Below the pieces are notes generated by a model. That model saw only the letters and a program-made list of their open reading frames with translations. It did no database searches and was not told where the DNA came from. From assembly GCA_029834535.1 (NCBI GenBank), contig JAQMWT010000415.1:1-64000 (forward strand): 64,000 nt of DNA, written 5' to 3'. The translations under genes were made by a program, and so were the position numbers. The DNA is from Chrysophaeum taylorii (Eukaryota > Sar > Pelagophyceae > Pelagomonadales > Pelagomonadaceae). How positions within the stretch are numbered: the stretch's first letter is position 1; each line of letters begins with the position of its first letter. This document shows positions 1 through 64,000 of the stretch, piece by piece.

Positions 1-264
1 ACTCGTCCTAGACCTCACTGAACGAGGAAAACACGGACCGGGGTCGGGTGCTCTCGCCACACACCTTGCTCACGCTCACCAAGCCTCTCAACAAGATGGA
101 GAGATGGTATATGATAGCAAGGAAACTACAAGAATACAGCAAGAATGCTTCTCACAAGAGAGAGGTATGATGTCACTAAGAAGATCGGGAAAGGTGTCCC
201 GTTGAACGGGTATCAAGCCTCGAGAGAGGGGGGTAAGCCTTAGCGGTCAGGAGTTGCCGCCACA
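1..264 (-). repeat. 3' LTR of gypsy copy A (cut by window start)
   Basis: This stretch matches 9632-9897 nearly base for base, including the terminal CCACA (TGTGG on the element strand). It therefore is the 3' LTR of the minus-strand element. Just inside it, the element strand reads AGGGGAGTCC before TGTGG, a short purine-rich run in the position of a polypurine tract. The outer end of the LTR lies beyond base 1. Confidence 0.9.
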
Positions 265-294
265 GGACTCCCCTGGTGAGAACACGAGCTGCCC

Positions 295-1822
295 TCAGCG
301 AGTCCGGCGAGAAGCACGAGCCTTGGCTGAATGAGCATCTCGAGAACGAATCTTCTTGTAGGCACGTTCAACGACAGGTTCAGGAACGCGTCCACCACGC
401 AAAGTGAACTTAGGAATCAACACATCGATCTCATGCGGGGCGAAGTCGGTGACACAAGGAGTGGTACTGTTGTTGACCTTGGTCTTGTCGGTGAAACTGC
501 GACCGTCCACGTCCTTGTATTCCGGCTTAAGCTTGCGAGTAGAGAGATGTGAAGTAGGCTTGTAATAAGAAACCTTGTCATGGGGACCGAGATCAGCATA
601 GAAATGCAGAGCGACTCGATCATTCACAAAATCATAGGGTTCATAAACTTCAGCGACATAAATCTTCTTTCGCCAATCGGACCGTTTATTATCCGGAATC
701 CGAAAGATAACGAACTTACCATGCTTGTAATCATCCCGAAAGGTCTCCTTGGGCTTGGGCACAGCTCGATCGACCACTGGAGAAACCATCACAGGGGTGA
801 TCTGACTAACATGAACACAACGGCGTTCGGGAGGAGAATCAAGAGACTCAATGTAAGTGACCGGGGACAAGCGTTCCAAAATAACGAATGGACCGCGCCA
901 TTCCGGTCGAAGCTTGTTCTGAAGAAAAGGGATGTAGAGCATAACATGTGAACCTTCTTCATACTCCACATCAACATGGTCCGCATTATAGGCGAGACGT
1001 TTACCGCATTATAGGCGAGACGTTTACGAAGAGCCTTCTCACGAGCTTCGTTCACCGTAGCGGTATAGAACTTCAGCCTCTCGCGAGTCTCTGCCACAAC
1101 ATCGGAGCGAGTTTTCGGCAGGCGGCGGACATCAAGATCCATGATCGTGTAATCGGTTGGCAATAAAGGCTGCCGGTTAAGACGAAGCATGAAAGGTGAG
1201 ATCTGAGTCCCCGGAATAAATTTACGATTGTAACAGAAAGCAATGTACTCCGCGAATTCGGGCCATTCCGTGATCTTGCGGTTTTGAAGGCACGCACGGA
1301 GGAAAGCCTTGATAAAGCGGTTGACCCTTTCCGCAGGATTAGCCTGAGCATGATACGGAATCGTGGTACTATACCGAACATTGAAAAGATGACAAAACTC
1401 TTCCATCAACTTGTTGACGAACTCTTTCCCATTGTCGGTACGAATCCTCTGAGGTAGATAACCTTGAGTAATATATTCGCGACAAAAGACTCGAGGATTG
1501 ACTCAGCAGTCTTATGGTGTAGTACGTCAAGAATCAAGAAATGAGAAAATGGATCAAAAAAAACGATGAGATATGTCTCGGGACCAGCACTGGGCAAAGG
1601 TCCAAACAAATCCATACAAAGGACGACACAATCACCATCATACACCGGTTGCTGAAGCAGACCTGCTCTCTTTGGTTCAGGCGTACGAGCTTTCTTGCAC
1701 ACTATGCAACCAGCATACATAAGCACCCACCTCATTAGACATATGAGGCCACCAAAAACGTTCAAGTATCGACTGCACTGTACTTTGACGACCCATATGA
1801 CCACCATTGAGAGGTGTGTCAT
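295..1822 (-). pseudogene. Integrase of gypsy copy A (frameshifted)
   Basis: Three overlapping frames on the minus strand together encode the integrase catalytic core and C-terminal part. The frame 1406-1822 holds CMDLFGPLPSAGPETYLIVF with the first catalytic Asp. The frame 789-1409 holds YHAQANPAERVNRF with the catalytic Glu. The frame 295-969 holds a GPY/F-like module (WRGPFVILERLSP) and a basic tail. The second Asp (RTDNGKEF in copy B) falls at a frameshift near 1430-1450, where copy A reads VPTMGKSSSTS. There is also a short local duplication of GCATTATAGGCGAGACGTTTA near 985-1025. Integrase normally inserts the cDNA into host DNA; this copy looks broken. Confidence 0.88.
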
Positions 1823-2912
1823 GGTACAATCGGATGATGCGCGTCCGTAAAGTTCGGGGTGCGACTATCATCGGGTGCAAGTCGGGTGCGGCACGGTAGA
1901 GAACTCCTTTCACCACTTGATAGCGATAATTGGCTCCGTACCGACGAAGAGAATGGCCCTGAGCCATGCGATAACGAATGTCCTCGCAAGTAGCATCAGT
2001 GATCTGCTCTTTGGCTATCTCTTCCAAAGTCAAATTATCCGGAATCTTGTCGATGTACTCTTGGTAATCATCGGCATCACGGAAAATACTAGGCTGGGTC
2101 TGCAGTCGTTGCTTCTGACGTTGTTTCGTAGCATGAGACGTGACCAATTGCATCGGATCATCGAGGTCTTCTTCCTCTTCCTCCACAGGCAACTCAGTCG
2201 TAACAAACGACAGAATGACATGGCACCCAGGTAAAGGTACTCCTTCATCATCAACAGAACGAAGGAGTTCTTGGCACACTAGATACGCGTGGTTCAAGGG
2301 TTCACCAAACTCGTCCGTCTCGATGACATGATCTATAGGATTGCGAGAGAGACAGTCAGGGATGCTCATTCCCGGCGACTTCCCTGGCTTGTAACCCAAT
2401 TCAGGATCAAAATTGGCGAGCCGCATCGCCCATCGAGCCAACTGCCCAGACGAGTGCTTCGCCTTTCGTAAAAACGTCAAGTTGCGATGATCTGTTTCAA
2501 GGATCGTCTTGTGACCTTCAATATAAGAGCGGAAATGCTCAAGAGAAAGAATAACTGCCAGGAGCTCTAGCCGGCGAGGCTCATAGTTCCGCATCTCTTT
2601 CGGCACAGCTCGGCTCCAATACTCAATTACTCGTTCCTCTCGTGTCACCTTGCCGGTTTCGTCCTTGATTTCCACGAGCTGAAAAAGATACGCACCCAGA
2701 CCATCCTTGGAAGCATCCGAGCGGATCTGAAAAGGAAGATCGTAGTCAGGATGATAAACTCCACGAGAATCCACCAAAGCTTCGATGATCGTGTCCCATG
2801 CCTTTCGGCACTCAGGCGTCCACTCAAACTTAACGCCTTCAAGACACGATCGCCTAAGCGGCTCCACAATCTTCGAATAATTCTTCACATATCGGCGGCA
2901 ATAGTTGCTCAT
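1677..2912 (-). pseudogene. RNase H and integrase zinc-binding domain of gypsy copy A
   Basis: One open frame of 411 codons. It begins with the RT thumb/connection (MSNYCRRYVKNYSKIVEPLR), continues into RNase H (IRSDASKDGLGAYLFQ, later ETDHRNLTFLRKAKHSSGQL and PGMSIPDCLSRNP), and ends in the HHCC-type zinc-binding N-terminus of integrase (YHDTPLNGGHMGRQSTV). The HHCC Cys pair is lost at a frameshift at the 3' end; copy B keeps it as CIVCKKA. RNase H degrades the RNA template during reverse transcription. The frame is open, but its neighbours on both sides are out of frame. Confidence 0.87.
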
Positions 2913-3713
2913 ACAACGTACCGGGAATCGGCATCTGCTGCAGCGCTTCTAACGTCTTGGGATTCGGCTTCAAGCCTTCCGGAGTCGAAATATGTCCCAA
3001 AAACTCGATTTCATCCTTGAGGAGGTGGAACTTCGAAGTTCGTCCACTATATCCTCGCTGTGCTAAATGGCACAACACTTCAATCAAAACTTGTAAATGT
3101 CGATGGAGTTCATCCGATCCCATCATAATATCGTCGACAAACGCGACCAAGTCCTTATACATCCATGTGGACAAATCGCTAGCCATCTGCTTACAAAAGA
3201 GAGCTCCTGCTGTTTTTACTCCTAGAGGCAAGCGCAAGAAACTATGGGCTCCAAGTGGACTAACCATCGTAACAGCGTCCTGAGCAGCGGCGTCCAAACG
3301 TAAGTTATGATAACCCCATCGAATATCAATGCACGTCCGCCAACGGCGCATGGCAAGAAAAGCCAAAGCATCATCTTGACGAATATTCGGCCAACTGTCA
3401 TTGACCAGCTGATCATTGAGCTGACGCAAGTCAACGGCAGCACGAAAAGCATTCGACGTCCCGGCCTCTTCTTAGGCAGCATCAGTACAGGAAATCCCCA
3501 CGGAGAGTTCGCCGGTCGGATGACTCCATCGCGACACCACTCAGTGATCTGCTTTCTGAGACACTCGAGCTTTGCTGGCGTCAACCTATAAGGCGTCATC
3601 TTGATCGGTCGTGGGTTTGCGTCTTTAAAGCGTAGAGAAACCGGTGGCGAGTCCACGGGTCTCATAATCGGATCAAAGAAAGCCCACGCGTACACGCAAT
3701 GGCTCAACATCAT
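2854..3713 (-). pseudogene. Reverse transcriptase of gypsy copy A (frameshifted)
   Basis: Two overlapping frames (3222-3713, then 2854-3429) cover the RT. The N-terminal part has the typical PYRLTPAKLECLRKQ and GVIRPANSPWGFPVLMLPKK segment. The palm has WRTCIDIRWGYHNL, SFLRLPLGVKTAGALFCKQM and the active-site box FVDDIMMGSDEL (FVDD in place of YVDD), followed by EFLGHIST. A frameshift between the PKK and DLRQLNDQL segments separates the two parts. Copy B has the same region in one uninterrupted frame. Confidence 0.9.
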
Positions 3714-3809
3714 CTTCGCATCATCATCCAGATGCGGGTTGTCGGGAATTCCTAGATCTCGAACAACCTTTCATCTTCTTCCTTCGTCGGAATTACGACT
3801 ATCATCGCA

Positions 3810-5579
3810 TCATTGTCCTTGACGTGCTCGGGAATCTGCGGTAACGGTACACCGTCCGCATCGCGGTGCATCCTTCCATGGCACATCGAACTTTTCTTCG
3901 TATTTGAACCTCACCTCAGGGTGGCTCTTATTGATCTTTTCACCTTTGACGCGCACATTCGGCTCGCTCCTTACTTTCGGCTCCTGTTCAGGTTCAGGAT
4001 CCGGCGGAACGTCCACTTTTGATTGTCGGGGGGGGGCAGCAGAAAAAGCATGAGCCGTCCCCGGCGCATCAGTTGGAAGCGGAAGCATAGGAACTTCTGG
4101 CGGTTCCCATTTAGTGGGATCCTGGAGATCATCCTTTGACACCCACTTAACGACACGAGTACGCGTATTTAACAGCGGAATCTCTACGTGACGAAAGGTG
4201 GTGTCGGAGATTCGTAAATACTGCTCAAAGGATCGATCTGTCGGGCTCAACGCGGTCGGCAGGACTTCACCACTTTGGCGGAAACCTCTGGTCACGGAGT
4301 TGTGCAGATCGACTGCTAAAATCGCAAGAGTATCTGGAGGGACGACAGACGCTAAATGTTTGAACGAATCTGTCTTAGACAAGCTAGCCCAATCATGATC
4401 CACCGGCATCGTGAGCAACTCGGCCGTCATCTTGAGAGTCAAAGGCTGAGTGTCCGAGCGATGCGGTCCCAAACGAAGAGGAACCCGCGTAACGGTGTAA
4501 GCCGTATCTGTTGCTTCTCGGGACGAGCCAAGATTATTCAGCTGGAGAAGGTGGCGTTCATGAGCATAACCTAAAGCTGCAGCAAATTTTTGTTGCATGT
4601 TCACACATGTCTTCGGAGCCTCTTGCAAGTGCAGTGGGTGACTGGAAACCAACAATCGCACGCGAGAGCTCATCAGAGTAGGTGTGATATCATGAAAATT
4701 GACGACGTACACGTAAGGGTGTAAGCGCGCTATATACGAAATAATGGACGCCTCCTGTTCAATCAGCCACATCATGAAGCCAGCCATCTTGCACAACTTC
4801 ATCGTCCAGTTAGTGGCCGTAACACCCTTGCCAACATCTCTGGATGTCAAGTTGCAGAGTGCGGAATGAACGCAGGGTGGAGACGCTATACACATCGACG
4901 ATGACCATTCCGCTTCAGGCAAATAAGCCTTGATCAACCGGAGGGTCGAGTCATATCGTCCACAGAGCGTGTGCTGGACCACAGGTATCTTCGGAAAATT
5001 CTTCTGATGAACCTTGTTGGCAGCTGTTGACGAGTCAAGAGCAAGGACGACTCGAAACGACGTCCCGCACAACTCGTTCGCTCGTTGCAGTCCTAAAGTA
5101 CTTCCTCCGGCGCCGCTGAAGAGCATCACAACCTTGCGATACGTGATCGGCACCCAGTGGACCTTTTCAAACCTTCGGCGAATCTCGCATTCTGTAACTT
5201 CTCGGCATTTCTTTTCCTCCTCGTCAGTTCGTCGGTCGAAATCGTCGTTACCGAGCGATTCTTGACGAGAACTCTTCTTCTTATCGGCAGAAGGAGACGC
5301 CTTCTGCACTGAGCTCAAAAGCATCAGTTCAGGAGCCGCATTGCCTTGAGTAAGATGGCTTGCGACCGAAACAGTGAATGATAGGTTAGCCTTGTTAGAT
5401 TCGGCTTCACCATCCTTCGTTAAATCGTCGACCGTCACAGCATTCAGCTCGTCATCAAAACGAACAATATCGCCCAAAGCAAGGACTTCACCTTGAGTGA
5501 TCACGGTCGGCACATCCTGGGTAGAAGATATCGCCACTCGAGCTGCGAACTTATCATGATCCTCAGGAGAAGAACACAT
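3810..5579 (-). CDS. Cytosine-C5 DNA methyltransferase segment of gypsy polyprotein (copy A)
   Basis: A 589-codon open frame between the protease and RT. Residues ~150-430 carry the C5-cytosine methyltransferase motifs in canonical order: motif I FSGAGGSTLGLQRA (SAM binding, ~154-167), a motif II-like acidic strand (VVLALDSSTAANK), motif IV ASPPCVHSALC with the catalytic Cys at ~236, a degenerate motif VI (WLIEQE instead of ENV), motif VIII SSRVRLLVS (~304), motif IX QPLTLKMTAELLTMP (~379-393) and motif X ASVVPPDTLAIL (~410-421). The target-recognition stretch between VIII and IX is short, about 65 residues. The N-terminal ~150 residues are a Ser/Glu-rich linker and the C-terminal ~160 a Pro/Glu/Lys-rich linker into RT. 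Such an enzyme would methylate DNA at C5 of cytosine, possibly the element's own copies. DNMT-bearing retrotransposons are known from dinoflagellates and a charophyte alga. Activity is unproven, given the altered motif VI. Confidence 0.87.
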   Translation of the reverse strand: MCSSPEDHDKFAARVAISSTQDVPTVITQGEVLALGDIVRFDDELNAVTVDDLTKDGEAESNKANLSFTVSVASHLTQGNAAPELMLLSSVQKASPSADKKKSSRQESLGNDDFDRRTDEEEKKCREVTECEIRRRFEKVHWVPITYRKVVMLFSGAGGSTLGLQRANELCGTSFRVVLALDSSTAANKVHQKNFPKIPVVQHTLCGRYDSTLRLIKAYLPEAEWSSSMCIASPPCVHSALCNLTSRDVGKGVTATNWTMKLCKMAGFMMWLIEQEASIISYIARLHPYVYVVNFHDITPTLMSSRVRLLVSSHPLHLQEAPKTCVNMQQKFAAALGYAHERHLLQLNNLGSSREATDTAYTVTRVPLRLGPHRSDTQPLTLKMTAELLTMPVDHDWASLSKTDSFKHLASVVPPDTLAILAVDLHNSVTRGFRQSGEVLPTALSPTDRSFEQYLRISDTTFRHVEIPLLNTRTRVVKWVSKDDLQDPTKWEPPEVPMLPLPTDAPGTAHAFSAAPPRQSKVDVPPDPEPEQEPKVRSEPNVRVKGEKINKSHPEVRFKYEEKFDVPWKDAPRCGRCTVTADSRARQGQ

Positions 5580-5587
5580 TCCTTCGA

Positions 5588-6739
5588 CTACCCCGAGTTG
5601 CTCGTACCCAGAAGACGTAGCAACGAAAACTTGCCCAGTTTCACGGGCTCTGAAAGAGCGACTGGCACGCAGTAGGTGCGCCCAGGCTCGACCTTCATCG
5701 TGCGCGCAGCATAGGCTTTCACTTCATAAGCATCGCTGTTCGAACTTTGAGAAGGCGTAACTGGAGGAACTCCCCAAGTCGTCGAAGCTCCCGCTCGTTT
5801 CGGCGGTGGACGCTGGAGGTCTTCAATCTTGCACAAGCGAGCGTAGACTCGGTTCTCAACTGTGCTCAGGCTTTGTTGCATCGCATGGTGCTGTTGTCCA
5901 TAAACCTGAACTACCACGGGATTGCTCTCGTCATAAGTTGTTCTGAACGTCAAAATCGGAGAATCTACTCGTCGATCCTGCACCTTTAACTTTTGCGCCC
6001 GTAAGCGACTTGTGTGCGTAGAAACGCAATGCGATTCCGCGGGTAGTCCACTATGGCTCCAAACACCCGAATATCGCGCGCTCCCAGCAAAATAGATGAT
6101 TAGTATCGGCCACAATAGCAACAACTGGAACGGCAACGTCGTCCGCAAGCGCAATCCGCAATGCACCCATTTGTGGATAGTCGTTTTGTTCAATCCTGAC
6201 CCATACAAAGTGCGCTCGACTGGAAGATCGCCCCGGTCAAGGATGATGCTATCCTTTTCCAGTTTTTCAACCATCCCACGACAAATATAAGAGACATCAG
6301 CCATTCCATCCACGCCTAAAGTCGTTGCAAACTTCGGCCCGTCTCGTCGTCTATAAATATGACCAACTATAAACGTAAGGGTACCAGGGTCCAGGCAACC
6401 GATGGTGATGAGGTCTTGCTCGATCTTTTCCCCATCGCTCGGCGACAGTGCAGTGTGATGACATCGTATCTCCGGTTTCGCATCGCCCGGAATCTGCATC
6501 GTCACCGCTGCTATATCTGGCGTACTACATCTCGCCGCTGAATCTATATTGGCGCTCGCCGCTTCGGCTGCTTCCTCATTCCCCAGTTTCGCTGACAACA
6601 AATTCTGACACTTCTCAATCGGAGGCACATATATCTCCTCCTTTATCTCTTCTGGTAATCGTTTCTCGTCCATCAAATCGGACATTCCCGTCAACTTCTC
6701 CTCCATCGGCGCCGCTGTGGTCTGCTCTGCTGCGACCAA
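5588..6739 (-). pseudogene. Aspartic protease region of gypsy copy A
   Basis: This 383-codon frame spans a gag/protease linker and a retropepsin-like domain. The N-terminal catalytic loop reads TLGVDGMADVSYI, where DTG/DSG would be expected. In copy B's inverted segment the C-terminal half reads LLGARDIRVLGAIVDYP, matching the ILG-(D/R)-hLRxxGAVIDY box that closes clan AA proteases. In copy A a frameshift after TIHKW scrambles this second half. Downstream, NSDAYEVKAYAARTMKVEPG leads toward the methyltransferase. Such a protease would cut the polyprotein. The missing glycine of the DTG triad raises doubt about activity. Confidence 0.7.
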
Positions 6740-6762
6740 AACTGTATCGGCTAGAACATCGG

Positions 6763-8365
6763 CTAAAACGGTCTCGGGGGGGGCGTAGGAAAAGAAGACG
6801 TCGTCCCCGACGTCAACTCAAAAGGTCTAACGTCATCATCGTGAACTGCCCTGCAAGACATGCACATTGACGAATGGGGGGACACTGGAACCTGCGGCAT
6901 GGGTTCGTCGGTCTCCGAATCTGAGTCTTCCCAGTAGTGCGGAGAATCCCAAGTAGCATCTGACATTGCTTCCACATACGATGTAGAAGGCCACCGAACG
7001 ATCCGAGCGTTGGTGGTATGTTGCTCCTGTTGCAAACGATGGCTGCTCGTCACAGCGACATCGGCAACATCATCGGAGACTCGGGCAGGGCGCGCCGTCG
7101 GGTAAAAGACAACCCCCGACATTGGCGGCGCGTCGCATAAAGATTGGAACGCGAAAGTTGCGCTCGAATGTCCCGAACTATCCTGATATCTGCCTCCGTC
7201 ATACTCGTCATCGTAATGTCGATGACGTCGGCGCCGGCGCGAATTGCGACTAGAGCTCCGGTGACGGCAAGGACTCGGGCTGTCTTGAGCAGTATGGGCT
7301 TTTCGATCAGGGCTCTGGCTTCGATGTCGGCGTGACGATCGTCTAGAAGGTGATCGTCCGTCTCGCTGTCGTGTAGAAAACGACGTAGTATCCTTGATGC
7401 TTCTGACCTCGCTCACCATGGTCGCCATTGTGGTTCCAAGATCGGTGAGGGCCGTTTGAATTTCATTAGAAGGCTCCGATCCGTGCGTGGCGTTCGCATT
7501 AGATGCATCATCACGCTTTGCCCAATCGGACCGCGATATGGGCTGCTTCTTCTGCTTACGAATTCGCTTCCACATCGCACAGTAGTAACGATCCGGATCG
7601 CGGTTGCAAACTACGCGATTTCCGTGTTCATCTTCATCATGGGTGGTCCAGAAGAACCCACAGTGCGGGCACGTTCTCTTGCCCCACAGAAAAGGATCTC
7701 GTAAAATCAGCGGATCCGTATTCCCAGACGGTTTATCCGCATCTTGCTTGGCTTGTTGATCGGAGGCCAATGATTTCGGATTAGGTTGGCCTTGGTCCTT
7801 CTCCTCCTCAATCAACTTTTGTAAGTCGTTCTCGAGCCGCGTAATAAGCGCTACCATCGACTTAAAAGTCACGTAACTATCAGGATGTCCGCTCCTCATA
7901 GTCCGCACACGGGTCCTCAACTCCTTGGACGTCAATCCACTGATAAGCTGGTCGAGGATATCGACATCATCCATCGTGCGGCTGGACACGGAACAAAACT
8001 CCAAGGCTTCAGATTGGAATCTGGTACAATACGTTTGCGTGCCGCTCCCCAGACTTCTTCGGAACTGAAGCCTGGGTGACCTTCCGCAGCTTGTCAAGCA
8101 GCTCCTGCTGCGTGCGCGGAGGTCGGCAAGTCGATCTAAAATAATCCAAAATCTTGTCGCAATACGTCTTGTTAAGACGACGGATACGACGAACCGAGAC
8201 TCCATGCTCTTCATCGTCAGTATCTAATTTCAAGTAAAACGACGGACCGTGTGGTAGCTCATCGCAGAGCTCCTCGTATTTCTGCAAGTGTTCCTCAAAA
8301 TTGGTGCAACGGTGACCCGTAGATGCACAGGTAGTAACGTAATTTCTCGACCGAGTAATGGTCAT
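6763..8365 (-). pseudogene. Gag C-terminal half of gypsy copy A
   Basis: Two frames (8009-8365 and 6763-8214) encode the second half of gag. The first has PSFYLKLDTDDEEHGVSVRR; the second has a long helical segment (RMRTMRSGHPDSYVTFKSM in context) and a Cys/His cluster, CPHCGFFWTTHDEDEH followed by CNRDPDRYYC. That cluster is not a standard CCHC knuckle but could bind zinc. It is followed by an Arg/Ser-rich tract of the kind that binds nucleic acid (RSPSRRSSRRHRSQSPDR). Gag packages the element RNA. The frames are offset, so this copy is broken here. Confidence 0.75.
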
Positions 8366-9148
8366 CTGCTAAAGTATGCATCATCGCCGCCGAATCCAAA
8401 TTGAATTGCCGTTGGTCTCGGCCGTCGATGACGAGTTTGAAGTTATCAGGCTTCAAACTGGAAGTGGGTCGATGGGATCGGCTCAAGTTGCCCTTTTCGA
8501 AGGCGTTGGCAACCGTCTGCGATATTCCCCGCGATAATTCCCGTAAAATTTTCGTACTTTCATTCTCAACGTCCGCCCTACCCTCATTCTCCGTATCGAC
8601 TCGGGGCGGAGGTTCATTCCCCGTTTCAGTGTTCCTTTCCGGTTCAGGCGGCCTCACGGGCGTTTCCGGTTCGGGTCGACTCACGGGTCGTTCGCGGCTA
8701 CTCTCCCGACGCGTACGTTCGGCTAACAATTCATCTCGTTCACGACGAAATCGTTCAACCTCTTCGCGTAGGGTCTTCGAGGTCTCAATCTCTTGCTGTA
8801 ATGCATCATTGAGCATATCAACTTCTCGTCGAGCCGCTTCCTCTTTCGCTTCAGCCCTTTCACGAGCAAAACGCATATAGTCGTTCATTTTCGCGACGTC
8901 TCCGCTCGAGGTCTTCACGAAGTCGACTTCGGGCTGCAGATCCGCGCTCAATAGTAACACGCTCGCCACGATCCGGGGTCGTTGGACTCAACGGCGGAAA
9001 ATGGCAGTATCCGGAGGCACGTCAGGGGCACGTCAGCAACGTCGACTGCCTCGGCCTCTCTTAATTCACCTTCCTCGCGGCCTATCTCAGGGGCGGCGGG
9101 AAGAACTGGAGGAGATTCTTCCTCACGCACGTCTGCGTTTATCTCCAT
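8295..9148 (-). pseudogene. Gag N-terminal half of gypsy copy A
   Basis: The polyprotein probably starts at 9148 with MEINADVREEESPP; copy B has the same start at 40162. After a frameshift near 8960 a 224-codon frame carries a long charged coiled coil (RERAEAKEEAARREVDML, ETSKTLREEVERFRRER), a Pro/Glu-rich spacer and the capsid-like start SSLKPDNFKLVIDGRDQRQ. About 460 bp of leader separate this start from the 5' LTR. A coiled coil followed by a capsid region fits a Ty3/gypsy gag. Confidence 0.78.
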
Positions 9149-9609
9149 ACCGTATTAAATATCGATCAAGAATCTCGAAACACGTCCGGATCCGATCACT
9201 CGAAGTAATTCACGTTGATTCCAACAACGCTATCTGTCGCTGTAAAAACAGCACTCACGGAATTCCAATCCGCTGGCAATTCAAAATGCGCGGGTAGCGA
9301 TCCCACTCGCTAAACAGCTTCCACCGTTCAGCTATACCAAAATCAATTCCCGGGAGAATGCGCTGCGATTTCCAACTCGCACGCGTGTTCGTCGTCACTC
9401 GGATCGTACGAACACAAACAACGTTCGCGTATATTCTCAACGCAAACCGGTCCAATGGAACTCCGTGTGCTTGATCAGGGCGCACGTACAAATCCGGACC
9501 ACGTAATACAACACGTACGGCAGCACTCGCTCGTCGGCGACCGATGTAGTCGCACGATCTCGTGTACTCCACCACGTATGGCGGCACAGAAAACCTTCCC
9601 GACCCCCGG
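9149..9609 (-). other. Leader between 5' LTR and gag of copy A
   Basis: No convincing coding frame. The same leader occurs at about 39690-40161 in copy B. Next to the LTR the element strand reads TCACCCGGGGGTCGGG, the place where a primer-binding site is expected. It does not start with the usual TGG, so the priming tRNA is not identified. Confidence 0.6.
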
Positions 9610-9897
9610 GTGACAAAGGGGGTACTCACCGACTCGTCCTAGACCTCACTTAACGAGGAAAACACGGACTCGGGGTCGGGTATGCTCGCCACACACCTTG
9701 CTCACGCTCACCAAGCCTCTCAAGAAGATGGAGAAATGGTATATGATAGCAAGGAAACTTCAAGAATACAGCAAGAATGCTTCTCACAAAAGAGAGGTAT
9801 GATGTCACTAAGAAGATCGGGAAAGGTGTCCCGTTGAACGGGTATCAAGCCTCGAGAGAGGGGGGGTAAGCCTTAGTGGTCAGGAGTTGTCGCCACA
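9610..9897 (-). repeat. 5' LTR of gypsy copy A
   Basis: Bases 9632-9897 match the 3' LTR at 1-264. The outer boundary TGTGGCGACAACTCCTG (element strand) starts at 9897. The inner boundary is estimated near 9610, where the element strand reads TTTGTCA before the conserved leader. The length is close to 290 bp. The host side begins with TGCCTGACACGGGCGG, itself part of a dispersed repeat. Confidence 0.85.
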
Positions 9898-10000
9898 TGC
9901 CTGACACGGGCGGAGATAAGTATGCGAAGCCTAGTCGGGGTCATCGCCGAGTCGCGGGGCAGGCGAAGAGAGGACGGGCCCCGCCCGGAGATCGTACGTG
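9898..10000 (+). repeat. Dispersed repeat R1 (left copy)
   Basis: The segment running through GTCGGGGTCATCGCCGAGTC and GGGGCAGGCGAAGAGAGGAC occurs on the opposite strand at 32100-32200, and part of it again at about 10385-10445 (GGGGCAGGCGAAGAGAGGAC, GGGCCCCGCCCGGAGGTCGT). The LTR of copy A abuts it. It travels with the helicase fragments described below and is probably part of that transposon family. Confidence 0.7.
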
Positions 10001-10204
10001 ACATGTGTCACCCTGATTTCTGTGTTTCGATAATATCTTAATCATAAAGCAACAGCCGATCCTCAAGTTGTGAGGACCAGGCACGGAAGTTGTTTGTGGT
10101 TGTGTGGCAGGAGAACGGCCATCCTCGTCCAGTGACTCCATCAAGGGCACGGGCGCGAGCGGCGAGCCAGGATTCGAAGGCACGCCAGGTAGCCCCTAAA
10201 ATTC
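10001..10204. other. Intergenic, no gene seen
   Basis: No convincing coding frame or RNA gene. The stretch lies between repeats R1 and R2. Confidence 0.5.
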
Positions 10205-10395
10205 TCCTTACGCCACAGCTTCGTTCCGTGTTGTCAGTGTAAACGCTTCTATGGGACTTAACGTCCTTAAGGAGTTAGGGCCCATATCCCTACTTTGTGT
10301 AGTAGCATGCGACACGCGGAATGGTCTGTACACGCCTAAGACTGCACGCAGACTCTACCATGTACCCGGAGAGGGTCAAATCTCGCCAGGGTCAT
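10205..10395 (+). repeat. Dispersed repeat R2 (left copy)
   Basis: This block, from GTTGTCAGTGTAAACGCTTC to ATGTACCCGGAGAGGGTCAA, recurs in the same orientation at 50045-50225 with scattered differences. Both copies keep an open frame (GLYTP, TAR, LYHVPGEGQISPG). Substitutions include both silent and replacement changes, so coding is not proven. The family is not recognised. Confidence 0.7.
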
Positions 10396-10599
10396 GGCCG
10401 AGTTGTGGGGCAGGCGAAGAGAGGACGGGCCCCGCCCGGAGGTCGTACGCATGCTGCCGCCGGACGTACGTGCGACGAAGGGTGGCGTCCTCCTGGGATC
10501 GGGCGGCCTGGGTGGGGCTCGCCGAGGCGGCGACATGGGTGAGGGCGGCGAGGGCGCAGCGAGCCCGGCCTAATGCGTTGGCGATGATCCCACACTATT

Positions 10600-11112
10600 T
10601 GTTTGTCCGCCGATTCAGGGTAAGGATCAGGTAGGCCCGCGAGCATTTTCCCGGAGACGAGGCGTCGGAGTTCTTTTCGGCAGACTAGGTTGGGTCGGAA
10701 GACGACGCCTCGCTCTTTACAGTCGAGTTTTCAACTCCCTGACAACCAACGGCATGCTGAGACTTTTTGAGCGCGAGCTTAAGGTCTTCGCAACCTCGAC
10801 CCGTCGCTCGGCCACTGCAACGGCACACCCGATACGTGATCGATCGCGTCGTTGTCACCGAGGCTCCTCCAACCTGTATCCCTTAAGGCCCGCCTACGCC
10901 AAACGATCAACAAGAGCCAGGGCCAGACGCCCCGCGAGGTCGGCGTCCTCTTGCCCACAAGCCCGTCTTCTGCCACGTCCAGCTCTACGCGGCTCTCTGT
11001 CTGTCGATCGGCAACCCCGAGGATATCCTCTTCCGGGTCGACGACTCCACCCTACCCCACACGTGCTGCGCAATACCGACGATAAGCCTCCTCCCGGCGG
11101 CGTCTACACGCG
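10600..11112 (+). pseudogene. PIF1/Helitron-type helicase C-terminal remnant, copy 1
   Basis: Read across frameshifts, this encodes the C-terminal part of a PIF1-family helicase. Visible pieces are PGDEASEFFSAD, the tail of RNLDPSxGxCNGTRYMIDR, TINKSQGQTPREVGVLLP (the conserved motif with the TINKSQGQT core) and KPVFCHVQLYAALCLS (motif VI region, normally ending ALSR). The entry begins with a shared border, CGATTCAGGGTAAGGATCA, and is shorter than copy 2 at its 5' side. Helitrons encode Rep plus such a helicase; no Rep part is visible here, so this is a decayed fragment. Confidence 0.75.
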
Positions 11113-11200
11113 CACTGTAGGTGAACTTACTGGGACCAGGTGAACTTACTTACTGGGGTTTGAGATTGGGAGTGGGCGAACTTACTGGGCTGCACTTGTA
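11113..11200 (+). repeat. GAACTTACTGGG tail repeats, array 1
   Basis: Short imperfect units containing GGTGAACTTACTGGG and GAGATTGGGA follow directly after the helicase remnant. The same units follow helicase copies 2 and 3, so they form a fixed 3' tail of this repeat family. A CTA triplet run (11200-11220) follows. Confidence 0.8.
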
Positions 11201-11314
11201 TTCTACTACTACTACTACTACGAGAGGAACGACGTCGTCGTCGCTTCGCGCGCACGCGGGAAAAAAAAGAAGCCGAGAGGCAGGCAGGCAGGCGGATGTA
11301 GATGGACGATGTAG

Positions 11315-12307
11315 TCAACGTGCAAGGAGGGCGGGCCTGGCGACCTCCCGCCATTTTCGGGCCACGTAGTCGCCGAAGGTAAGGTCGGCCCCTTGGTAAT
11401 CGGCGGCGCACGTACGGCCAAGGTCGTCGTCGGCTACGACCTGGCAGTCGAAGAGACTGAGGTCGAGGTCTGGTCTCGGCTCGGGCACGGTCGCGTTGTA
11501 GTCTGGATAGTAGAAGAAGACGAGGGAGTAGCGGTGGCGTCGTCTCACGACGACGCGGTGGCGCGGCGAGCGGAGGGGCGAGACGAGCGCGAGATAGTCG
11601 CCCGCGTTGACGACGAGCGCCGTCGGGTCCGGAACGCGAACGCGGCGCCACTTCGAGTCGTGCCAAACCTCGAGGGCCGCGTCCCTATCGGCCGCATCGT
11701 CGGACAACACGAGGGTGAGGAGGCCCCAGTCGGTGTGAGGGGACGAGCCGAGGTCTCGATTAGAGGGCAAGTAATCTGCGTCGAGATGAGACGAAACTCG
11801 AGAGACTCGAGCTCACGAAAAAGGCGAGCGAGAGCCGTCGCGTTCGTGTCGCAGCAGCCTCGCAGCGCCGGGACGTCGGTCTCGAGGGCGTCGACGATGG
11901 CCTACCAGGAAGTCAAAGCACAACACGAGGCGGCGCACGCGGGAGGTCCGGTAGAAGTCGGCGTAGGCGCGTTCGAGCGCGGGCCTTTCGGTCAGGTCTG
12001 GCGGCAGGTCCATTATGTCGCCAAAGGCGAAACCCTCCTTTGCCTCGACGAGGCTGCTGCCGGACTCCGCGAAGGGGGGGATGTAGCCTTGGCTCGAAGA
12101 GGAAATATCGAGAAATAAATTGCGGACGGCGCGGAGGAGGCCAGCCGGGTCGTCGACCTCGTGGTTGACGACGCTCGCCACGCCAAGGTCGCGGAACGCT
12201 GCCATGAGACCCTTTCCCGCCTCGGGAGAGGCGAGGTCCACGACTGGCAGCGTGATCTCCTCGGCGGCGGCGGCCATGATGATAAGGATTCCTCTGCGAG
12301 TCATCAT
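11315..12307 (-). CDS. 2-oxoglutarate/Fe(II)-dependent oxygenase (isopenicillin-N-synthase-like), 3 exons
   Basis: The gene reads on the minus strand as exons 12307-11939, 11901-11817 and 11775-11315, separated by GT-AG introns of 37 nt (11902-11938) and 41 nt (11776-11816). Splicing restores one frame of 304 residues: FYRTSR joins AIVDALETD, and ALARLF joins HYLPSNRDL. The N-terminal DIOX_N-like part begins ITLPVVDLASPEAGKG. The jelly-roll core has the iron-binding HTDWG, the end of the second iron/2OG segment near SPRHRVV and the 2OG-binding RYSLVFFYYP. Such enzymes hydroxylate or oxidise small molecules using O2 and 2-oxoglutarate; the substrate cannot be told. A second start, MAAAAEEITLP, lies 10 codons in and may be the true one. 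The gene lies between two helicase remnants, so capture by a transposon is possible. Confidence 0.85.
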
Positions 12308-12334
12308 TATCTTAACTACTAATCGACAGATGTT

Positions 12335-12365
<31 letters not shown>

Positions 12366-12372
12366 TTGTCCC
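12308..12372 (+). repeat. TTTG/TCTG microsatellite with shared border
   Basis: ACTACTAATCGACAGATG is followed by about a dozen TTTG/TCTG units and then CCTCGATTTAGGG. The same border and array occur in reverse at 32275-32440, where the array is far longer. It lies immediately upstream of the oxygenase start codon, so the oxygenase promoter region is transposon-derived. Confidence 0.8.
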
Positions 12373-12925
12373 TCGATTTAGGGTAAGGATCATGTAGGCG
12401 CGAGAGTAAGCATCAGGTAGGCGCGAGAGCCAGAAAGTGATCCTCCAAGCCGTCTACGGCGACCTCGCAGACTATTTCCACGACCCGCGGCGGCTCTTTC
12501 AGCGCGCCATTCTCACGCCCCGTCGAAACGATGTTGTCGATGCGGACAACGCGCGCATGACCGCGGCCTTTTTTTCCCGGAGACGAGGCGTCGGAGTTCT
12601 TTTCGGCTGACTAGGCTGGGTCGGAAGACGACGCCTCGCTCTTTACAGTAGAGTTTTCAACTCCCTGACAACCAACGGCATGCTGACTTTGATCGCGAGC
12701 TTAATGTCTTCGCAACCTCGACCCGTCGCACGGCCACTGCAACGGTACCAGATACATGATCGATCGTGTCGTTGTCACCGAGGCTCCTCCAACCTGTATC
12801 CCGTAAGGCCCGCCGACGCCAAACGATCACCAAGAGCCAGGGCCAGACGCCCCGCGAGGTCGGCGTCCTCTTTCCCAAGCCCGTCTTCTGCCACGTCCAG
12901 CTCTACGTGGCTCTCGAAGGAGAGT
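12373..12925 (+). pseudogene. PIF1/Helitron-type helicase C-terminal remnant, copy 2
   Basis: This copy is longer than copy 1. Across frameshifts it reads VILQAVYGDLADYFHDPRR, FQRAILTPR, DVVDADNARMTAAFFPGDE, EFLNSLTTNGM, RNLDPSHGHCNGTRYMIDR and KPVFCHVQLYVAL. These are the successive conserved blocks of the Helitron/PIF1 helicase C-terminus (the AILTPR/DVVDADN box, the LNSLT box and the NLDPSxGxCNGTR box). In-frame stops and shifts show that it is dead. It starts at the border CGATTTAGGGTAAGGATCATG. Confidence 0.82.
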
Positions 12926-12949
12926 GGGGTGAGTGGATGTGAGCACGAG

Positions 12950-13080
12950 TGGGCTTACGCCGAACTTACTGGGGTTAGAGATTGGGACTAGGTGAACTTA
13001 CTGGGACCAGGTGAACTTACTGGGGTTAGAGATTGGGACCAGGTGAACTTACTGGCGAACTTACTGGCCTGCACTTGTTA
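12950..13080 (+). repeat. GAACTTACTGGG tail repeats, array 2
   Basis: Several units of GGTGAACTTACTGGG alternate with TTAGAGATTGGGACYAGG. They follow helicase copy 2 and end about 40 bp before the BDP1-like start codon. The array therefore sits in the BDP1 promoter or 5' UTR. Confidence 0.82.
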
Positions 13081-13118
13081 AACCCTAAAATAAAGGTTCT
13101 TCTTCTCTTCACGTTATT

Positions 13119-13775
13119 ATGGCGCCGTCGCAGCGGCTGTTTGACTTTTGCACGAGCTACCGCGGGGCGCGGAGCGCGAGCAAGATGACGTGCAAGGCGC
13201 GCGAGTCCGTGGCGGTGGTGGCGGCGGCACCCAAGTCGGTTTCAGATCGGCACCAGACGAGCGTTGAGATCATCGACGGCGAGATCGTGGTGAAGGCGGT
13301 CGTCGAGGAGGAGCGCGGGGTCGAGGAGACGGCCGAGAAGGAGACGATGTCGATGACGACCTCGAGATCGTTCACAAATCGGTCGAGCACGGAGCGGTGG
13401 GGCTTAGAGGAGACGAGAAGGTTTTACTTGGGGCTGCAGCAGTTTGGGACCGACTTCTCGTTGATGCAGTCGCTCTTTCCGGGGAGGACGCAGCGCGAGC
13501 TCAAGAACAAGTACCGTCGCGAGGAGAGGCACCACGGCCACCTCGTCGCGCTCGCCTTGGATGCGCCGCGGCAGGCGACCGATTTCGTAGCGGTCCCGCT
13601 CTTGCTGCGCGACGGCGGCGGCTTCGACGCCAGGCATCGCCGTCGTTCTCCTGAAGAGGAGAAGGCGGATGAGGTGAGTCCGCCGCCGCCGCCGGCGTCG
13701 GGGGTTGTCGTGGTGGGACCCCCCTCCGTTTTCGACGCGTCCGCCGACGACGAGGCCGACCTCGTGAGCCTCTAG
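13119..13775 (+). CDS. BDP1: BDP1-like TFIIIB subunit (extended SANT domain)
   Basis: A 218-residue protein. Residues ~95-150 form an extended SANT/Myb domain: RWGLEETRRFYLGLQQFGTD, FSLMQSLFPGRTQRELKNKY, RREERHHG. The phrase FGTDFSLMQSLFPGRTQ is diagnostic of BDP1 (B''), the SANT subunit of RNA polymerase III factor TFIIIB. Upstream, VEIIDGEIVVK matches the short conserved box that precedes the SANT domain in BDP1. The protein is much shorter than animal or yeast BDP1 but keeps the conserved core; a Glu/Thr-rich spacer and an acidic tail flank it. It acts in the nucleus at tRNA and 5S genes. It is convergent with the HECT gene, and tail repeats of a transposon lie just upstream. Confidence 0.85.
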   Translation: MAPSQRLFDFCTSYRGARSASKMTCKARESVAVVAAAPKSVSDRHQTSVEIIDGEIVVKAVVEEERGVEETAEKETMSMTTSRSFTNRSSTERWGLEETRRFYLGLQQFGTDFSLMQSLFPGRTQRELKNKYRREERHHGHLVALALDAPRQATDFVAVPLLLRDGGGFDARHRRRSPEEEKADEVSPPPPPASGVVVVGPPSVFDASADDEADLVSL

Positions 13776-13881
13776 AGATAGGACAATCATTTTTCTTTAA
13801 ATAAATAAATAAATAAATAAAGAGGCCGCCTTTTTCTTCTTCTTCTCCTCCTCCTCCTCCTCCTCCTCCTCCTCCTGATCC
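13776..13881. terminator. Shared 3' region of convergent BDP1-like and HECT genes
   Basis: About 105 bp separate the two stop codons. It holds TTTAAATAAATAAATAAATA, usable as a poly(A)-signal-like run for BDP1 on the plus strand, followed by a CTT/CTC triplet run that is purine-rich on the HECT strand. The two 3' UTRs must be very short or overlap. Confidence 0.55.
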
Positions 13882-16800
13882 CTAAGTGTCGCCGTCGATG
13901 GAGCCGCAGGCGTAGATGGCGAGGCGGAGCTTGGTGCGCATGGTGTCGAAGGTCGAATAGGCCGGAAGGTCGATCGCGAAGGCACAGGTGTGGGCAAAGC
14001 TGTGACAAACTCTCTCTCTCACACAAGCAGCAAGGGAATACAAAAAAAAACACAAAGAAACTCACGGGAGGTACGAATCGACGTTGGCTTCGTCGATGGG
14101 TCGTCGGTTGGTGGAGGTGAGCCTGTTGATTTTGAAGCGGGTCTGGAAGTCGGCAGCTTTGAGGGGGAGCCTGGAACGGCCCCAGACGAAGCGGAGGAAG
14201 CGGGAACGGTCGGCGTGGTCCATGTCGTCGAGGGCGCGCCAGAAGAACTTGACGTGGGGGTCCGCGGGACCGCAGCCCGAATAGTCGGTGCATTGGCGGA
14301 GAAGCGAAACGTCGACCTCGAGGGTTCCGCAGACGACGGTCTCGAGCTGGGCGCCCGTGTAGAGGGAGAGGAGGAGGCGGGGAACGGTATGGGAGAGGCC
14401 CTCGCGAACGGCCGCGGAAACGGCGTCGAATTCGTTGAGTCTCGCGGCAATCACGGCATCGGCGAACTCGTTTCTCGAATCGAAGGTTACGGGTCGGTCG
14501 GCGCCGCCCGGTTCGAGCTCGATTTTGGTCGCGCCGTCGGCCGAGACGTATTCGAAGGCGTAGGGAAAGACGTCCTCGAAGGTCGCGGGGTCCTCCCAGT
14601 CGCGGAGGTGTCGCAGGCTCCTGATAAGCTGGGAATCGACGGAAGCGAGGTCGTCGACCTCGATCTTTTCGCGGACGATTTTCTTCCAGACTACGGGAGC
14701 GAGCGAGAGGGCGAGGTATTCGTTATTTCGAAGACAGAAACCCATCAAACGTCCGAGGAAGACGAAACTCTGTCGGGAGATGCCTCCTTCCGCAAATCGC
14801 AGAGCTCCGGGGTTGAGAAGAAACGCGTCGCGGTTCAAGCCTACTTCGCCGCGCGCGTTCGGCGTGGGAACGAGGAGAGAGAGCGTTTCTGACGAGAGCT
14901 CGGCGACCATCGTCGAGAGGACTTCGCGGTAGGGTCCGCCCTGATCGACAGCGTGCTCGTCGACAAGTTTCGCCATGAAAAGTCTTCCCTCTCTCCGAAA
15001 AATGTCCAGAGGTCGATCGCGAAGGGCTCGGAACACTTGGCCAAACACCGACCATTCCGCGTTCTCGTCGCGATCCCCTCTCGTCGCTCGCGCGGCCGCG
15101 GCGAGCCGCGAGAGTTCGAGGGTCGAACCGGGCTCGCCGTTGCTGCTCGGGGATACCGTCGCGCGGAGACCTTCGTCGAGGAGAATTTTCTTCCTCGACA
15201 CGAAGAGAAGGTGGCGGTTTTCGACGAGAAGACCTGCGAGCGAAGAAGACGACGACGACGACGAAAGGAGGCCGCACGGCATTAAGGGGAGCACCCGTTC
15301 GAGGACTGCGTCCAAAACTTCAATCTTCTTCTTCCTGTTTTCGTCGTCTTCCTTTTTGTTCTTCTTCTTCGTCTTCTTCTTCAAGTCTCGCAGAAGCCGT
15401 TCGACCTCCTCGGCGTCCTCGAGCCAGGCCGGAATTTTCGCCTTTGCGGAAGGCGGCTCGGGCGGCGGCGGCAAGAGGTCGACCGCATCTCCGGGAACAC
15501 CAAGGCTCGCGGCGGCGCGCCAGGAGGACGCGGCGGGGTCTCGACCCGCAGAACGCGAAGCCGCGGGGCCGACCCCGACCTTTCCGCCGTTCACCCAGAA
15601 GCTCGCCGCGTCGTCGTCGTCGTCGTCGTCGGAGATAAAAACGTCGACGACGTCGCCCGCGGCGAGCTTCGGCCCAAAGGCAGGAATCGTGCGGCCGAAG
15701 GCTCGAAGCGAACCATCGCTTCCGTACGCGATCAAATTATTATTATTATTATTATCGAGGTCGTTTTCGTTTTCGTCGTCGTCGGAAAAAAGAAGACCCA
15801 CGAAAACCGTCCCTTTAGCCTCGACGATCGCGAACCGCGACGCCCTACACGTCGTAGTGGTGACGGACGTGGCCAAGGAAGCGTGCGCGCGCCGGAAACC
15901 GATGGTCACGACCTCGCGCGGCCACGCGCTGATTTCGGCGTCGAGGTTCTTTCTCGCTCCTAGGTCTCGCGTCGAGAGGCCGTCGATCGTCGCGATTCGA
16001 TCGCTTTTTCGAATCTTCTTCAATAACAATACCCCGGACGACGGAACGTCCAAGGCGCGGGGCACGAAGACGCCCGCGAAGGTCACCTCCACCCGCGAAA
16101 CATCACCAGGAATCTGCCAAGTCAGGGTTCCGACCAATTTCCGGCTCGTCGCCTCGCGCGTCGAGTGCGACACAACGCGTCGTCGATCGCGCGACGACGA
16201 ACCGCAGGTCGACTCGCGCGGCTGGAACTCGAGCATCGAGCCGAAGGTCTCGTCGCCGCGCGCGACGTAGTCGACGCTCAACACCACCAAATCTTCTCCT
16301 TCTTCTTGACGAGCGACGACGATTTTCGAAAACGAAACCGAATAAGCGTCCGAGAATTCCGCCGTCGCCTCGACGTCGCTCGCGACTGCCTCGCGCGGGC
16401 CAAAAACGTCGTCGTGCAGAAAGACTAGCCCCCCCGCCTCCCGCACGAACACCCGCTTCCCGGCAGCCACCATATCAGCGATATCGCGCGTCCGCACCTC
16501 GACTCGCGTATCATCATCCTCCTCCTCTTCTTCTTCTTCTTCTCGGCGTCGCCGCCCGAGCGCGGTCCCGCCCGCCGAGACTTCGAAACAGGGTCCCCCC
16601 TCCCAAGTTAATGTGGATGTTGTTGTTGTTGTTGTTGTTGGCGGGGGTGATGATTTGGATTTGCTCATCTCCTCGACGCCGCACGCGGCGAGGGCGGCCT
16701 CGACGAGCATCTGGAGCAGGAGGGACTTGCGGTTCGAAGACGCTTCGGCCTGGACGAGGTCGCCGGCGCGAGCGACGAGGGCTTCTCGAACAAGGTGTCG

Positions 16801-19800
16801 CGCCGCCGGTGCGGCGGCGGCCCTCGTCGCCCGGAGCGCGGCGACGATACCCGGGAGCGCCGCGAGGAGGTCGGAGTTTGACGCGTGGGCCGCGAGATCA
16901 GCCAAGACGTCGAGGCAGGCGCGGTCCTCGAGCCACTTGGCGGCCGCGTTGTTTTCGCCGCCCTCCGCCGCGAGCGCGAGGGTTTCGAGGCAGAAGCGCG
17001 CGAACCCCCCCGAATCATCATCATCCTCCTCCTCCTCGTCCTCAAATCCGCCGCCGCCGCCGAAATAGTCCGAAACGGCCGTCCAGCCCGGCCCGCAGGC
17101 CTCGAGGGCACGCGCGACTTCCTCGGGCATGCCCGCCGACGTCGCGTCGGCGACCACCAGGGAGCGCTGCTTCGTTTTTGCGGGGTCGATAAAGTCGTGG
17201 TACCAGGCGCGGCGGTGGGACGGGACCTGGTACGCGTAGACGACAACGTTTCCTCCTCCTCCTCCTGGCGGCGGGAAAATCGCCTCGGTATCGGAGATGG
17301 CGACGGTCGCTCCGGCCGCGAGGTCCGGCGGGCGATCGGTTTCGTCGGGCCAAGGTACCGGCGGGACGCGAGCCGTCAAAGAGGGCGGAATCGGGTCGGT
17401 TCCGACGTTGACAACCCTCGGGAGACGCGGGAGCTGGAGGCGGAGGCCGCGGCGACCCAACAGTCTCCGAAAGGACCGAACGACCGAAGTCGCGAGGACG
17501 TCGGCGACCGAAGGGTCGCGTCGCGCGGAGGCCGCCGTGCGCGTTTTGAGGGCGTCGGTCGAGGCGTCGATCGCCGAGGCCTCGACGTTGACGCGGAGAA
17601 TGTGGGCGAGGGGCTCGGCGCCGCCCCAGGCCGCGGGCCGGAAGGGCGCCGACGACGGCCACGCCACCACCAGACTCTTGAGCGCCGACTCGAGGGCCGC
17701 CCGCGTCGCGACGCCCAAACACCTAGCCAGCATCGTCGAGGCCGCCACCTCGACGCCGCCTCCGAGGCCGCTCACCGCCTCCTCGACCGTCAGGAGCGCG
17801 ACGCTCTCGACTTTAGGAGAAGTCTCTGTTGTCGTCGTCGTCGTCGTAGATAACGCAACGTCGTCCAAGCAAGAGTAGAGCGGATTCTTCGAGGGGTCGG
17901 CGGGGTCCGGGTCGTCGTCGGTCGCGAGGCAGAGCGCCAGCTCGGTCGCGTGAGCGCGCAACCGGAACGCGTCGTCCGGCGCGGCCCCAAAGTCCGTCTC
18001 GTAGACGTTCGTCTCCAGGCACCCGACCGCGAGGGCCGGGTAGAAGCTGCCGCGGAGACCGCGGAAGGCCACCCCCTGGTCCGCGCCGTCGCACGCGAAA
18101 CTCAAGGTCCCGCGGTCGAGGTCGAGGTCGACGCCGTAGGTCGTGCCCTCGGTATGGTGAAACGATCCGTATCGCTCGCGATCGCCCCCGTTTATCCTCG
18201 CGTTCCCGTGGAGATATATGCCGAAAAAACCGTCGCCGCAGTGAGAGTTCTCGAAGTGTTGCCGATACCCCGTCGCGCGCGCGATTCCCAGACAATGGTA
18301 CCCGTTGCCCGCGCCCGAGTACGCCGCGACGCGCACCGTCCACCGGTGCCGGCCAGACGCGTACGCGTACCTGGCGCGAACCACCGAGTTCGTCCCGCTG
18401 TGCGAATGTACCGACTCAACGAATAATCCGTTGCTCGACACGCGCGCGTAGTCGCCCGCGTGCGACGCGTCCCACGCGTTCTTCCGGATTCCCGCGCCCG
18501 CCGGCGGCGCGCCGATCCACCGCGATCCTCCTCCTCCCGTATTATTATTGTTGTGGCACCACCACCGCGCACCCAAAGCGACGTCGTCAGCCTTGAGCTC
18601 GTGCCGGAAGGGCTGCTGCTGCCCAAAGTTCCACGCGATCGCCGCGCCCCGCGCCTCGTGCGACGCCGCGACCAGAACCGGCACCATCTCTTCTTCTTCT
18701 TCTTCTTCTTCTCCTCCTCCTTCTGAAGCAGGAACAACAACAAAAGCTGTGCCTTCTTTGCGCTCCAAGACTCCGTTTCGGTACAAAGATACGACGCCTC
18801 TCTCGACGCCGAGGCCCAATACGTCGCCCGACCTCAACTCAGAATCCGGCGAGAACCCGACCAGTCCGACCTCGGCCGCCAGCGCGCGGCTCGGCTCGTC
18901 TTGCTGGGTGCCGACCAGCTCCCACGCGTACGCCGCCGCGCTGTCGAGGGCCACGCCCGTGTACTGCTTGAGCTCGAGCGCGCTCGACGACGACGGCAGG
19001 TGGAGCACCCACGCGAACCACGGGTGCCCGCTCGTCGCGAGCAAGTACGTCCCGGCGAGGGGGCCCTCGAGGCACATCCAGACGGTCGGCTTCGTTCTTC
19101 TTCTTCTCGAAGAAGAAGCCGACGTCGATGAAGATTCCTCCTCCTCCTCCTCCTCCTCCTCCTCCTCCTCTTCTTCACCAAACCTCTTGAGCTCGGGCAC
19201 CATGCTCTCGACCTCGTCAAAATCGTCGTCAACCTCCGAGGACGCGGAGGCGCACAAGCAAACCCTCTCGTCTTCGTCGTCGAGGACGACGTGAAAGGCG
19301 TTCTGCCGCAGGCGCGCCTCGTAGCAGCGGTGGCAGTAGTCAAAGTCGCAGTTGTTGCACCTCCAGCGCAGCGCGGGCCGCGCCCTACGGCTCCGACACA
19401 TCCAGTGATCCTCGGTCGAGCCGTCGCAGGTGACGTTCTCGCTCCAGGGCCGCGGCACGAGGGAATGGCCGTTCGGACACGTCACCCTCGACGCGCACGG
19501 CACGAGCTTCCACCTCAAAAAGCTGCTGCCGCTGCTGCTGCTGCTCTCGTCGGCGAGGCGGAGGCTCAGGCTCAGGCTGCGGCTGCGGCTGCGGCTGCGG
19601 CTCGGCGCGTCGTCGTCGTCTTCGTCGTCGTCTTCGTCGGTCGACGCATTTTCGGCGGCCAAAAGCTTGCCGGCATCGGTGCCGCCCTGCTCGAGGAGGC
19701 GCGCTTGGACTTTGAGCACCGGCGCGCGCGCGCGGTCGGCCTTGGCCATGAGCCAGGCGTGGCGCGCCTGGTAGCGCTGGCAGGAGTCGCACTGCGGGCC

Positions 19801-22572
19801 GTCGTTGGGACCGCAGACGCCGTCGCTGAGGTCTTCTAGCGCGTCGACGCCGACGCGGCGGCCGCAGTAAAAGAGTCCACCGTCGGGCGCCCTGACGCGC
19901 GCGCCCGCGTCGTTCGTCTCGGGCGGCGCCGGGACCTCGCGGCAAGTCGTCGCACCCTCCGAAGCGCACGAGCTCATGCTCGAGGCGCGGCTGCGGCGCC
20001 GCGGTCTGTGGTGGTGGTGGTGGTGGTGCTGCTGCTGCTGCGAACGGTCGGGGTTGTCCAAATCCCCTCGTCGACTCGCGATCTTCGCGGCCGGCGCGAC
20101 CCCGAGAAACTTGAGGGTCCCGGCGCGCACGACGACCGCCTCGAAGGCCTTTAGCGGCCGCTCGAGGGCGACGAGACTGACCGCGTCGGGGTCGGTCGCC
20201 GAAAAGGGGACGACGGGCGGCGGGACGGCGACGAGGGCGAGTTCGTCGTCGGGAACGAGGGTCCACCCCTTGGCGTGCTTGATCCAGTCGCCCGAGCGCG
20301 CGAGCTCGGTGACGACCTCCCCCGCCTGGACCTCGTCGACGGCCTGGCTCTCGATCAACGGTTCAGAGTACGCCTCGACGCGCGAAGCCGCTTTCCAGCG
20401 TCGCTGCCGCGCGGCCCCGACGAGCGTCTCGGCGCCCGCGAGGACCGGGAGCGGCGCGTGCCTCGGGCGCGCCGCCTCGGCTTTCTTCTTCTGCTTCTTG
20501 TCGTCTTCTTCTTCTTCAAAGCCGCCGCCGCCGCCGCCGCCATCGTCTTCTTCTTCTTCTTCTTCTTCTTCTTCTTCTTCAGAGCCGAGATCGGCGGGAA
20601 AAAGGGCGAGGAGCGGCGCGATGGCAGAGGCGCGCGAGGCGTTGGCCGCCGGGGAGTCGTCGGGCTTGAGCCTGATGAGGGGCGTGACGATCATGCGCCA
20701 GCCCCAGTCGGTGTTGGAGGAGTCGGTGTGCCACTTGAGCCAGAACTTTGAACAGGAGAGGAGGAGAGGCGGGGTCGGGTTCTGGCCCGGCCAGCGGCCG
20801 CGATTTCCCGAGTACTTGATGGCCGTCCCGACGACGCGGCGGCCGAGCTGGGGGTCGGAAAAGAAGGCGACGTAGTCGTGGTTTGGTTCGGTGGCGGTGC
20901 GTTCGTCGAAGACGACCTCCAAGCGCACGGCGTCCGGGACGTCGACCATAAAAACCTCGTCGGTGTTGTCGGCGTAGCGGTGCGCGCTCTCCCGGACGAT
21001 AACGGGGCCGCGGCGCACGGGCTGCTGGTGCTGCAGGGGCTTGACGAGGCGGTCGAGGTCGTCGACGGCCTTTTTCGAGTCGCGGTAGGTCTTGGCGAGG
21101 CTCGAGAGGAGGTCCTTGCCGAGGTCGGTCGCGCAGGCGGCCGTGAAGACGAGGGAGTTCGGTCCCTCGAGGAGGGAATCGAGGGCGGCGACGGCGAGCG
21201 AGACAAGAACCGCCGACCGGCAGACTCCCCTCGGATTCTCGAGGGGCGGGACGAGGACCTTTGAAAACGAGGCGCGCGCGACGAGCTCCACCCCCCAATC
21301 CGTGACCGAGCGGTCCGAGTTGAAGAACATGATTGCCCTGTCGGCTTTGATGTTGACGGTCTGCTGCCAGCACCCGGAACCCGCGGGGCCCGAGTACTTG
21401 GGGAGGCCCCAGACCGAGGAGTGCGAGGCGTCCTTGTAGAATTTGACGTAGTCGGCCTCGCTCTCGGTCGCGCATCTCGCGTCGAAGGTTATGGCGACGC
21501 TATCCGCCCCGGGAAATTCGATGAGCGTGTAGGCGCTCGCGTTGTTTTCGTAGGGGTGGGCCGTCCCAAACCGCTTGGCCTCCTCGCGGATCGCCGAGCC
21601 CGTCGGCCCCTCGACTCTCCCCGGGCGGATCGACCGCCTCGAGAGCAGATCGACGATCCCCGCCGCGACTAAGCGCGCGTCGTCGTAGGACGAAATAGCG
21701 CAGCAGGCGCGGGGCTGCTCCTCCAACCAAACGGATTTGACGTAGGCGATATCCCCCGCCGCGCCGACCGCCGCGACGTTCTCGTCGTTTTTCCGCGTCA
21801 ACGCCAGGAGGACGCCGGTCGCGGCTGGTCGTTCGCCGTCGCGATTATCGTTCGTCCGAATCCCCATCCTCACCTCGTCGCCGACCGCGGGCCGCGAGAC
21901 CGCGGGTCTTCCGCCGCTGAAGAGGGCGAGCGCGCCGGCGACGAGGCGGGCGGCGTCGTCGCGACGCGCGGTTTCTGGCGCGAGCGCGTCGCGGACGGCC
22001 GCCGAGACGCAGGCCGCGCCCGCGCTCGAGGTCGCGACCACCGACCGGAGGAAGACGAGGGTGGCGCTCGCGACGGCCGAGAGGGCGTCGGGGGTTCTGG
22101 TGATGACCACCTCTTCCTCCGACGCGGAAGCGGAAGCGACCGCGGGCGCGCCGGCGTCGGCGAGACGACGGGCTAGGAATCCGGGCTCGGGGAGGAGCCA
22201 CGGGGCGGCGGCCGCGACCGAGCCGAGGACCGCCGCGAGCGTCCGGAGTGCGGCGACGCGCGCCGCCGTTTGCGCGTAGGGGGCGTCGGCGATGCGCGCG
22301 ACGCACCGGACCATCGAGGGCGTCGCGTCGGTCGTCGCGCGCGACCTCAGCGCGCGCAGCGCGGCGCACAGCTCCCACAGCCCGGGACCACCTTCTTTCG
22401 GATGATCGGGAGGCGGCTCGGCGCCGGAGCCGCCGCCGCCGCCGCCGCTCTTGATTCGAAAACGACAGATTGCGCCTTCCATCGTGGTCGTCGTCGAGAG
22501 GCCCGGGACGCTGCCGAGGGCCCAGGTCCACGCAGGACTCGCCGTCGTCGTCGAGGAGATCGAAGGCGTCGA

Positions 22573-22607
<35 letters not shown>

Positions 22608-25600
22608 CTTTAATAATAGGGTCGACCAAAAAGCTCCCGACGCCGAGCTCGGGGCGGCGGAAAGTTTCGGTTTCGAAAGAGAGGGCGAGGTGCACCCATT
22701 TATTCTTCGGAACCGAGACCGGCCAGCTCCAGGCGGCGCGGCCGCCCTTTGCCCACCACTCGACGCGCGATTCGTAAACGGAGAGGGTCGCGCGCGGCGA
22801 AAGATCCGCCGCGTCGAGAACCGCGCAGGCGAGGCCGTCCTTCTCGCGGCGCACCCACATGCCGCAGCAGCTCCGAGTAGTGCCTGTCGTTTCGAGGCGC
22901 TGCGGAAACGCGAGGAGACCGTCGAGCGAGGGGCCGACCTCGAGTCTGCCGACGACGACGCACTCGTCCGCGACGACGTCGTCCGAGTCTTTCGCGGCGC
23001 GAGCTGCTGCCTTGCCGAGCTCGCGTTCGACCGAGGCGACGAGGTCGCGCGCGAGGGGGGTCGAGGGCCGGTGGGGAGCGAGGAGACGGCCGGCGACCAG
23101 GGTGGCCGCCGCGCGGGTTTGGGGGAAGGCCGCGAGGCGCTCGAGGAGACCGGGCGCGCCAAGCTCGAGGAGCATCGCGTCGTCCGTCGCTGGCGAGACG
23201 CGGTAGTCGAGGGCGAGAGCTCGGAGCGCCGAAGCGCGGCGCGCCCAAGACTCCCGCCCGTCTCCGGCAATCGCGAGGAGCTTCGCAACGACGCGGCGCG
23301 CGGCTTTCCGGAGCCGAGACGAGGCCGCCGGGCTGCAGCCTCTGACGTCGGCCGCGAAGTGACGGACCGAGGGATCGGTGCCTCGAAACGACCGTCCCTC
23401 GAGGACTGATTTGGCGAGGTCGAGGACGAAACCACCGCCCGAATCGAGGCGGGCCGCCACGACGTCGAGGGCCTCGGCGCGCGAGAAAGCGACGGCCGCG
23501 CGCCGCCGTCGGGCCGCCGCTATCGCCGCCGCCGACGCCGTTTCCGGCGCGACCAGGAAAGCCACGACCTGTTCGGCGGCGCAAACCTCTGGTTTCTTCG
23601 CGCTGTCCAACGAAGACGACGTCACCGGGGTCGCGACCGTCGAGGCCGAGCGCGATAGGCGGGTCGGGGCCGCGGGTCGTCGGAGGGTCGCCGCCGCGCC
23701 GAGCGAGGCCCGGGAGGAGGAGGAGGAGGCGCCGTCCGACCGCGGGCCGTCCGACGGCCGCCTCGATAGCGGAACGCGCCGCGACCGTTTCTCGGCCCGG
23801 CGCGGTGGCGCCGCGACGAGGATCGCCGCGCGCGCGGCCACGAGGACCGCCCGGCGCGGCGCTCCGCGGCAAAAGTCGCGCGCGGCCTGCCGGACGCTCT
23901 CCTCGACGACCGGCCCCGTCTGCCCGAGCTGGTGGACGAGCGCCGCCACCGCCGCGCGCGCCGCGTCCTCCTCGTCCGGGTGCGGCGGCAAGCGCTCCTG
24001 GGTGTTGTTGTTGTTGTTTTCGGAGGAGGAGGACGACAAGTCGGCGTCCTCGTCGAAGAGGGGCGAGTCGAGGAGCCTCTCGACGGCCTCGAGAGGCCGC
24101 GTGCCGTGCGACCTCGCGGCCGCCGCGACGAGCGCGAGGTCGAGGTCGCGGACGGCCGCGGAGGGCGCGATGGGCGACAGCCGCGCAGCGATCTCGAGCC
24201 TGTCGCCCGCGCCCTTCAGGACGGCCGCCGCGCACGCGACCAGCACCTGCTGGCACGCTGCGTCCTGCTTGGGCGGCGCCTCGGGAACCTCGGACAATCG
24301 CAGCACCGAGTCGAGGGTCTCGGCGAGGGTCTCGGCGCCCTCGCAGCCCGCGATAACGCGGAGGACGCTCGCGAGGGCGGCCGCGCGCCAGGCCGGGATT
24401 GTCGCGGGTTTCTCCTCGAGGCGACGCCGGAGCAAAGCCGCTTTGGGTCCGGAAACCGCGAGCCAAAAGCCGACGTCGGCGAGGTCTTCGCAGTTTTCGA
24501 GGTCGCGGCGACCCTCGAGAATAGCGAGCTTTCCCGGCGGCGGAAGGAGCCGCTCGAGGGACGCGAGGTACAACGCATCGCCTCGCGCGAGGGCCGCCGC
24601 GATGGCGCGCTCTTGGGGCGGAAGAATCATTCCGGCGCAATTCGCTTCGGCGAGACGCGCGTTCGCCGCGGTCAGCAATCGCAAGCAGGGTCCCGCGAGT
24701 TTGTCGTCGAGGAGGCCGCGTTCCGTTTCGGCAATCGCGCGCGGGTCGCAGACGTCGCCGATCCAAGTTCGCCTCGGCCCGAGGGGGACGCCGAGGGTGG
24801 CTCCGTTCAACTCGGCGCGACCCACGACCCTCCCGCGAGCCCAGGCGACGAGCGGTCCCGCGCCCCCCAAAAGCGTCCGGAGCCGCTTCGACAGCTCTTC
24901 TCCCGCCAGAACGGCGACCACCACGACGGCCTCCTCGGAGTGGAGGGCGCGCCAGATGCCGGCTTCGTCGTGGCACTGCTCGAGGCTCGGGTTGTGGTCG
25001 TACCCCCTAACCCAGGCAGCGCCCGTCGCCTTGAACGCTAAAGCCTCGCCCTCGACCCAGGCAATCGCCACGTTCCGCTGCGCGTCGCCCTCGATGCACA
25101 GCCGCCGCCGCTCGCGCCGCAGGCCCGCGTCCGCCTCGAAGAAACGCGGCGCGCTCGCGCATCGCGCCAGCCGCGACACCAGCCGCGCGCCGCGCGACAG
25201 ATCCTGCGACTCCTCCTCCTCCTCCTCCTCCGAGTCGACGCGCGCGAGGTAGCGCGTGCAGGTGGCGGCTCCGTCGTAACTCCAGAGGACGTCGTTGAGG
25301 GCGTCGTAGGCGAGGGCGCGGGGCGGCGAAGCGGAGGCCGCATCGACGGCGGCTAAGCCGCGCGCGAGGGCCGACGGCCTTCCCGAGGGTCGGGGAGGGT
25401 TTTTCCTGACGACTCGGAGACCGAAGAGCCGGTAGTCGCGGCCGTCCGAGGAGAGCTCGAGGCGGAAGAGCCAGGAGCGTTGCGCAGGGGGCTCGGGGGG
25501 GAGGTCGTCGCGCGACAGCACGGTAACCCAGCCCGAGGCGCGCGCCGGGACGACGTGGCGTCGTACTTCCTGGAGGTCCTCCTCGCGCGGTCCGACCGAG

Positions 25601-27624
25601 ACGCACGCCGATCGCACCGTGAAGCTGCTCGTCGTGCCCTGGGAGTCCTCGGGAATGAAGAGGCAGGCGAGGCGGGTCCAGTGCGGATCGGTCGTGGTCA
25701 CGTCGAGGTAGTGGGGCTCGCTTCCGTCCGACTCGTAGTAGGTCTCGTCGTCCGAGTCGGTCAAAAACCTCACGGGGTGGGCAGAATCCTCCGTGGTAAC
25801 CGCGATCGAACTGATCTCGGCGAGTGCCTCGTTTTCGCTCATCGAATCGCGCGCCGGCTCGCCGAGGAGCGCGGGGGGGGGCTGCTTCTGAAAGGCGATT
25901 CGCGCCGGCTCCCAGACTTTTTCCTGATCCTCGTTCGCGAGCATCGGCAGAGATTTTTTTTCTTCGTCTTGCCACGCGACGACGAGTTTGTTTCGCCTCC
26001 CCAGCGCGATCGTGAGAGGCCGTCCGCCGCACCCCGGCGGCCTCGGAAACCACGGCCCCCCACCAACGCGCAGCCGCGACTCCTCGATCTCCACGGTTTT
26101 CGCCTCGACGCCGTTCCCCAACGCGAATTCCCCCGACGGAGGAAGAGCCGACGACGACGACGACGACGACAAGGTCGCGGTCTCGAGCGCGACCCAGGCG
26201 CGCGCCCCGTCCCCGAGGAAGACGTGGGGGCCCGCGCAAACAACGGCGACCGGGGAAAACGAAATACTGTGCTGCTGCTCGATGGGGGCGCGGCGCGCGT
26301 CGTCGACGAGCACCCAACCCGAGCCGCCGCCGCCTCCGCCGCCGCCGTCGTCGGGAAACGCGGCGACGCCGTACGATCTGCCCGGAACCGTCCCGAAGCA
26401 GCCCGTGCCCGCCTTGACGAGGACCGTCTTGCCCTCCTCCACCTGCCGCAGCACGTAGAGGTACTTTCCATCGCACGCGAGCGAACACGCCGCGGCGCCG
26501 CTTATCTTCGAGGAGGAGGGGGAGGAGGAGGGGGCGAACTCGTCGAGCTCGAGCGCGGCACAAGCCGAGACGGGCGTAGGGAGCGTCGCGCCTCTGGTCG
26601 TCGTCGCCGCGCGTCGCCGCCGCTGCTGGAAGACCAATTTTTCGGCGAGGTCCCAGACACCCGCATCCACTGCCTCGAGCCGCTCGTCGAGGGCGACGCG
26701 CATGCACGCGGCCACGTCCCCGCGCGCGATCCCGAGCGCGAGTTTCGTCGCCAGCGCGGTCCCGACCTGCCCGACCTCCTCGCACCGGTTCGCCGCGGCG
26801 AGGACCTCGGGGCTGCGGAACCACTTTTTCCAGTCCTCGCACCGCGGCGCGAGGGCGAGGTACAGCCGCAGCCGCCGGGCCAGCCGGGCGCCGCCGTCGG
26901 CACCGGCGTCCTCCTCGAGCTCGACGAGCGCCGCCGTCGCGTCCAAGTTCTCGATTTCTTCGTTCTTACGATTTTTATGATCCTCCTCCTTTACCGGGGG
27001 CTGCCAGGCCGCCGCTCGGTCCAGGCCCGAGGCCATGTCGCGACGCGCAACGCGTTCCAGCTTCCGCCGACACGCCTCGAGCTTCTCGAGGCCGAAATCC
27101 GACCCGCGGGAAGGTATTCTCGACGACGAGGCCTCGGGGTCGAGCGCGAGCGCGAGTCCCGTCAGCTCGCACGGCTCGGGGACAGGATCCCGCGCCGGCT
27201 CGGACACGGGGACCACGAGGTCCACGAGGTGCTCGTGCGCACCCTCTTCGGCCTCCTCGACCTCACCGATATCCGCCTCCTCGTCGCTCCAGTCAGCCGC
27301 GAGCAACTTGGAAACCGCGGGACCCGCGCGCCGCCCGGCGTCGCACAGCCACGCCTCCCACGCCGCGAACGCCAGCAGCGCCGACGCGTCCCCGTAACTC
27401 CCGCTGCGCCCTAATTCCGCCCGCGCCGCCGCCACGCACTGCGACACCACCTTCCGAAACCGCCGTTTCAACACGCGCGACAACAACGCAACCCCCTTGG
27501 ACACGAGCCGCAACTCCCGTCGCTCGCCGAACTTGGAGCCGACGCCCCGCACAAATAACCACCACGCCCGACGCACCTTCCGCTCCAACACCGCCGCGAC
27601 CACTACCCCCAGCGACCGATCCAT
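13882..27624 (-). CDS. Giant HECT-type E3 ubiquitin ligase (HECTD4-like), 4558 aa, 2 exons
   Basis: Exon 1 (27624-14066) is a 13.6-kb uninterrupted frame; a 66-nt GT-AG intron (14000-14065) leads to exon 2 (13999-13882). Unspliced, the protein would stop after VDSYLP, before the catalytic cysteine. Splicing gives YLPFAHTCAFAIDLPAY and a proper HECT tail, with the catalytic Cys at ~4525. Other parts, with rough positions: an N-terminal module with KYLYVLR and GTGCFGTVPGRSYGV (~460); a LamG/concanavalin-like fold (~1570-1710); two CUB-like units (HPYENNASAYTLIEFPG ~2020 and HRYADNTDEVFMVDVPD ~2210, each closing in DWG); a ZZ-like zinc finger (CNNCDFDYCHRCYEAR ~2750); a clear SPRY domain (~3050-3215) and weaker SPRY-like pieces near ~2850 and ~3900-4010; HECT (~4200-4558). 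Long Glu, Ser, Asp, Asn and His runs separate the domains. HECT ligases pass ubiquitin from an internal Cys to substrate; the target is unknown. HECTD4 is the closest architecture I recall. Confidence 0.92.
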
Positions 27625-28185
27625 CTCACTCTTCGGACACTTCCATCGCTTGCTGCTTGCTGCTAGGAGAGTGAGTAGAGAGTCCCCTCTTTGGAAAGGA
27701 AAAGAAAGGAAAGGGGGAGCCTACTAGAAATCTTGTCCCGATGATTCACGGTGGCGGCCGGGGTCGTCGGCGGGGAACGACCCTCCACTTTCGCTCGTGT
27801 TGGTTGTCCCCCCCCCTGCGCTTCCTGCTGCGCAGAGGACGCGAATCCTAAAAGAAGCGCTGACGACTTTTTTTCTCTTTCTTTCTTTCTTTCTTTCTTT
27901 CTTTCGACGGACCTCGGAGCATCGGCGGCGGCGGCGGCGGCGGCGGCGGCGGGCGGTCATGGGCCCCATCCAAGACCCAACATACTTTTTTTCGGATATG
28001 TGAAGATTACGATGCCTTAATATTTTAATCTACTCCTCTCTCGAGTAGTAGTATGATGTTGATGATGTGGCTCATAAATACTTGTACTCTTTTGGGGAGG
28101 TCGAGAATCTTCGCGAGGCCCCTGTTGGGGCCCCTAGGATATTATTGAACCACCACCAAGAAGAATACAAATTTCGTGGCGCAAA
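27625..28185. promoter_or_regulatory. Divergent intergenic promoter region, HECT / secreted protein
   Basis: This 561-bp gap lies between two divergently transcribed starts and must hold both promoters. It contains a purine-rich GGAAAAGAAAGGAAAGG stretch near the HECT start, a CTTT microsatellite (~27865-27905), a CGG triplet run (~27920-27952) and then AT-richer DNA. No convincing coding frame and no clear TATA box are seen. Confidence 0.5.
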
Positions 28186-29394
28186 ATGATGATCAAGGCA
28201 CTGTTAATGTTAGTCGCAGGATCGCACGCAGAGGAGCCTGCTGGTGGTGCCGTCCGCGAGTACCTCAGCGAGGTGTATCCCGCGGGCCGCGACTCAATCG
28301 CGCGCGCCAACGCCTCAACCCTCATAAATCTCTTCATGTCGCTCGAGTACTTGCTTGGCGATGGCCCAGCGAGGTACCGCATCTGCGTTCCCGGCTCGGC
28401 CAAAGGCACGACGACGCGCACCATCTACCGCGACCTTCTCGCGACCAATTCGACGACCGATCAGCTCGTGCTCGGCGCGCGCGCCTGGGCCTCGAGAGGC
28501 AACGCCGACGATCCCGAGTGGGTGAGCACCGCCATGCGCGCGAGCCGCGGCCACGTCGAGGTGACTCACTACAGCGGCGACTCGCATTTTCAAGGTGGCG
28601 ATTTCCTCGACAGAGGAGTTGCATCGACGTGGTACTTTCATCGCCGCGGCACCGGCGTGTTCTACGCCGTCGGCCACGCGGTCGCGTTTGCGAACAAAAA
28701 CCAGGCACTCATGATGCTCCTCGAGGACCTGCGCCCGGACGATGCGCAGCTCTTCGACTCGCTCTTCGAAGCCGACCATCAGTATCTCATCCAAGCGATC
28801 GCGTCGACGATCGTTCTCGACCCGACGTCGCGAAAGTCGTGCGAAGAGGTAGACCTCGCGTGCCGCTACTGGTACATCCTCGATGACTACTACGACGAAA
28901 TGATGATATGGGCTGCGCGTCGGCTGGGCTACGAGACTTTGATATTCGCGGCGAGCCCTATCAGCTCGGTCGAGACTTGTTGCGAATTCGAGCTCGTCGA
29001 CCTCCGCCTTCCCGAGGCGGAGTGGATGTCGGCGGCCATGCAATTGAAATATCCGTTCCTGGACGAATACGGCCTCACAAAACTCGATTTTTTTTACGAC
29101 GCCTGGTATCGGTACGTTCAAGACCACGACATTATCACCATGAGAGACCCCCTCAATGACGACATCTCGGAACCCTGCCTCTTCAACGCCACTGGACATT
29201 TGTATTGCGCGACAAGTCGCTCATCAAAATTCCAAAACGCACCCATGTGCTGGGGGTCGTGGGACCCTGCGCAGGCCCCACTGTACATATCCGCCGACGA
29301 CCCCGAGACGACGTCGCGCGTGGCTCGCCTCTCGACCCAATTCAGAGAGCACCATCACCTCAAAGCCAGCCAAGACGGCTGGCCATGCCTATAG
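28186..29394 (+). CDS. Secreted protein of unknown family
   Basis: A 402-residue single-exon protein. The N-terminus MMIKALLMLVAGSHAEEP looks like a short signal peptide cut after HA, so the protein likely enters the secretory pathway. It has four or five possible N-glycosylation sites (for example NAS, NST, NAT) and paired cysteines (SVETCCEFE), fitting an extracellular or lumenal protein. I see no known catalytic motif. A tract rich in Trp, Tyr and Asp (CRYWYILDDYYDEMMIWAAR) is striking. GC-rich codon use matches the host genes, and no frameshift is seen, so it is probably a functional host gene. It shares a divergent promoter region with the HECT gene. Confidence 0.75.
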   Translation: MMIKALLMLVAGSHAEEPAGGAVREYLSEVYPAGRDSIARANASTLINLFMSLEYLLGDGPARYRICVPGSAKGTTTRTIYRDLLATNSTTDQLVLGARAWASRGNADDPEWVSTAMRASRGHVEVTHYSGDSHFQGGDFLDRGVASTWYFHRRGTGVFYAVGHAVAFANKNQALMMLLEDLRPDDAQLFDSLFEADHQYLIQAIASTIVLDPTSRKSCEEVDLACRYWYILDDYYDEMMIWAARRLGYETLIFAASPISSVETCCEFELVDLRLPEAEWMSAAMQLKYPFLDEYGLTKLDFFYDAWYRYVQDHDIITMRDPLNDDISEPCLFNATGHLYCATSRSSKFQNAPMCWGSWDPAQAPLYISADDPETTSRVARLSTQFREHHHLKASQDGWPCL

Positions 29395-31020
29395 CTGCGC
29401 TCGAAGAAAAAAGAGCCTCTATGTCCTGCTTTATTCGTCTCCAGGTCTGCTTCGCTTACGTGGGCTCGCGGCCCACATACGTTCTCGTGCTTTACGTCCT
29501 GCCCGCCAGCTACTAGCAACTTCTTCCTTCTACTCCCAGACACGCGGGGACTTTAGTCCTGCCACCTTCCCACTTCGTGCCACGGGTGCGCATCATTAGG
29601 CGGAACACCCACACCGGCTTACCAACCACGGGCGAACTGCGTCATACGTCGTCGTCCTCGTTGCACTCTTGTTGTTGTTGTTGTTGGAAAAAACGAAATA
29701 AAAAATTGGAAGGGAGGCATTCGCGAATCCGTCGTTTCAGCCTCCGACACTTTAATGGACATCTCTTAAACCCGAGCCGCACGAAAAAAGTGGCTCGTTT
29801 TCTTGGCGGGAGAAGCACCGCGTCCGAAAAAGTCCTTGTCGGCGTTACGAGTGCGTCAGACCGTGACGCCTAAACGCAGCGACATCCAAGCTTGCATTCA
29901 TTCTGACGTTCAAGCCCACACCCAGCCACATGGGCAAGCGCGCACCCTCTCCTCCAGGCAATAATAAAAAGCTTACTGGCAAGTCCGCCAAGCGCGTTGC
30001 CCGAGCGAGCCCGCAACCACGCAAGGGGCCATGGACCTAGTGAGCGAACCAAATTTCATGCCATCCGAGTTATCCAACGCCGCTCGTGTCGCAAAACTAT
30101 TTCGTGTTGCTCCTCGTCTTCCTCTTCTTCTCGCTGTCATTTTCCAAGGCTCAAGAGACGAGTCCGAGAACGTAGAGCGTGCTATTTGTGCGGTGAGGCT
30201 ATTCGGCCGACCTTACTAGCCCGTAGTCTCGGTCTTGTCGCTCATCTTTTTCTCTGTCGTGCTGGCCTCATCAGTTAAGTGTACGTAGTCTCGGTCATCG
30301 TGCCCATGCTCAGCATCATAGTCTGCAATGGCATCGCTGCGTTTGACGTCAACAAGAGGCACCCCTTGCGGTCGATCTGATGAATTGTCGATGCCTGTGG
30401 CAGAGCAGCACTCTTATCCTTATATCCTGGTGCGCGTGGGCGCTGATGCCTCAGTCCGAGTTCCAGGATTGAACAGCCACTTGGAACCTCTCGAGTAAGG
30501 CAAGGGTCACCCAGCACGCAGCCGCCTGCCTCGCGGCAAAGTCGACCGAGGTCGCCGCGGCGTACGGGAATGTCAGTTGCTTTTGGTTGGAGTCGCTCGA
30601 ACACAGCCGGACTTTCGAGCAAGAGCTGGACGCAACAAAAAGTTACGTACGCATTAAAGGTACGCACGCATCAACGGGCACCTCTCGACTTTAGCGACGT
30701 CTGACAACTCCATGACGCCACCCGCACCTTCTCGGGCCGATGCGTCGCCCTTGACCATCGCGTTGTTGTTCGCGCCCTCTGCAACACGTCACTGCAGCGG
30801 CAACGCGCCCTCCCAGAGGCGTGAGCACAGCATCAGCACCGGGCACCTGTCAACACGAATGTGATGCACAGCTAGCACCACCGGCAGTCTGTCGGCAGGT
30901 GAGACGATGGCGAGTTCTAAGGCGGCTGCACTCTAGCGCAATATTATCTCTGAGCCACCACGACACCCCAAATCACAGCCTCCAGAACGGTCGTGCATCC
31001 TTTTGTTTCACCAAGACGCC
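29395..31020. other. Long intergenic stretch without a supported gene
   Basis: About 1.6 kb. Just after the secreted-protein stop is a small hairpin (GTGGGC TCGCG GCCCAC, ~29460-29476) that may lie in its 3' UTR. A minus-strand frame of 130 codons at 30275-30667 has no recognisable motif and I do not call it. A GTT triplet run lies near 29665-29685. No tRNA or rRNA was seen. Confidence 0.5.
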
Positions 31021-31122
31021 CGATGACCCCGACTAGGTCCCGCATACTTATCTACGCCCGTCAGGCACATCCCTCCTTCATGCCCTCCACACACACCCCC
31101 CTCTTAGCAGTCGACATTTAAA
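31021..31122 (-). repeat. Direct repeat bounding helicase copy 3 (left unit)
   Basis: From CGATGACCCCGACTAGGTCC through GCCCGTCAGGCACATCCCTC to AGCAGTCGACATTTAAAGAC this matches 32149-32275 in the same orientation. The two copies flank the third helicase remnant and its tail repeats like terminal direct repeats, or as units of a tandem array. Confidence 0.75.
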
Positions 31123-31455
31123 GACAGGCCAAGTTCACCTAGTCCCAATCTCTAACCCCAGTAAGTTCACCTAACCCCAGTAAAGTTCACCTGGTCAGTT
31201 AAGTTCACCTAGTCCAAATCTCTAACCCCAGTAAGTTCGGCGTAAACCCACTCGTGTTCACACCACTCCTTCGAGCTCGTCGCTCTCGCCTCCGCCAATC
31301 TAAGCTGCTTTGATCCGCACACGCCGCTAATCTTTGAGTTTACTCTAAAACCCCCAGTAAGTTCACCTGGCCCCAGTAAGTTCACCTGGTCACTCAGTTC
31401 ACCTAGTCCCAATCTCAAACCCCAGTAAGTTCACCTGGTCCCAGTAAGTTTACCT
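31123..31455 (-). repeat. GAACTTACTGGG tail repeats, array 3
   Basis: On the plus strand the units read CCCAGTAAGTTCACCT, alternating with AGTCCCAATCTCTAACC. On the minus strand this is the same 3' tail that follows helicase copies 1 and 2. It is the longest array of the three, interrupted by about 100 bp of other sequence near 31245-31340. Confidence 0.83.
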
Positions 31456-32080
31456 TTAGTGCGCGTGTAGACGCCGGGAGGGGGCTTATCGGTGTTGCGG
31501 AGCACGTGTGGGGTAGGGTGGAGTCGTCGACTCAGAAGAGCATATTCTCGGGGTTGCCGATCGACAGAGAGCCACGTAGAGCTGGACGTGACAGAAGACG
31601 GGCTTGTGGGCAAGAGGACGCGGACCTCGCGGGGCGTCTGGCCCTGGCTCTTGTTGATCGTTTGGCGCAGGCGGGCCTTAAGGGATACAGGTTGGAGGAG
31701 CCTCGGTGACAACGACACGATCAATCATGTATCTGGTACCGTTGCAGTGGCCGTGCGACGGGCCGAGGTTGCGAAGACTTTAAGCTCGCGATCAAAGTCA
31801 GCATGCCGTTGGTTGTCAGGGAGTTCAAAACTCGACTGTAAAGAGCGAGGCGTCGTCTTCCGACCCAACCTAGTCGGCCGAAAAGAACTCCGACGCCTCG
31901 TCTCCGGGAAAAAAAGGCCGCGGTCATGCGCGCGTTGTCAGCATCGACAACATCGTTTCCACGGGGCGTGAGAATGGCGCGCTGAAAGAGCCGCCGCGGG
32001 TCGTGGAAATAGTCTGCGAGGTCGCCACAGACGGCTTGGAGGATCAATGTCTGGCTCGCGCGCCTACATGATCCTTACCC
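31456..32080 (-). pseudogene. PIF1/Helitron-type helicase C-terminal remnant, copy 3
   Basis: Minus-strand counterpart of copies 1 and 2. It reads MILQAVCGDLADYFHDPRRL, FQRAILTPR, DVVDADNARMTAAF, SLTTNGM, then in another frame RLRQTINKSQGQTPREVRVL. Frameshifts and a stop separate the blocks, so it is a dead fragment. The border CGATTTAGGGTAAGGATCATG is conserved at its 5' end (~32070-32090). The Rep nuclease half of a Helitron is absent. Confidence 0.82.
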
Positions 32081-32099
32081 TAAATCGGGGGACTAACGT

Positions 32100-32275
32100 A
32101 CGACCTACGGGCGGGGCCCGTCCTCTCTTCGCCTGCCCCACGACTCGGCGATGACCCCGACTAGGTCCCGCGTACTTATCTCCGCCCGTCAGGCACATCC
32201 CTCCTACCCCACAAACCCACCCTCATCCTTCATGCTCCCCACACACACACCCCTCTTAGCAGTCGACATTTAAAG
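32100..32275 (-). repeat. Repeat R1 (right copy) with direct repeat unit
   Basis: The reverse complement of 9898-10000 occurs here (GTCCTCTCTTCGCCTGCCCC, GACTCGGCGATGACCCCGAC). Its right part, 32149-32275, is also the direct repeat of 31021-31122. Confidence 0.75.
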
Positions 32276-32440
32276 ACAAACAAACAAACAAACAAACAAA
32301 CAAACAAACAAACAAACAAACAAACAAACAAACAAACAAACAAACAAACAAACAAACAAACAAACAAACAAACAAACAAACAAACAAACAAACAAACAAA
32401 CAAACAGACAAACAGACAAACATCTGTCGATTAGTAGTTA
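32275..32440. repeat. Long CAAA microsatellite
   Basis: About 30 uninterrupted CAAA units (~32277-32404) are followed by CAGACAAACAGACAAACATC and TGTCGATTAGTAGTT. On the minus strand this is TTTG, corresponding to the much shorter TTTG/TCTG array at 12326-12369 with the same border. A frame translating to FVCLFVCL repeats is an artefact of this run. Confidence 0.93.
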
Positions 32441-33057
32441 GGATCCCTCCTACCCCACAAAACCACCCACCTCGACCTTTAAAGACGCCAGAAGGATTCA
32501 TCCCAGGCACAGATAGTCGTAGTCCCACTCATTTTATATCCACTTGTCTCAAGCAGACTGCACATTAGGCTATGTGCTATATTGGCATTTCTTATCGGCC
32601 GCCGCAATTCACCCTGGCGACTTCTCAGTTTGAATTGATGAACGTGCGTGTCGCTGACCGCTCCTTATCGCACCCGCCTTGAATCTACGAGCCTTCTTCT
32701 GTTATTTGTTCGGACGCGCATGACTAAAATGGATGTTCTTCTTCTAGGCACCACTTCCGTTGTTCGAGAGGACCGATTTTCGGTACACGTCCAGCGTCGG
32801 TGGCGCCGCAAATTAGGATAAAGCAGCTTTATAGTGCTGCTCTGCATTTCCGCCAAGATTCTGGTGCTGCTTTCCAGGGCATAGGGACGAGTCCGAGCGA
32901 ACAGAAAAAGACGAAAGCACACATAACCTCGACACCAGAAAAAAGCCCTCGGGCTACCCTATATCGCACCGCTTCCAATGTCCACAGCCCCAGTGAAAGA
33001 ACCCAGCGGTCAACAACAACAACAACAACAACCAGGGGGTCGGGCTGCACATCATCC
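32441..33057. other. Intergenic, no gene seen
   Basis: About 600 bp between the repeat block and the WD40 gene stop. It contains a short CAA triplet run near 33013-33035. No coding frame with recognisable motifs. It would include the 3' UTR of the WD40 gene. Confidence 0.5.
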
Positions 33058-36024
33058 TCACGTGGATCGCACGCGTGACGACTGCGGAGAATAAGACACC
33101 AGAGTCAAGCCGCCATCACCAAAAACCAGGAGGCGATCTCGGATGGGGCTCTCGTCCGCATGTTGCGGATGTCTAGGCGCGAGGCTGAGACCTCTCGCGT
33201 CGCCGAGATCGAGTTCGATGGACGCAAGCAGGGTAAGAGAGATGGAGTCTGCCGTCGAGGCGCAGAGGTGCCACTCGATGGGTCGCCTTAAGAGCGCGGC
33301 GTCGTCCGCGAGGCGCCACAAGCACAGACAGAGGTCTGTCGCAAGCGAGTAGACACAATCGGGGTCGTGGCCGAAAGCGAGGCCGACGACAGGCGTAGGG
33401 CTGTCGCGCGGTATATGCTCCACGGTCGCGTTGGGGTGATCGCCGAACCTGAACGCCAGAACCGAAAGAGCATGGTCGTCGCTGCCAGCAACCGCAACGA
33501 GGGCGGTATCGCTTGCGGCGGAACGCGCGACAAGCGCATTGACGCCGGCGGCGTGCGGTTTGAGCGCGAGGAATAAGACGACCTCTCGGAGCGACGGTTC
33601 GACGCGCCAAAGGACGACGACGCCCGAGGCCGCGCCGGCCAGCAGGATAGACGTCCCTCGTTGGCGGCAGCGCTGGAGCGAGAGGACGGGCGAGGCATCG
33701 TAGTGGACGCGCGCAACGACGTCGAGGGAATCGCAGAGCGTGACGAAGCCCGCCGAGTCGCCCAATGCGACGGCGAGACTGTCGTCGTCTTCGTGCCACG
33801 CGCACGCCGCAGAAACGCGCTGATCCTCGGCCTCGCCTTGGTGTGCCTCGCGCAGCGCGACGGTTGCGAGGGGCGCGGGCTCGTCGCCGCCGTGCCAAAG
33901 CCGGAGCTCGTATTTGGACGCCGTCACGAGGACACCGTGGCTCGCGGCGATCGCTCGCTCGGCGTGAACGGCAGGCGAGAGGCGGCGGAGCCGAGCGAGC
34001 GTCGCGGGCGGCGGGGCGCAGACGTAGCACGCGAGCTGGCCCGAGCCCCCAGAACATACGATCGTCGTTGGCGACAGCCAAAGCGCGGCCGCGACGCCGT
34101 CGGCGACCAGGAAAGGACCAAGGTCTCCGGGCGAGGCAGGTGCTCGCGCGTAGACGAGCGATCGGCCGTCGATCGCGGCGAGCGCGACGCCGTCTGGCGA
34201 CGCGTGGACGTCGTGTGGTTGTTTGGAATGGCCGGCGCCGACGAGCGACGCGAGTCTCCGGCCCGTCTCGACGTCGACGGCGACGAGGTGGCGGTCTTCT
34301 ACAAAGCCTGCCGCGACGTCGCCGACGGCGCGCGTCACTTTCGCGATATGACCGATCGGCACCTCTGCCAGCCGCTTCTCGGCATTGGCGTCCATGTACA
34401 CGGCGCGACCGTCCTTGACGAGGCAGCGTAGACCCGGAGCAATCCTGTTCGCCGCCGTCCAGGCGACCGCAGTGATGCCGGTCGACGTAACGCGAGGTCC
34501 GCGCGGCAGGACCTCGACGACGTCGCCCCCGCGCTCGACGAGACGAGACACTCGACCCCTGCTGTCGCCCACGGCCACGACGCTGCCCAGCGCGCCGCCG
34601 CCCGAGGCTTCGTCGAGCGGACGGAGCGCAACGTCGATCGCGAGCGCTGTCGCGCCGCCGTCTAGCTTCGAGATCGTTGTCAGCGGTTTCGGCGCGTCCC
34701 GCAGGCACCACAGCGTTAAAGCGCGGTCGGCCGTCGAGACGAGCAAGCGACCCAACCCGTCGCCGGGAAGCCACCAGCTTGCGAGACTGCGCGACGCTGG
34801 CCGCGCGCGCCAGGCGGCGAGCACGGCGCCGTCGGGTCGCCACCGGCACACGGCAACCCACCCCTTAGGAGCGCCGCAGACTGATGCGACCGCTCCGTTT
34901 GGTTGGACGTGAGTCGCGCCGGCGAGGTGTTCGCAGGCAGAGACGAGGCGCGTCCAGGTCGCTTCTACCCCTTTCGTCGGTGTCGTCGGTAGTGGTACCT
35001 TTCTTCCTGCGAAAGGATCGATGATGTCGGCGCGCCAGAGCTCGCCGGTCGCCGACGCGACGAGAAGGACGGTCGAAGCGACGAGACGCAGGGCCGTCGC
35101 GCGCGAGGGCAGCAGCATCTCGACGACGCCAGCGACCTCGCGTCGATGTCTTCGCGCCTCCCAGAGGCGGACCGTCGCGTCGGCGCCGCCAGTCGCGAGG
35201 GCGGCGCCGTTTGCCGCGACGCACCAGGCGTGCTTCCCCGCGTGCGCGACGAGCACGGCGACGCACTCGCCCGTCTCTCTGAGCCAGAGCCGAGCCCGCG
35301 CGTCTTGCGAGCAGCTGGCGACGAGGTCGTCGTCGTCGCCGCAGAAGACGACGTCCCAGGCGCGTGCCGTGTGGCCGGCGGCGCACCACTTGAGATCGCC
35401 GTCGGCCGTCCAGCACCGGACGCATCGGTCGTCGGACGTCGAGGCGAGCACGTCGGCGTCGCGAGACCAGCGGACCGCCGTGACGACGCCGCCGTGTAGC
35501 GGCGGCGGCTTCGCTGCTGTCGGGAGGACGTTTTTTGTAGTATTCGTACCGTCGAGCGACGCGATGCCGAGACGGCCAAAGGCGTCGCCGCCCGCGACGC
35601 GGCGGTCGGCGTCGAGGCTCGCGCACCTAAGCTCGCCGACGTCGTCGATAGCCGAGAGAGCAGGGCACGCGCGGCCACCACCAAAACAAACGCTCCCGAC
35701 GGCGTCGACGGCAAGCACCTCGTTATTATTATTATTATTATTGTTAACAAGAATCGCGTCCAGGACGCGGAGCGGGGTCTCGCCGCGCCACAGCTCGCGG
35801 CCCTTGGACCACCAGACGACTCTCCTGCGTCCCCAGGCGAGGAAGGACGACTCGTCAAGCCCCCGCAAGCCGTGGACGCGCCAGGGCAGAGCCCGGACTT
35901 CGGCGACCGCGACGCCCGAAGCGTAGGTCGTGACGGTGCCGTTTCGCGCGGCGTAGAGGCCGCCGTCTTGCCCTCCAAACCAGGCGACGGCCGTCACGGG
36001 TCCGACGGACCACTCGACATTCAT
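33058..36024 (-). CDS. WD40-repeat protein, WDR6-like
   Basis: Single exon of 988 residues from MNVEWSVGPVTAVAWFGG. The frame is open a further ~555 bp upstream, but that part is antisense to the Josephin gene and has no protein-like character, so I chose the ATG at 36022-36024. WD40 repeats run along most of the length, for example TAVRWSRDADVLASTSDDRC followed by VRCW, then ARAWDVVFCGDDDDLVASCS followed by QDARARLW, then NGAALATGGADATVRLWE. The N-terminal phrases HGLRGLDESSFLAWG and LRVLDAILV resemble the WDR6/Rtt10 family, which partners a tRNA 2'-O-methyltransferase. The size, near 1000 residues, also fits. A short Asn run sits at ~90. Family placement beyond WD40 is an inference. Confidence 0.8.
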   Translation of the reverse strand: MNVEWSVGPVTAVAWFGGQDGGLYAARNGTVTTYASGVAVAEVRALPWRVHGLRGLDESSFLAWGRRRVVWWSKGRELWRGETPLRVLDAILVNNNNNNNNEVLAVDAVGSVCFGGGRACPALSAIDDVGELRCASLDADRRVAGGDAFGRLGIASLDGTNTTKNVLPTAAKPPPLHGGVVTAVRWSRDADVLASTSDDRCVRCWTADGDLKWCAAGHTARAWDVVFCGDDDDLVASCSQDARARLWLRETGECVAVLVAHAGKHAWCVAANGAALATGGADATVRLWEARRHRREVAGVVEMLLPSRATALRLVASTVLLVASATGELWRADIIDPFAGRKVPLPTTPTKGVEATWTRLVSACEHLAGATHVQPNGAVASVCGAPKGWVAVCRWRPDGAVLAAWRARPASRSLASWWLPGDGLGRLLVSTADRALTLWCLRDAPKPLTTISKLDGGATALAIDVALRPLDEASGGGALGSVVAVGDSRGRVSRLVERGGDVVEVLPRGPRVTSTGITAVAWTAANRIAPGLRCLVKDGRAVYMDANAEKRLAEVPIGHIAKVTRAVGDVAAGFVEDRHLVAVDVETGRRLASLVGAGHSKQPHDVHASPDGVALAAIDGRSLVYARAPASPGDLGPFLVADGVAAALWLSPTTIVCSGGSGQLACYVCAPPPATLARLRRLSPAVHAERAIAASHGVLVTASKYELRLWHGGDEPAPLATVALREAHQGEAEDQRVSAACAWHEDDDSLAVALGDSAGFVTLCDSLDVVARVHYDASPVLSLQRCRQRGTSILLAGAASGVVVLWRVEPSLREVVLFLALKPHAAGVNALVARSAASDTALVAVAGSDDHALSVLAFRFGDHPNATVEHIPRDSPTPVVGLAFGHDPDCVYSLATDLCLCLWRLADDAALLRRPIEWHLCASTADSISLTLLASIELDLGDARGLSLAPRHPQHADESPIRDRLLVFGDGGLTLVSYSPQSSRVRST

Positions 36025-36070
36025 GTCCGTTGAAATACATATATCCGTTGAGCGCAGAGCGAATTCCAAA
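36025..36070. promoter_or_regulatory. Minimal bidirectional promoter, WD40 / Josephin
   Basis: Only 46 bp lie between the WD40 start codon (minus, 36022-36024) and the chosen Josephin ATG (plus, 36071). The gap contains ATACATATATCC, the only AT-rich stretch. If the Josephin gene instead starts at 36023, the two start codons overlap within CATG. Both promoters must then lie inside the opposite gene. Confidence 0.6.
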
Positions 36071-36970
36071 ATGGCCATTAAGGGACTCAACGACATCGCA
36101 TCGGACGACGATCCCGCGAACGGGGACGCGAGTGGCATCCCTCTGTCCGGGCGGGAGATGCCTGTGGACGGGGAGCAGATGCCGCGGGAGTTCCACGGAA
36201 TATACCACGAGAAGCAAATCGGGTCGCTGTGCGCGGTCCACGCGATGAACAATCTGGTGCAACGGCAGGAATTCGACGAGATCGAGCTCGCGAGCGTGGC
36301 GCACGAGCTCGACGCGGCCGAGGCGGCGTTCCTGGACGGATCACGGCTGACGGGGGAAGACTCGTCGGGAAACGTGCGGGCCGACGGCTTCTTTTCGGTC
36401 CAGGTTATTGTGTCGGCGCTCCAACGATTCGGACTCGAGTGCGCCCCGGCCACCTCGGTCTCGGACCCCGCGCGGGAGCGGGGCTTCATCTTCAATCGCC
36501 GCGAGCACTGGTTCGCGCTCCGCCGCATCGGCTCCGAGTGGTTCGACCTCAACTCGATGTTTGCTGCCCCGAAGCACATGAGCTACGCCGATCTCGCCCT
36601 CTTCTTCGACACCCACGCGCACCAGGGCTACTCGATTTTCGTCGTGCGCGGGCCCTACCCCGCGACACCCCTCGAAACCCAACCCGCCGCGCTTCGCGCC
36701 GCCGTCGACTTCTGCAAACTCGCTGCCGGCGCTTCTCGAGATGATGGGTCGTCCAAACCCCGCCCCGACGCCTCCTTCGCCGCATTCTCGGGGACGGGCC
36801 AGCGCCTTCAGGGCCCGGCGGTCGATCCCGACCTCGCGGCGGCGGCCCAAGCCGATCCCGATCTCGCGGCGGCCATTGCGATGAGCCTCTCCGACGCCTC
36901 GGCGCCCCGACGAGATGCCAAGGACGACGCGGACGAGATCCGCCGCAAGCGCCTCGCCCGCTTCGGTTGA
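36071..36970 (+). CDS. Josephin-domain deubiquitinase (ataxin-3-like) with UIM
   Basis: A 299-residue protein from MAIKGLNDIAS (AAAATGG context); an upstream in-frame ATG at 36023 would add 16 residues. The Josephin domain (residues ~35-210) has the Gln and catalytic Cys in QIGSLCAVHAMNNLVQ, the catalytic His in REHWFALRRIG and the Asn in WFDLNSMF: a complete cysteine-protease triad. A C-terminal ubiquitin-interacting motif is seen in DPDLAAAIAMSLSDA, with a weaker copy just before it. The tail ends RRKRLARFG, a basic patch resembling the p97/VCP-binding motif of ataxin-3. Such enzymes trim ubiquitin chains in protein quality control. No polyglutamine tract is present. The catalytic triad makes this call firm. 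Confidence 0.93.
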   Translation: MAIKGLNDIASDDDPANGDASGIPLSGREMPVDGEQMPREFHGIYHEKQIGSLCAVHAMNNLVQRQEFDEIELASVAHELDAAEAAFLDGSRLTGEDSSGNVRADGFFSVQVIVSALQRFGLECAPATSVSDPARERGFIFNRREHWFALRRIGSEWFDLNSMFAAPKHMSYADLALFFDTHAHQGYSIFVVRGPYPATPLETQPAALRAAVDFCKLAAGASRDDGSSKPRPDASFAAFSGTGQRLQGPAVDPDLAAAAQADPDLAAAIAMSLSDASAPRRDAKDDADEIRRKRLARFG

Positions 36971-37048
36971 GAATTTTCCCACCTAAAGAAGAAAACAAAA
37001 GAACAACAACAATATGCGCTGCACTACTCTGACTTTATAGCGCGAGCT

Positions 37049-38290
37049 CTAGAAATTTTTTATTGTATTGGTACGATGCGGGGAGAAAGAAGGAAGATCG
37101 TCCTCGACGCTGATGATGGGCTGAGAGCCGGTACCTCGCTCGCTCTCCCGCGCCCTGTCTATAGTATCTTCAGTCAACGCGGCGGCAAGCGCGAGAATTA
37201 GCAGCACTAAAAAGTGTCGCGAGCGCATAACCAGGCTGCGGGTAGAGCCATCTATGTACATCTGTGATGGCAGCCTGCTCGAGTTCGACGCTTTTTTTTT
37301 CCAGTACGCGGGTAGTGAACGCTGCCGTCGTGCTCAAACACCAGTCGCAGGGCTGAGTGCAGACGACGGCACCAAGATCCGACGGCCCCCTTGCAACGTG
37401 CTCCGCGAAGTTGGGGTCGAGCGACAGCTTGACGATGGCGTCGGTGTTGTCCTCCAATCCTCTCGCAACTGCGTCGCGCGACATATCGACGAGCGCGGCG
37501 GTGATTGAGTCGACGCAAATACCGCATAATTTAGGAGAAGCTGCCGCACGCGGTAGCCGCAATGCCCGTCGCCCACCTCCTTCTGCCGTCGGCGTCCGCA
37601 TTCCGTCATTTGCTCGTCGTCGATAAGACTGCGCATCATCACGCGCGTCGGCGAAGTCTGCAAAGTCTGCATTGCGTAACGATCCGAAAACAAGGGGGCG
37701 ATTCCGAAGCCGCGACGCCAAGCCCATCCCTGTAGAGCGACGGGGCCAACAAGAGGTCGACTACCGAGTCGCCCATTCGCGCCGAACAGAGCGTCGTGTC
37801 GGCTTCCGCAGGACGGAGGACAGTTCCTCGGCGCCAAGAGCGACCGCCGCCAGCCGCGAACGAGACATAATTGTCCATACGCGCAGGAGCTCGCCCGGGA
37901 TGACGCCTTCGCGATCGAGCGCTGTCGGTACAAACAAACCCCGACGCTAGAGTCTTGTACTCTTGCAGGTCGAAGGCGCCGAGTCCACAAAAATTGCTTG
38001 GATTCACATCGGTCGCGTCGCAGTAGAGGCAAATCGGGTCGGTACTTCCAGGAGTTGGCCTGACCGGCTCTGCTTCTGAAATCACCTCATTGTGTATGTC
38101 GTCCTCGTCGTCCTCGTCGTCACGCACTCCACTGTTGTCCCTGACTGACTTGGCTCGTTTCCTCGCAGCTGGTCGCGGCTGGAAGAAGGCCCTTCGAGCC
38201 TCTGCAGCGTCGCCTTTGCTTCAGCTACCCGCTGCTCCTCAGCACGCTTGTCGCGTTCAATCTCTTTGTTGGTACGGCGCTTTCGCTGCT
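37049..38290 (-). CDS. Probable minus-strand gene of unknown function, exons unresolved
   Basis: Protein-like stretches appear in changing frames on the minus strand. In order they are: a charged helix (LQQRKRRTNKEIERDKRAEE, ~38280-38220), an acidic segment with ICLYCDATDVNPSNFCGLGA (~38040-37975), then GVIPGELLRVWTIMSRSR, then LCGICVDSITAALVDMSRDA and CTQPCDWCLSTTAAF (~37540-37330), and finally MRSRHFLVLLILALAAALTE near 37228, a hydrophobic helix. The changes of frame suggest several tiny introns like those of its neighbours, but I cannot place the splice sites with confidence. It may be one membrane-anchored protein, or two genes, the second starting at the hydrophobic helix. The family is not recognised. 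Confidence 0.4.
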
Positions 38291-38485
38291 GAAGGTCCCT
38301 CCCTCAACAGAGACATCGTTCGGTCAGTGGTCGGGGTCGATGTTGCTTCCTCATCAAGAGTTAAGGGGGAAGATTTTGAATTTTTTAAGAAACGGATGAC
38401 GTCAGGAGGAGGCCCTGGAGAGAGAGATTTTTCTCCCCAGTTCTTCTCCCCACGGTCAGTAAAGTACACACAAAGGAAGGTCACG

Positions 38486-39333
38486 ATGATGATGATGACT
38501 TGGGTCGTGCTGCTGATGCTGTGTCCCGTCCCCGCGTACGCGCAATCGAAATGTGAGTGTACATCATAAGCACACCTAGACGGAGCCCGCCTATAGGTTG
38601 TGACTGCGACCCCGGAAACGCGACCGTGTTCCGGGACGTGTCGAGGTTGCGCGGGATACTGACCGGCATCGAACGCTCGGGGACGACGATTCTTTCGCAA
38701 CTGGTGATGAGCTCGCCGGAAGTGTTTGGCGGTTTCGAGTGTGGCCTCCTCTTGACCTCGAACCCCCGAGAGTTTAGAAGTGTCAATCCGTTTTACGAAT
38801 GGATGACTCAATCGCCGCTCGTCAGAATGTGGGCGTTGAACCCCAGTGACCTCGAACACCTCTGCGCGACGGCGACCTGCCACGCCGAATTTTATGCGGG
38901 CCTGCGCCGCCTATCTCCTATCCTCAACGAATCTCATGGCATCATCGACAAGACGCCCCGCTACATATATCACCTCGGTGACGTCATGCGACGCTCCCCC
39001 GGCGTCCCAGTCGTCGTCATCCGCAAGACAAAGGACGAACTCTTGAGATCATGGAACAACCGCGCCGCCAGTGGCCAAAAAGTACCGAGAGACCCACTTA
39101 ACCTCCTTTCTCTGGCCGGCGCCGAGCTTGCCGAGGCCCTAGAGACCTTTCCAGACCGCATCTTAACTATCCAGTTCGGCGACTTGATCTCAAACCCCAA
39201 CGCCACGATGCACCGCGTCTTCGACTTCCTTGGCCTCGAATGGAAATACGAGTACGTAAAACTCGAAGCCTACAACGCAAAATTCGCTCCATTTGGCACC
39301 CCTCCTGTTGGCCCGCTTCGGTCTCAAAGTTGA
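38486..39333 (+). CDS. Secreted/Golgi sulfotransferase, 2 exons
   Basis: Exon 1 (38486-38552) encodes a signal peptide or membrane anchor, MMMMTWVVLLMLCPVPAYAQ. A 44-nt GT-AG intron (38553-38596) joins it to exon 2 (38597-39333); the junction codon is TGT in QSKCCDCDPGN. The product is 267 residues. The PAPS-binding 5'-phosphosulfate loop is GIERSGTTILSQLV and the 3'-phosphate region is VPVVVIRKTKDELLRSWNNR, with the supporting DRILTIQFGDLISNPNATM and FDFLGLEW near the C-terminus. It would transfer sulfate from PAPS to a carbohydrate or protein in the secretory pathway. An LTR retrotransposon lies 52 bp after the stop codon and may have cut the original 3' end. Confidence 0.85.
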
Positions 39334-39385
39334 GCGAACCACCAAGCCGGTTCCCAGATACCTGTCTTTCATTCGAGTCAACGAC

Positions 39386-39690
39386 TGTGGCGGCAACTCC
39401 TGACCGCTAAGGCTTACCCTCCCTCTCTCTCGAGGCTTGATACCCGCTCAACGGGACGCCTTTCCCTATCTTCCTAGTGACTGACATCATACCTCTCTCT
39501 TGTGAGAAGCATTCTTGCAGTATTCTTGTAGCATTCTTGCTATCATATACCATCTCTCCATCTTGTTGAGAGGCTTGGTGAAAGTGAGCAGGGTGTGTGG
39601 CGACCATATCCGACTCCGAATCCGTGGTTTTCTCGTTCAGTGAGGTCTTTGGACGAGTCGGTGTGTAAGTACCCCCTTTGTCTGTCACCC
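39386..39690 (+). repeat. 5' LTR of gypsy copy B
   Basis: Begins TGTGGCGGCAACTCCTGACC, matching the reverse complement of the copy A LTRs, and runs through CTCGAGGCTTGATACCCG to the CCCCCTTTGTCTGTCA border near 39690. It is slightly longer and more diverged than copy A's LTRs. Confidence 0.87.
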
Positions 39691-40161
39691 GGGGGTCGGG
39701 AGTGATTTTTCTGTTCCGCCAAACGTGGTGGAGGATATGAGATCGTGCGACTACTCCTCATCGGTCGCCGACGAACGAGTGCAGCCGTACGTATTGTATT
39801 ACGTGGTCCGGATTGTTGTACGTGAGCCCTGATCAAGCACACGGAGTTCCAGTGGACCGGTTTGCGTTGAGAATATACGCGAACGTTGTTTGTGTTCGTG
39901 CGATCCGAGTGACGACGAACACGCGTGCGAGTTGGAAATCGCAGCGCATTCTCCCGGGAATTGATTTTGGTATAGCTGAACGGTGGAAGCTGTTTGGCGA
40001 GTGGGATCGCTACCCACAGGCATTTTTGAATTGCCAGCGGATTGGAATTCCGCGAGTCCTGATTTTACAGCGACAGATAGCGTTGTTGGAATCAACGTGA
40101 ATTACTTCGAGTGATCGGATCCGGACGTGTTTCGAGATTCTTGATCGATATTTGATACAAT
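39691..40161 (+). other. Leader between 5' LTR and gag of copy B
   Basis: Same leader as at 9149-9609 in copy A. It starts CCCGGGGGTCGGG and holds no supported coding frame. It ends at the gag start codon at 40162. Confidence 0.6.
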
Positions 40162-43059
40162 ATGGAGATAAACGCAGACGTGCGTGAGGAAGAATCTCCT
40201 CCAGTTCTTCCCGCCGCCCCTGAGATAGGCCGCGAGGAAGGTGAATTAAGAGAGGCCGAGGCAGTCGACGTTGCTGACGTGCCCCCTGACGTGCCTCCGG
40301 ATACTGCCATTTTTTCGCGGTTTAGTCCAACGACCCCGGACCGTGGCGAGCGTGTTACGATTGAGCGCGGATCTGCAGCCCCAAGTCGACTTCGTGAAGA
40401 CCTCGAGCGGAGACGTCGCGAAAATGAACGATCAGCTGAGCTTTTTGCTCGTGAAAGGGCTGAAGCGAAAGAGGAAGCGGCTCGACGAGAAGTTGATATG
40501 CTCAATGATGCATTACAGCAAGAGATCGAGACCTCGAAGACCCTACGTGAAGAGGTTGAACGATTTCGTCGTGAACGAGATGAATTGTTAGCCGAACGTA
40601 CGCTTCGGAAGAGTAGCCGCGAACGACCCGTGAGTCGACCCGAACCGGAAACGCCCATGAGGCCGTCTGAACCGGAAAGGAACACTGAAACGGGGAATGA
40701 ACCTCGCCCCGAGTCGGTACGGAGACTGAGGGTAGGGCGGAAGTTGAGAATGAAGGTACGAAAATTATACGGGAATTATCGCGGGGAATATCGCAGACGG
40801 TTGCGGACGCCTTAGAAAAGGGCAACTTGAGCCGATCCCGTCGACCCACCTCCAGTTTTAAGCCTGACAACTTCAAACTCGTCATCGACGGCCGAGACCA
40901 ACGGCAATTCAATTTGGATTCGGCGGCGATGATGCATACTTTAGCAGACGACCATTACTCGGTCGAGAAATTACTTTACGTACTACCTGTGCATCTACGG
41001 GACCAAATTTTGAGGGACACTTGCAGAAATACGAGGAGCTTTGCGATGAACTACCGCACGGTCCGTCGTTTTGCTTGAAATTGGACACTGACGATGAAGA
41101 GCATGGAGCCTCGATTCGTCGCATCCGTCGTCTTAACAAGACGTATTGCGATAAGACTTTGGATTATTTTAGATCGACTTGCCGACCTCCGCGCTCGCAG
41201 CAGAAGCTGCTCGACAAGCTGCGGAAGGTCACTCAGGCTTCAGTTCCGAAGAAGTCTGGGGAGCGGCACGTCCAGACGTATTGTACCAGATTCCAATCGG
41301 AAGCCTTGGAGTTTTGTTCCGTGTCCAGCCGCACGATGGATGATGTCGATATCCTCGACTAGCAGTGGACTGACATCCAAGGAGTTGAGGACGCGTGTGC
41401 GGACTATGAGGAGCGGACATCCTGATAGCTACGTGACTTTTAAGTCGATGGTAGCGCTTATCACGCGACTCGAGAACGACTTACGAAAGTTGATGGAGGA
41501 AGAGAAGGACCAAGGCCCTCCTAATCCGAAATCGAATAAACCGCCGCGAGGGCGGGGAGGTCGAGCTATGGCCTCCGATCAACAAGCCAAGCAAGATGCG
41601 GATAAACCGTCTGGGAATGCGGATCCGCTGATCTTACGAGATCATATTTTGTGGGGCAAGAGGACGTGCCCGCACTGTGGGTTTCTTCTGGACCACCCTT
41701 GATGAAGATGAACACGGAAATCGCGTGGTTTGCAACCGCGATCCGGATCGTTAGTACTGTGCGATGTGGAAGCGTATTCGTAAGCAGAAGAAGCAACCCA
41801 TATCGCGTTCCGATTGGGCGACGCGTGATGATGCATCTCGTGCGAACGCCACTCGCGGATCGGAGCCTTCTAATGAAATTCAAACAGCCCTCACCGATCT
41901 TGGAACCACAATGGCGACCATGGTGAGCGAGGTCAGAGGTATTAAGGATACTACGTCGTTTTCTACACGTCAGCGAGACGGACGATCACCTTCTAGCCGA
42001 TCGTCGCGACGACATCGAAGCCAGAGCCCTGATCGAAAGGCCAATACTCCTCAAACCAGCCCGAGTCCCCGCCGCCACCGGAGCTCTAGTCGCAATTCGC
42101 GCCGGCGCTGACGTCATCGACATTACGATGACGAATATGACGGAGGCAGATATCAGGATAGTTCGGGACATTCGAGCGCAACTTTCGCGTTCCAATCTTT
42201 ATGCGACGCGCTGCCATTGTCGGGGGTTGTCTTTTACCCGACGGCGCGCCCCGCCCGAGTCTCCGATGATGTTGCCGATGTCGCCGTGACGAGCAGCAAT
42301 CGTTTGCAACAGGAGCAAAATACCACCAACGCTCGGATCGTTCTGTGGCCTTCTACATTGTCTGTGGAAGCAATATCCGATGCTACTGTGAATTCTCCGC
42401 ACTACTTGGAAGACTCAGATTCGGAGACCGACGAGCCCGTGCCGCAGGTTCCAGTGTCCCCCCATTCGTCAATGTGCATGTCTTGCAGGGCAGTTCACGA
42501 TGATGACGTTAGACCTTTTGAGTTGACGTCGGGGACGACGTCTTCTTTTCCTACGGGGCCCCCCGAGCCCGTTTTAGCCGTTTTAGCCGATGTCGAGCCC
42601 GTTTTACCCGATGTTTTAGCCGATACTGTTTTGGTCGCAGCAGGGCAGACCACAGCGGCGCCGATGGAGGAGAAGTTGACGGGAATGTCCGATTTGACGG
42701 ACGAGAAACGACGATTGCCAGAAGAGATAAAGGAGGAGATCTATGTGCCTCCGATTGAAGAGTGTCAGAATTTTTTTTCAGCGAAACTGGGGAATGAGGA
42801 AGCAGCCGAAGCGGCGAGCGCCAATATAGAGTCAGCGGCGAGATGTAGAACGCCAGATACAGCAGCGGTGACGATGCAGATGCCGGGCGATGCGAAACCG
42901 GAGATACGATGTCATCACACTGCACTTTCGCCGAGTGATGGGGAAAAGATCGAGCAAGACCTCATCACCATTGGTTGCCTGGACCCTGGTACACTTACGT
43001 TTATAGTTGGTCATATTTATAGACGACGAAACGGGCCGAAGTTTGCAACGACTTTAGGC
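40162..43059 (+). pseudogene. Gag and start of protease, gypsy copy B
   Basis: Starts MEINADVREEESPP as in copy A. The first frame (40162-40815) has the coiled coil; later frames (41021-41362, 41094-41702, 41764-42111) carry the capsid part, the Cys/His cluster (CPHCGFLL, broken by a frameshift) and the Arg/Ser tract. The frame 42217-43060 holds the acidic spacer and the run-up to the protease, ending GPKFATTLG at the inversion breakpoint. Stops at about 41360 and 41703 and a TGA near 42110 show that it is not functional. Confidence 0.82.
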
Positions 43060-43815
43060 GAACTTATCATGATCCTCAGGAGAAGAACGCATTCCACCGA
43101 CTACCCCGAGTTGCTCGTACCCAGAAGACGTAGCAACGAAAACTTGCCCAGTTTCCACGGGCTCTGAAAGAGCGACTGGCACGCAGTAGGTGCGCCCAGG
43201 CTCGACCTTCATCGTGCGCGCAGCATAGGCTATCACTTCATAGGCATCGCTGTTCGAACTTTGAGAAGGCGTAACTGGAGGGACTCCCCAAGTCGTCGAA
43301 GCTCCCGCTCGCTTCGGCGGTGGACGCTGGAGGTCTTCAATCTTGCACAAGCGAGCGTAGACTCGGTTCTCAACTGTGCTCAGGCTCTGTTGCATCGCAT
43401 GGTGCTGTTGCCCATAAACCTGAACTACCACGGGATTGCTCTCGTCATAAGTTGTTCTGAACGTCAAAATCGGAGAATCGACTCGTCGATCCTGCACCTT
43501 TAACTTCCTGCGCCCAAAAGCGACTTGTGTGCGGAGAAACGCAATGCGATTTCGCGGGTAGTCCACTATGGCTCCTAACACCCGAATATCGCGCGCTCCC
43601 AGCAAAAATAGATGATTAGTATCGGCCACAATAGCAACAACTGGAACGGCTACGTCGTCCGCAAGCGCAATCCGCAATGCGACCCATTTGTGGATAGTCG
43701 TCTTGTTCAATCCTGACCCGTACAGGGTGCGCTCGACTGGAAGATCGCCCCGGTCAAGGATGATGCTATCCTTTTCCAGTTTTTCAACCAGCCCACGACA
43801 AATATAGGAGACATA
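43060..43815 (-). pseudogene. Inverted protease segment inside gypsy copy B
   Basis: This block reads on the minus strand although the rest of copy B is plus. Read that way it encodes SGLNKTTIHKWVALRIALAD, LLGARDIRVLGAIVDYP and SNSDAYEVIAYAARTMKVEP, continuing through LGVVGGMRSSPEDHDKF. So in this segment the protease, the linker and the start of the DNMT part are in one continuous frame, which copy A has lost. Breakpoints lie at ACTTTAGGCG (43060) and at GTTCGCAGC (43818). About 16 bp of the ancestral sequence, encoding the catalytic Asp loop, are missing at the left breakpoint. Confidence 0.85.
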
Positions 43816-45399
43816 GTTCGCAGCTCGAGTGGCGATATCCTCTACCCAGGATGTGCCGACCGTGATTACTCAAGGTGAAGTCCTTGCTTTGGGCGATATT
43901 GTTCGTTTTGATGACGAGCTGAATGCCGAGTCGGTCGACGATTTAACGAAGGATGGTGAAGCCGAATCTAACAAGGCTAGCCTATCATTCACTGTTTCGG
44001 TCGCAAGCCATCTTACTCAAGGCGATGCGGCTCCCGAACCGATGCTTTTGAGCTCAGTGCCGAAGGCGTCTCCTTCAGCCGATAAGAAGCAGAATTCTCG
44101 TCAAGAATCGCTCGGTAACGACGATTTCGACCGAAGAACTGACGAGGAGGAAAAGAAATGCCGAGAAGTTACAGAAGGCGGCGAGATTCGCCGAAGGTTC
44201 GTTTAGGTCCACTGGGTGCCGATCACGCATCGCAAGGTTGTGATGCTCTTTAGCGGCGCTGGAGGAAGTACTTTAGGACTGCAACGAGCGAACGAGTTGT
44301 GCGGGACATCGTTTCGAGTCTTCCTTGCTCTTGACTCTTCAATAGCTGCCAACAAGGTTCATCAGAAGAATTTTCCGAAGATACCTGTGATTCAGCACAC
44401 GCTCTGCGGACGATATGACTCGACCCTCCGATTGATCTAGGCTTATTTACCTGAAGCGGAATGGTCATCGTCGATGTGTATAGCGTCTCCACCCTGCGTT
44501 CATTCAGCACTCTGTAATTTGATATCCAGAGATGCTGGCAGGGGTGTTACAGCCACTAACTGGACGATGAAACTGTGCAAAATGGCTGGTTTCATGATGT
44601 GGCTGATCGAACAGGAGGGTCCATTATTTCGTATATAGCGCGCTTACACCCTTACGTGTACGTCGTCAATTTTCATGATATCACGCCCACTTTGATGAGC
44701 TCTCGCGTGCGATTGTTGGTTTCCAGTCACCCACTGCACTTGCAAGAGGCTCCGAAGACATGTGTGAACATGCAACAAAAATTTGCTGCAGCTTTAGGTT
44801 ATGCTCATGAACGCCACCTGCTCCAGCTGAATAATCTTGGCTCGTCCCGAGAAGCAACAGATACGACTTACACCGTTACGCGGGTTCCTCTTCGTTTGGG
44901 ACCGCATCGCTCGGACACTCAGCCTTTGACTCTCGAGATGACGGCCGAGTTGCTCACGATGCCGGTGAACTATGATGGGGCTAGCTTGTCTAAGACAGAT
45001 TCGTTCAAACATTTAGCGTCCGTCGTCCCTCCAGACACTCTTGCGATTCTAGCAGTCGATCTGCACAACTCCGTGACCAGAGGTTCCCGCCAAAGTGGCG
45101 AAGTCCTGCCGACCGCGTTGAGCCCGACAGATCGATCCTTTGAGCAGTATTTGCGAATCTCTGACACCACCTTTCTCCACGTACAGACTCCGCTGATAAA
45201 TACGCGCACTCGTGTCCTTAAGTGGGTGTCAATGGATGATCTCCAGGATCCCACTAAATGGGGACCGCCAGAAGCTCCTATGTTTCCGCTTCCAACAGAT
45301 GCGCCGGGGACGGCTCATGCTTTTTCTGCTGCCCCCCCCCCTGACAATCAAAAGTGGACGTTCCGCCGGATCCTGAACCTGAACAGGAGCCGAAAGTAA
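43816..45399 (+). pseudogene. Cytosine-C5 DNA methyltransferase segment, gypsy copy B (broken)
   Basis: Same domain as 3810-5579 in copy A, but split. Frame 43829-44206 holds the acidic linker. Frame 44216-44440 holds motif I (VVMLFSGAGGSTLGLQRA) and ends at an in-frame stop in STLRLI. Motif IV (ASPPCVHSALC) lies near 44485-44520. Frame 44575-45399 holds motif VIII (SSRVRLLVS), IX (QPLTLEMTAELLTMP) and X (ASVVPPDTLAIL). The conserved motifs are the same as in copy A although linker positions differ, so the domain was probably under selection before this copy decayed. Confidence 0.85.
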
Positions 45400-46412
45400 G
45401 GAGCGAGCCGAATGTGCGCGTCAAAGGTGAAAAGATCAGTAAGAGCCACCCTGAGGTGAGGTTCAAATACGAAGAAAAGTTCGATGTGCCATGGAAGGAT
45501 GCGCCGCGCGATGCGGACGGTGTACCGTTACCGCAGACTCCCGAGCACGTCAAGGACAATGATGCGATGGAAGTCGTAATTCCGACGAAGGAAGAAGTCG
45601 AAACGGCTGTTCGAGATCTGGGAATTTCCGACAACGCGCATCTGGATGATGATGCGAAGATGATGTTGAGCCACTGCGTGCAATACGCGTGGGCCTTCTT
45701 TGATCCGATTATGAGACCCGTGGACTCGCCACCGGTTTCTCTACGATTCAAAGACGCAAACCCACGACCGATCAAGATGACGCCTTATAGGTTGACGCCA
45801 GCAAAGCTCGAGTGTCTCAGAAAGCAGATCACTGAGTGGTGTCGCGATGGAGTCATCCGACCGGCGAACTCTCCGTGGGGATTCCCTGTACTGATGCTGC
45901 CTAAGAAGGGAGCAGAGGCCGGGACGTCGAATGCTTTTCGTGCTGCAGTTGACTTGCGTCAGCTTAATGATCAGCTGGTCAATGGCAGTTGGCCGAATAT
46001 TCGTCAAGATGATGCTTTGGCTTTTCTTGCCATGCGCCGTTGGCGGACGTGCATTGATATTCGATGGGGTTATCATAACCTACGTTTGGACGCCGCTGTT
46101 CAGGACGCCGTTACGATGATTAGTCCACTTGGAGCCCATAGTTTCTTACGCTTGCCTCTAGGAGTAAAAACAGCAGGAGCTCTCTTTTGTAAGCAGATGG
46201 CTAGCGATTTGTCCACATGGATGTATAAGGACTTGGTCGCGTTTGTCGACGATATTATGATGGGATCGGATGAACTCCATCGACATTTACAAGTGTTGAT
46301 TGAAGTGTTGTGCCAATTAGCACAGCGAGGATATAGTGGACGAACTTCGAAGTTCCACCTCCTCAAGGATGAAATCGAGTTTTTGGGACATATTTCGACT
46401 CCGGAGGCTTGA
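45354..46412 (+). pseudogene. Reverse transcriptase of gypsy copy B
   Basis: One open frame of 352 codons from the Pro/Glu-rich DNMT-RT linker (PDPEPEQEPKVRSEPNVR) into the RT: PYRLTPAKLECLRKQ, GVIRPANSPWGFPVLMLPKK, DLRQLNDQLVNGSWPNIRQD, LRLPLGVKTAGALFCKQMAS and the FVDDIMMGSDEL active-site box. It ends by frameshift at STPEA, within the GHIST box. It shows that linker and RT share a frame, and copy A shows DNMT and linker sharing a frame. Confidence 0.9.
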
Positions 46413-46945
46413 AGCCGAACCCCAAGACGTTAGAAGCGTTGCAGCAGATGCCGATTCCTGGTACGTTGCCCAATACGTCCCCGAAGACCAAGATTCGATC
46501 TTTCATTGGCATGAGCAACTATTGCCGCCGATATGTGAATAATTATTCGAAGATTGTGGAGCCGCTTAGGCGATTGTGTCTTGAAGGCGTCAAGTTTGAG
46601 TGGACGCCTGAGTGCCAAAAGGTATGGGATACGATCATCGAAGCTTTGGTGGACTCTCGCGGAGTTTATCATCCTGATTGCGATCTTCCTTTTCAGATGC
46701 GCTCGGATGCTTCCAAGGATGGTCTGGGTGCGTATCTTTTTCAGCTCGTGGAAGTCAAGGACGAAACAGGTAAGGTGACACGAGAGGAACGAGTAATTGA
46801 GTATTGGAGCCGAGCTGTGCCGAAAGAGATGCGGAACTATGAGCCTCGCCGGCTAGAGCTACTGGCAGTTGTTCTTTCTCTTGAGCATTTCCGCTCTTAT
46901 ATCGAAGGTCACAAGACGATCCTTGAACGGATCATCGCAACTTGA
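46409..46945 (+). pseudogene. RNase H of gypsy copy B
   Basis: Continues the RT: SFIGMSNYCRRYVNNYSKIV, then RNase H with MRSDASKDGLGAYLFQLVE and YEPRRLELLAVVLSLEHFRS. It breaks at ERIIAT, where copy A reads ETDHRNLTF, by a single-base frameshift. RNase H removes the template RNA strand. Confidence 0.87.
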
Positions 46946-48273
46946 CGTTTTTACGAAAGGCGAAGCGCTCGTCTGGGCAGTTGGCTCGATGGGCGATGCG
47001 GCTCGCCAACTTTGATCCTGAATTGGGTTACAAGCCAGGGAAGTCGCCGGGAATGAGTATCCCTGACTGTCTCTCTCGCAATCCTATAGATTATGTCATC
47101 GAGACGGACGAGTTTGGTGAACCCTTGAACCACGCGTATCTAGTGTGCCAAGAACTCCCTCGCCCTGTCAATGCTGAAGGAGTACCTTTATCTGGGTGTC
47201 ATGTCATTCTGCCGTTTGTTACGACTGAGTTGCCTGTAGAGAAAGAGGAAGAAGACCTCGATGATCCGATGCAATTGGTTACGTCTCATGCTACGAAACA
47301 ACGTCAGAAGCAACGTCTGCAGACCCAGCCTAGTATTTTCCGTGATGCCGATGATTACCAAGAGTACATCGACAAGACTCCGGATTATTTGACTTTGGAA
47401 GAGATAGCCAAAGAGCAGATCACTGATGCTACTTGCGAGGACGTTCGTTATCGCATGGCTCAGGGCCATTCTCTTCGTCGGTACGGAGCCAATTATCGCT
47501 ATCAAGTGGTGAAAGGAGTTCTCTACCGTGCCGCACCCGACTTGCACCCGATGATAGTCGCACCCCGAACTTTACGGACGCGCATCATCCGATTGTATCA
47601 TGACACACCTCTCAATGGTGGTCACATGGGTCGTCAAAGTACAGTGCACTCGATACTTGAACGTTTTTGGTGGCCCCACATGTCTAATGAGGTGGGTGCT
47701 TACATTGCTGGTTGCATAGTGTGCAAAAAAGCTCGTACGCCTGAACCAAAGAGAGCAGGTCTACTTCAGCAACCGGTATATGATGGTGAATGCGCCGTCC
47801 TTTGTATGGATTTGTTTGGACCTTTGCCCAGTGCTGGTCCCGAGACATATCTGATCATCTTTTTTGATCCATTTTCTCATTTCTTGATTCTTGACGTACT
47901 ACACCATAAGACTGCTGAGTCAATCCTCGAGTCTTTTGTCGCGAATATATTACTCAAAGGTTATCTACCTCAGAGGATCCGTACCGACAATGGGAAAGAG
48001 TTCGTCAACAAGTTGATGGAAGAGTTTTGCCATCTTTTCAATGTTCGGTATAGTACCACGATTCCGTATCATGCTCAGGCTAATCCTGCAGAAAGGGTCA
48101 ACCGCTTTATCAAGGCTTTCCTCAGTGCGTGCCTTCAAAACCGCAAGATATCGGAATGGCCCGAATTCGCGGAGTACATTGCTTTTTGCTACAATCGTAA
48201 GTTCATTCCGGGGACTCAGATCTCACCTTTCATGCTTCGTCTTAACCGGCAGCCTTTATTGCCAACCGATTAG
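46942..48273 (+). pseudogene. RNase H tail and integrase of gypsy copy B
   Basis: A 443-codon frame with the best-preserved integrase in the window. The zinc-binding HHCC is complete: YHDTPLNGGHMGRQSTVHS, then AGCIVCKKA. The catalytic D, D, E residues are present in CMDLFGPLPSAG, RIRTDNGKEFVNKLM and YHAQANPAERVNRF. The frame ends at a TAG where copy A has a sense codon (LPTDYTIMDLDV), so the C-terminal domain is cut off. Integrase inserts the element cDNA. Confidence 0.9.
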
Positions 48274-49051
48274 ACGATCATGGATCTTGATGTCCGCCGC
48301 CTGCCGAAAACTCGCTCCGATGTTGTGGCAGAGACTCGCGAGAGGCTGAAGTTCTATACCGCTACGGTGAACGAAGCTCGCGAGAAGGCTCTTCGTAAAC
48401 AACGTCCCGCACAATGCGGACCATGTTGATGTGGAGTATGAAGAAGGTTCACATGTTCTGCTCTACCCTTTTCTTCAGAACAAGCTTCGACCGGGATGGC
48501 GCGGTCCATTTGTTACTTTGGAACGTTTGTCCCCGGTCACTTGCAGGATTGAGTCTCTTGATTCTCCTCCTGAACGCCGTTGTGTTCATGTTAGCCAGAT
48601 CACCCCTGTGATGGTTTCTCCAGTGGCCGATCGAGCTGTGCCCAAGCCCAAGGTTGGGAATTCACTTCAGCAAGTGAACGTGAACCACTTCACCAGCCAC
48701 TCCAATATTGGTGAAGTGATTTGAAGTGAACACGTCACCCTACGTGGCCATCGTGAACCTTTGTGAAGTGAACGCCACCTTTTTTTTTTTTTTTTACGCC
48801 AGCGCCGGTCCCTGTCGCGCCCCGTCAGTTCCGTGCCCCCCGCGCGCTATTGCCTAGGTCTGGTGCTCTTAGATTCATTCGCGTAGACTTTTTGGGATGA
48901 TTACAAGCATGGTAAGTTCGCTGTCTTTCGGATTCCGGATAACAAACGGTCCGATTGGCGAAAGAACATTTACGTCGCTGAAGTTTATGAACCCTATGAT
49001 TTTGTGAATGATCGAGTCGCTCTGCATTTCTATGCTGATCTCGGTCCCCAT
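48274..49051 (+). pseudogene. Integrase C-terminal region of gypsy copy B, with insertion, truncated
   Basis: After the TAG the similarity to copy A continues: LDVRRLPKTRSD, EYEEGSHVLLYPFLQNKLRP and GWRGPFVTLERLSP. It is interrupted at 48652 by a foreign insertion and resumes at about 48885 (DDYKHGKFAVFRIPDNKRSD) until 49051, where it stops abruptly. Confidence 0.87.
48653..48884 (-). mobile_element. Small inserted element with inverted repeats and poly-T (poly-A on minus)
   Basis: Absent from copy A at the same place, so it is a clean insertion of about 230 bp. The left part holds nested inverted repeats: TTCACTTCA with TGAAGTGAA, and inside them CACTTCACC with GGTGAAGTG. Further copies of GTGAAGTGAA follow. 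A run of 16 T (48780-48795) comes next, and then GC-rich DNA to 48884. On the minus strand this reads as a GC-rich body with a poly-A tail, as in a short retroposon. No RNA polymerase III box is evident. Confidence 0.7.
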
Positions 49052-49060
49052 TCCAGAGAG

Positions 49061-50011
49061 CTACACTATTATGTGTGCGACACTGGAACATTTCACACCT
49101 ATCTCTACAAGAGGGTTTTCTCTCCGTAATACGGCTTTCCCTCCTTCCTTCCTTACCCTTCCGCAATTATACTTTTCATGACTATCGCGTCTTGCCGAAG
49201 ACAGGCCAAGATGCGCGACGGATGTTGTCTGCGCGTCGATGTCAGTCTGTGATATCGATGCGAGGATGCGCAAAAGAGTGGCTTGGACATGTGCGAGTTG
49301 TTCTCCGCGCACTTTGATCTCCAGAAAGTTGGTCTGCGCTTCCACCTCGTGCTTGACAGACAGAAAGCGGTCAAAACAAGCCAAATAGTCGTCACTTCCC
49401 ACAGCTCGAGCATTCTCATCGTCAGATTCTATAACGCGCACCCGAATCTTTTCAAGCCACGCGTCACTGTGAGCACCAGAGCTCAGGTCATCGAACGCCA
49501 CACTATGCAATCTCTGGTACTTCTCGAGAACCTCGTGCCGCAACTTGGTGAACACTGTTGCAAGCTGGACCTCGCTCTTGACATTGCGCTGAGATCGGCA
49601 GTCGCTGGCAATCTTTGCTGAGATTGCCACAGACAGTTGGCACCTAGGGTCGACCTTTCACGTAACTGTGGGAGAATTGCATACACACACACGCGCGTAC
49701 TAAGTGCTTTGATTGCCAAAGTCAAAAGGGCTAAATGACTCAGTATGGCACGCAAGACGCTCGTTCAGCTCGCCCAAGACAGAGCTCGTCTCTGCCGATC
49801 GCCAATCGTATGTCGCCGCTGAAATCTGCTTAAGCTCGGGGTGACAAGCCAGCATACCACTGTGCGCGTTAAGCGTGAGCATGCGCATCCACAGAAAATA
49901 TGATGGGTCTTCGTTCGCTAACGAAAGCATGCATGGCACCAAAAGCTTCGCAGCATGAAGAACCCAGTCTGAAGCTCTTTTCCAACATGGAGTAGGCCTC
50001 CAGGTGCGCAC
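49061..50011 (-). pseudogene. Possible gene fragment of unknown function
   Basis: Two protein-like frames on the minus strand: 49700-50011 (WVLHAAKLLVPCMLSLANED, MRMLTLNAHSGMLACHPELK) and 49061-49630 (LRHEVLEKYQRLHSVAFDDL, VEAQTNFLEIKVRGEQLAHV). Both look alpha-helical and of ordinary composition. A short intron in between is conceivable, but I could not find a splice that works. The region abuts the truncated end of gypsy copy B. The family is not recognised. Confidence 0.35.
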
Positions 50012-50044
50012 CGTCAGGTACGGGGTTTTCTGTTTAATTTACAG

Positions 50045-50225
50045 AGGCTTCGTTCCTCGTTGTCAGTGTAAACGCTTCTATGGGACCTAATGTCCTTAAG
50101 GAGTTAGGGCTTAAATCCCTACCTTGTGTAGTAGCATGTGGCGAGCGGAATGGTCTGTACACGCCTAGGACTGCACGCAGTCTCTACCATGTACCCGGAG
50201 AAGGTCAAATCTCTCCAGGTTATGG
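50045..50225 (+). repeat. Dispersed repeat R2 (right copy)
   Basis: Matches 10205-10395 in the same orientation, from GTTGTCAGTGTAAACGCTTC to ATGTACCCGGAGAAGGTCAA. It is followed by CAGGTTATGGGCCCAG, a short stretch that recurs at 55906-55921 in the second copia region. Confidence 0.7.
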
Positions 50226-50236
50226 GCCCAGATGCG

Positions 50237-50814
50237 TAGGTGTGTCAGCCCAACTGTGTTGTACGTATAAATGGAGTGATCAATTTACGCCTGATCACGA
50301 GTACAATGCAACAATGTGTTTGGCGGTGGTCTACTGTACATATTTGTTGTGTGACGGTATGTGCCAGCCAGTTAATTTGGTTTGTGACCGAGTTGGGTCG
50401 GTCACTGGTCATATGCACTCGCATAACCAATAAAATTAAAATTTTTCCTATACAAGCCGCGGAAACTTGTACGGGTTTTTCCTTCTATTCCCCAACAAAC
50501 CGAGTTGGGTCGGTCACTGGTCATATGCACTCGCATAACCACTAAAATTAAAATTTTCCCTACACAAGCCGCGGAAACTTGTACGGGTTTTTCCTTCTAT
50601 TCGACAACAAAAGACTGACTGCTCGAGAATTAATCCATTCTTCATTCTCAAGTCGCCCTGTTTTTAAATAGCATGTTGATTTGTTTGGTCGTGTCAATAA
50701 GCCCACGTTTAAAATAGCGTACTGTACATAGAACCCGCACTCGAGAAACTCTTCATTCTTATGTGTCGAATACGTCTATCAATCCTATAACCTATTTCTT
50801 AATAGGTCACAATC
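50237..50814 (+). repeat. Putative LTR/leader of copia-type element with tandem duplication
   Basis: The region begins near TGTGTCAGCCCAACTG and precedes a gag-like gene. It contains two adjacent copies of a ~116-bp unit (~50388-50503 and ~50504-50619), each running from GAGTTGGGTCGGTCACTGG through CCGCGGAAACTTGTACGGG to TTTTTCCTTCTATTC. AT-rich, promoter-like sequence follows. No second LTR was found, so the LTR label is tentative. Confidence 0.45.
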
Positions 50815-52746
50815 ATGTCAAAACAAAAACCAATATCCACTACGGATATCTACAAACAAGAACAGATCCTCGTTGATCAAATTAACGCAGGATTGCGTTT
50901 CCAAGACAACTCAACCAAGGTGAGCTTGCAAATTGAGGTGCTTCGCAGGCATATGACAAGTCCATATGTGGGCGCGTTATTCTGCTTCGATTCACATGAA
51001 GCTTACACCCGGAATGCTCCGGAATATAATCAACTTCTTGAACAAGAAGTTGATATCATCTTCGCTCAATGGAAAGCTGAACAAGTAAACGATTTAAACT
51101 TACCTGATGAAGATGCCCTGCCTGATCATTTTAAAACTTGGCACGTCAGTTCATCACATCAACTAACAGTTGATGTCCGTAACAATCTCGAACGACTTTA
51201 TTACCAAGAGTCCTATAATCTCGTTCGCCCCGAATTAAATGAGGATGTTAAACGTGTCCTCAATCTATTAGATACCCGATTCCCTAAATCAATTGTGTAT
51301 GATTCTTCTCTAGCTAACATATCCTTTACAGGTCTCTCTAATACCGACTGGATCAAACACTGCGAAACTCATGCTGGTTTCTTGTACACATTTTTAAATC
51401 TGGAATCACACGACAAACCCGCACTCGCTATGTGGCCTCAATTAAAGAAGATATATGCACTTACTGCACATCCTAATAAACTACGTGCAGTAATGCTTTC
51501 AGCTTACCATTACTATGAGACAGTGTCTTGTACAGATGTTACTGAGCTTAAATCTCAGTTTAATCGAATGTCTTTAAATGTTAATTGGTATGCCCATGTA
51601 TTTGTCGAACAACTCCTTGCTTTCCAATCTCAGGCAAAGCAATTAAATAATGATGAAGCATCAATCCAATTTAATAACTCCATAATCACTCTTAAAGCTC
51701 ACGAGGAGATCTACCGTCTATATGCTAATCCCTCGGATCACGAGCGCTATTCTCAATCTTTATTGGAATGGTGTAAACTCTACGAGACACGCTCTGGGAA
51801 CAACTCGATTCACGATTTTGAATTGTTAAAGCTAGTTGATCCTAACGACGTTCGTCCGTTATTGGAGTTCTTGTTAAAAATATACAATGAAACAAAGTTT
51901 TCCTCTAACCGACGCTTGGATAAACCCGCTTCCTGGATCCCTTACACCCCTGGTACTACCGCTACCAAGCCACCTAAGGTGTTATTGATGGATACTATTC
52001 ATCAATCCCACGATTCTCTAAACAATGCCTACTCGTTATTAGCTACTGTAGCTGGACAGTCTGGCTTCAACGCTCGTAAGCTTCGTAATGCGAAAGATAA
52101 AGCATCGACAATTTTACCTCGTGACACGTCGTACTATCGTCCACCTTCAAATTATAACCTCAAAGGTACCAGCTTCGATCGTCCTGTCTACTCACCCTCC
52201 TCTAACCGTAATGCACGCTCTAATATGTCTCTTATGGACCGGGCTACTTATCAAGTTGATCGTCTTCGCCACCTGTTTGGTAAATTACAGGAAGCGAATC
52301 CCAACCCCTCTACCGACTCTAAAATGGTACAGGAGGAAATGAAAAGCTTACTGAGTACCCTCTGGACAACCGCCTCTCAAGCTTCGACACGGTCCTTAGA
52401 TCCTGACGAAGCCACCCAAGTTCATCTCTACTTATCTCGAGTTGATACTATGTCCAATACCATTGTGAACCTCTTAGAAGCCGATAAGGAATCTCATGTT
52501 TCAGAAGAAAAGTATCAAACTGAAACATCTGCCCCTGAAGCGTCCCCCAGTGATGCGGAGCAGAGGGGGACTGCTGATACAGAGAAAATGTTCCACACTT
52601 TTCTGTCCATTAAAGATGGTGAAATCGATAACATGCCTCAGCCGCTATTGCAGCACATAAATGCTAAAGCTCAGAATGCTATCGTTCGTCGTCAAGCTCG
52701 GGAAACTTCCTCGCACTCTGAGCTCCCAACTACCCAACGAAGATAA
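50815..52746 (+). CDS. Gag-like protein of Ty1/copia-type element (intact ORF)
   Basis: A single open frame of 643 residues starting MSKQKPISTTDIYKQEQ, with AT-richer codon use than the host genes. It is largely helical with no catalytic motif. I call it gag because a decayed second version (KARAIMLIAFSHYESVTTTD, NWYVHVFIE, DRPIYPRTFDRSSRSNM) lies at ~56900-57850, directly upstream of a copia-type integrase and RT. The same positions here read LRAVMLSAYHYYETVSCTDV, NWYAHVFVE and DRPVYSPSSNRNARSNM. No zinc knuckle is seen. Gag would form the particle that packages element RNA. The frame has no stop or shift, so this copy may be young. Confidence 0.65.
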   Translation: MSKQKPISTTDIYKQEQILVDQINAGLRFQDNSTKVSLQIEVLRRHMTSPYVGALFCFDSHEAYTRNAPEYNQLLEQEVDIIFAQWKAEQVNDLNLPDEDALPDHFKTWHVSSSHQLTVDVRNNLERLYYQESYNLVRPELNEDVKRVLNLLDTRFPKSIVYDSSLANISFTGLSNTDWIKHCETHAGFLYTFLNLESHDKPALAMWPQLKKIYALTAHPNKLRAVMLSAYHYYETVSCTDVTELKSQFNRMSLNVNWYAHVFVEQLLAFQSQAKQLNNDEASIQFNNSIITLKAHEEIYRLYANPSDHERYSQSLLEWCKLYETRSGNNSIHDFELLKLVDPNDVRPLLEFLLKIYNETKFSSNRRLDKPASWIPYTPGTTATKPPKVLLMDTIHQSHDSLNNAYSLLATVAGQSGFNARKLRNAKDKASTILPRDTSYYRPPSNYNLKGTSFDRPVYSPSSNRNARSNMSLMDRATYQVDRLRHLFGKLQEANPNPSTDSKMVQEEMKSLLSTLWTTASQASTRSLDPDEATQVHLYLSRVDTMSNTIVNLLEADKESHVSEEKYQTETSAPEASPSDAEQRGTADTEKMFHTFLSIKDGEIDNMPQPLLQHINAKAQNAIVRRQARETSSHSELPTTQRR

Positions 52747-53019
52747 TGAAGATGGCACAGATCCCCCTGTGTTGCTACCAAAATTAAAGACCGGTTTTAC
52801 ACTCGTCGTTGTGCCTTCTGAAAACGCAAAGTTTCACACACTACAGCGTTTGGTCAAGCTCAACACATGCATGATGCAACAATGCTCAAGCTGTACAACG
52901 AGTACAATTTGCCGCTAATGACTACTCCAGGATATGCTGACACATGTGTTTTCAACATGTAATTAATTTAAACGTTATGCGGATCCTATTCACATCGTAA
53001 AGCTACCCGAGTACTGTAG
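52747..53019 (+). pseudogene. Continuation of gag frame, degraded
   Basis: After the gag stop, short protein-like pieces continue in other frames: NEDGTDPPVLLPKLKTGFTL and later LKLYNEYNLPLMTTPGYADT, ending at a TAA near 52963. No pol domain follows; minisatellite DNA begins instead. So this first copia-type element is either truncated or interrupted here. Confidence 0.4.
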
Positions 53020-53860
53020 GCCGTTTACAAAATTTGGGGCCGCAGTACCCTACGTGTCCGTTCAAGCTTAGCATAGTCGGTTTGTGGGAGTCTGTACTTT
53101 AGGTGCGTGTCCGTTAAGCTATGGCGTTGCTTTGTGGATGAGTACTTTAGGTGCGTGTCCGTTGGCAAGTATAAGATCGTTTTGTGGATCTGCCTTTAGG
53201 TGCGTGTCTACTGCGCCGTTTGGCGAATAGTAATTCTGGGGCCGCAGTACCTACGTGTCCGTTCGCTAAGCCATAGTCGGTTTGTGGAGTCAGTACTTTA
53301 GGTGCGTGTCCGTTGGCGCTATACGTATTGCTTTGTGAGTGATACTTTAGGTGTGTCCGTTGGCGTGAGTATATAGTCGTTTTGTGGGAGTCGATATTTA
53401 GGTGCGTGTCCGTTAATGATATACAAGTCGTTTTGTGGTCGACGCCTTATTGTAGTGTTCGTCGGCGAAGTATATATTGTTTGTGTCGATGTTATGCGTG
53501 TTCGTCGGCGTTAGTGTTGAAGTGTGCCTATGGCCGTGCGCGCCTGAAGTATACATGTTGTTGTTTTGTGGATGAGACTTTAGGTGCGTGTCCAGCCTGC
53601 TGCAGCGGTTGTCTTGTGAGTCGTGCGTGTCTAGCCGGGTAGCTGGCAGTCAGCAGGTCGAGCTGGCTACGTGCGTGTTCGTCGGCGATATAGCCAGCGT
53701 GAGGAGTGAGTGCGATGGTGTGTCCGTTCGCTAAGTATATAGTCTTGTGGCGGTGAACCGTTGGCTACATATTAGTTTTGTGGGAGTCGATACCCTTACG
53801 TGCGTGTTCGTCGGCGAAGTATATAGTCGTTTTGTGGGAGTTACGTAATAGTTTATCAGG
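53020..53860 (+). repeat. ~50-60-bp minisatellite, forward arm
   Basis: More than a dozen imperfect units, each containing TTTAGGTGCGTGTCCGTT, then GGCGAAGTATATAGTCG, then TTTTGTGGGAGTCGA. Units vary in length and drift along the array. No coding frame. The reverse complement of the same unit forms a second array at 54540-55020. Confidence 0.87.
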
Positions 53861-53999
53861 GAGTGGTGCTGTAATAGTTACTTTTTCGAAAGTCGTGTAA
53901 TAGTTTATCGGGAGCCAAATAGTTTTGAGAATCGGAGAGAACAAATTGGATGCTGTCCGTTAAGCTGACGCAGCCGTCCGTTAACGGATCTAACTAACT
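53861..53999. other. AT-rich spacer after the minisatellite
   Basis: It contains near-repeats of TAATAGTTTATCGGGAG (at ~53846, 53890) and GTCCGTTAAGCTGACGC / GTCCGTTAACGG. No gene is seen. Confidence 0.5.
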
Positions 54000-54340
54000 A
54001 ACTTCAGACCTCTCCCGAGCATGGGAGCCAGGCCGGACATGCAGGAGCCGATCCGGAATCACAGAGGAAAATCACGCAGTTGGGGCCGAGGCGAGGGACG
54101 AGGACTCGTTGATGGTGGACCGCCACTGCGCGCGGTCTTGTGCGAGGTCGTGCAAGAGCGTCGGGCCGCGGACGTGTTGGTCCACGAACAATCGACCTGT
54201 CCGTCGCGTTCTGCCCAACCGAGCGCACCCCATCCCGGCGCGGACTTTCCGGGTGCTAACCGGCCAGCCCGGGAGGCGAGGGAGGCACCGTCTCACTCCG
54301 GGACGGCAGGCCGCCGCAGGGAGCAAGCGTGTTAGGCGCC
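53992..54340 (-). mobile_element. LINE (non-LTR retrotransposon) 3' end fragment
   Basis: A GC-rich island in AT-rich DNA. On the minus strand it encodes LHDLAQDRAQWRSTINESSS, which resembles the final A-x-DR-x-x-WR box at the C-terminus of many LINE reverse-transcriptase proteins, then a stop, a short 3' UTR with GGCTCCCATGCTCGGGAG, and a terminal TTAG repeat (CTAACTAACTAAC on plus, ~53992-54003). Severe 5' truncation is usual for LINEs. A related 3' end lies at ~60970-61235. Confidence 0.6.
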
Positions 54341-54539
54341 GTCCTCCATCGCAACCATGCGGTAGCGATCGAGGGTTAGGGTAGTGGCCTGTACATCGAC
54401 GCCTGAACCTAGTTGATCCGTTACCATTTAAGCGGTTGTGCGAACGGATGCATCGAAATTGTTCTCCGATTCTCAAAACCGTTTGTTCTTTATAACGGTT
54501 ATACCATTTTCGAAAGTAATCTGTCAGCAGCATCACCCT
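54341..54539. other. Spacer, no gene seen
   Basis: AT-rich sequence between the LINE fragment and the reversed minisatellite. It includes GATTCTCAAAACCG, the reverse of a piece at ~53925 (GTTTTGAGAATCGGAG), so the inverted symmetry of the flanking arrays reaches close to the LINE. Confidence 0.5.
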
Positions 54540-55020
54540 TTAAACTTTACAATCTCCACAAAACGACTATATTTGCCGACGAACACGCACGTAAAGTATA
54601 CGCACCACAAACGACTATTACTTAGCCAACGACAACAAGCACCAAAGCATTGACTTACGCACAAATTGCATACTTAGCGAACGACACGCACCTGTTCACC
54701 ACCTCACAAAACGACTATATACTCGCCGACGAACACGCGCCGCGGCATCGATCGTCAAAAACGCGCTCTGCTTTACGAACGCCACGGTGCCGTATCGATC
54801 ACAAATTATATACTTGCCGACGAACACGCACGTAAAGGCACACGATCATGTTCATTACATACTTAGCCACGGACGCCACCTGTGTCGCTACCCACATGTC
54901 GACTATATACTCTGCCAACGACCCACCTGCTTCTCGCCCACTCCCACAAAGCACCATATACTTGCCAACGGACACGCACCCTGTAGCCACTGACTTGTCC
55001 CACATGCCAGAAGCAACGGA
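54540..55020 (-). repeat. ~50-60-bp minisatellite, reverse arm
   Basis: Reverse complement of the 53020-53860 unit: repeated CACAAAACGACTATATACT, GCCGACGAACACGCACG and GTAAAG. It is shorter than the forward arm. Together the two arms form a large imperfect inverted repeat with the LINE fragment in the middle. Confidence 0.85.
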
Positions 55021-55489
55021 TGCACGTGGTACTGCGGCCCGCAAATGCTGCCCGCTGTCGGCAAGTACGAGTCCTATAAACGATCCACTGCTATGATGCC
55101 AGATATCCACATGCTATGATTATAGGACTGTTTTCTGCTTCCAAGCATCCAAATGGGATGTAAAGCTAGACGTTGCGCTTTTCCTTCCTACCCAACAAAA
55201 CGACCGACGATCCCGATCTGCAACATCATCAGTATGACTAATGGGTAGAAGATAAACTTATACACACTTATGAGTTGAATTTAAAGGACAATCATCTATC
55301 CAGAGTAAAATTGATGATAATGTCAAGATCGCTTTGTTTAGACTTCAAAACCTGTTGCCACTCTACCAGTTTGGTCTGCTAAAACAAGCAAAAGCGTAAA
55401 TGGAATTCGTTCACTACAGTCAGCCACTGCGCTTAATGAACAACGCGTCAAGAAACTATATTCCACCCTCATGGAACCGTAATTACGTC
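55021..55489. other. Intergenic/repeat-derived, no gene seen
   Basis: It has a piece resembling the copia leader (TTTTCCTTCCTACCCAACAA at ~55176, compare TTTTTCCTTCTATTCCCCAA at ~50480), suggesting the leader or LTR of the second copia-type element, strongly decayed. Confidence 0.4.
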
Positions 55490-56152
55490 CCATGGCTTTA
55501 AACCATCCTGGAGTCAATGCGAGTTTTCCCATCCCTACCTAAGTTTCTGACATATCTCCATCGAGCATCGGACGCTGAACGTGCACAATATTACACCGAT
55601 ATTGCAGAGAAATCTGCTGCCTCTTACCCTTATCCGTCCGTTGAGAACGTGATCTCTTCCTTACCCTTCTTCTTCCTGTCTACACAATCAAATAGTCCTC
55701 TGATTGTGCCTACGCTCATCATCATGGTCTAGCGCCCGAGGTATCTAGCACTATACACTTAACCTTTCTCGTGTAGTTCTAGATGCCGCCTGTCGTGTTC
55801 TGAGGATATAGGGAACATACCTTTCATTCCCGAATTAACCTTCCAGACGCACGATGAGGCGGATGGTTTCCCAGGTGACTTACCACTGCTTGCTAAATGC
55901 TCTGCAGGTTATGGGCCCAGGCGGGTCCCTGAGAAACCGCAGCAAAACCTGCACGTAACCTATGGGTATTGGGTCGTTACCGCGCCGACCTAGCCTCGCC
56001 ACGAAAACACACTTGTAAATACAACGCCATTACCATTGGGCTGATATAATATTTTTTGCACGTGATCGTGTCTTGTGTGCACCTGTTTTAGCATCGTATT
56101 GTCATGTCAATGTTGATGTGTGTATTGGCTAACTGTACTCTTGCACACATGT

Positions 56153-56189
56153 TATGGAATATTTTGTACGTCCACTCGTACATTCCATA
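56153..56189. repeat. Imperfect hairpin
   Basis: TATGGAAT and GTAC on the left pair with GTAC and ATTCCATA on the right around a short loop. It lies in AT-rich DNA of the decayed element. No function is assigned. Confidence 0.45.
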
Positions 56190-56859
56190 GCAATGCGTTT
56201 AATCCTTGAGAGCACCAAAACTAACCAGCTGCCTGAATGACTACGCTTAGCGACACTACTCTGGACTCACAGCTTGCACAGTCGTCATAGAGACACATTT
56301 TCCATCGAAAAAATCGATGAGTGTACATAGACACCGATAGACAGACCCCTTAGAATGTCTAGACAGTGTCAACTGCGTGACTGAACCCACAGGTTCCCCG
56401 TCAACTGCTATGGCAGAACACGCAGCACGAGCCGCACCTAAGGCGATCACAGGTGCGGGTATATTAAAGCTCGAAGCCTGTAGTTGAGTTCCTTAATGAC
56501 GGCAATCGCTTTCAGCTTCAGAACCGCAAGGTATCCTTGCAAATCAAGCATATCGCAATTATTACGGTCCAGTCATGCCGATGCTTTCCTCGAGCGACTC
56601 ACTGTATGCGCCGCACTGGTCATGCAAGGACTACGAAACTCTCGGAATCAAATTCTGATCGCGTTTTCCTGAATGGAAGACCGATAGGGCTGCTGATCTC
56701 CGTTAACTGTTGATGAATGCCCCTGAGTATCGAATGGCATTTCACCAACTGCTTTTCCCCACTTACCTGATGCAGAAGTAGCTCAGCTAACTATCGTCTG
56801 TTACGACTATGAAGTCCGCATTACGTCCTGAAATCAACGCTCGTTTCTTAGAAGAGGAA

Positions 56860-57850
56860 CGAATCTTAAATCGCGCGCACCCGAAGGCACTAGCTCGACA
56901 CTGTGTTCGTGCCCTGGTTCATGTTCTCGTTAACTGCAGCTGACTGGCACACCCAGACACGTACGCTACATTCTTGCATACTTATTCAATCTTGGTGTTG
57001 AAAACCGGCACTTGCGGCCTGGCCCGCCATCTGCCTGGTATACAAAAGTTATTTACCCAACAAGGCTCGAGCTATTATGCTCATCGCCTTTAGTCACTAC
57101 GAGTCTGTTACGACTACTGATGTCTTATTTGAAACGCAATTTAACTCTGTTGTTTATAATCCTAACTGGTATGTCCATGTATTTATCGAGCTGTCCTAGC
57201 ATTTAGGCAAAACTCTTACCAACTTAACCAGGAAGAGACTGACCTTCAATCGACTTTGGCACTTTTGCAGAAAAATCTATGAGATAGATACATCGGCATT
57301 ATGCCGATAATACCAGCAACAACCTACGATCGTGGTTGGGTGTTGGTGTAATGAAACCCGATCTTCATCTCGACCTGTGCCAGAAGCTGAACGATTGTGT
57401 CACCCTACCAACCCTAGCTACGCTTTTAGAATACGACAGACCATGTCGTATCAAATGGTCGAACAAAGACGCTTAGAACGCCCTGTTTCTTGGCAACCCT
57501 GCGAAGGTTTATCATCTCAACCAAAGCAAAGTTACTCTTACACTACTTTGGACTCATCGGAAAGTCTCACTCAAACTCAACACACTCGTCATCACTTGTC
57601 CCAACCTGGTACATCTTCCACGTTTAACGCCGACGCTTGCGTAACTCTAATGATGCTCGCCAGCCTTTTCTCGCAGCGATTTATCGTATTATCGTCTTGT
57701 GATTCTTACGTCACCAAGAAAACTGCCGGACAGTCCCATGACCGTCCAATTTACCCCCGCACCTTTGACAGGTCCTCTCGGTCTAACATGAACATTAGAT
57801 CGAACAACCACACCTTAAACACCCTGCGAGTGTGTAGTGAACTCACGAAG
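56860..57850 (+). pseudogene. Decayed copia-type gag
   Basis: Aligns by eye with residues ~185-460 of the intact gag at 50815-52746: LPNKARAIMLIAFSHYESVT, TTDVLFETQFNSVVYNPNWY, VHVFIE, and later SHDRPIYPRTFDRSSRSNM. Stops and frame changes interrupt it. Pieces farther upstream, such as KFLTYLHRASDAERAQYYTD at ~55545, may belong to the same gene. Confidence 0.7.
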
Positions 57851-60129
57851 CATGTGACGATAATGATACACGGCTCAGCTACAACGAATATCAACAATTT
57901 TTGGACCTTGCTAATCAGCCGATATCCTGTCGTACCACTGAGGACAACAGTAGTTACTTCGTCTAAACGAACAGCTCATGTTTGCAGAAACATCATTTAT
58001 GATGTAGACGTTCATCTATCTCGACCGAAGTCGTTAAACTACGTGGAGCCACAACACCATACTGTCGTCGCTGCTCCCACCCCAACTCCTACTACAAACA
58101 CACAGGTAATCCTTCCAACACTGTGTTCAAATCTTTACCGCTTCCGCCATCTCGGCTTTACCACCAGCATTATTGTCCTCGCTATCTTCACAGGTCCAAT
58201 CTGCCCTCAACCTACCATCACAAGCCGAAACCAAGGGATGCTGATCACTCCTCCCTATCGTCATTTGACGAAAAGCACGGCATGGCTGATGAGGCTGACG
58301 AGCCATCACCACCTGTTCAACCGATCATTATTCCAACGAATCTGTTATTGCTGGAAAACCTTTACAGCAGTCTCTCCACTACTTGCCCACATTCGGACGC
58401 CTTCTCACCAACTACATGAAGGTCGTCCCTCCACATTGCTCTTTCCTATATTTTGACTTGTGCTACCATCTCATTGATGTCCACCTACGATTTCGCAATA
58501 CCCATCATATAACCATTGGACTCTACGTACGCTCCGATTGTTATTCAGACGGCAACAGGACAACAACGGGCATCACACATGATGTTAACACGCAACATCG
58601 TTATTCTACCAGATCATCCACAAGTTGGCTATACGTTAAGATCGACTTCGCTTTATGTCTTCAACCGCATGACCGATCTCGCTATCCTGAGCATGCTCGA
58701 ATGGAACCAGACCAATCTTACCACCGTGTTCAACGATCGAGCTGAGCCGCTCAGCGCTGTCACGAGCCGCATAGACAAAGATGTACGTATACCCATACAC
58801 TATGTCGCAGCTAATTTACACGCTCTTCCTTGTATCACTTACAACATCGCGCGCGACAAGCGGCTGGAACTTCGCTCCCTTGCATTTCCCTCAAGCGATA
58901 CCATGAAAACAGGGAGCTACTGGCATACTACAATCCTCTCCAACGAGTCTTACCAGATCGGCCGTGGATTCGCCCTTTGGTTCTCAATCTTCGGAAACAG
59001 AACAAATTTGTTCAGCAAAATACGCAGCCATTAAGTTGACTACTCTCACGGCCAGTTTTTCTCTCACAAGAGTCCAATCTCCGCAAAGCCTCTGTCATGT
59101 TACTTTGTTCTGGTTTGTCAACTCCGGCGTTCCTGTCTCAAGCACCAATGACTTAGGCTTAAATATCAATGTGTTGTTGTTGAGTCTGATGATACGCTTG
59201 TTCGTATGTTACGCCACCGTTTTCCTACTGTACTATTATTTGAATCTCTCCCGCCTTCATTAACCACCTTCACCTAATTTCACCAGAGAAAAGGCGTACA
59301 TTCTACTGTGATATAATTGAGATCCTCCTCCCTGCACAAACAGGAATTTACTAAAACAACAAAGTCAGAAGACTACACAGCCTGCTGGACGATTCTCTTT
59401 CGACAGCATGCTGTCTGTCATCAAGCTACCAGCTTTGTACTACTGGCTGAGATGACGCCTCCGCATAAGTATCAAGACCACATCACAGTGGCCAACTTAT
59501 CTATACTACCCTTGATTACTGTGTCGATGTTGTTGATAGGTTCCCGACCTACCTATGTGGCGACTACCAATCTAGAGAAAGGTGGATATGCGTCGCACGC
59601 AGATATTCTACTAGACCAGTTAAACTACCATCGTGGCCCATCCTCCATCCACGCCCCTTCCTAAAATACGCACCTTACTTCGCACGTTCTGCTCAGCTTA
59701 CTATGGCTGACCAATCCCTCAATATTACTGCCTTTCACTCACGCAGGCTCACGAGCAACGTACTCACTTGTTCAATCCGAGTGTACTTACCATCGTTGTG
59801 CAAACGTCCTCTATGGCCATTACCCATGCAACAACTATAACGTCAAGATTTTTTTACAATCCCTATAACTGTTGCAAGCTACACACTAACTCACCCACTC
59901 CTGTGTCTATTACATAACCGTTTTCGAAACTAACCAACCGTCACACGTTATTACTTACAACCTCATCAACATCACACAACTCCTACTTTGGCCACCATTC
60001 CGACGGCAACCTCACCATAGAGAACGCCACCACCAACCAAAAGACCCCCATCAACGCTTTGGAGCACGTATACGTTCACTGCTTCCGACATCCCCCGCGA
60101 CTGCAGGTCCATATATCTTGCCGTTTATG

Positions 60130-61600
60130 GGTTACTTGTGGATAGTCCAGCCCTTCCCCAAGTTGGCTCTGTGCCACCTATGGCACCGCCATACAAAACC
60201 GTGTCCAGATGCTCTCATGATGCCTGGCTGCCTTACCTACAAGGCCACCGACAACTTTCGATTACGATCTCTTTTTGCTCTGGAAGATCACCACCTATCT
60301 CATACTCGCTATATAGGGTACCTTCGTGGAAGTGACCGCAAGCTCGGCTCTAAAATCCACTCAATGCTTGCTCCATTGCCAACCGTCCGAGGGTATGCCA
60401 ATATTATTTTACTCGACCTCGCAACGGGAAATTACGCTACCCCACTCGACCGGAGTTGATTCGTGCTAACAACCACACCAAACAACAGGAATTTTCCTCT
60501 TGTCTCACGCCATGACCTTTGCTGTGCATGCTCAGCGCTCTGCCTGCCGGTACGTACAGCACTCTGTAAGCACCTTTCGCTCATCGTCGCCGATATTAAA
60601 CCCTTATGTTGGACCCTACCTTCCAACACTGCTGCGTGACGAAAAATCCTATGTATCCATTTCATGACCGTTGACCAAGCTTCCACCACGTGCAGCACAG
60701 ATCCTTGTCTTTGGCACAACTGATGTCTATTTCCAGCAACTGCTTGACCGAAATGTCGTTAAACTATATATCGTCGTCCTACGAAGATACTCGCTACTCG
60801 TGATAATGAGGATGCACCTGTGACCCTGCTGCACCAGGATGACGACGCACCGCCTTCCCCTGCCTTAGACACCGAACTGTTCGATGTTCGGCGCAAACGG
60901 CACATCCCCGCTCATCCCATCCTCGTAAGTCCTCGCACACGGATCCACCGAATATCTCAATGCCAAAGAACCAACTTCACCTCCCGAGCATGGTGCCAGG
61001 CCGGACCGACACGTCGCCTGAATCACGGGCCTGTAACGAGGAGCGCCGCCCTGGTCGGTCTGCTGACATGACCATCAAGCTTATCGCAATGCGACGAGCA
61101 GACCGCATGTGACTGACAACCAACTCGCCGATAACCTTCCGCCTTCGCCCCCGGCCACGCACCCCGTCCCACTGGCAACGTTCCGCTGCTGAACCGGCCT
61201 GCCCATCGCGAATGGTGCTGCGCCAAAACGGCAACGCTTCACCGGTACGCCTACAACGTCGCTGCCAAGGCCCTCACGTACTTACACGCCCCTGACCTGC
61301 TTGACACGCTCATATCGCGACTTATGCACCCAACTGCATCGCACACAACAAGCGCCACCCGCACCCTTTCTTTATGCGACAGCCCTTTTTTGAGCAAACT
61401 CACCGCCGGTCGATCTGGGCATTCAACGGCGGCTATGTGTACATCCCATCCGAATTTGAAGTTGAGCTCCGCGCATCATCGTCTTCTGCCTCCTATTTCC
61501 TCAACTTTCTTGGTGTACTTTACACGCACCACCAACGCCACGGAGTTCACTCAAGCTCATGTTCCCATGGGCGGTGATACACACCGTTCAAAGCTATAAC
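60130..61600 (+). pseudogene. Decayed copia-type integrase region
   Basis: A GAG-pre-integrase-like box (CHLWHRHTKPCPDALMMPGC, ~60170-60235) is followed by an integrase-core-like segment (PLPTVRGYANIILLDLATGN, ~60375-60430), normally D-x-x-GP-x-P ... D-x-x-TG. After further frameshifts come ALTYLHAPDLLDTLIS and RSIWAFNGGYVYIPSEFEVE, comparable to the FGC-x-xYV region of the integrase tail. The catalytic triad cannot be confirmed because of decay. Confidence 0.5.
60970..61235 (-). mobile_element. Second LINE 3' end fragment
   Basis: On the minus strand it reads WDGVRGRGRRRKVIGELV, then ADRPGRRSS (a weak A-x-DR-x-x-WR box), a stop or shift, and then CCGGCCTGGCACCATGCTCG followed by GGAGGTGAAGTTGG. 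The terminal stretch matches the fragment at 53992-54340. It is inserted into the decayed copia integrase region. Confidence 0.5.
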
Positions 61601-62859
61601 CTTCTACCGAACGCCACGCTCGAGCGCATTCATCATGCTATTCTGAGTCCGCAACGCTACTCTACAACCAACTCAGCACTCCCCAACACTATGCTCAAGA
61701 TTTTTGGCGCTGAATGTTACCTCCTATTGGAGCCCCATGAACACCACGGGGAACCGTGCCGCCGCAAATATCTGTATCTCTGTTGCCAACGCGCAAAACC
61801 TGCTCGTCTCCCCACGCGTCGACCATCTGCTGACGTCGTCCTCAACCCTGAAAACGGAAATTCTGTGTTTCGTCCAAGCTGTTCCTTCTACATGTTGCAG
61901 CATCCTACTCCTGATCCTGAACGCTCCTGCTCACGCTCCTGCGCCTTTCGCTCACACCCCACACCACTATACAAGACCATGTCATTCAGAGGGGACGCCA
62001 CTCTCATCCTCAGAGGGGGCACTCCCCACCTCCTTCCTCAGCTCCTTCTTCGTCCCCTACTCCGGCATCTTCTCCATCTTCTGACGCTACCGCCGACGAA
62101 TCTGGCTCTATGTCACCGCCGCCCTTGTTTCTTACAAAGATTTGCCATGACCTCATTCTTGTCCCAGGTTCCAAACAGCCTAACACTCGCAAGGCCACTT
62201 TATGAAAACTATCCGAGCCTTACAAGCGTACTATTGGTGCTTACAAGCCGCTGGTGGCAAGCTCGCCGATTTCCGCTGGGATCTTCGCCACCACTTTCAC
62301 GTTCAAGTCTCCCGCCCTCTCCGCCCTTCATCTCCGTGGTGGTATCCTCTGGTCTGCTATCTGCTCAGAGGGGGAACATGCGTTGTTAGCTCGTCTTCTT
62401 CTCCCGTTGCGCACTGACTTACTTGCCCGGTCCCGCACGTCGATGGTTACTTCGCCCACGCCAAGTGCGCATCCAGCATCCCAGCTGCAACCAACTGCTG
62501 ATGGTTCACCTACGTGCCTATTCCTCAGCCCCTTATCTGCGTTCACTGAACACGCTGCTGCCTGGCACTTCTTCCTTACAATATGCACTTACGTACCTGG
62601 CGCCGACCAGCTTTATTGATCACAACTCATCCGAGTTTGGCGCTACCTCTGCATCTCTGGCTGACTTGGAGGAATACCTTCTGGTCTCTACGAGTTTATC
62701 ACCAGGTCTTACGTACCGACCCTACTATCCATATCCAACTGGAATCTGCCCCTATACTCCTACTGACGCTGTTTCCGCTTATCCCGAAGTTGCGCACACT
62801 GCCTCGACCGCAACGTCGCTAAACTATAATTCACCAGCCTGTTGGTCCTGACGAATATA

Positions 62860-64000
62860 AGGTCCAAGAAGGACGTTTCCATTGACGAATATAAACTTAA
62901 GTGCCTCCACGGTTTGTCGCCTGAAAACAGGCACGCCTACCTCAAGGCCATCGCCGGAACTCCACGACATTATCCGCTTTGGCTGCTTCAAACTTTCCTT
63001 ACCCGACGGTGTTCTCGTCCTATTGACAGCAAGATGGTGCTGAAGATTAAAACGACTCTGCAGGCAAATACGTTAAGCAGCAAGCTCGCCTGCGTACACG
63101 TGGCTTCCTAGCATCTTGGCGCGATTTTTTGGTACCTTCAGCCCCATGGCCACTATGACCGCAATCCGGGTACTCTAGCTATTGCAGCATACAAGCAATG
63201 CCTGTCTACCATGCGACGTCCCGAACGCCTTCGTTCAGTCTGACATCGATGCCAATGTCTATGTTCAGTTACCAGACGGCATCGCTTATCGACTCCGATG
63301 ACGCTAAGTACAATAAGGGCCGACGTCTACCGAAACTGCTGGAGTCACTTTATGGACTTAGCAATCACCATCCCTTTGGAACAAAGAGATAGACGGCTTC
63401 TTCCGTAGCCTTGGTTACAAACGCCTGCATTCGGACTCTTGCCTATATGCTCGAGTATCCGCACATGCTAAGTTCGTCGTATGCAGTCTGTCTGTAGACG
63501 ACATTGTTATTGTGTCCAATGACGACCTCTTCGTACTGAATAACAGGATGCCCTCCACAAACGGTATGCTGTAGAGCAGTTTGAACCTGTCCAGCCCTCC
63601 TAGGCATGCGTGTGTGTCGCACATCTGACGGCTCCATTTCTCTNGNNGNGNAAGTGACAACTCGCTGATCACCAGTCTTGCAGCAACTGACCCTGCTTAA
63701 ATATCCTATGTCATCGTCCTTCAAGTATAAAGATGGCACTCCCACTGAAACAGAGTTGTACATCAATTCACTTTGCCACCCTCCTTGGCAAGCTGGTGTT
63801 CATGCAAGTTGCCTGCAGACCTGACTTCTCGCCTTGGGCAGATGTTCGCGTGGTATGCATGCACCCACGTATGTTCACGTCCAAATGCAGAGCATTTTTG
63901 CTACCTCAAGAAGCCGGAAACCGCTCACTTCGCCTCTGGTTTCACCCTAAAGGTAACACAGCTCACCTTCGCACACTCCGCTAATCGAATTGATCTATCC
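62860..64000 (+). pseudogene. Copia-type reverse transcriptase (decayed, continues past window)
   Basis: Across frames it shows the copia RT blocks: GKYVKQQARLRTRGFL (the RYKARLVARGF box), FGTFSPMATMTAIRVL, NAFVQSDIDANVYVQLPDGI, KLLESLYGL, RSLGYKRLHSDSCLYAR and the active-site box SVDDIVIV (~63487-63513). Near the end, LLGKLVFMQVACRPDFSPWA is the post-RT connection. Ambiguous bases occur at 63644-63651. Many frameshifts make it non-functional. Confidence 0.85.

Follow-up and report, generated by a model that had tools for sequence, protein, structure and literature searches.

A Ty3/gypsy retrotransposon in the genome of Chrysophaeum taylorii carries, as a stable part of its Pol region, a domain derived from a cytosine-C5 DNA methyltransferase (MTase). 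We analyzed a stretch of 64,000 nucleotides, hereafter called the window, which holds two copies of this element (Table 1), and compared them with relatives in the genome assembly (70.8 Mb, 697 contigs). The anatomy and the retention of an MTase-derived domain are conclusions that we hold with high confidence. We lean, by a small degree, toward the complete explanation, in which a captured C5-MTase has been kept as a functional part of Pol, is packaged, and would methylate the cDNA or the fresh insertion. DNA methylation by the host silences transposons, and for this reason transposons that carry and preserve an MTase of their own present a paradox.

Table 1. Features of the two element copies, in window coordinates
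Feature	Positions	Strand	Remarks
3' LTR, copy 1	1..264	-	Cut by contig start; identical to 5' LTR at 254/264 aligned positions
RNase H and integrase zinc-binding domains	1680..2948	-	PF17917, PF17919, PF17921
MTase-bearing open frame	3813..5723	-	637 codons; in the Ty3/gypsy element, follows the protease-like frame and precedes RT/RNase H
MTase core, 293 aa	4290..5168	-	Segment used for comparisons
Putative motif X, ASVVPPDT	4332..4355	-	Position only
Putative motif IX, QPLTLKMTAELL	4416..4451	-	Position only
Putative motif VIII, SSRVR	4659..4673	-	Position only
Putative motif VI, LIEQE	4755..4769	-	Position only; Glu 38 residues past Cys, as in phage MTase L066 (counted by eye)
Motif IV, SPPC (catalytic-type Cys)	4875..4886	-	Statistical support over motifs I-IV
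Motif I, FSGAGG (SAM binding)	5106..5123	-	Statistical support over motifs I-IV
Protease-like frame, retropepsin-like motif VDGMADVSYI	5591..6817	-	Upstream of MTase; motif by eye, no Pfam match
Gag-like frame	6766..8223	-	Position only, no Pfam match
Primer-binding-site-like sequence TGGTGGAG...	9561..9574	-	2 nt inside LTR; by eye
5' LTR, copy 1	9577..9897	-	TG start; inner end set by eye at the PBS-like site
Copy 2 of the element, broken	39385..49051	+	No 3' LTR found
Inverted 757-bp segment, copy 2	43058..43814	-	Upstream of MTase core
MTase relic, copy 2	44198..45399 (start approximate)	+	Motifs I, IV, and VI share a frame that has two stops; VIII-X lie in a different one
RT (RVT_1), copy 2	45345..46412	+	Pfam scan
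Integrase H2C2 and rve, copy 2	46927..48273	+	Pfam scan

Read in the direction of the element, copy 1 consists of an LTR, the Gag-like frame, the protease-like frame, the MTase, RNase H, the integrase zinc domain, and the second LTR. Its frames are interrupted; the MTase frame itself is open. The original prediction, made from the letters of the window, had placed a methyltransferase between protease and RT at positions 3810-5579, but it missed the strand: the plus-strand reading of this interval contains many stops, and the open reading is on the minus strand. The location within Pol was borne out, with the protease recognized by motif, RNase H and integrase by Pfam, and RT by scans of copy 2 and of a relative on contig C5 (L039). 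An LTR piece at window positions 9997-10217, which is 92% like the LTR of a second subfamily of the element (subfamily B, see below), lies ~100 bp away from the copy 1 LTR; this would fit an insertion of copy 1 inside an older LTR or close to one. The prediction also described a second copy with the same domain and motifs (43816-45399). The same sequence is indeed present there, but the broken state of this copy had gone unnoticed: in addition to the inverted segment upstream of the MTase and a 231-bp insertion, there are two in-frame stops and a frameshift that falls between motifs VI and VIII. Elsewhere in the window, an uninterrupted frame of 4,552 codons (14062-27720, minus strand) with ANAPC10/DOC-like, SPRY, and C-terminal HECT domains represents a giant HECT ubiquitin ligase, a frame of 1,174 codons (33061-36582, minus strand) contains WD40 repeats, and a sulfotransferase-family frame (38557-39333, plus strand) adjoins copy 2. 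Rfam gave no matches in the window, and ARAGORN found no tRNA there.

Long uninterrupted relatives are found on contig C5, where two copies consist of a single open frame of 3,063 and 3,067 codons that contains the domain. In the latter (L039), most of which was scanned in four pieces, MTase, RVT_1, RNase H, H2C2, and rve follow each other in this order, with the protease, recognized by motif alone, ahead of the MTase; this copy has the order protease - RT - RNase H - integrase of a Ty3/gypsy Pol. The LTRs of this C5 element are 336 bp long with TG...CA ends, carry the PBS-like site 2 nt inside, and are identical at 336/336 positions, which suggests that this element has moved recently. A target-site duplication was not seen when the LTR comparison output was inspected by eye.

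The MTase identity of the domain is based on profile and alignment scores. As proposed in the original prediction, the window frame matches PF00145 of Pfam, scoring 24.2 bits where the cut-off is 22 (E 2.7e-5), and this match is restricted to profile positions 2-52 of 324, that is, motif I and its surroundings. The NCBIfam dcm profile gave 17.4 bits, far under its cut-off of 100.65, and two PHROG families of DNA methyltransferases matched with E values of 8.3e-9 and 5.5e-7. When phage records were searched with the gypsy core, two weak places were obtained at E <= 1 (0.02 and 0.09), and both are annotated as DNA methyltransferase. Significance was assessed by end-gap-free global alignment, expressed as z scores against shuffled sequences. 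Core residues 1-104, which span motifs I-IV, gave z scores of 14.4 and 12.7 with these two phage enzymes, a score reached by none of 300 shuffles, and 7.0 with a DNMT2-like protein of the host and 2.8 with a third phage MTase. The same half of the B-subfamily core gave 13.4 and 12.2, 6.9, and 1.7, respectively. Core residues 105-293 did not score beyond the shuffles with any of these MTases (z -1.7 to -0.5 for the window copy and -1.6 to 0.5 for the B copy). Because the z scores are high for residues 1-104 and at chance level for residues 105-293, motifs I-IV are secure in statistical terms and motifs VI-X are not. Judged by these alignments, motifs I-IV of the gypsy domain are homologous to C5-MTases beyond chance, and motifs VI-X are putative, fitting a C5-MTase in order, spacing, and conservation. 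The motifs named in the original prediction all occur in the one open frame, but statistical support extends over I-IV, and VIII, IX, and X, like VI, are recognized by order, spacing, and conservation alone.

In the best pairwise alignment of the second half of the domain, LIEQE falls on VIENV at an equal distance from the Cys, and SSRVR falls on QSRQR. A MAFFT alignment of eight sequences places the part beyond motif IV differently, and neither placement is supported by score; the domain is too diverged from the other sequences of this set to be placed reliably in a tree. The single-sequence AlphaFold2 model of the domain had a mean pLDDT of 32.1, too low to inform on the fold. A size-limited, word-based search of a protein database gave, with its scored candidates, no relatives of the query P0001 or of the gypsy core alignment at E <= 1e-3, and viral contigs yielded no relatives of either the gypsy MTase or the copia MTase described below.

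To judge how firmly the domain is fixed in the element, we counted its copies. The query P0001 gave at least 72 genome matches, 69 long ones and 3 short pieces (69 of 1,582 candidates were scored), and a 121-residue piece of the core gave at least 150 matches on at least 129 contigs (all 150 that were scored matched, out of 734 candidates). Among these 150 core matches listed, 35 lie in frames of at least 1,000 codons, and 5 have a stop inside the piece. Among 150 RNase H matches listed, 91 have a core MTase match 1.2-4.5 kb upstream, in 77 of the 91 cases at a distance of 2.4-2.5 kb. Ten of the 59 RNase H loci with no core match listed were inspected, chosen rather than drawn at random, and in eight of these the MTase sequence is present in whole or in part, in two cases rearranged. 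Copies lacking the domain would, according to the original prediction, speak against it; by these counts the domain accompanies the element, with exceptions at the other two loci inspected. On contig C119 (L061, 4200-6260), a deletion of 1,032 bp, a length divisible by three, has removed most of the MTase core and created a natural MTase-less variant, and on contig C411 the element match stops before it reaches the domain. In view of the in-phase loss on C119, elements may be able to do without the domain, at least when it is supplied in trans. The contig pairs C10/C297, C25/C521, and C6/C268 show the same matches at nearly the same coordinates and probably represent haplotypes that the assembly retains in duplicate; the number of independent insertions is therefore lower than the number of matches. 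At another locus (L029; C49:1396-6225), a further MTase fragment with a broken frame, at positions 4337-4830, adjoins another copy and is oriented the opposite way, a case of nested or head-to-head insertions.

The copies fall into two subfamilies, A (the window type) and B (the C5 type), which differ at ~26% of the residues in this region. dN/dS was determined for 20 of 30 A loci and 5 B loci by the Nei-Gojobori method, leaving out pairs with dS <= 0.01 or >= 3. Between A and B, the median dN of the core was 0.124, dS 2.14, and dN/dS 0.058 (100 pairs), as compared to 0.026 for RT (94 pairs), 0.036 for RNase H, 0.157 for the N-linker, and 0.183 for the C-linker; these ratios are rough and possibly too low, because dS between A and B is saturated and the loci were mostly picked for uninterrupted frames (in B, long frames). 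Within A, the ratio was 0.19 for the core (186 pairs) and 0.29 for RT (162 pairs), and within B 0.13 and 0.33 (10 pairs each). The 20-residue blocks at motif I and at motifs IV-VI are identical between the subfamilies at 19 of 20 residues, and those of the N-linker at 8 to 16. These values indicate that the MTase domain is under purifying selection in both subfamilies, and the comparison of MTase and RT put forward in the original prediction resulted in ratios well below 1 for both.

The claim that the domain belongs to the element and is not a chance insertion was therefore upheld, given the spread of core matches over contigs, the two subfamilies, and the dN/dS values. The interrupted frames of both window copies and the counts inflated by contigs resembling duplicate haplotypes could have been taken as signs of a chance capture, an assembly artefact, or a functionless pseudogene cluster; we rejected this explanation as extremely improbable in light of the copy spread, the long open frames, and the dN/dS ratios. 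Alternatively, the domain would be a degenerate, non-catalytic MTase that is kept as a nucleic acid-binding or structural part of Pol. Motif VI reads EQE instead of ENV, motif IV reads PPCV instead of PPCQ, and the C-terminal half is unrecognizable by sequence, all of which would fit such a role. However, the SPPC Cys, the LIEQE Glu, and the R-x-R are invariant in 8 of 8 aligned copies of both subfamilies, which were picked for open frames, and few blocks are as conserved as those at motifs I and IV-VI. We consider a non-catalytic role improbable.

The original prediction found the domain in the gypsy element but missed that a second, dissimilar MTase is present in Ty1/copia elements of the same genome. 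A search of the genome with PF00145 gave at least 57 matches (123 of 474 candidates were scored), of which 55 are on the list of Ty1/copia MTase matches, where the copia label stands for a match to the MTase of locus L046, the one locus that was read through to RT. This list has at least 150 entries (150 of 150 scored; 327 candidates), with identities down to 48%. L046 (C96:60000-69000) has, in order, a protease motif DGGAS, the MTase (E 4.3e-8), rve (weak, 0.0028), and RVT_2. The copia MTase aligned with one phage MTase over its full length (z 10.7; 6.9 and 8.3 by half) and with two others at lower scores, and it did not align with the host DNMT2-like protein (z 0.7). A phage search with the copia core gave 30 records, and among the 10 listed, seven are annotated as DNA methyltransferase or methylase, one as hypothetical protein, and two carry no annotation; in the word-based protein database search, no scored candidate reached E <= 1e-3 with the copia core alignment. 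The dN/dS of the copia MTase was ~0.13 (7 loci, 21 pairs). Between the gypsy and copia MTases, no similarity was detected (BLASTP E 6.5; hhalign probability 0.8%), and for this reason the two were likely captured independently, the other possibility being a single captured gene that has diverged very deeply. The occurrence of a different MTase in a second retrotransposon family suggests that such enzymes repeatedly help retrotransposons. None of the 57 genome matches listed for PF00145 is a gypsy copy, although the window frame passes the cut-off when scanned alone, which suggests that surveys based on PF00145 can miss elements of this type.

The other two of the 57 matches are host genes. L001 (C634), of 360 codons, is DNMT2-like, a label based on its motifs, and L045 (C621) is DNMT5-like and combines an MTase with SNF2, with Helicase_C under its cut-off (E 8e-4). 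As the host has a DNMT5-like gene, there is probably a methylation system that can be disturbed, and the element MTase might mainly act there, methylating elsewhere as a decoy or diluting DNMT5-dependent marks and so freeing elements from silencing. The abundance of MTase loci from two kinds of elements would suit such an activity, but no trans effect is visible in the sequence and one would expect a Pol product to stay inside particles, and we regard interference with host silencing as an unlikely main function. A red plastid in the host is suggested by contig C697 (103.6 kb), in which rbcL adjoins a frame read as rbcS and a 3.9-kb stretch that was read has 31% GC. Among solved structures, this rbcL is nearest to one group of Rubisco large chains, which we take to be diatom and red-type enzymes; on account of this similarity and the low GC content, C697 resembles a plastid genome with red-type Rubisco, which makes an ochrophyte host likely and spoke against the oyster parasite Perkinsus, a host considered at first.

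Evidence against plain CG self-methylation came from the differences between copies. There was no excess of C/T differences at CpG among 318 pairs of A copies that were less than 10% diverged (29 A loci), with a ratio of 1.04 between the C/T rates at CpG and non-CpG sites. The CpG observed/expected ratio was above 1 in A copies, with a mean of 1.17; it was 1.29-1.34 in five B loci and 1.00-1.10 in seven copia loci. Four host-gene loci had 1.26-1.46, and the lower values of the elements could be a matter of composition. C/T differences affected 6.5% of C sites on the sense strand and 5.1% on the antisense strand, with moderate differences between contexts (CCT was highest on the sense strand) and no readable pattern.

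The missing CpG footprint would also be expected of an enzyme that acts on RNA in the manner of DNMT2, methylating the genomic RNA or the tRNA in the particle and thereby stabilizing or priming reverse transcription. Among sequence matches to solved structures, the sole MTases were DNMT2/TRDMT1, weakly and in the region of motif I (E 0.08 to 0.9), next to unrelated proteins and with no DNMT3, and in a profile comparison with the host DNMT2-like protein, motifs I to IV aligned (E 0.0017, probability 15%). RNA methylation has moreover been suggested for SymbioLINE-Dnmt (PMC5890265). However, the two phage DNA methyltransferases outscore DNMT2 on the same half of the core, and the substrate can hardly be predicted from motif I. 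The PBS-like site was found at 95 places, all of which end as in elements, and no tRNA gene matches it at up to 1 mismatch. Taken together, we think an RNA substrate rather unlikely, if somewhat less so than the other functions discussed above.

In the explanation toward which we lean, methylation of cDNA or of a fresh insertion by a packaged enzyme, a Ty3/gypsy lineage of a red-plastid alga would have captured a C5-MTase before subfamilies A and B split. The MTase is made within one polyprotein, as shown by the single open frame that runs through MTase, RT, and integrase in two copies. It would then be packaged in the virus-like particle, be cut out by the protease of the element, and methylate newly made cDNA or a freshly integrated copy, and the new copy may in this way resemble host DNA or escape a host check on unmodified DNA. 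Whether cDNA methylation is indeed the job of the enzyme is, to our mind, evenly balanced. A broader proposal, to which we attach slightly less confidence, is that two LTR superfamilies independently took up unrelated C5-MTases and placed them at equivalent positions in Pol, directly following the protease in domain order, and that these represent a recurrent, selected, particle-packaged tool. Because there is no CpG decay, the gypsy product would, under this proposal, be methylation in another context, a transient mark, or methylated RNA, and not ordinary CG self-methylation. The question is made testable by this compact 71-Mb genome, in which two LTR superfamilies have dissimilar MTases, some copies have long open frames, and one element has identical LTRs.

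Capture of DNMTs by retrotransposons was stated in the original prediction to be known in a few eukaryotes, in agreement with reports on a gypsy element of Klebsormidium and on DIRS and LINE elements of Symbiodinium (PMC5890265). That DNMT3 members occur within LTR Copia as well as DIRS elements is mentioned in a 2025 paper, which cites work from 2018 (PMC12344493), and the parts examined of a survey of DNMTs in marine microeukaryotes make no mention of elements like those described here (PMC9998398). Among titles and abstract starts of the open-licence literature, we found no publication that reports them. Within the genome itself, the copia elements resemble the gypsy elements in that the MTase is the next recognized domain after the protease motif, and differ in having the integrase before RT, LPC and ENV motifs in the MTase, and a PF00145 match that covers profile positions 29-156 instead of 2-52. 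DIRS elements with Dam-like methyltransferases are also retrotransposon-borne cases, but these enzymes modify N6-adenine and not C5-cytosine (PMC5890265). The SymbioDIRS-Dnmt3 and SymbioLINE-Dnmt elements of Symbiodinium are similar in that hundreds of retrotransposon-borne MTases occur in one algal genome and in more than one element class. They belong to DIRS and LINE elements, and their activity has been assayed. De novo methylation of CG was found for the SymbioDIRS-Dnmt3 MTases, whose target is proposed by the authors to be cDNA (PMC5890265). Those described here belong to Ty3/gypsy and Ty1/copia elements. Also among the closest known systems is KnitGypsy-Dnmt3 of the charophyte Klebsormidium nitens, in which several intronless copies carry an MTase in a gypsy-type Pol with Ka/Ks < 0.2 (PMC5890265). 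An MTase in gypsy Pol is thus already known, and the elements described here are a variant of that arrangement, with the MTase inside a gypsy-type Pol and purifying selection in both. In Klebsormidium, the MTase is a Dnmt3 and the repeats are DIRS-like (PMC5890265); DIRS-like terminal repeats were not encountered here, where the one element seen at both ends has a plain TG...CA LTR pair, the core has at least 150 matches, and the host has a red plastid.
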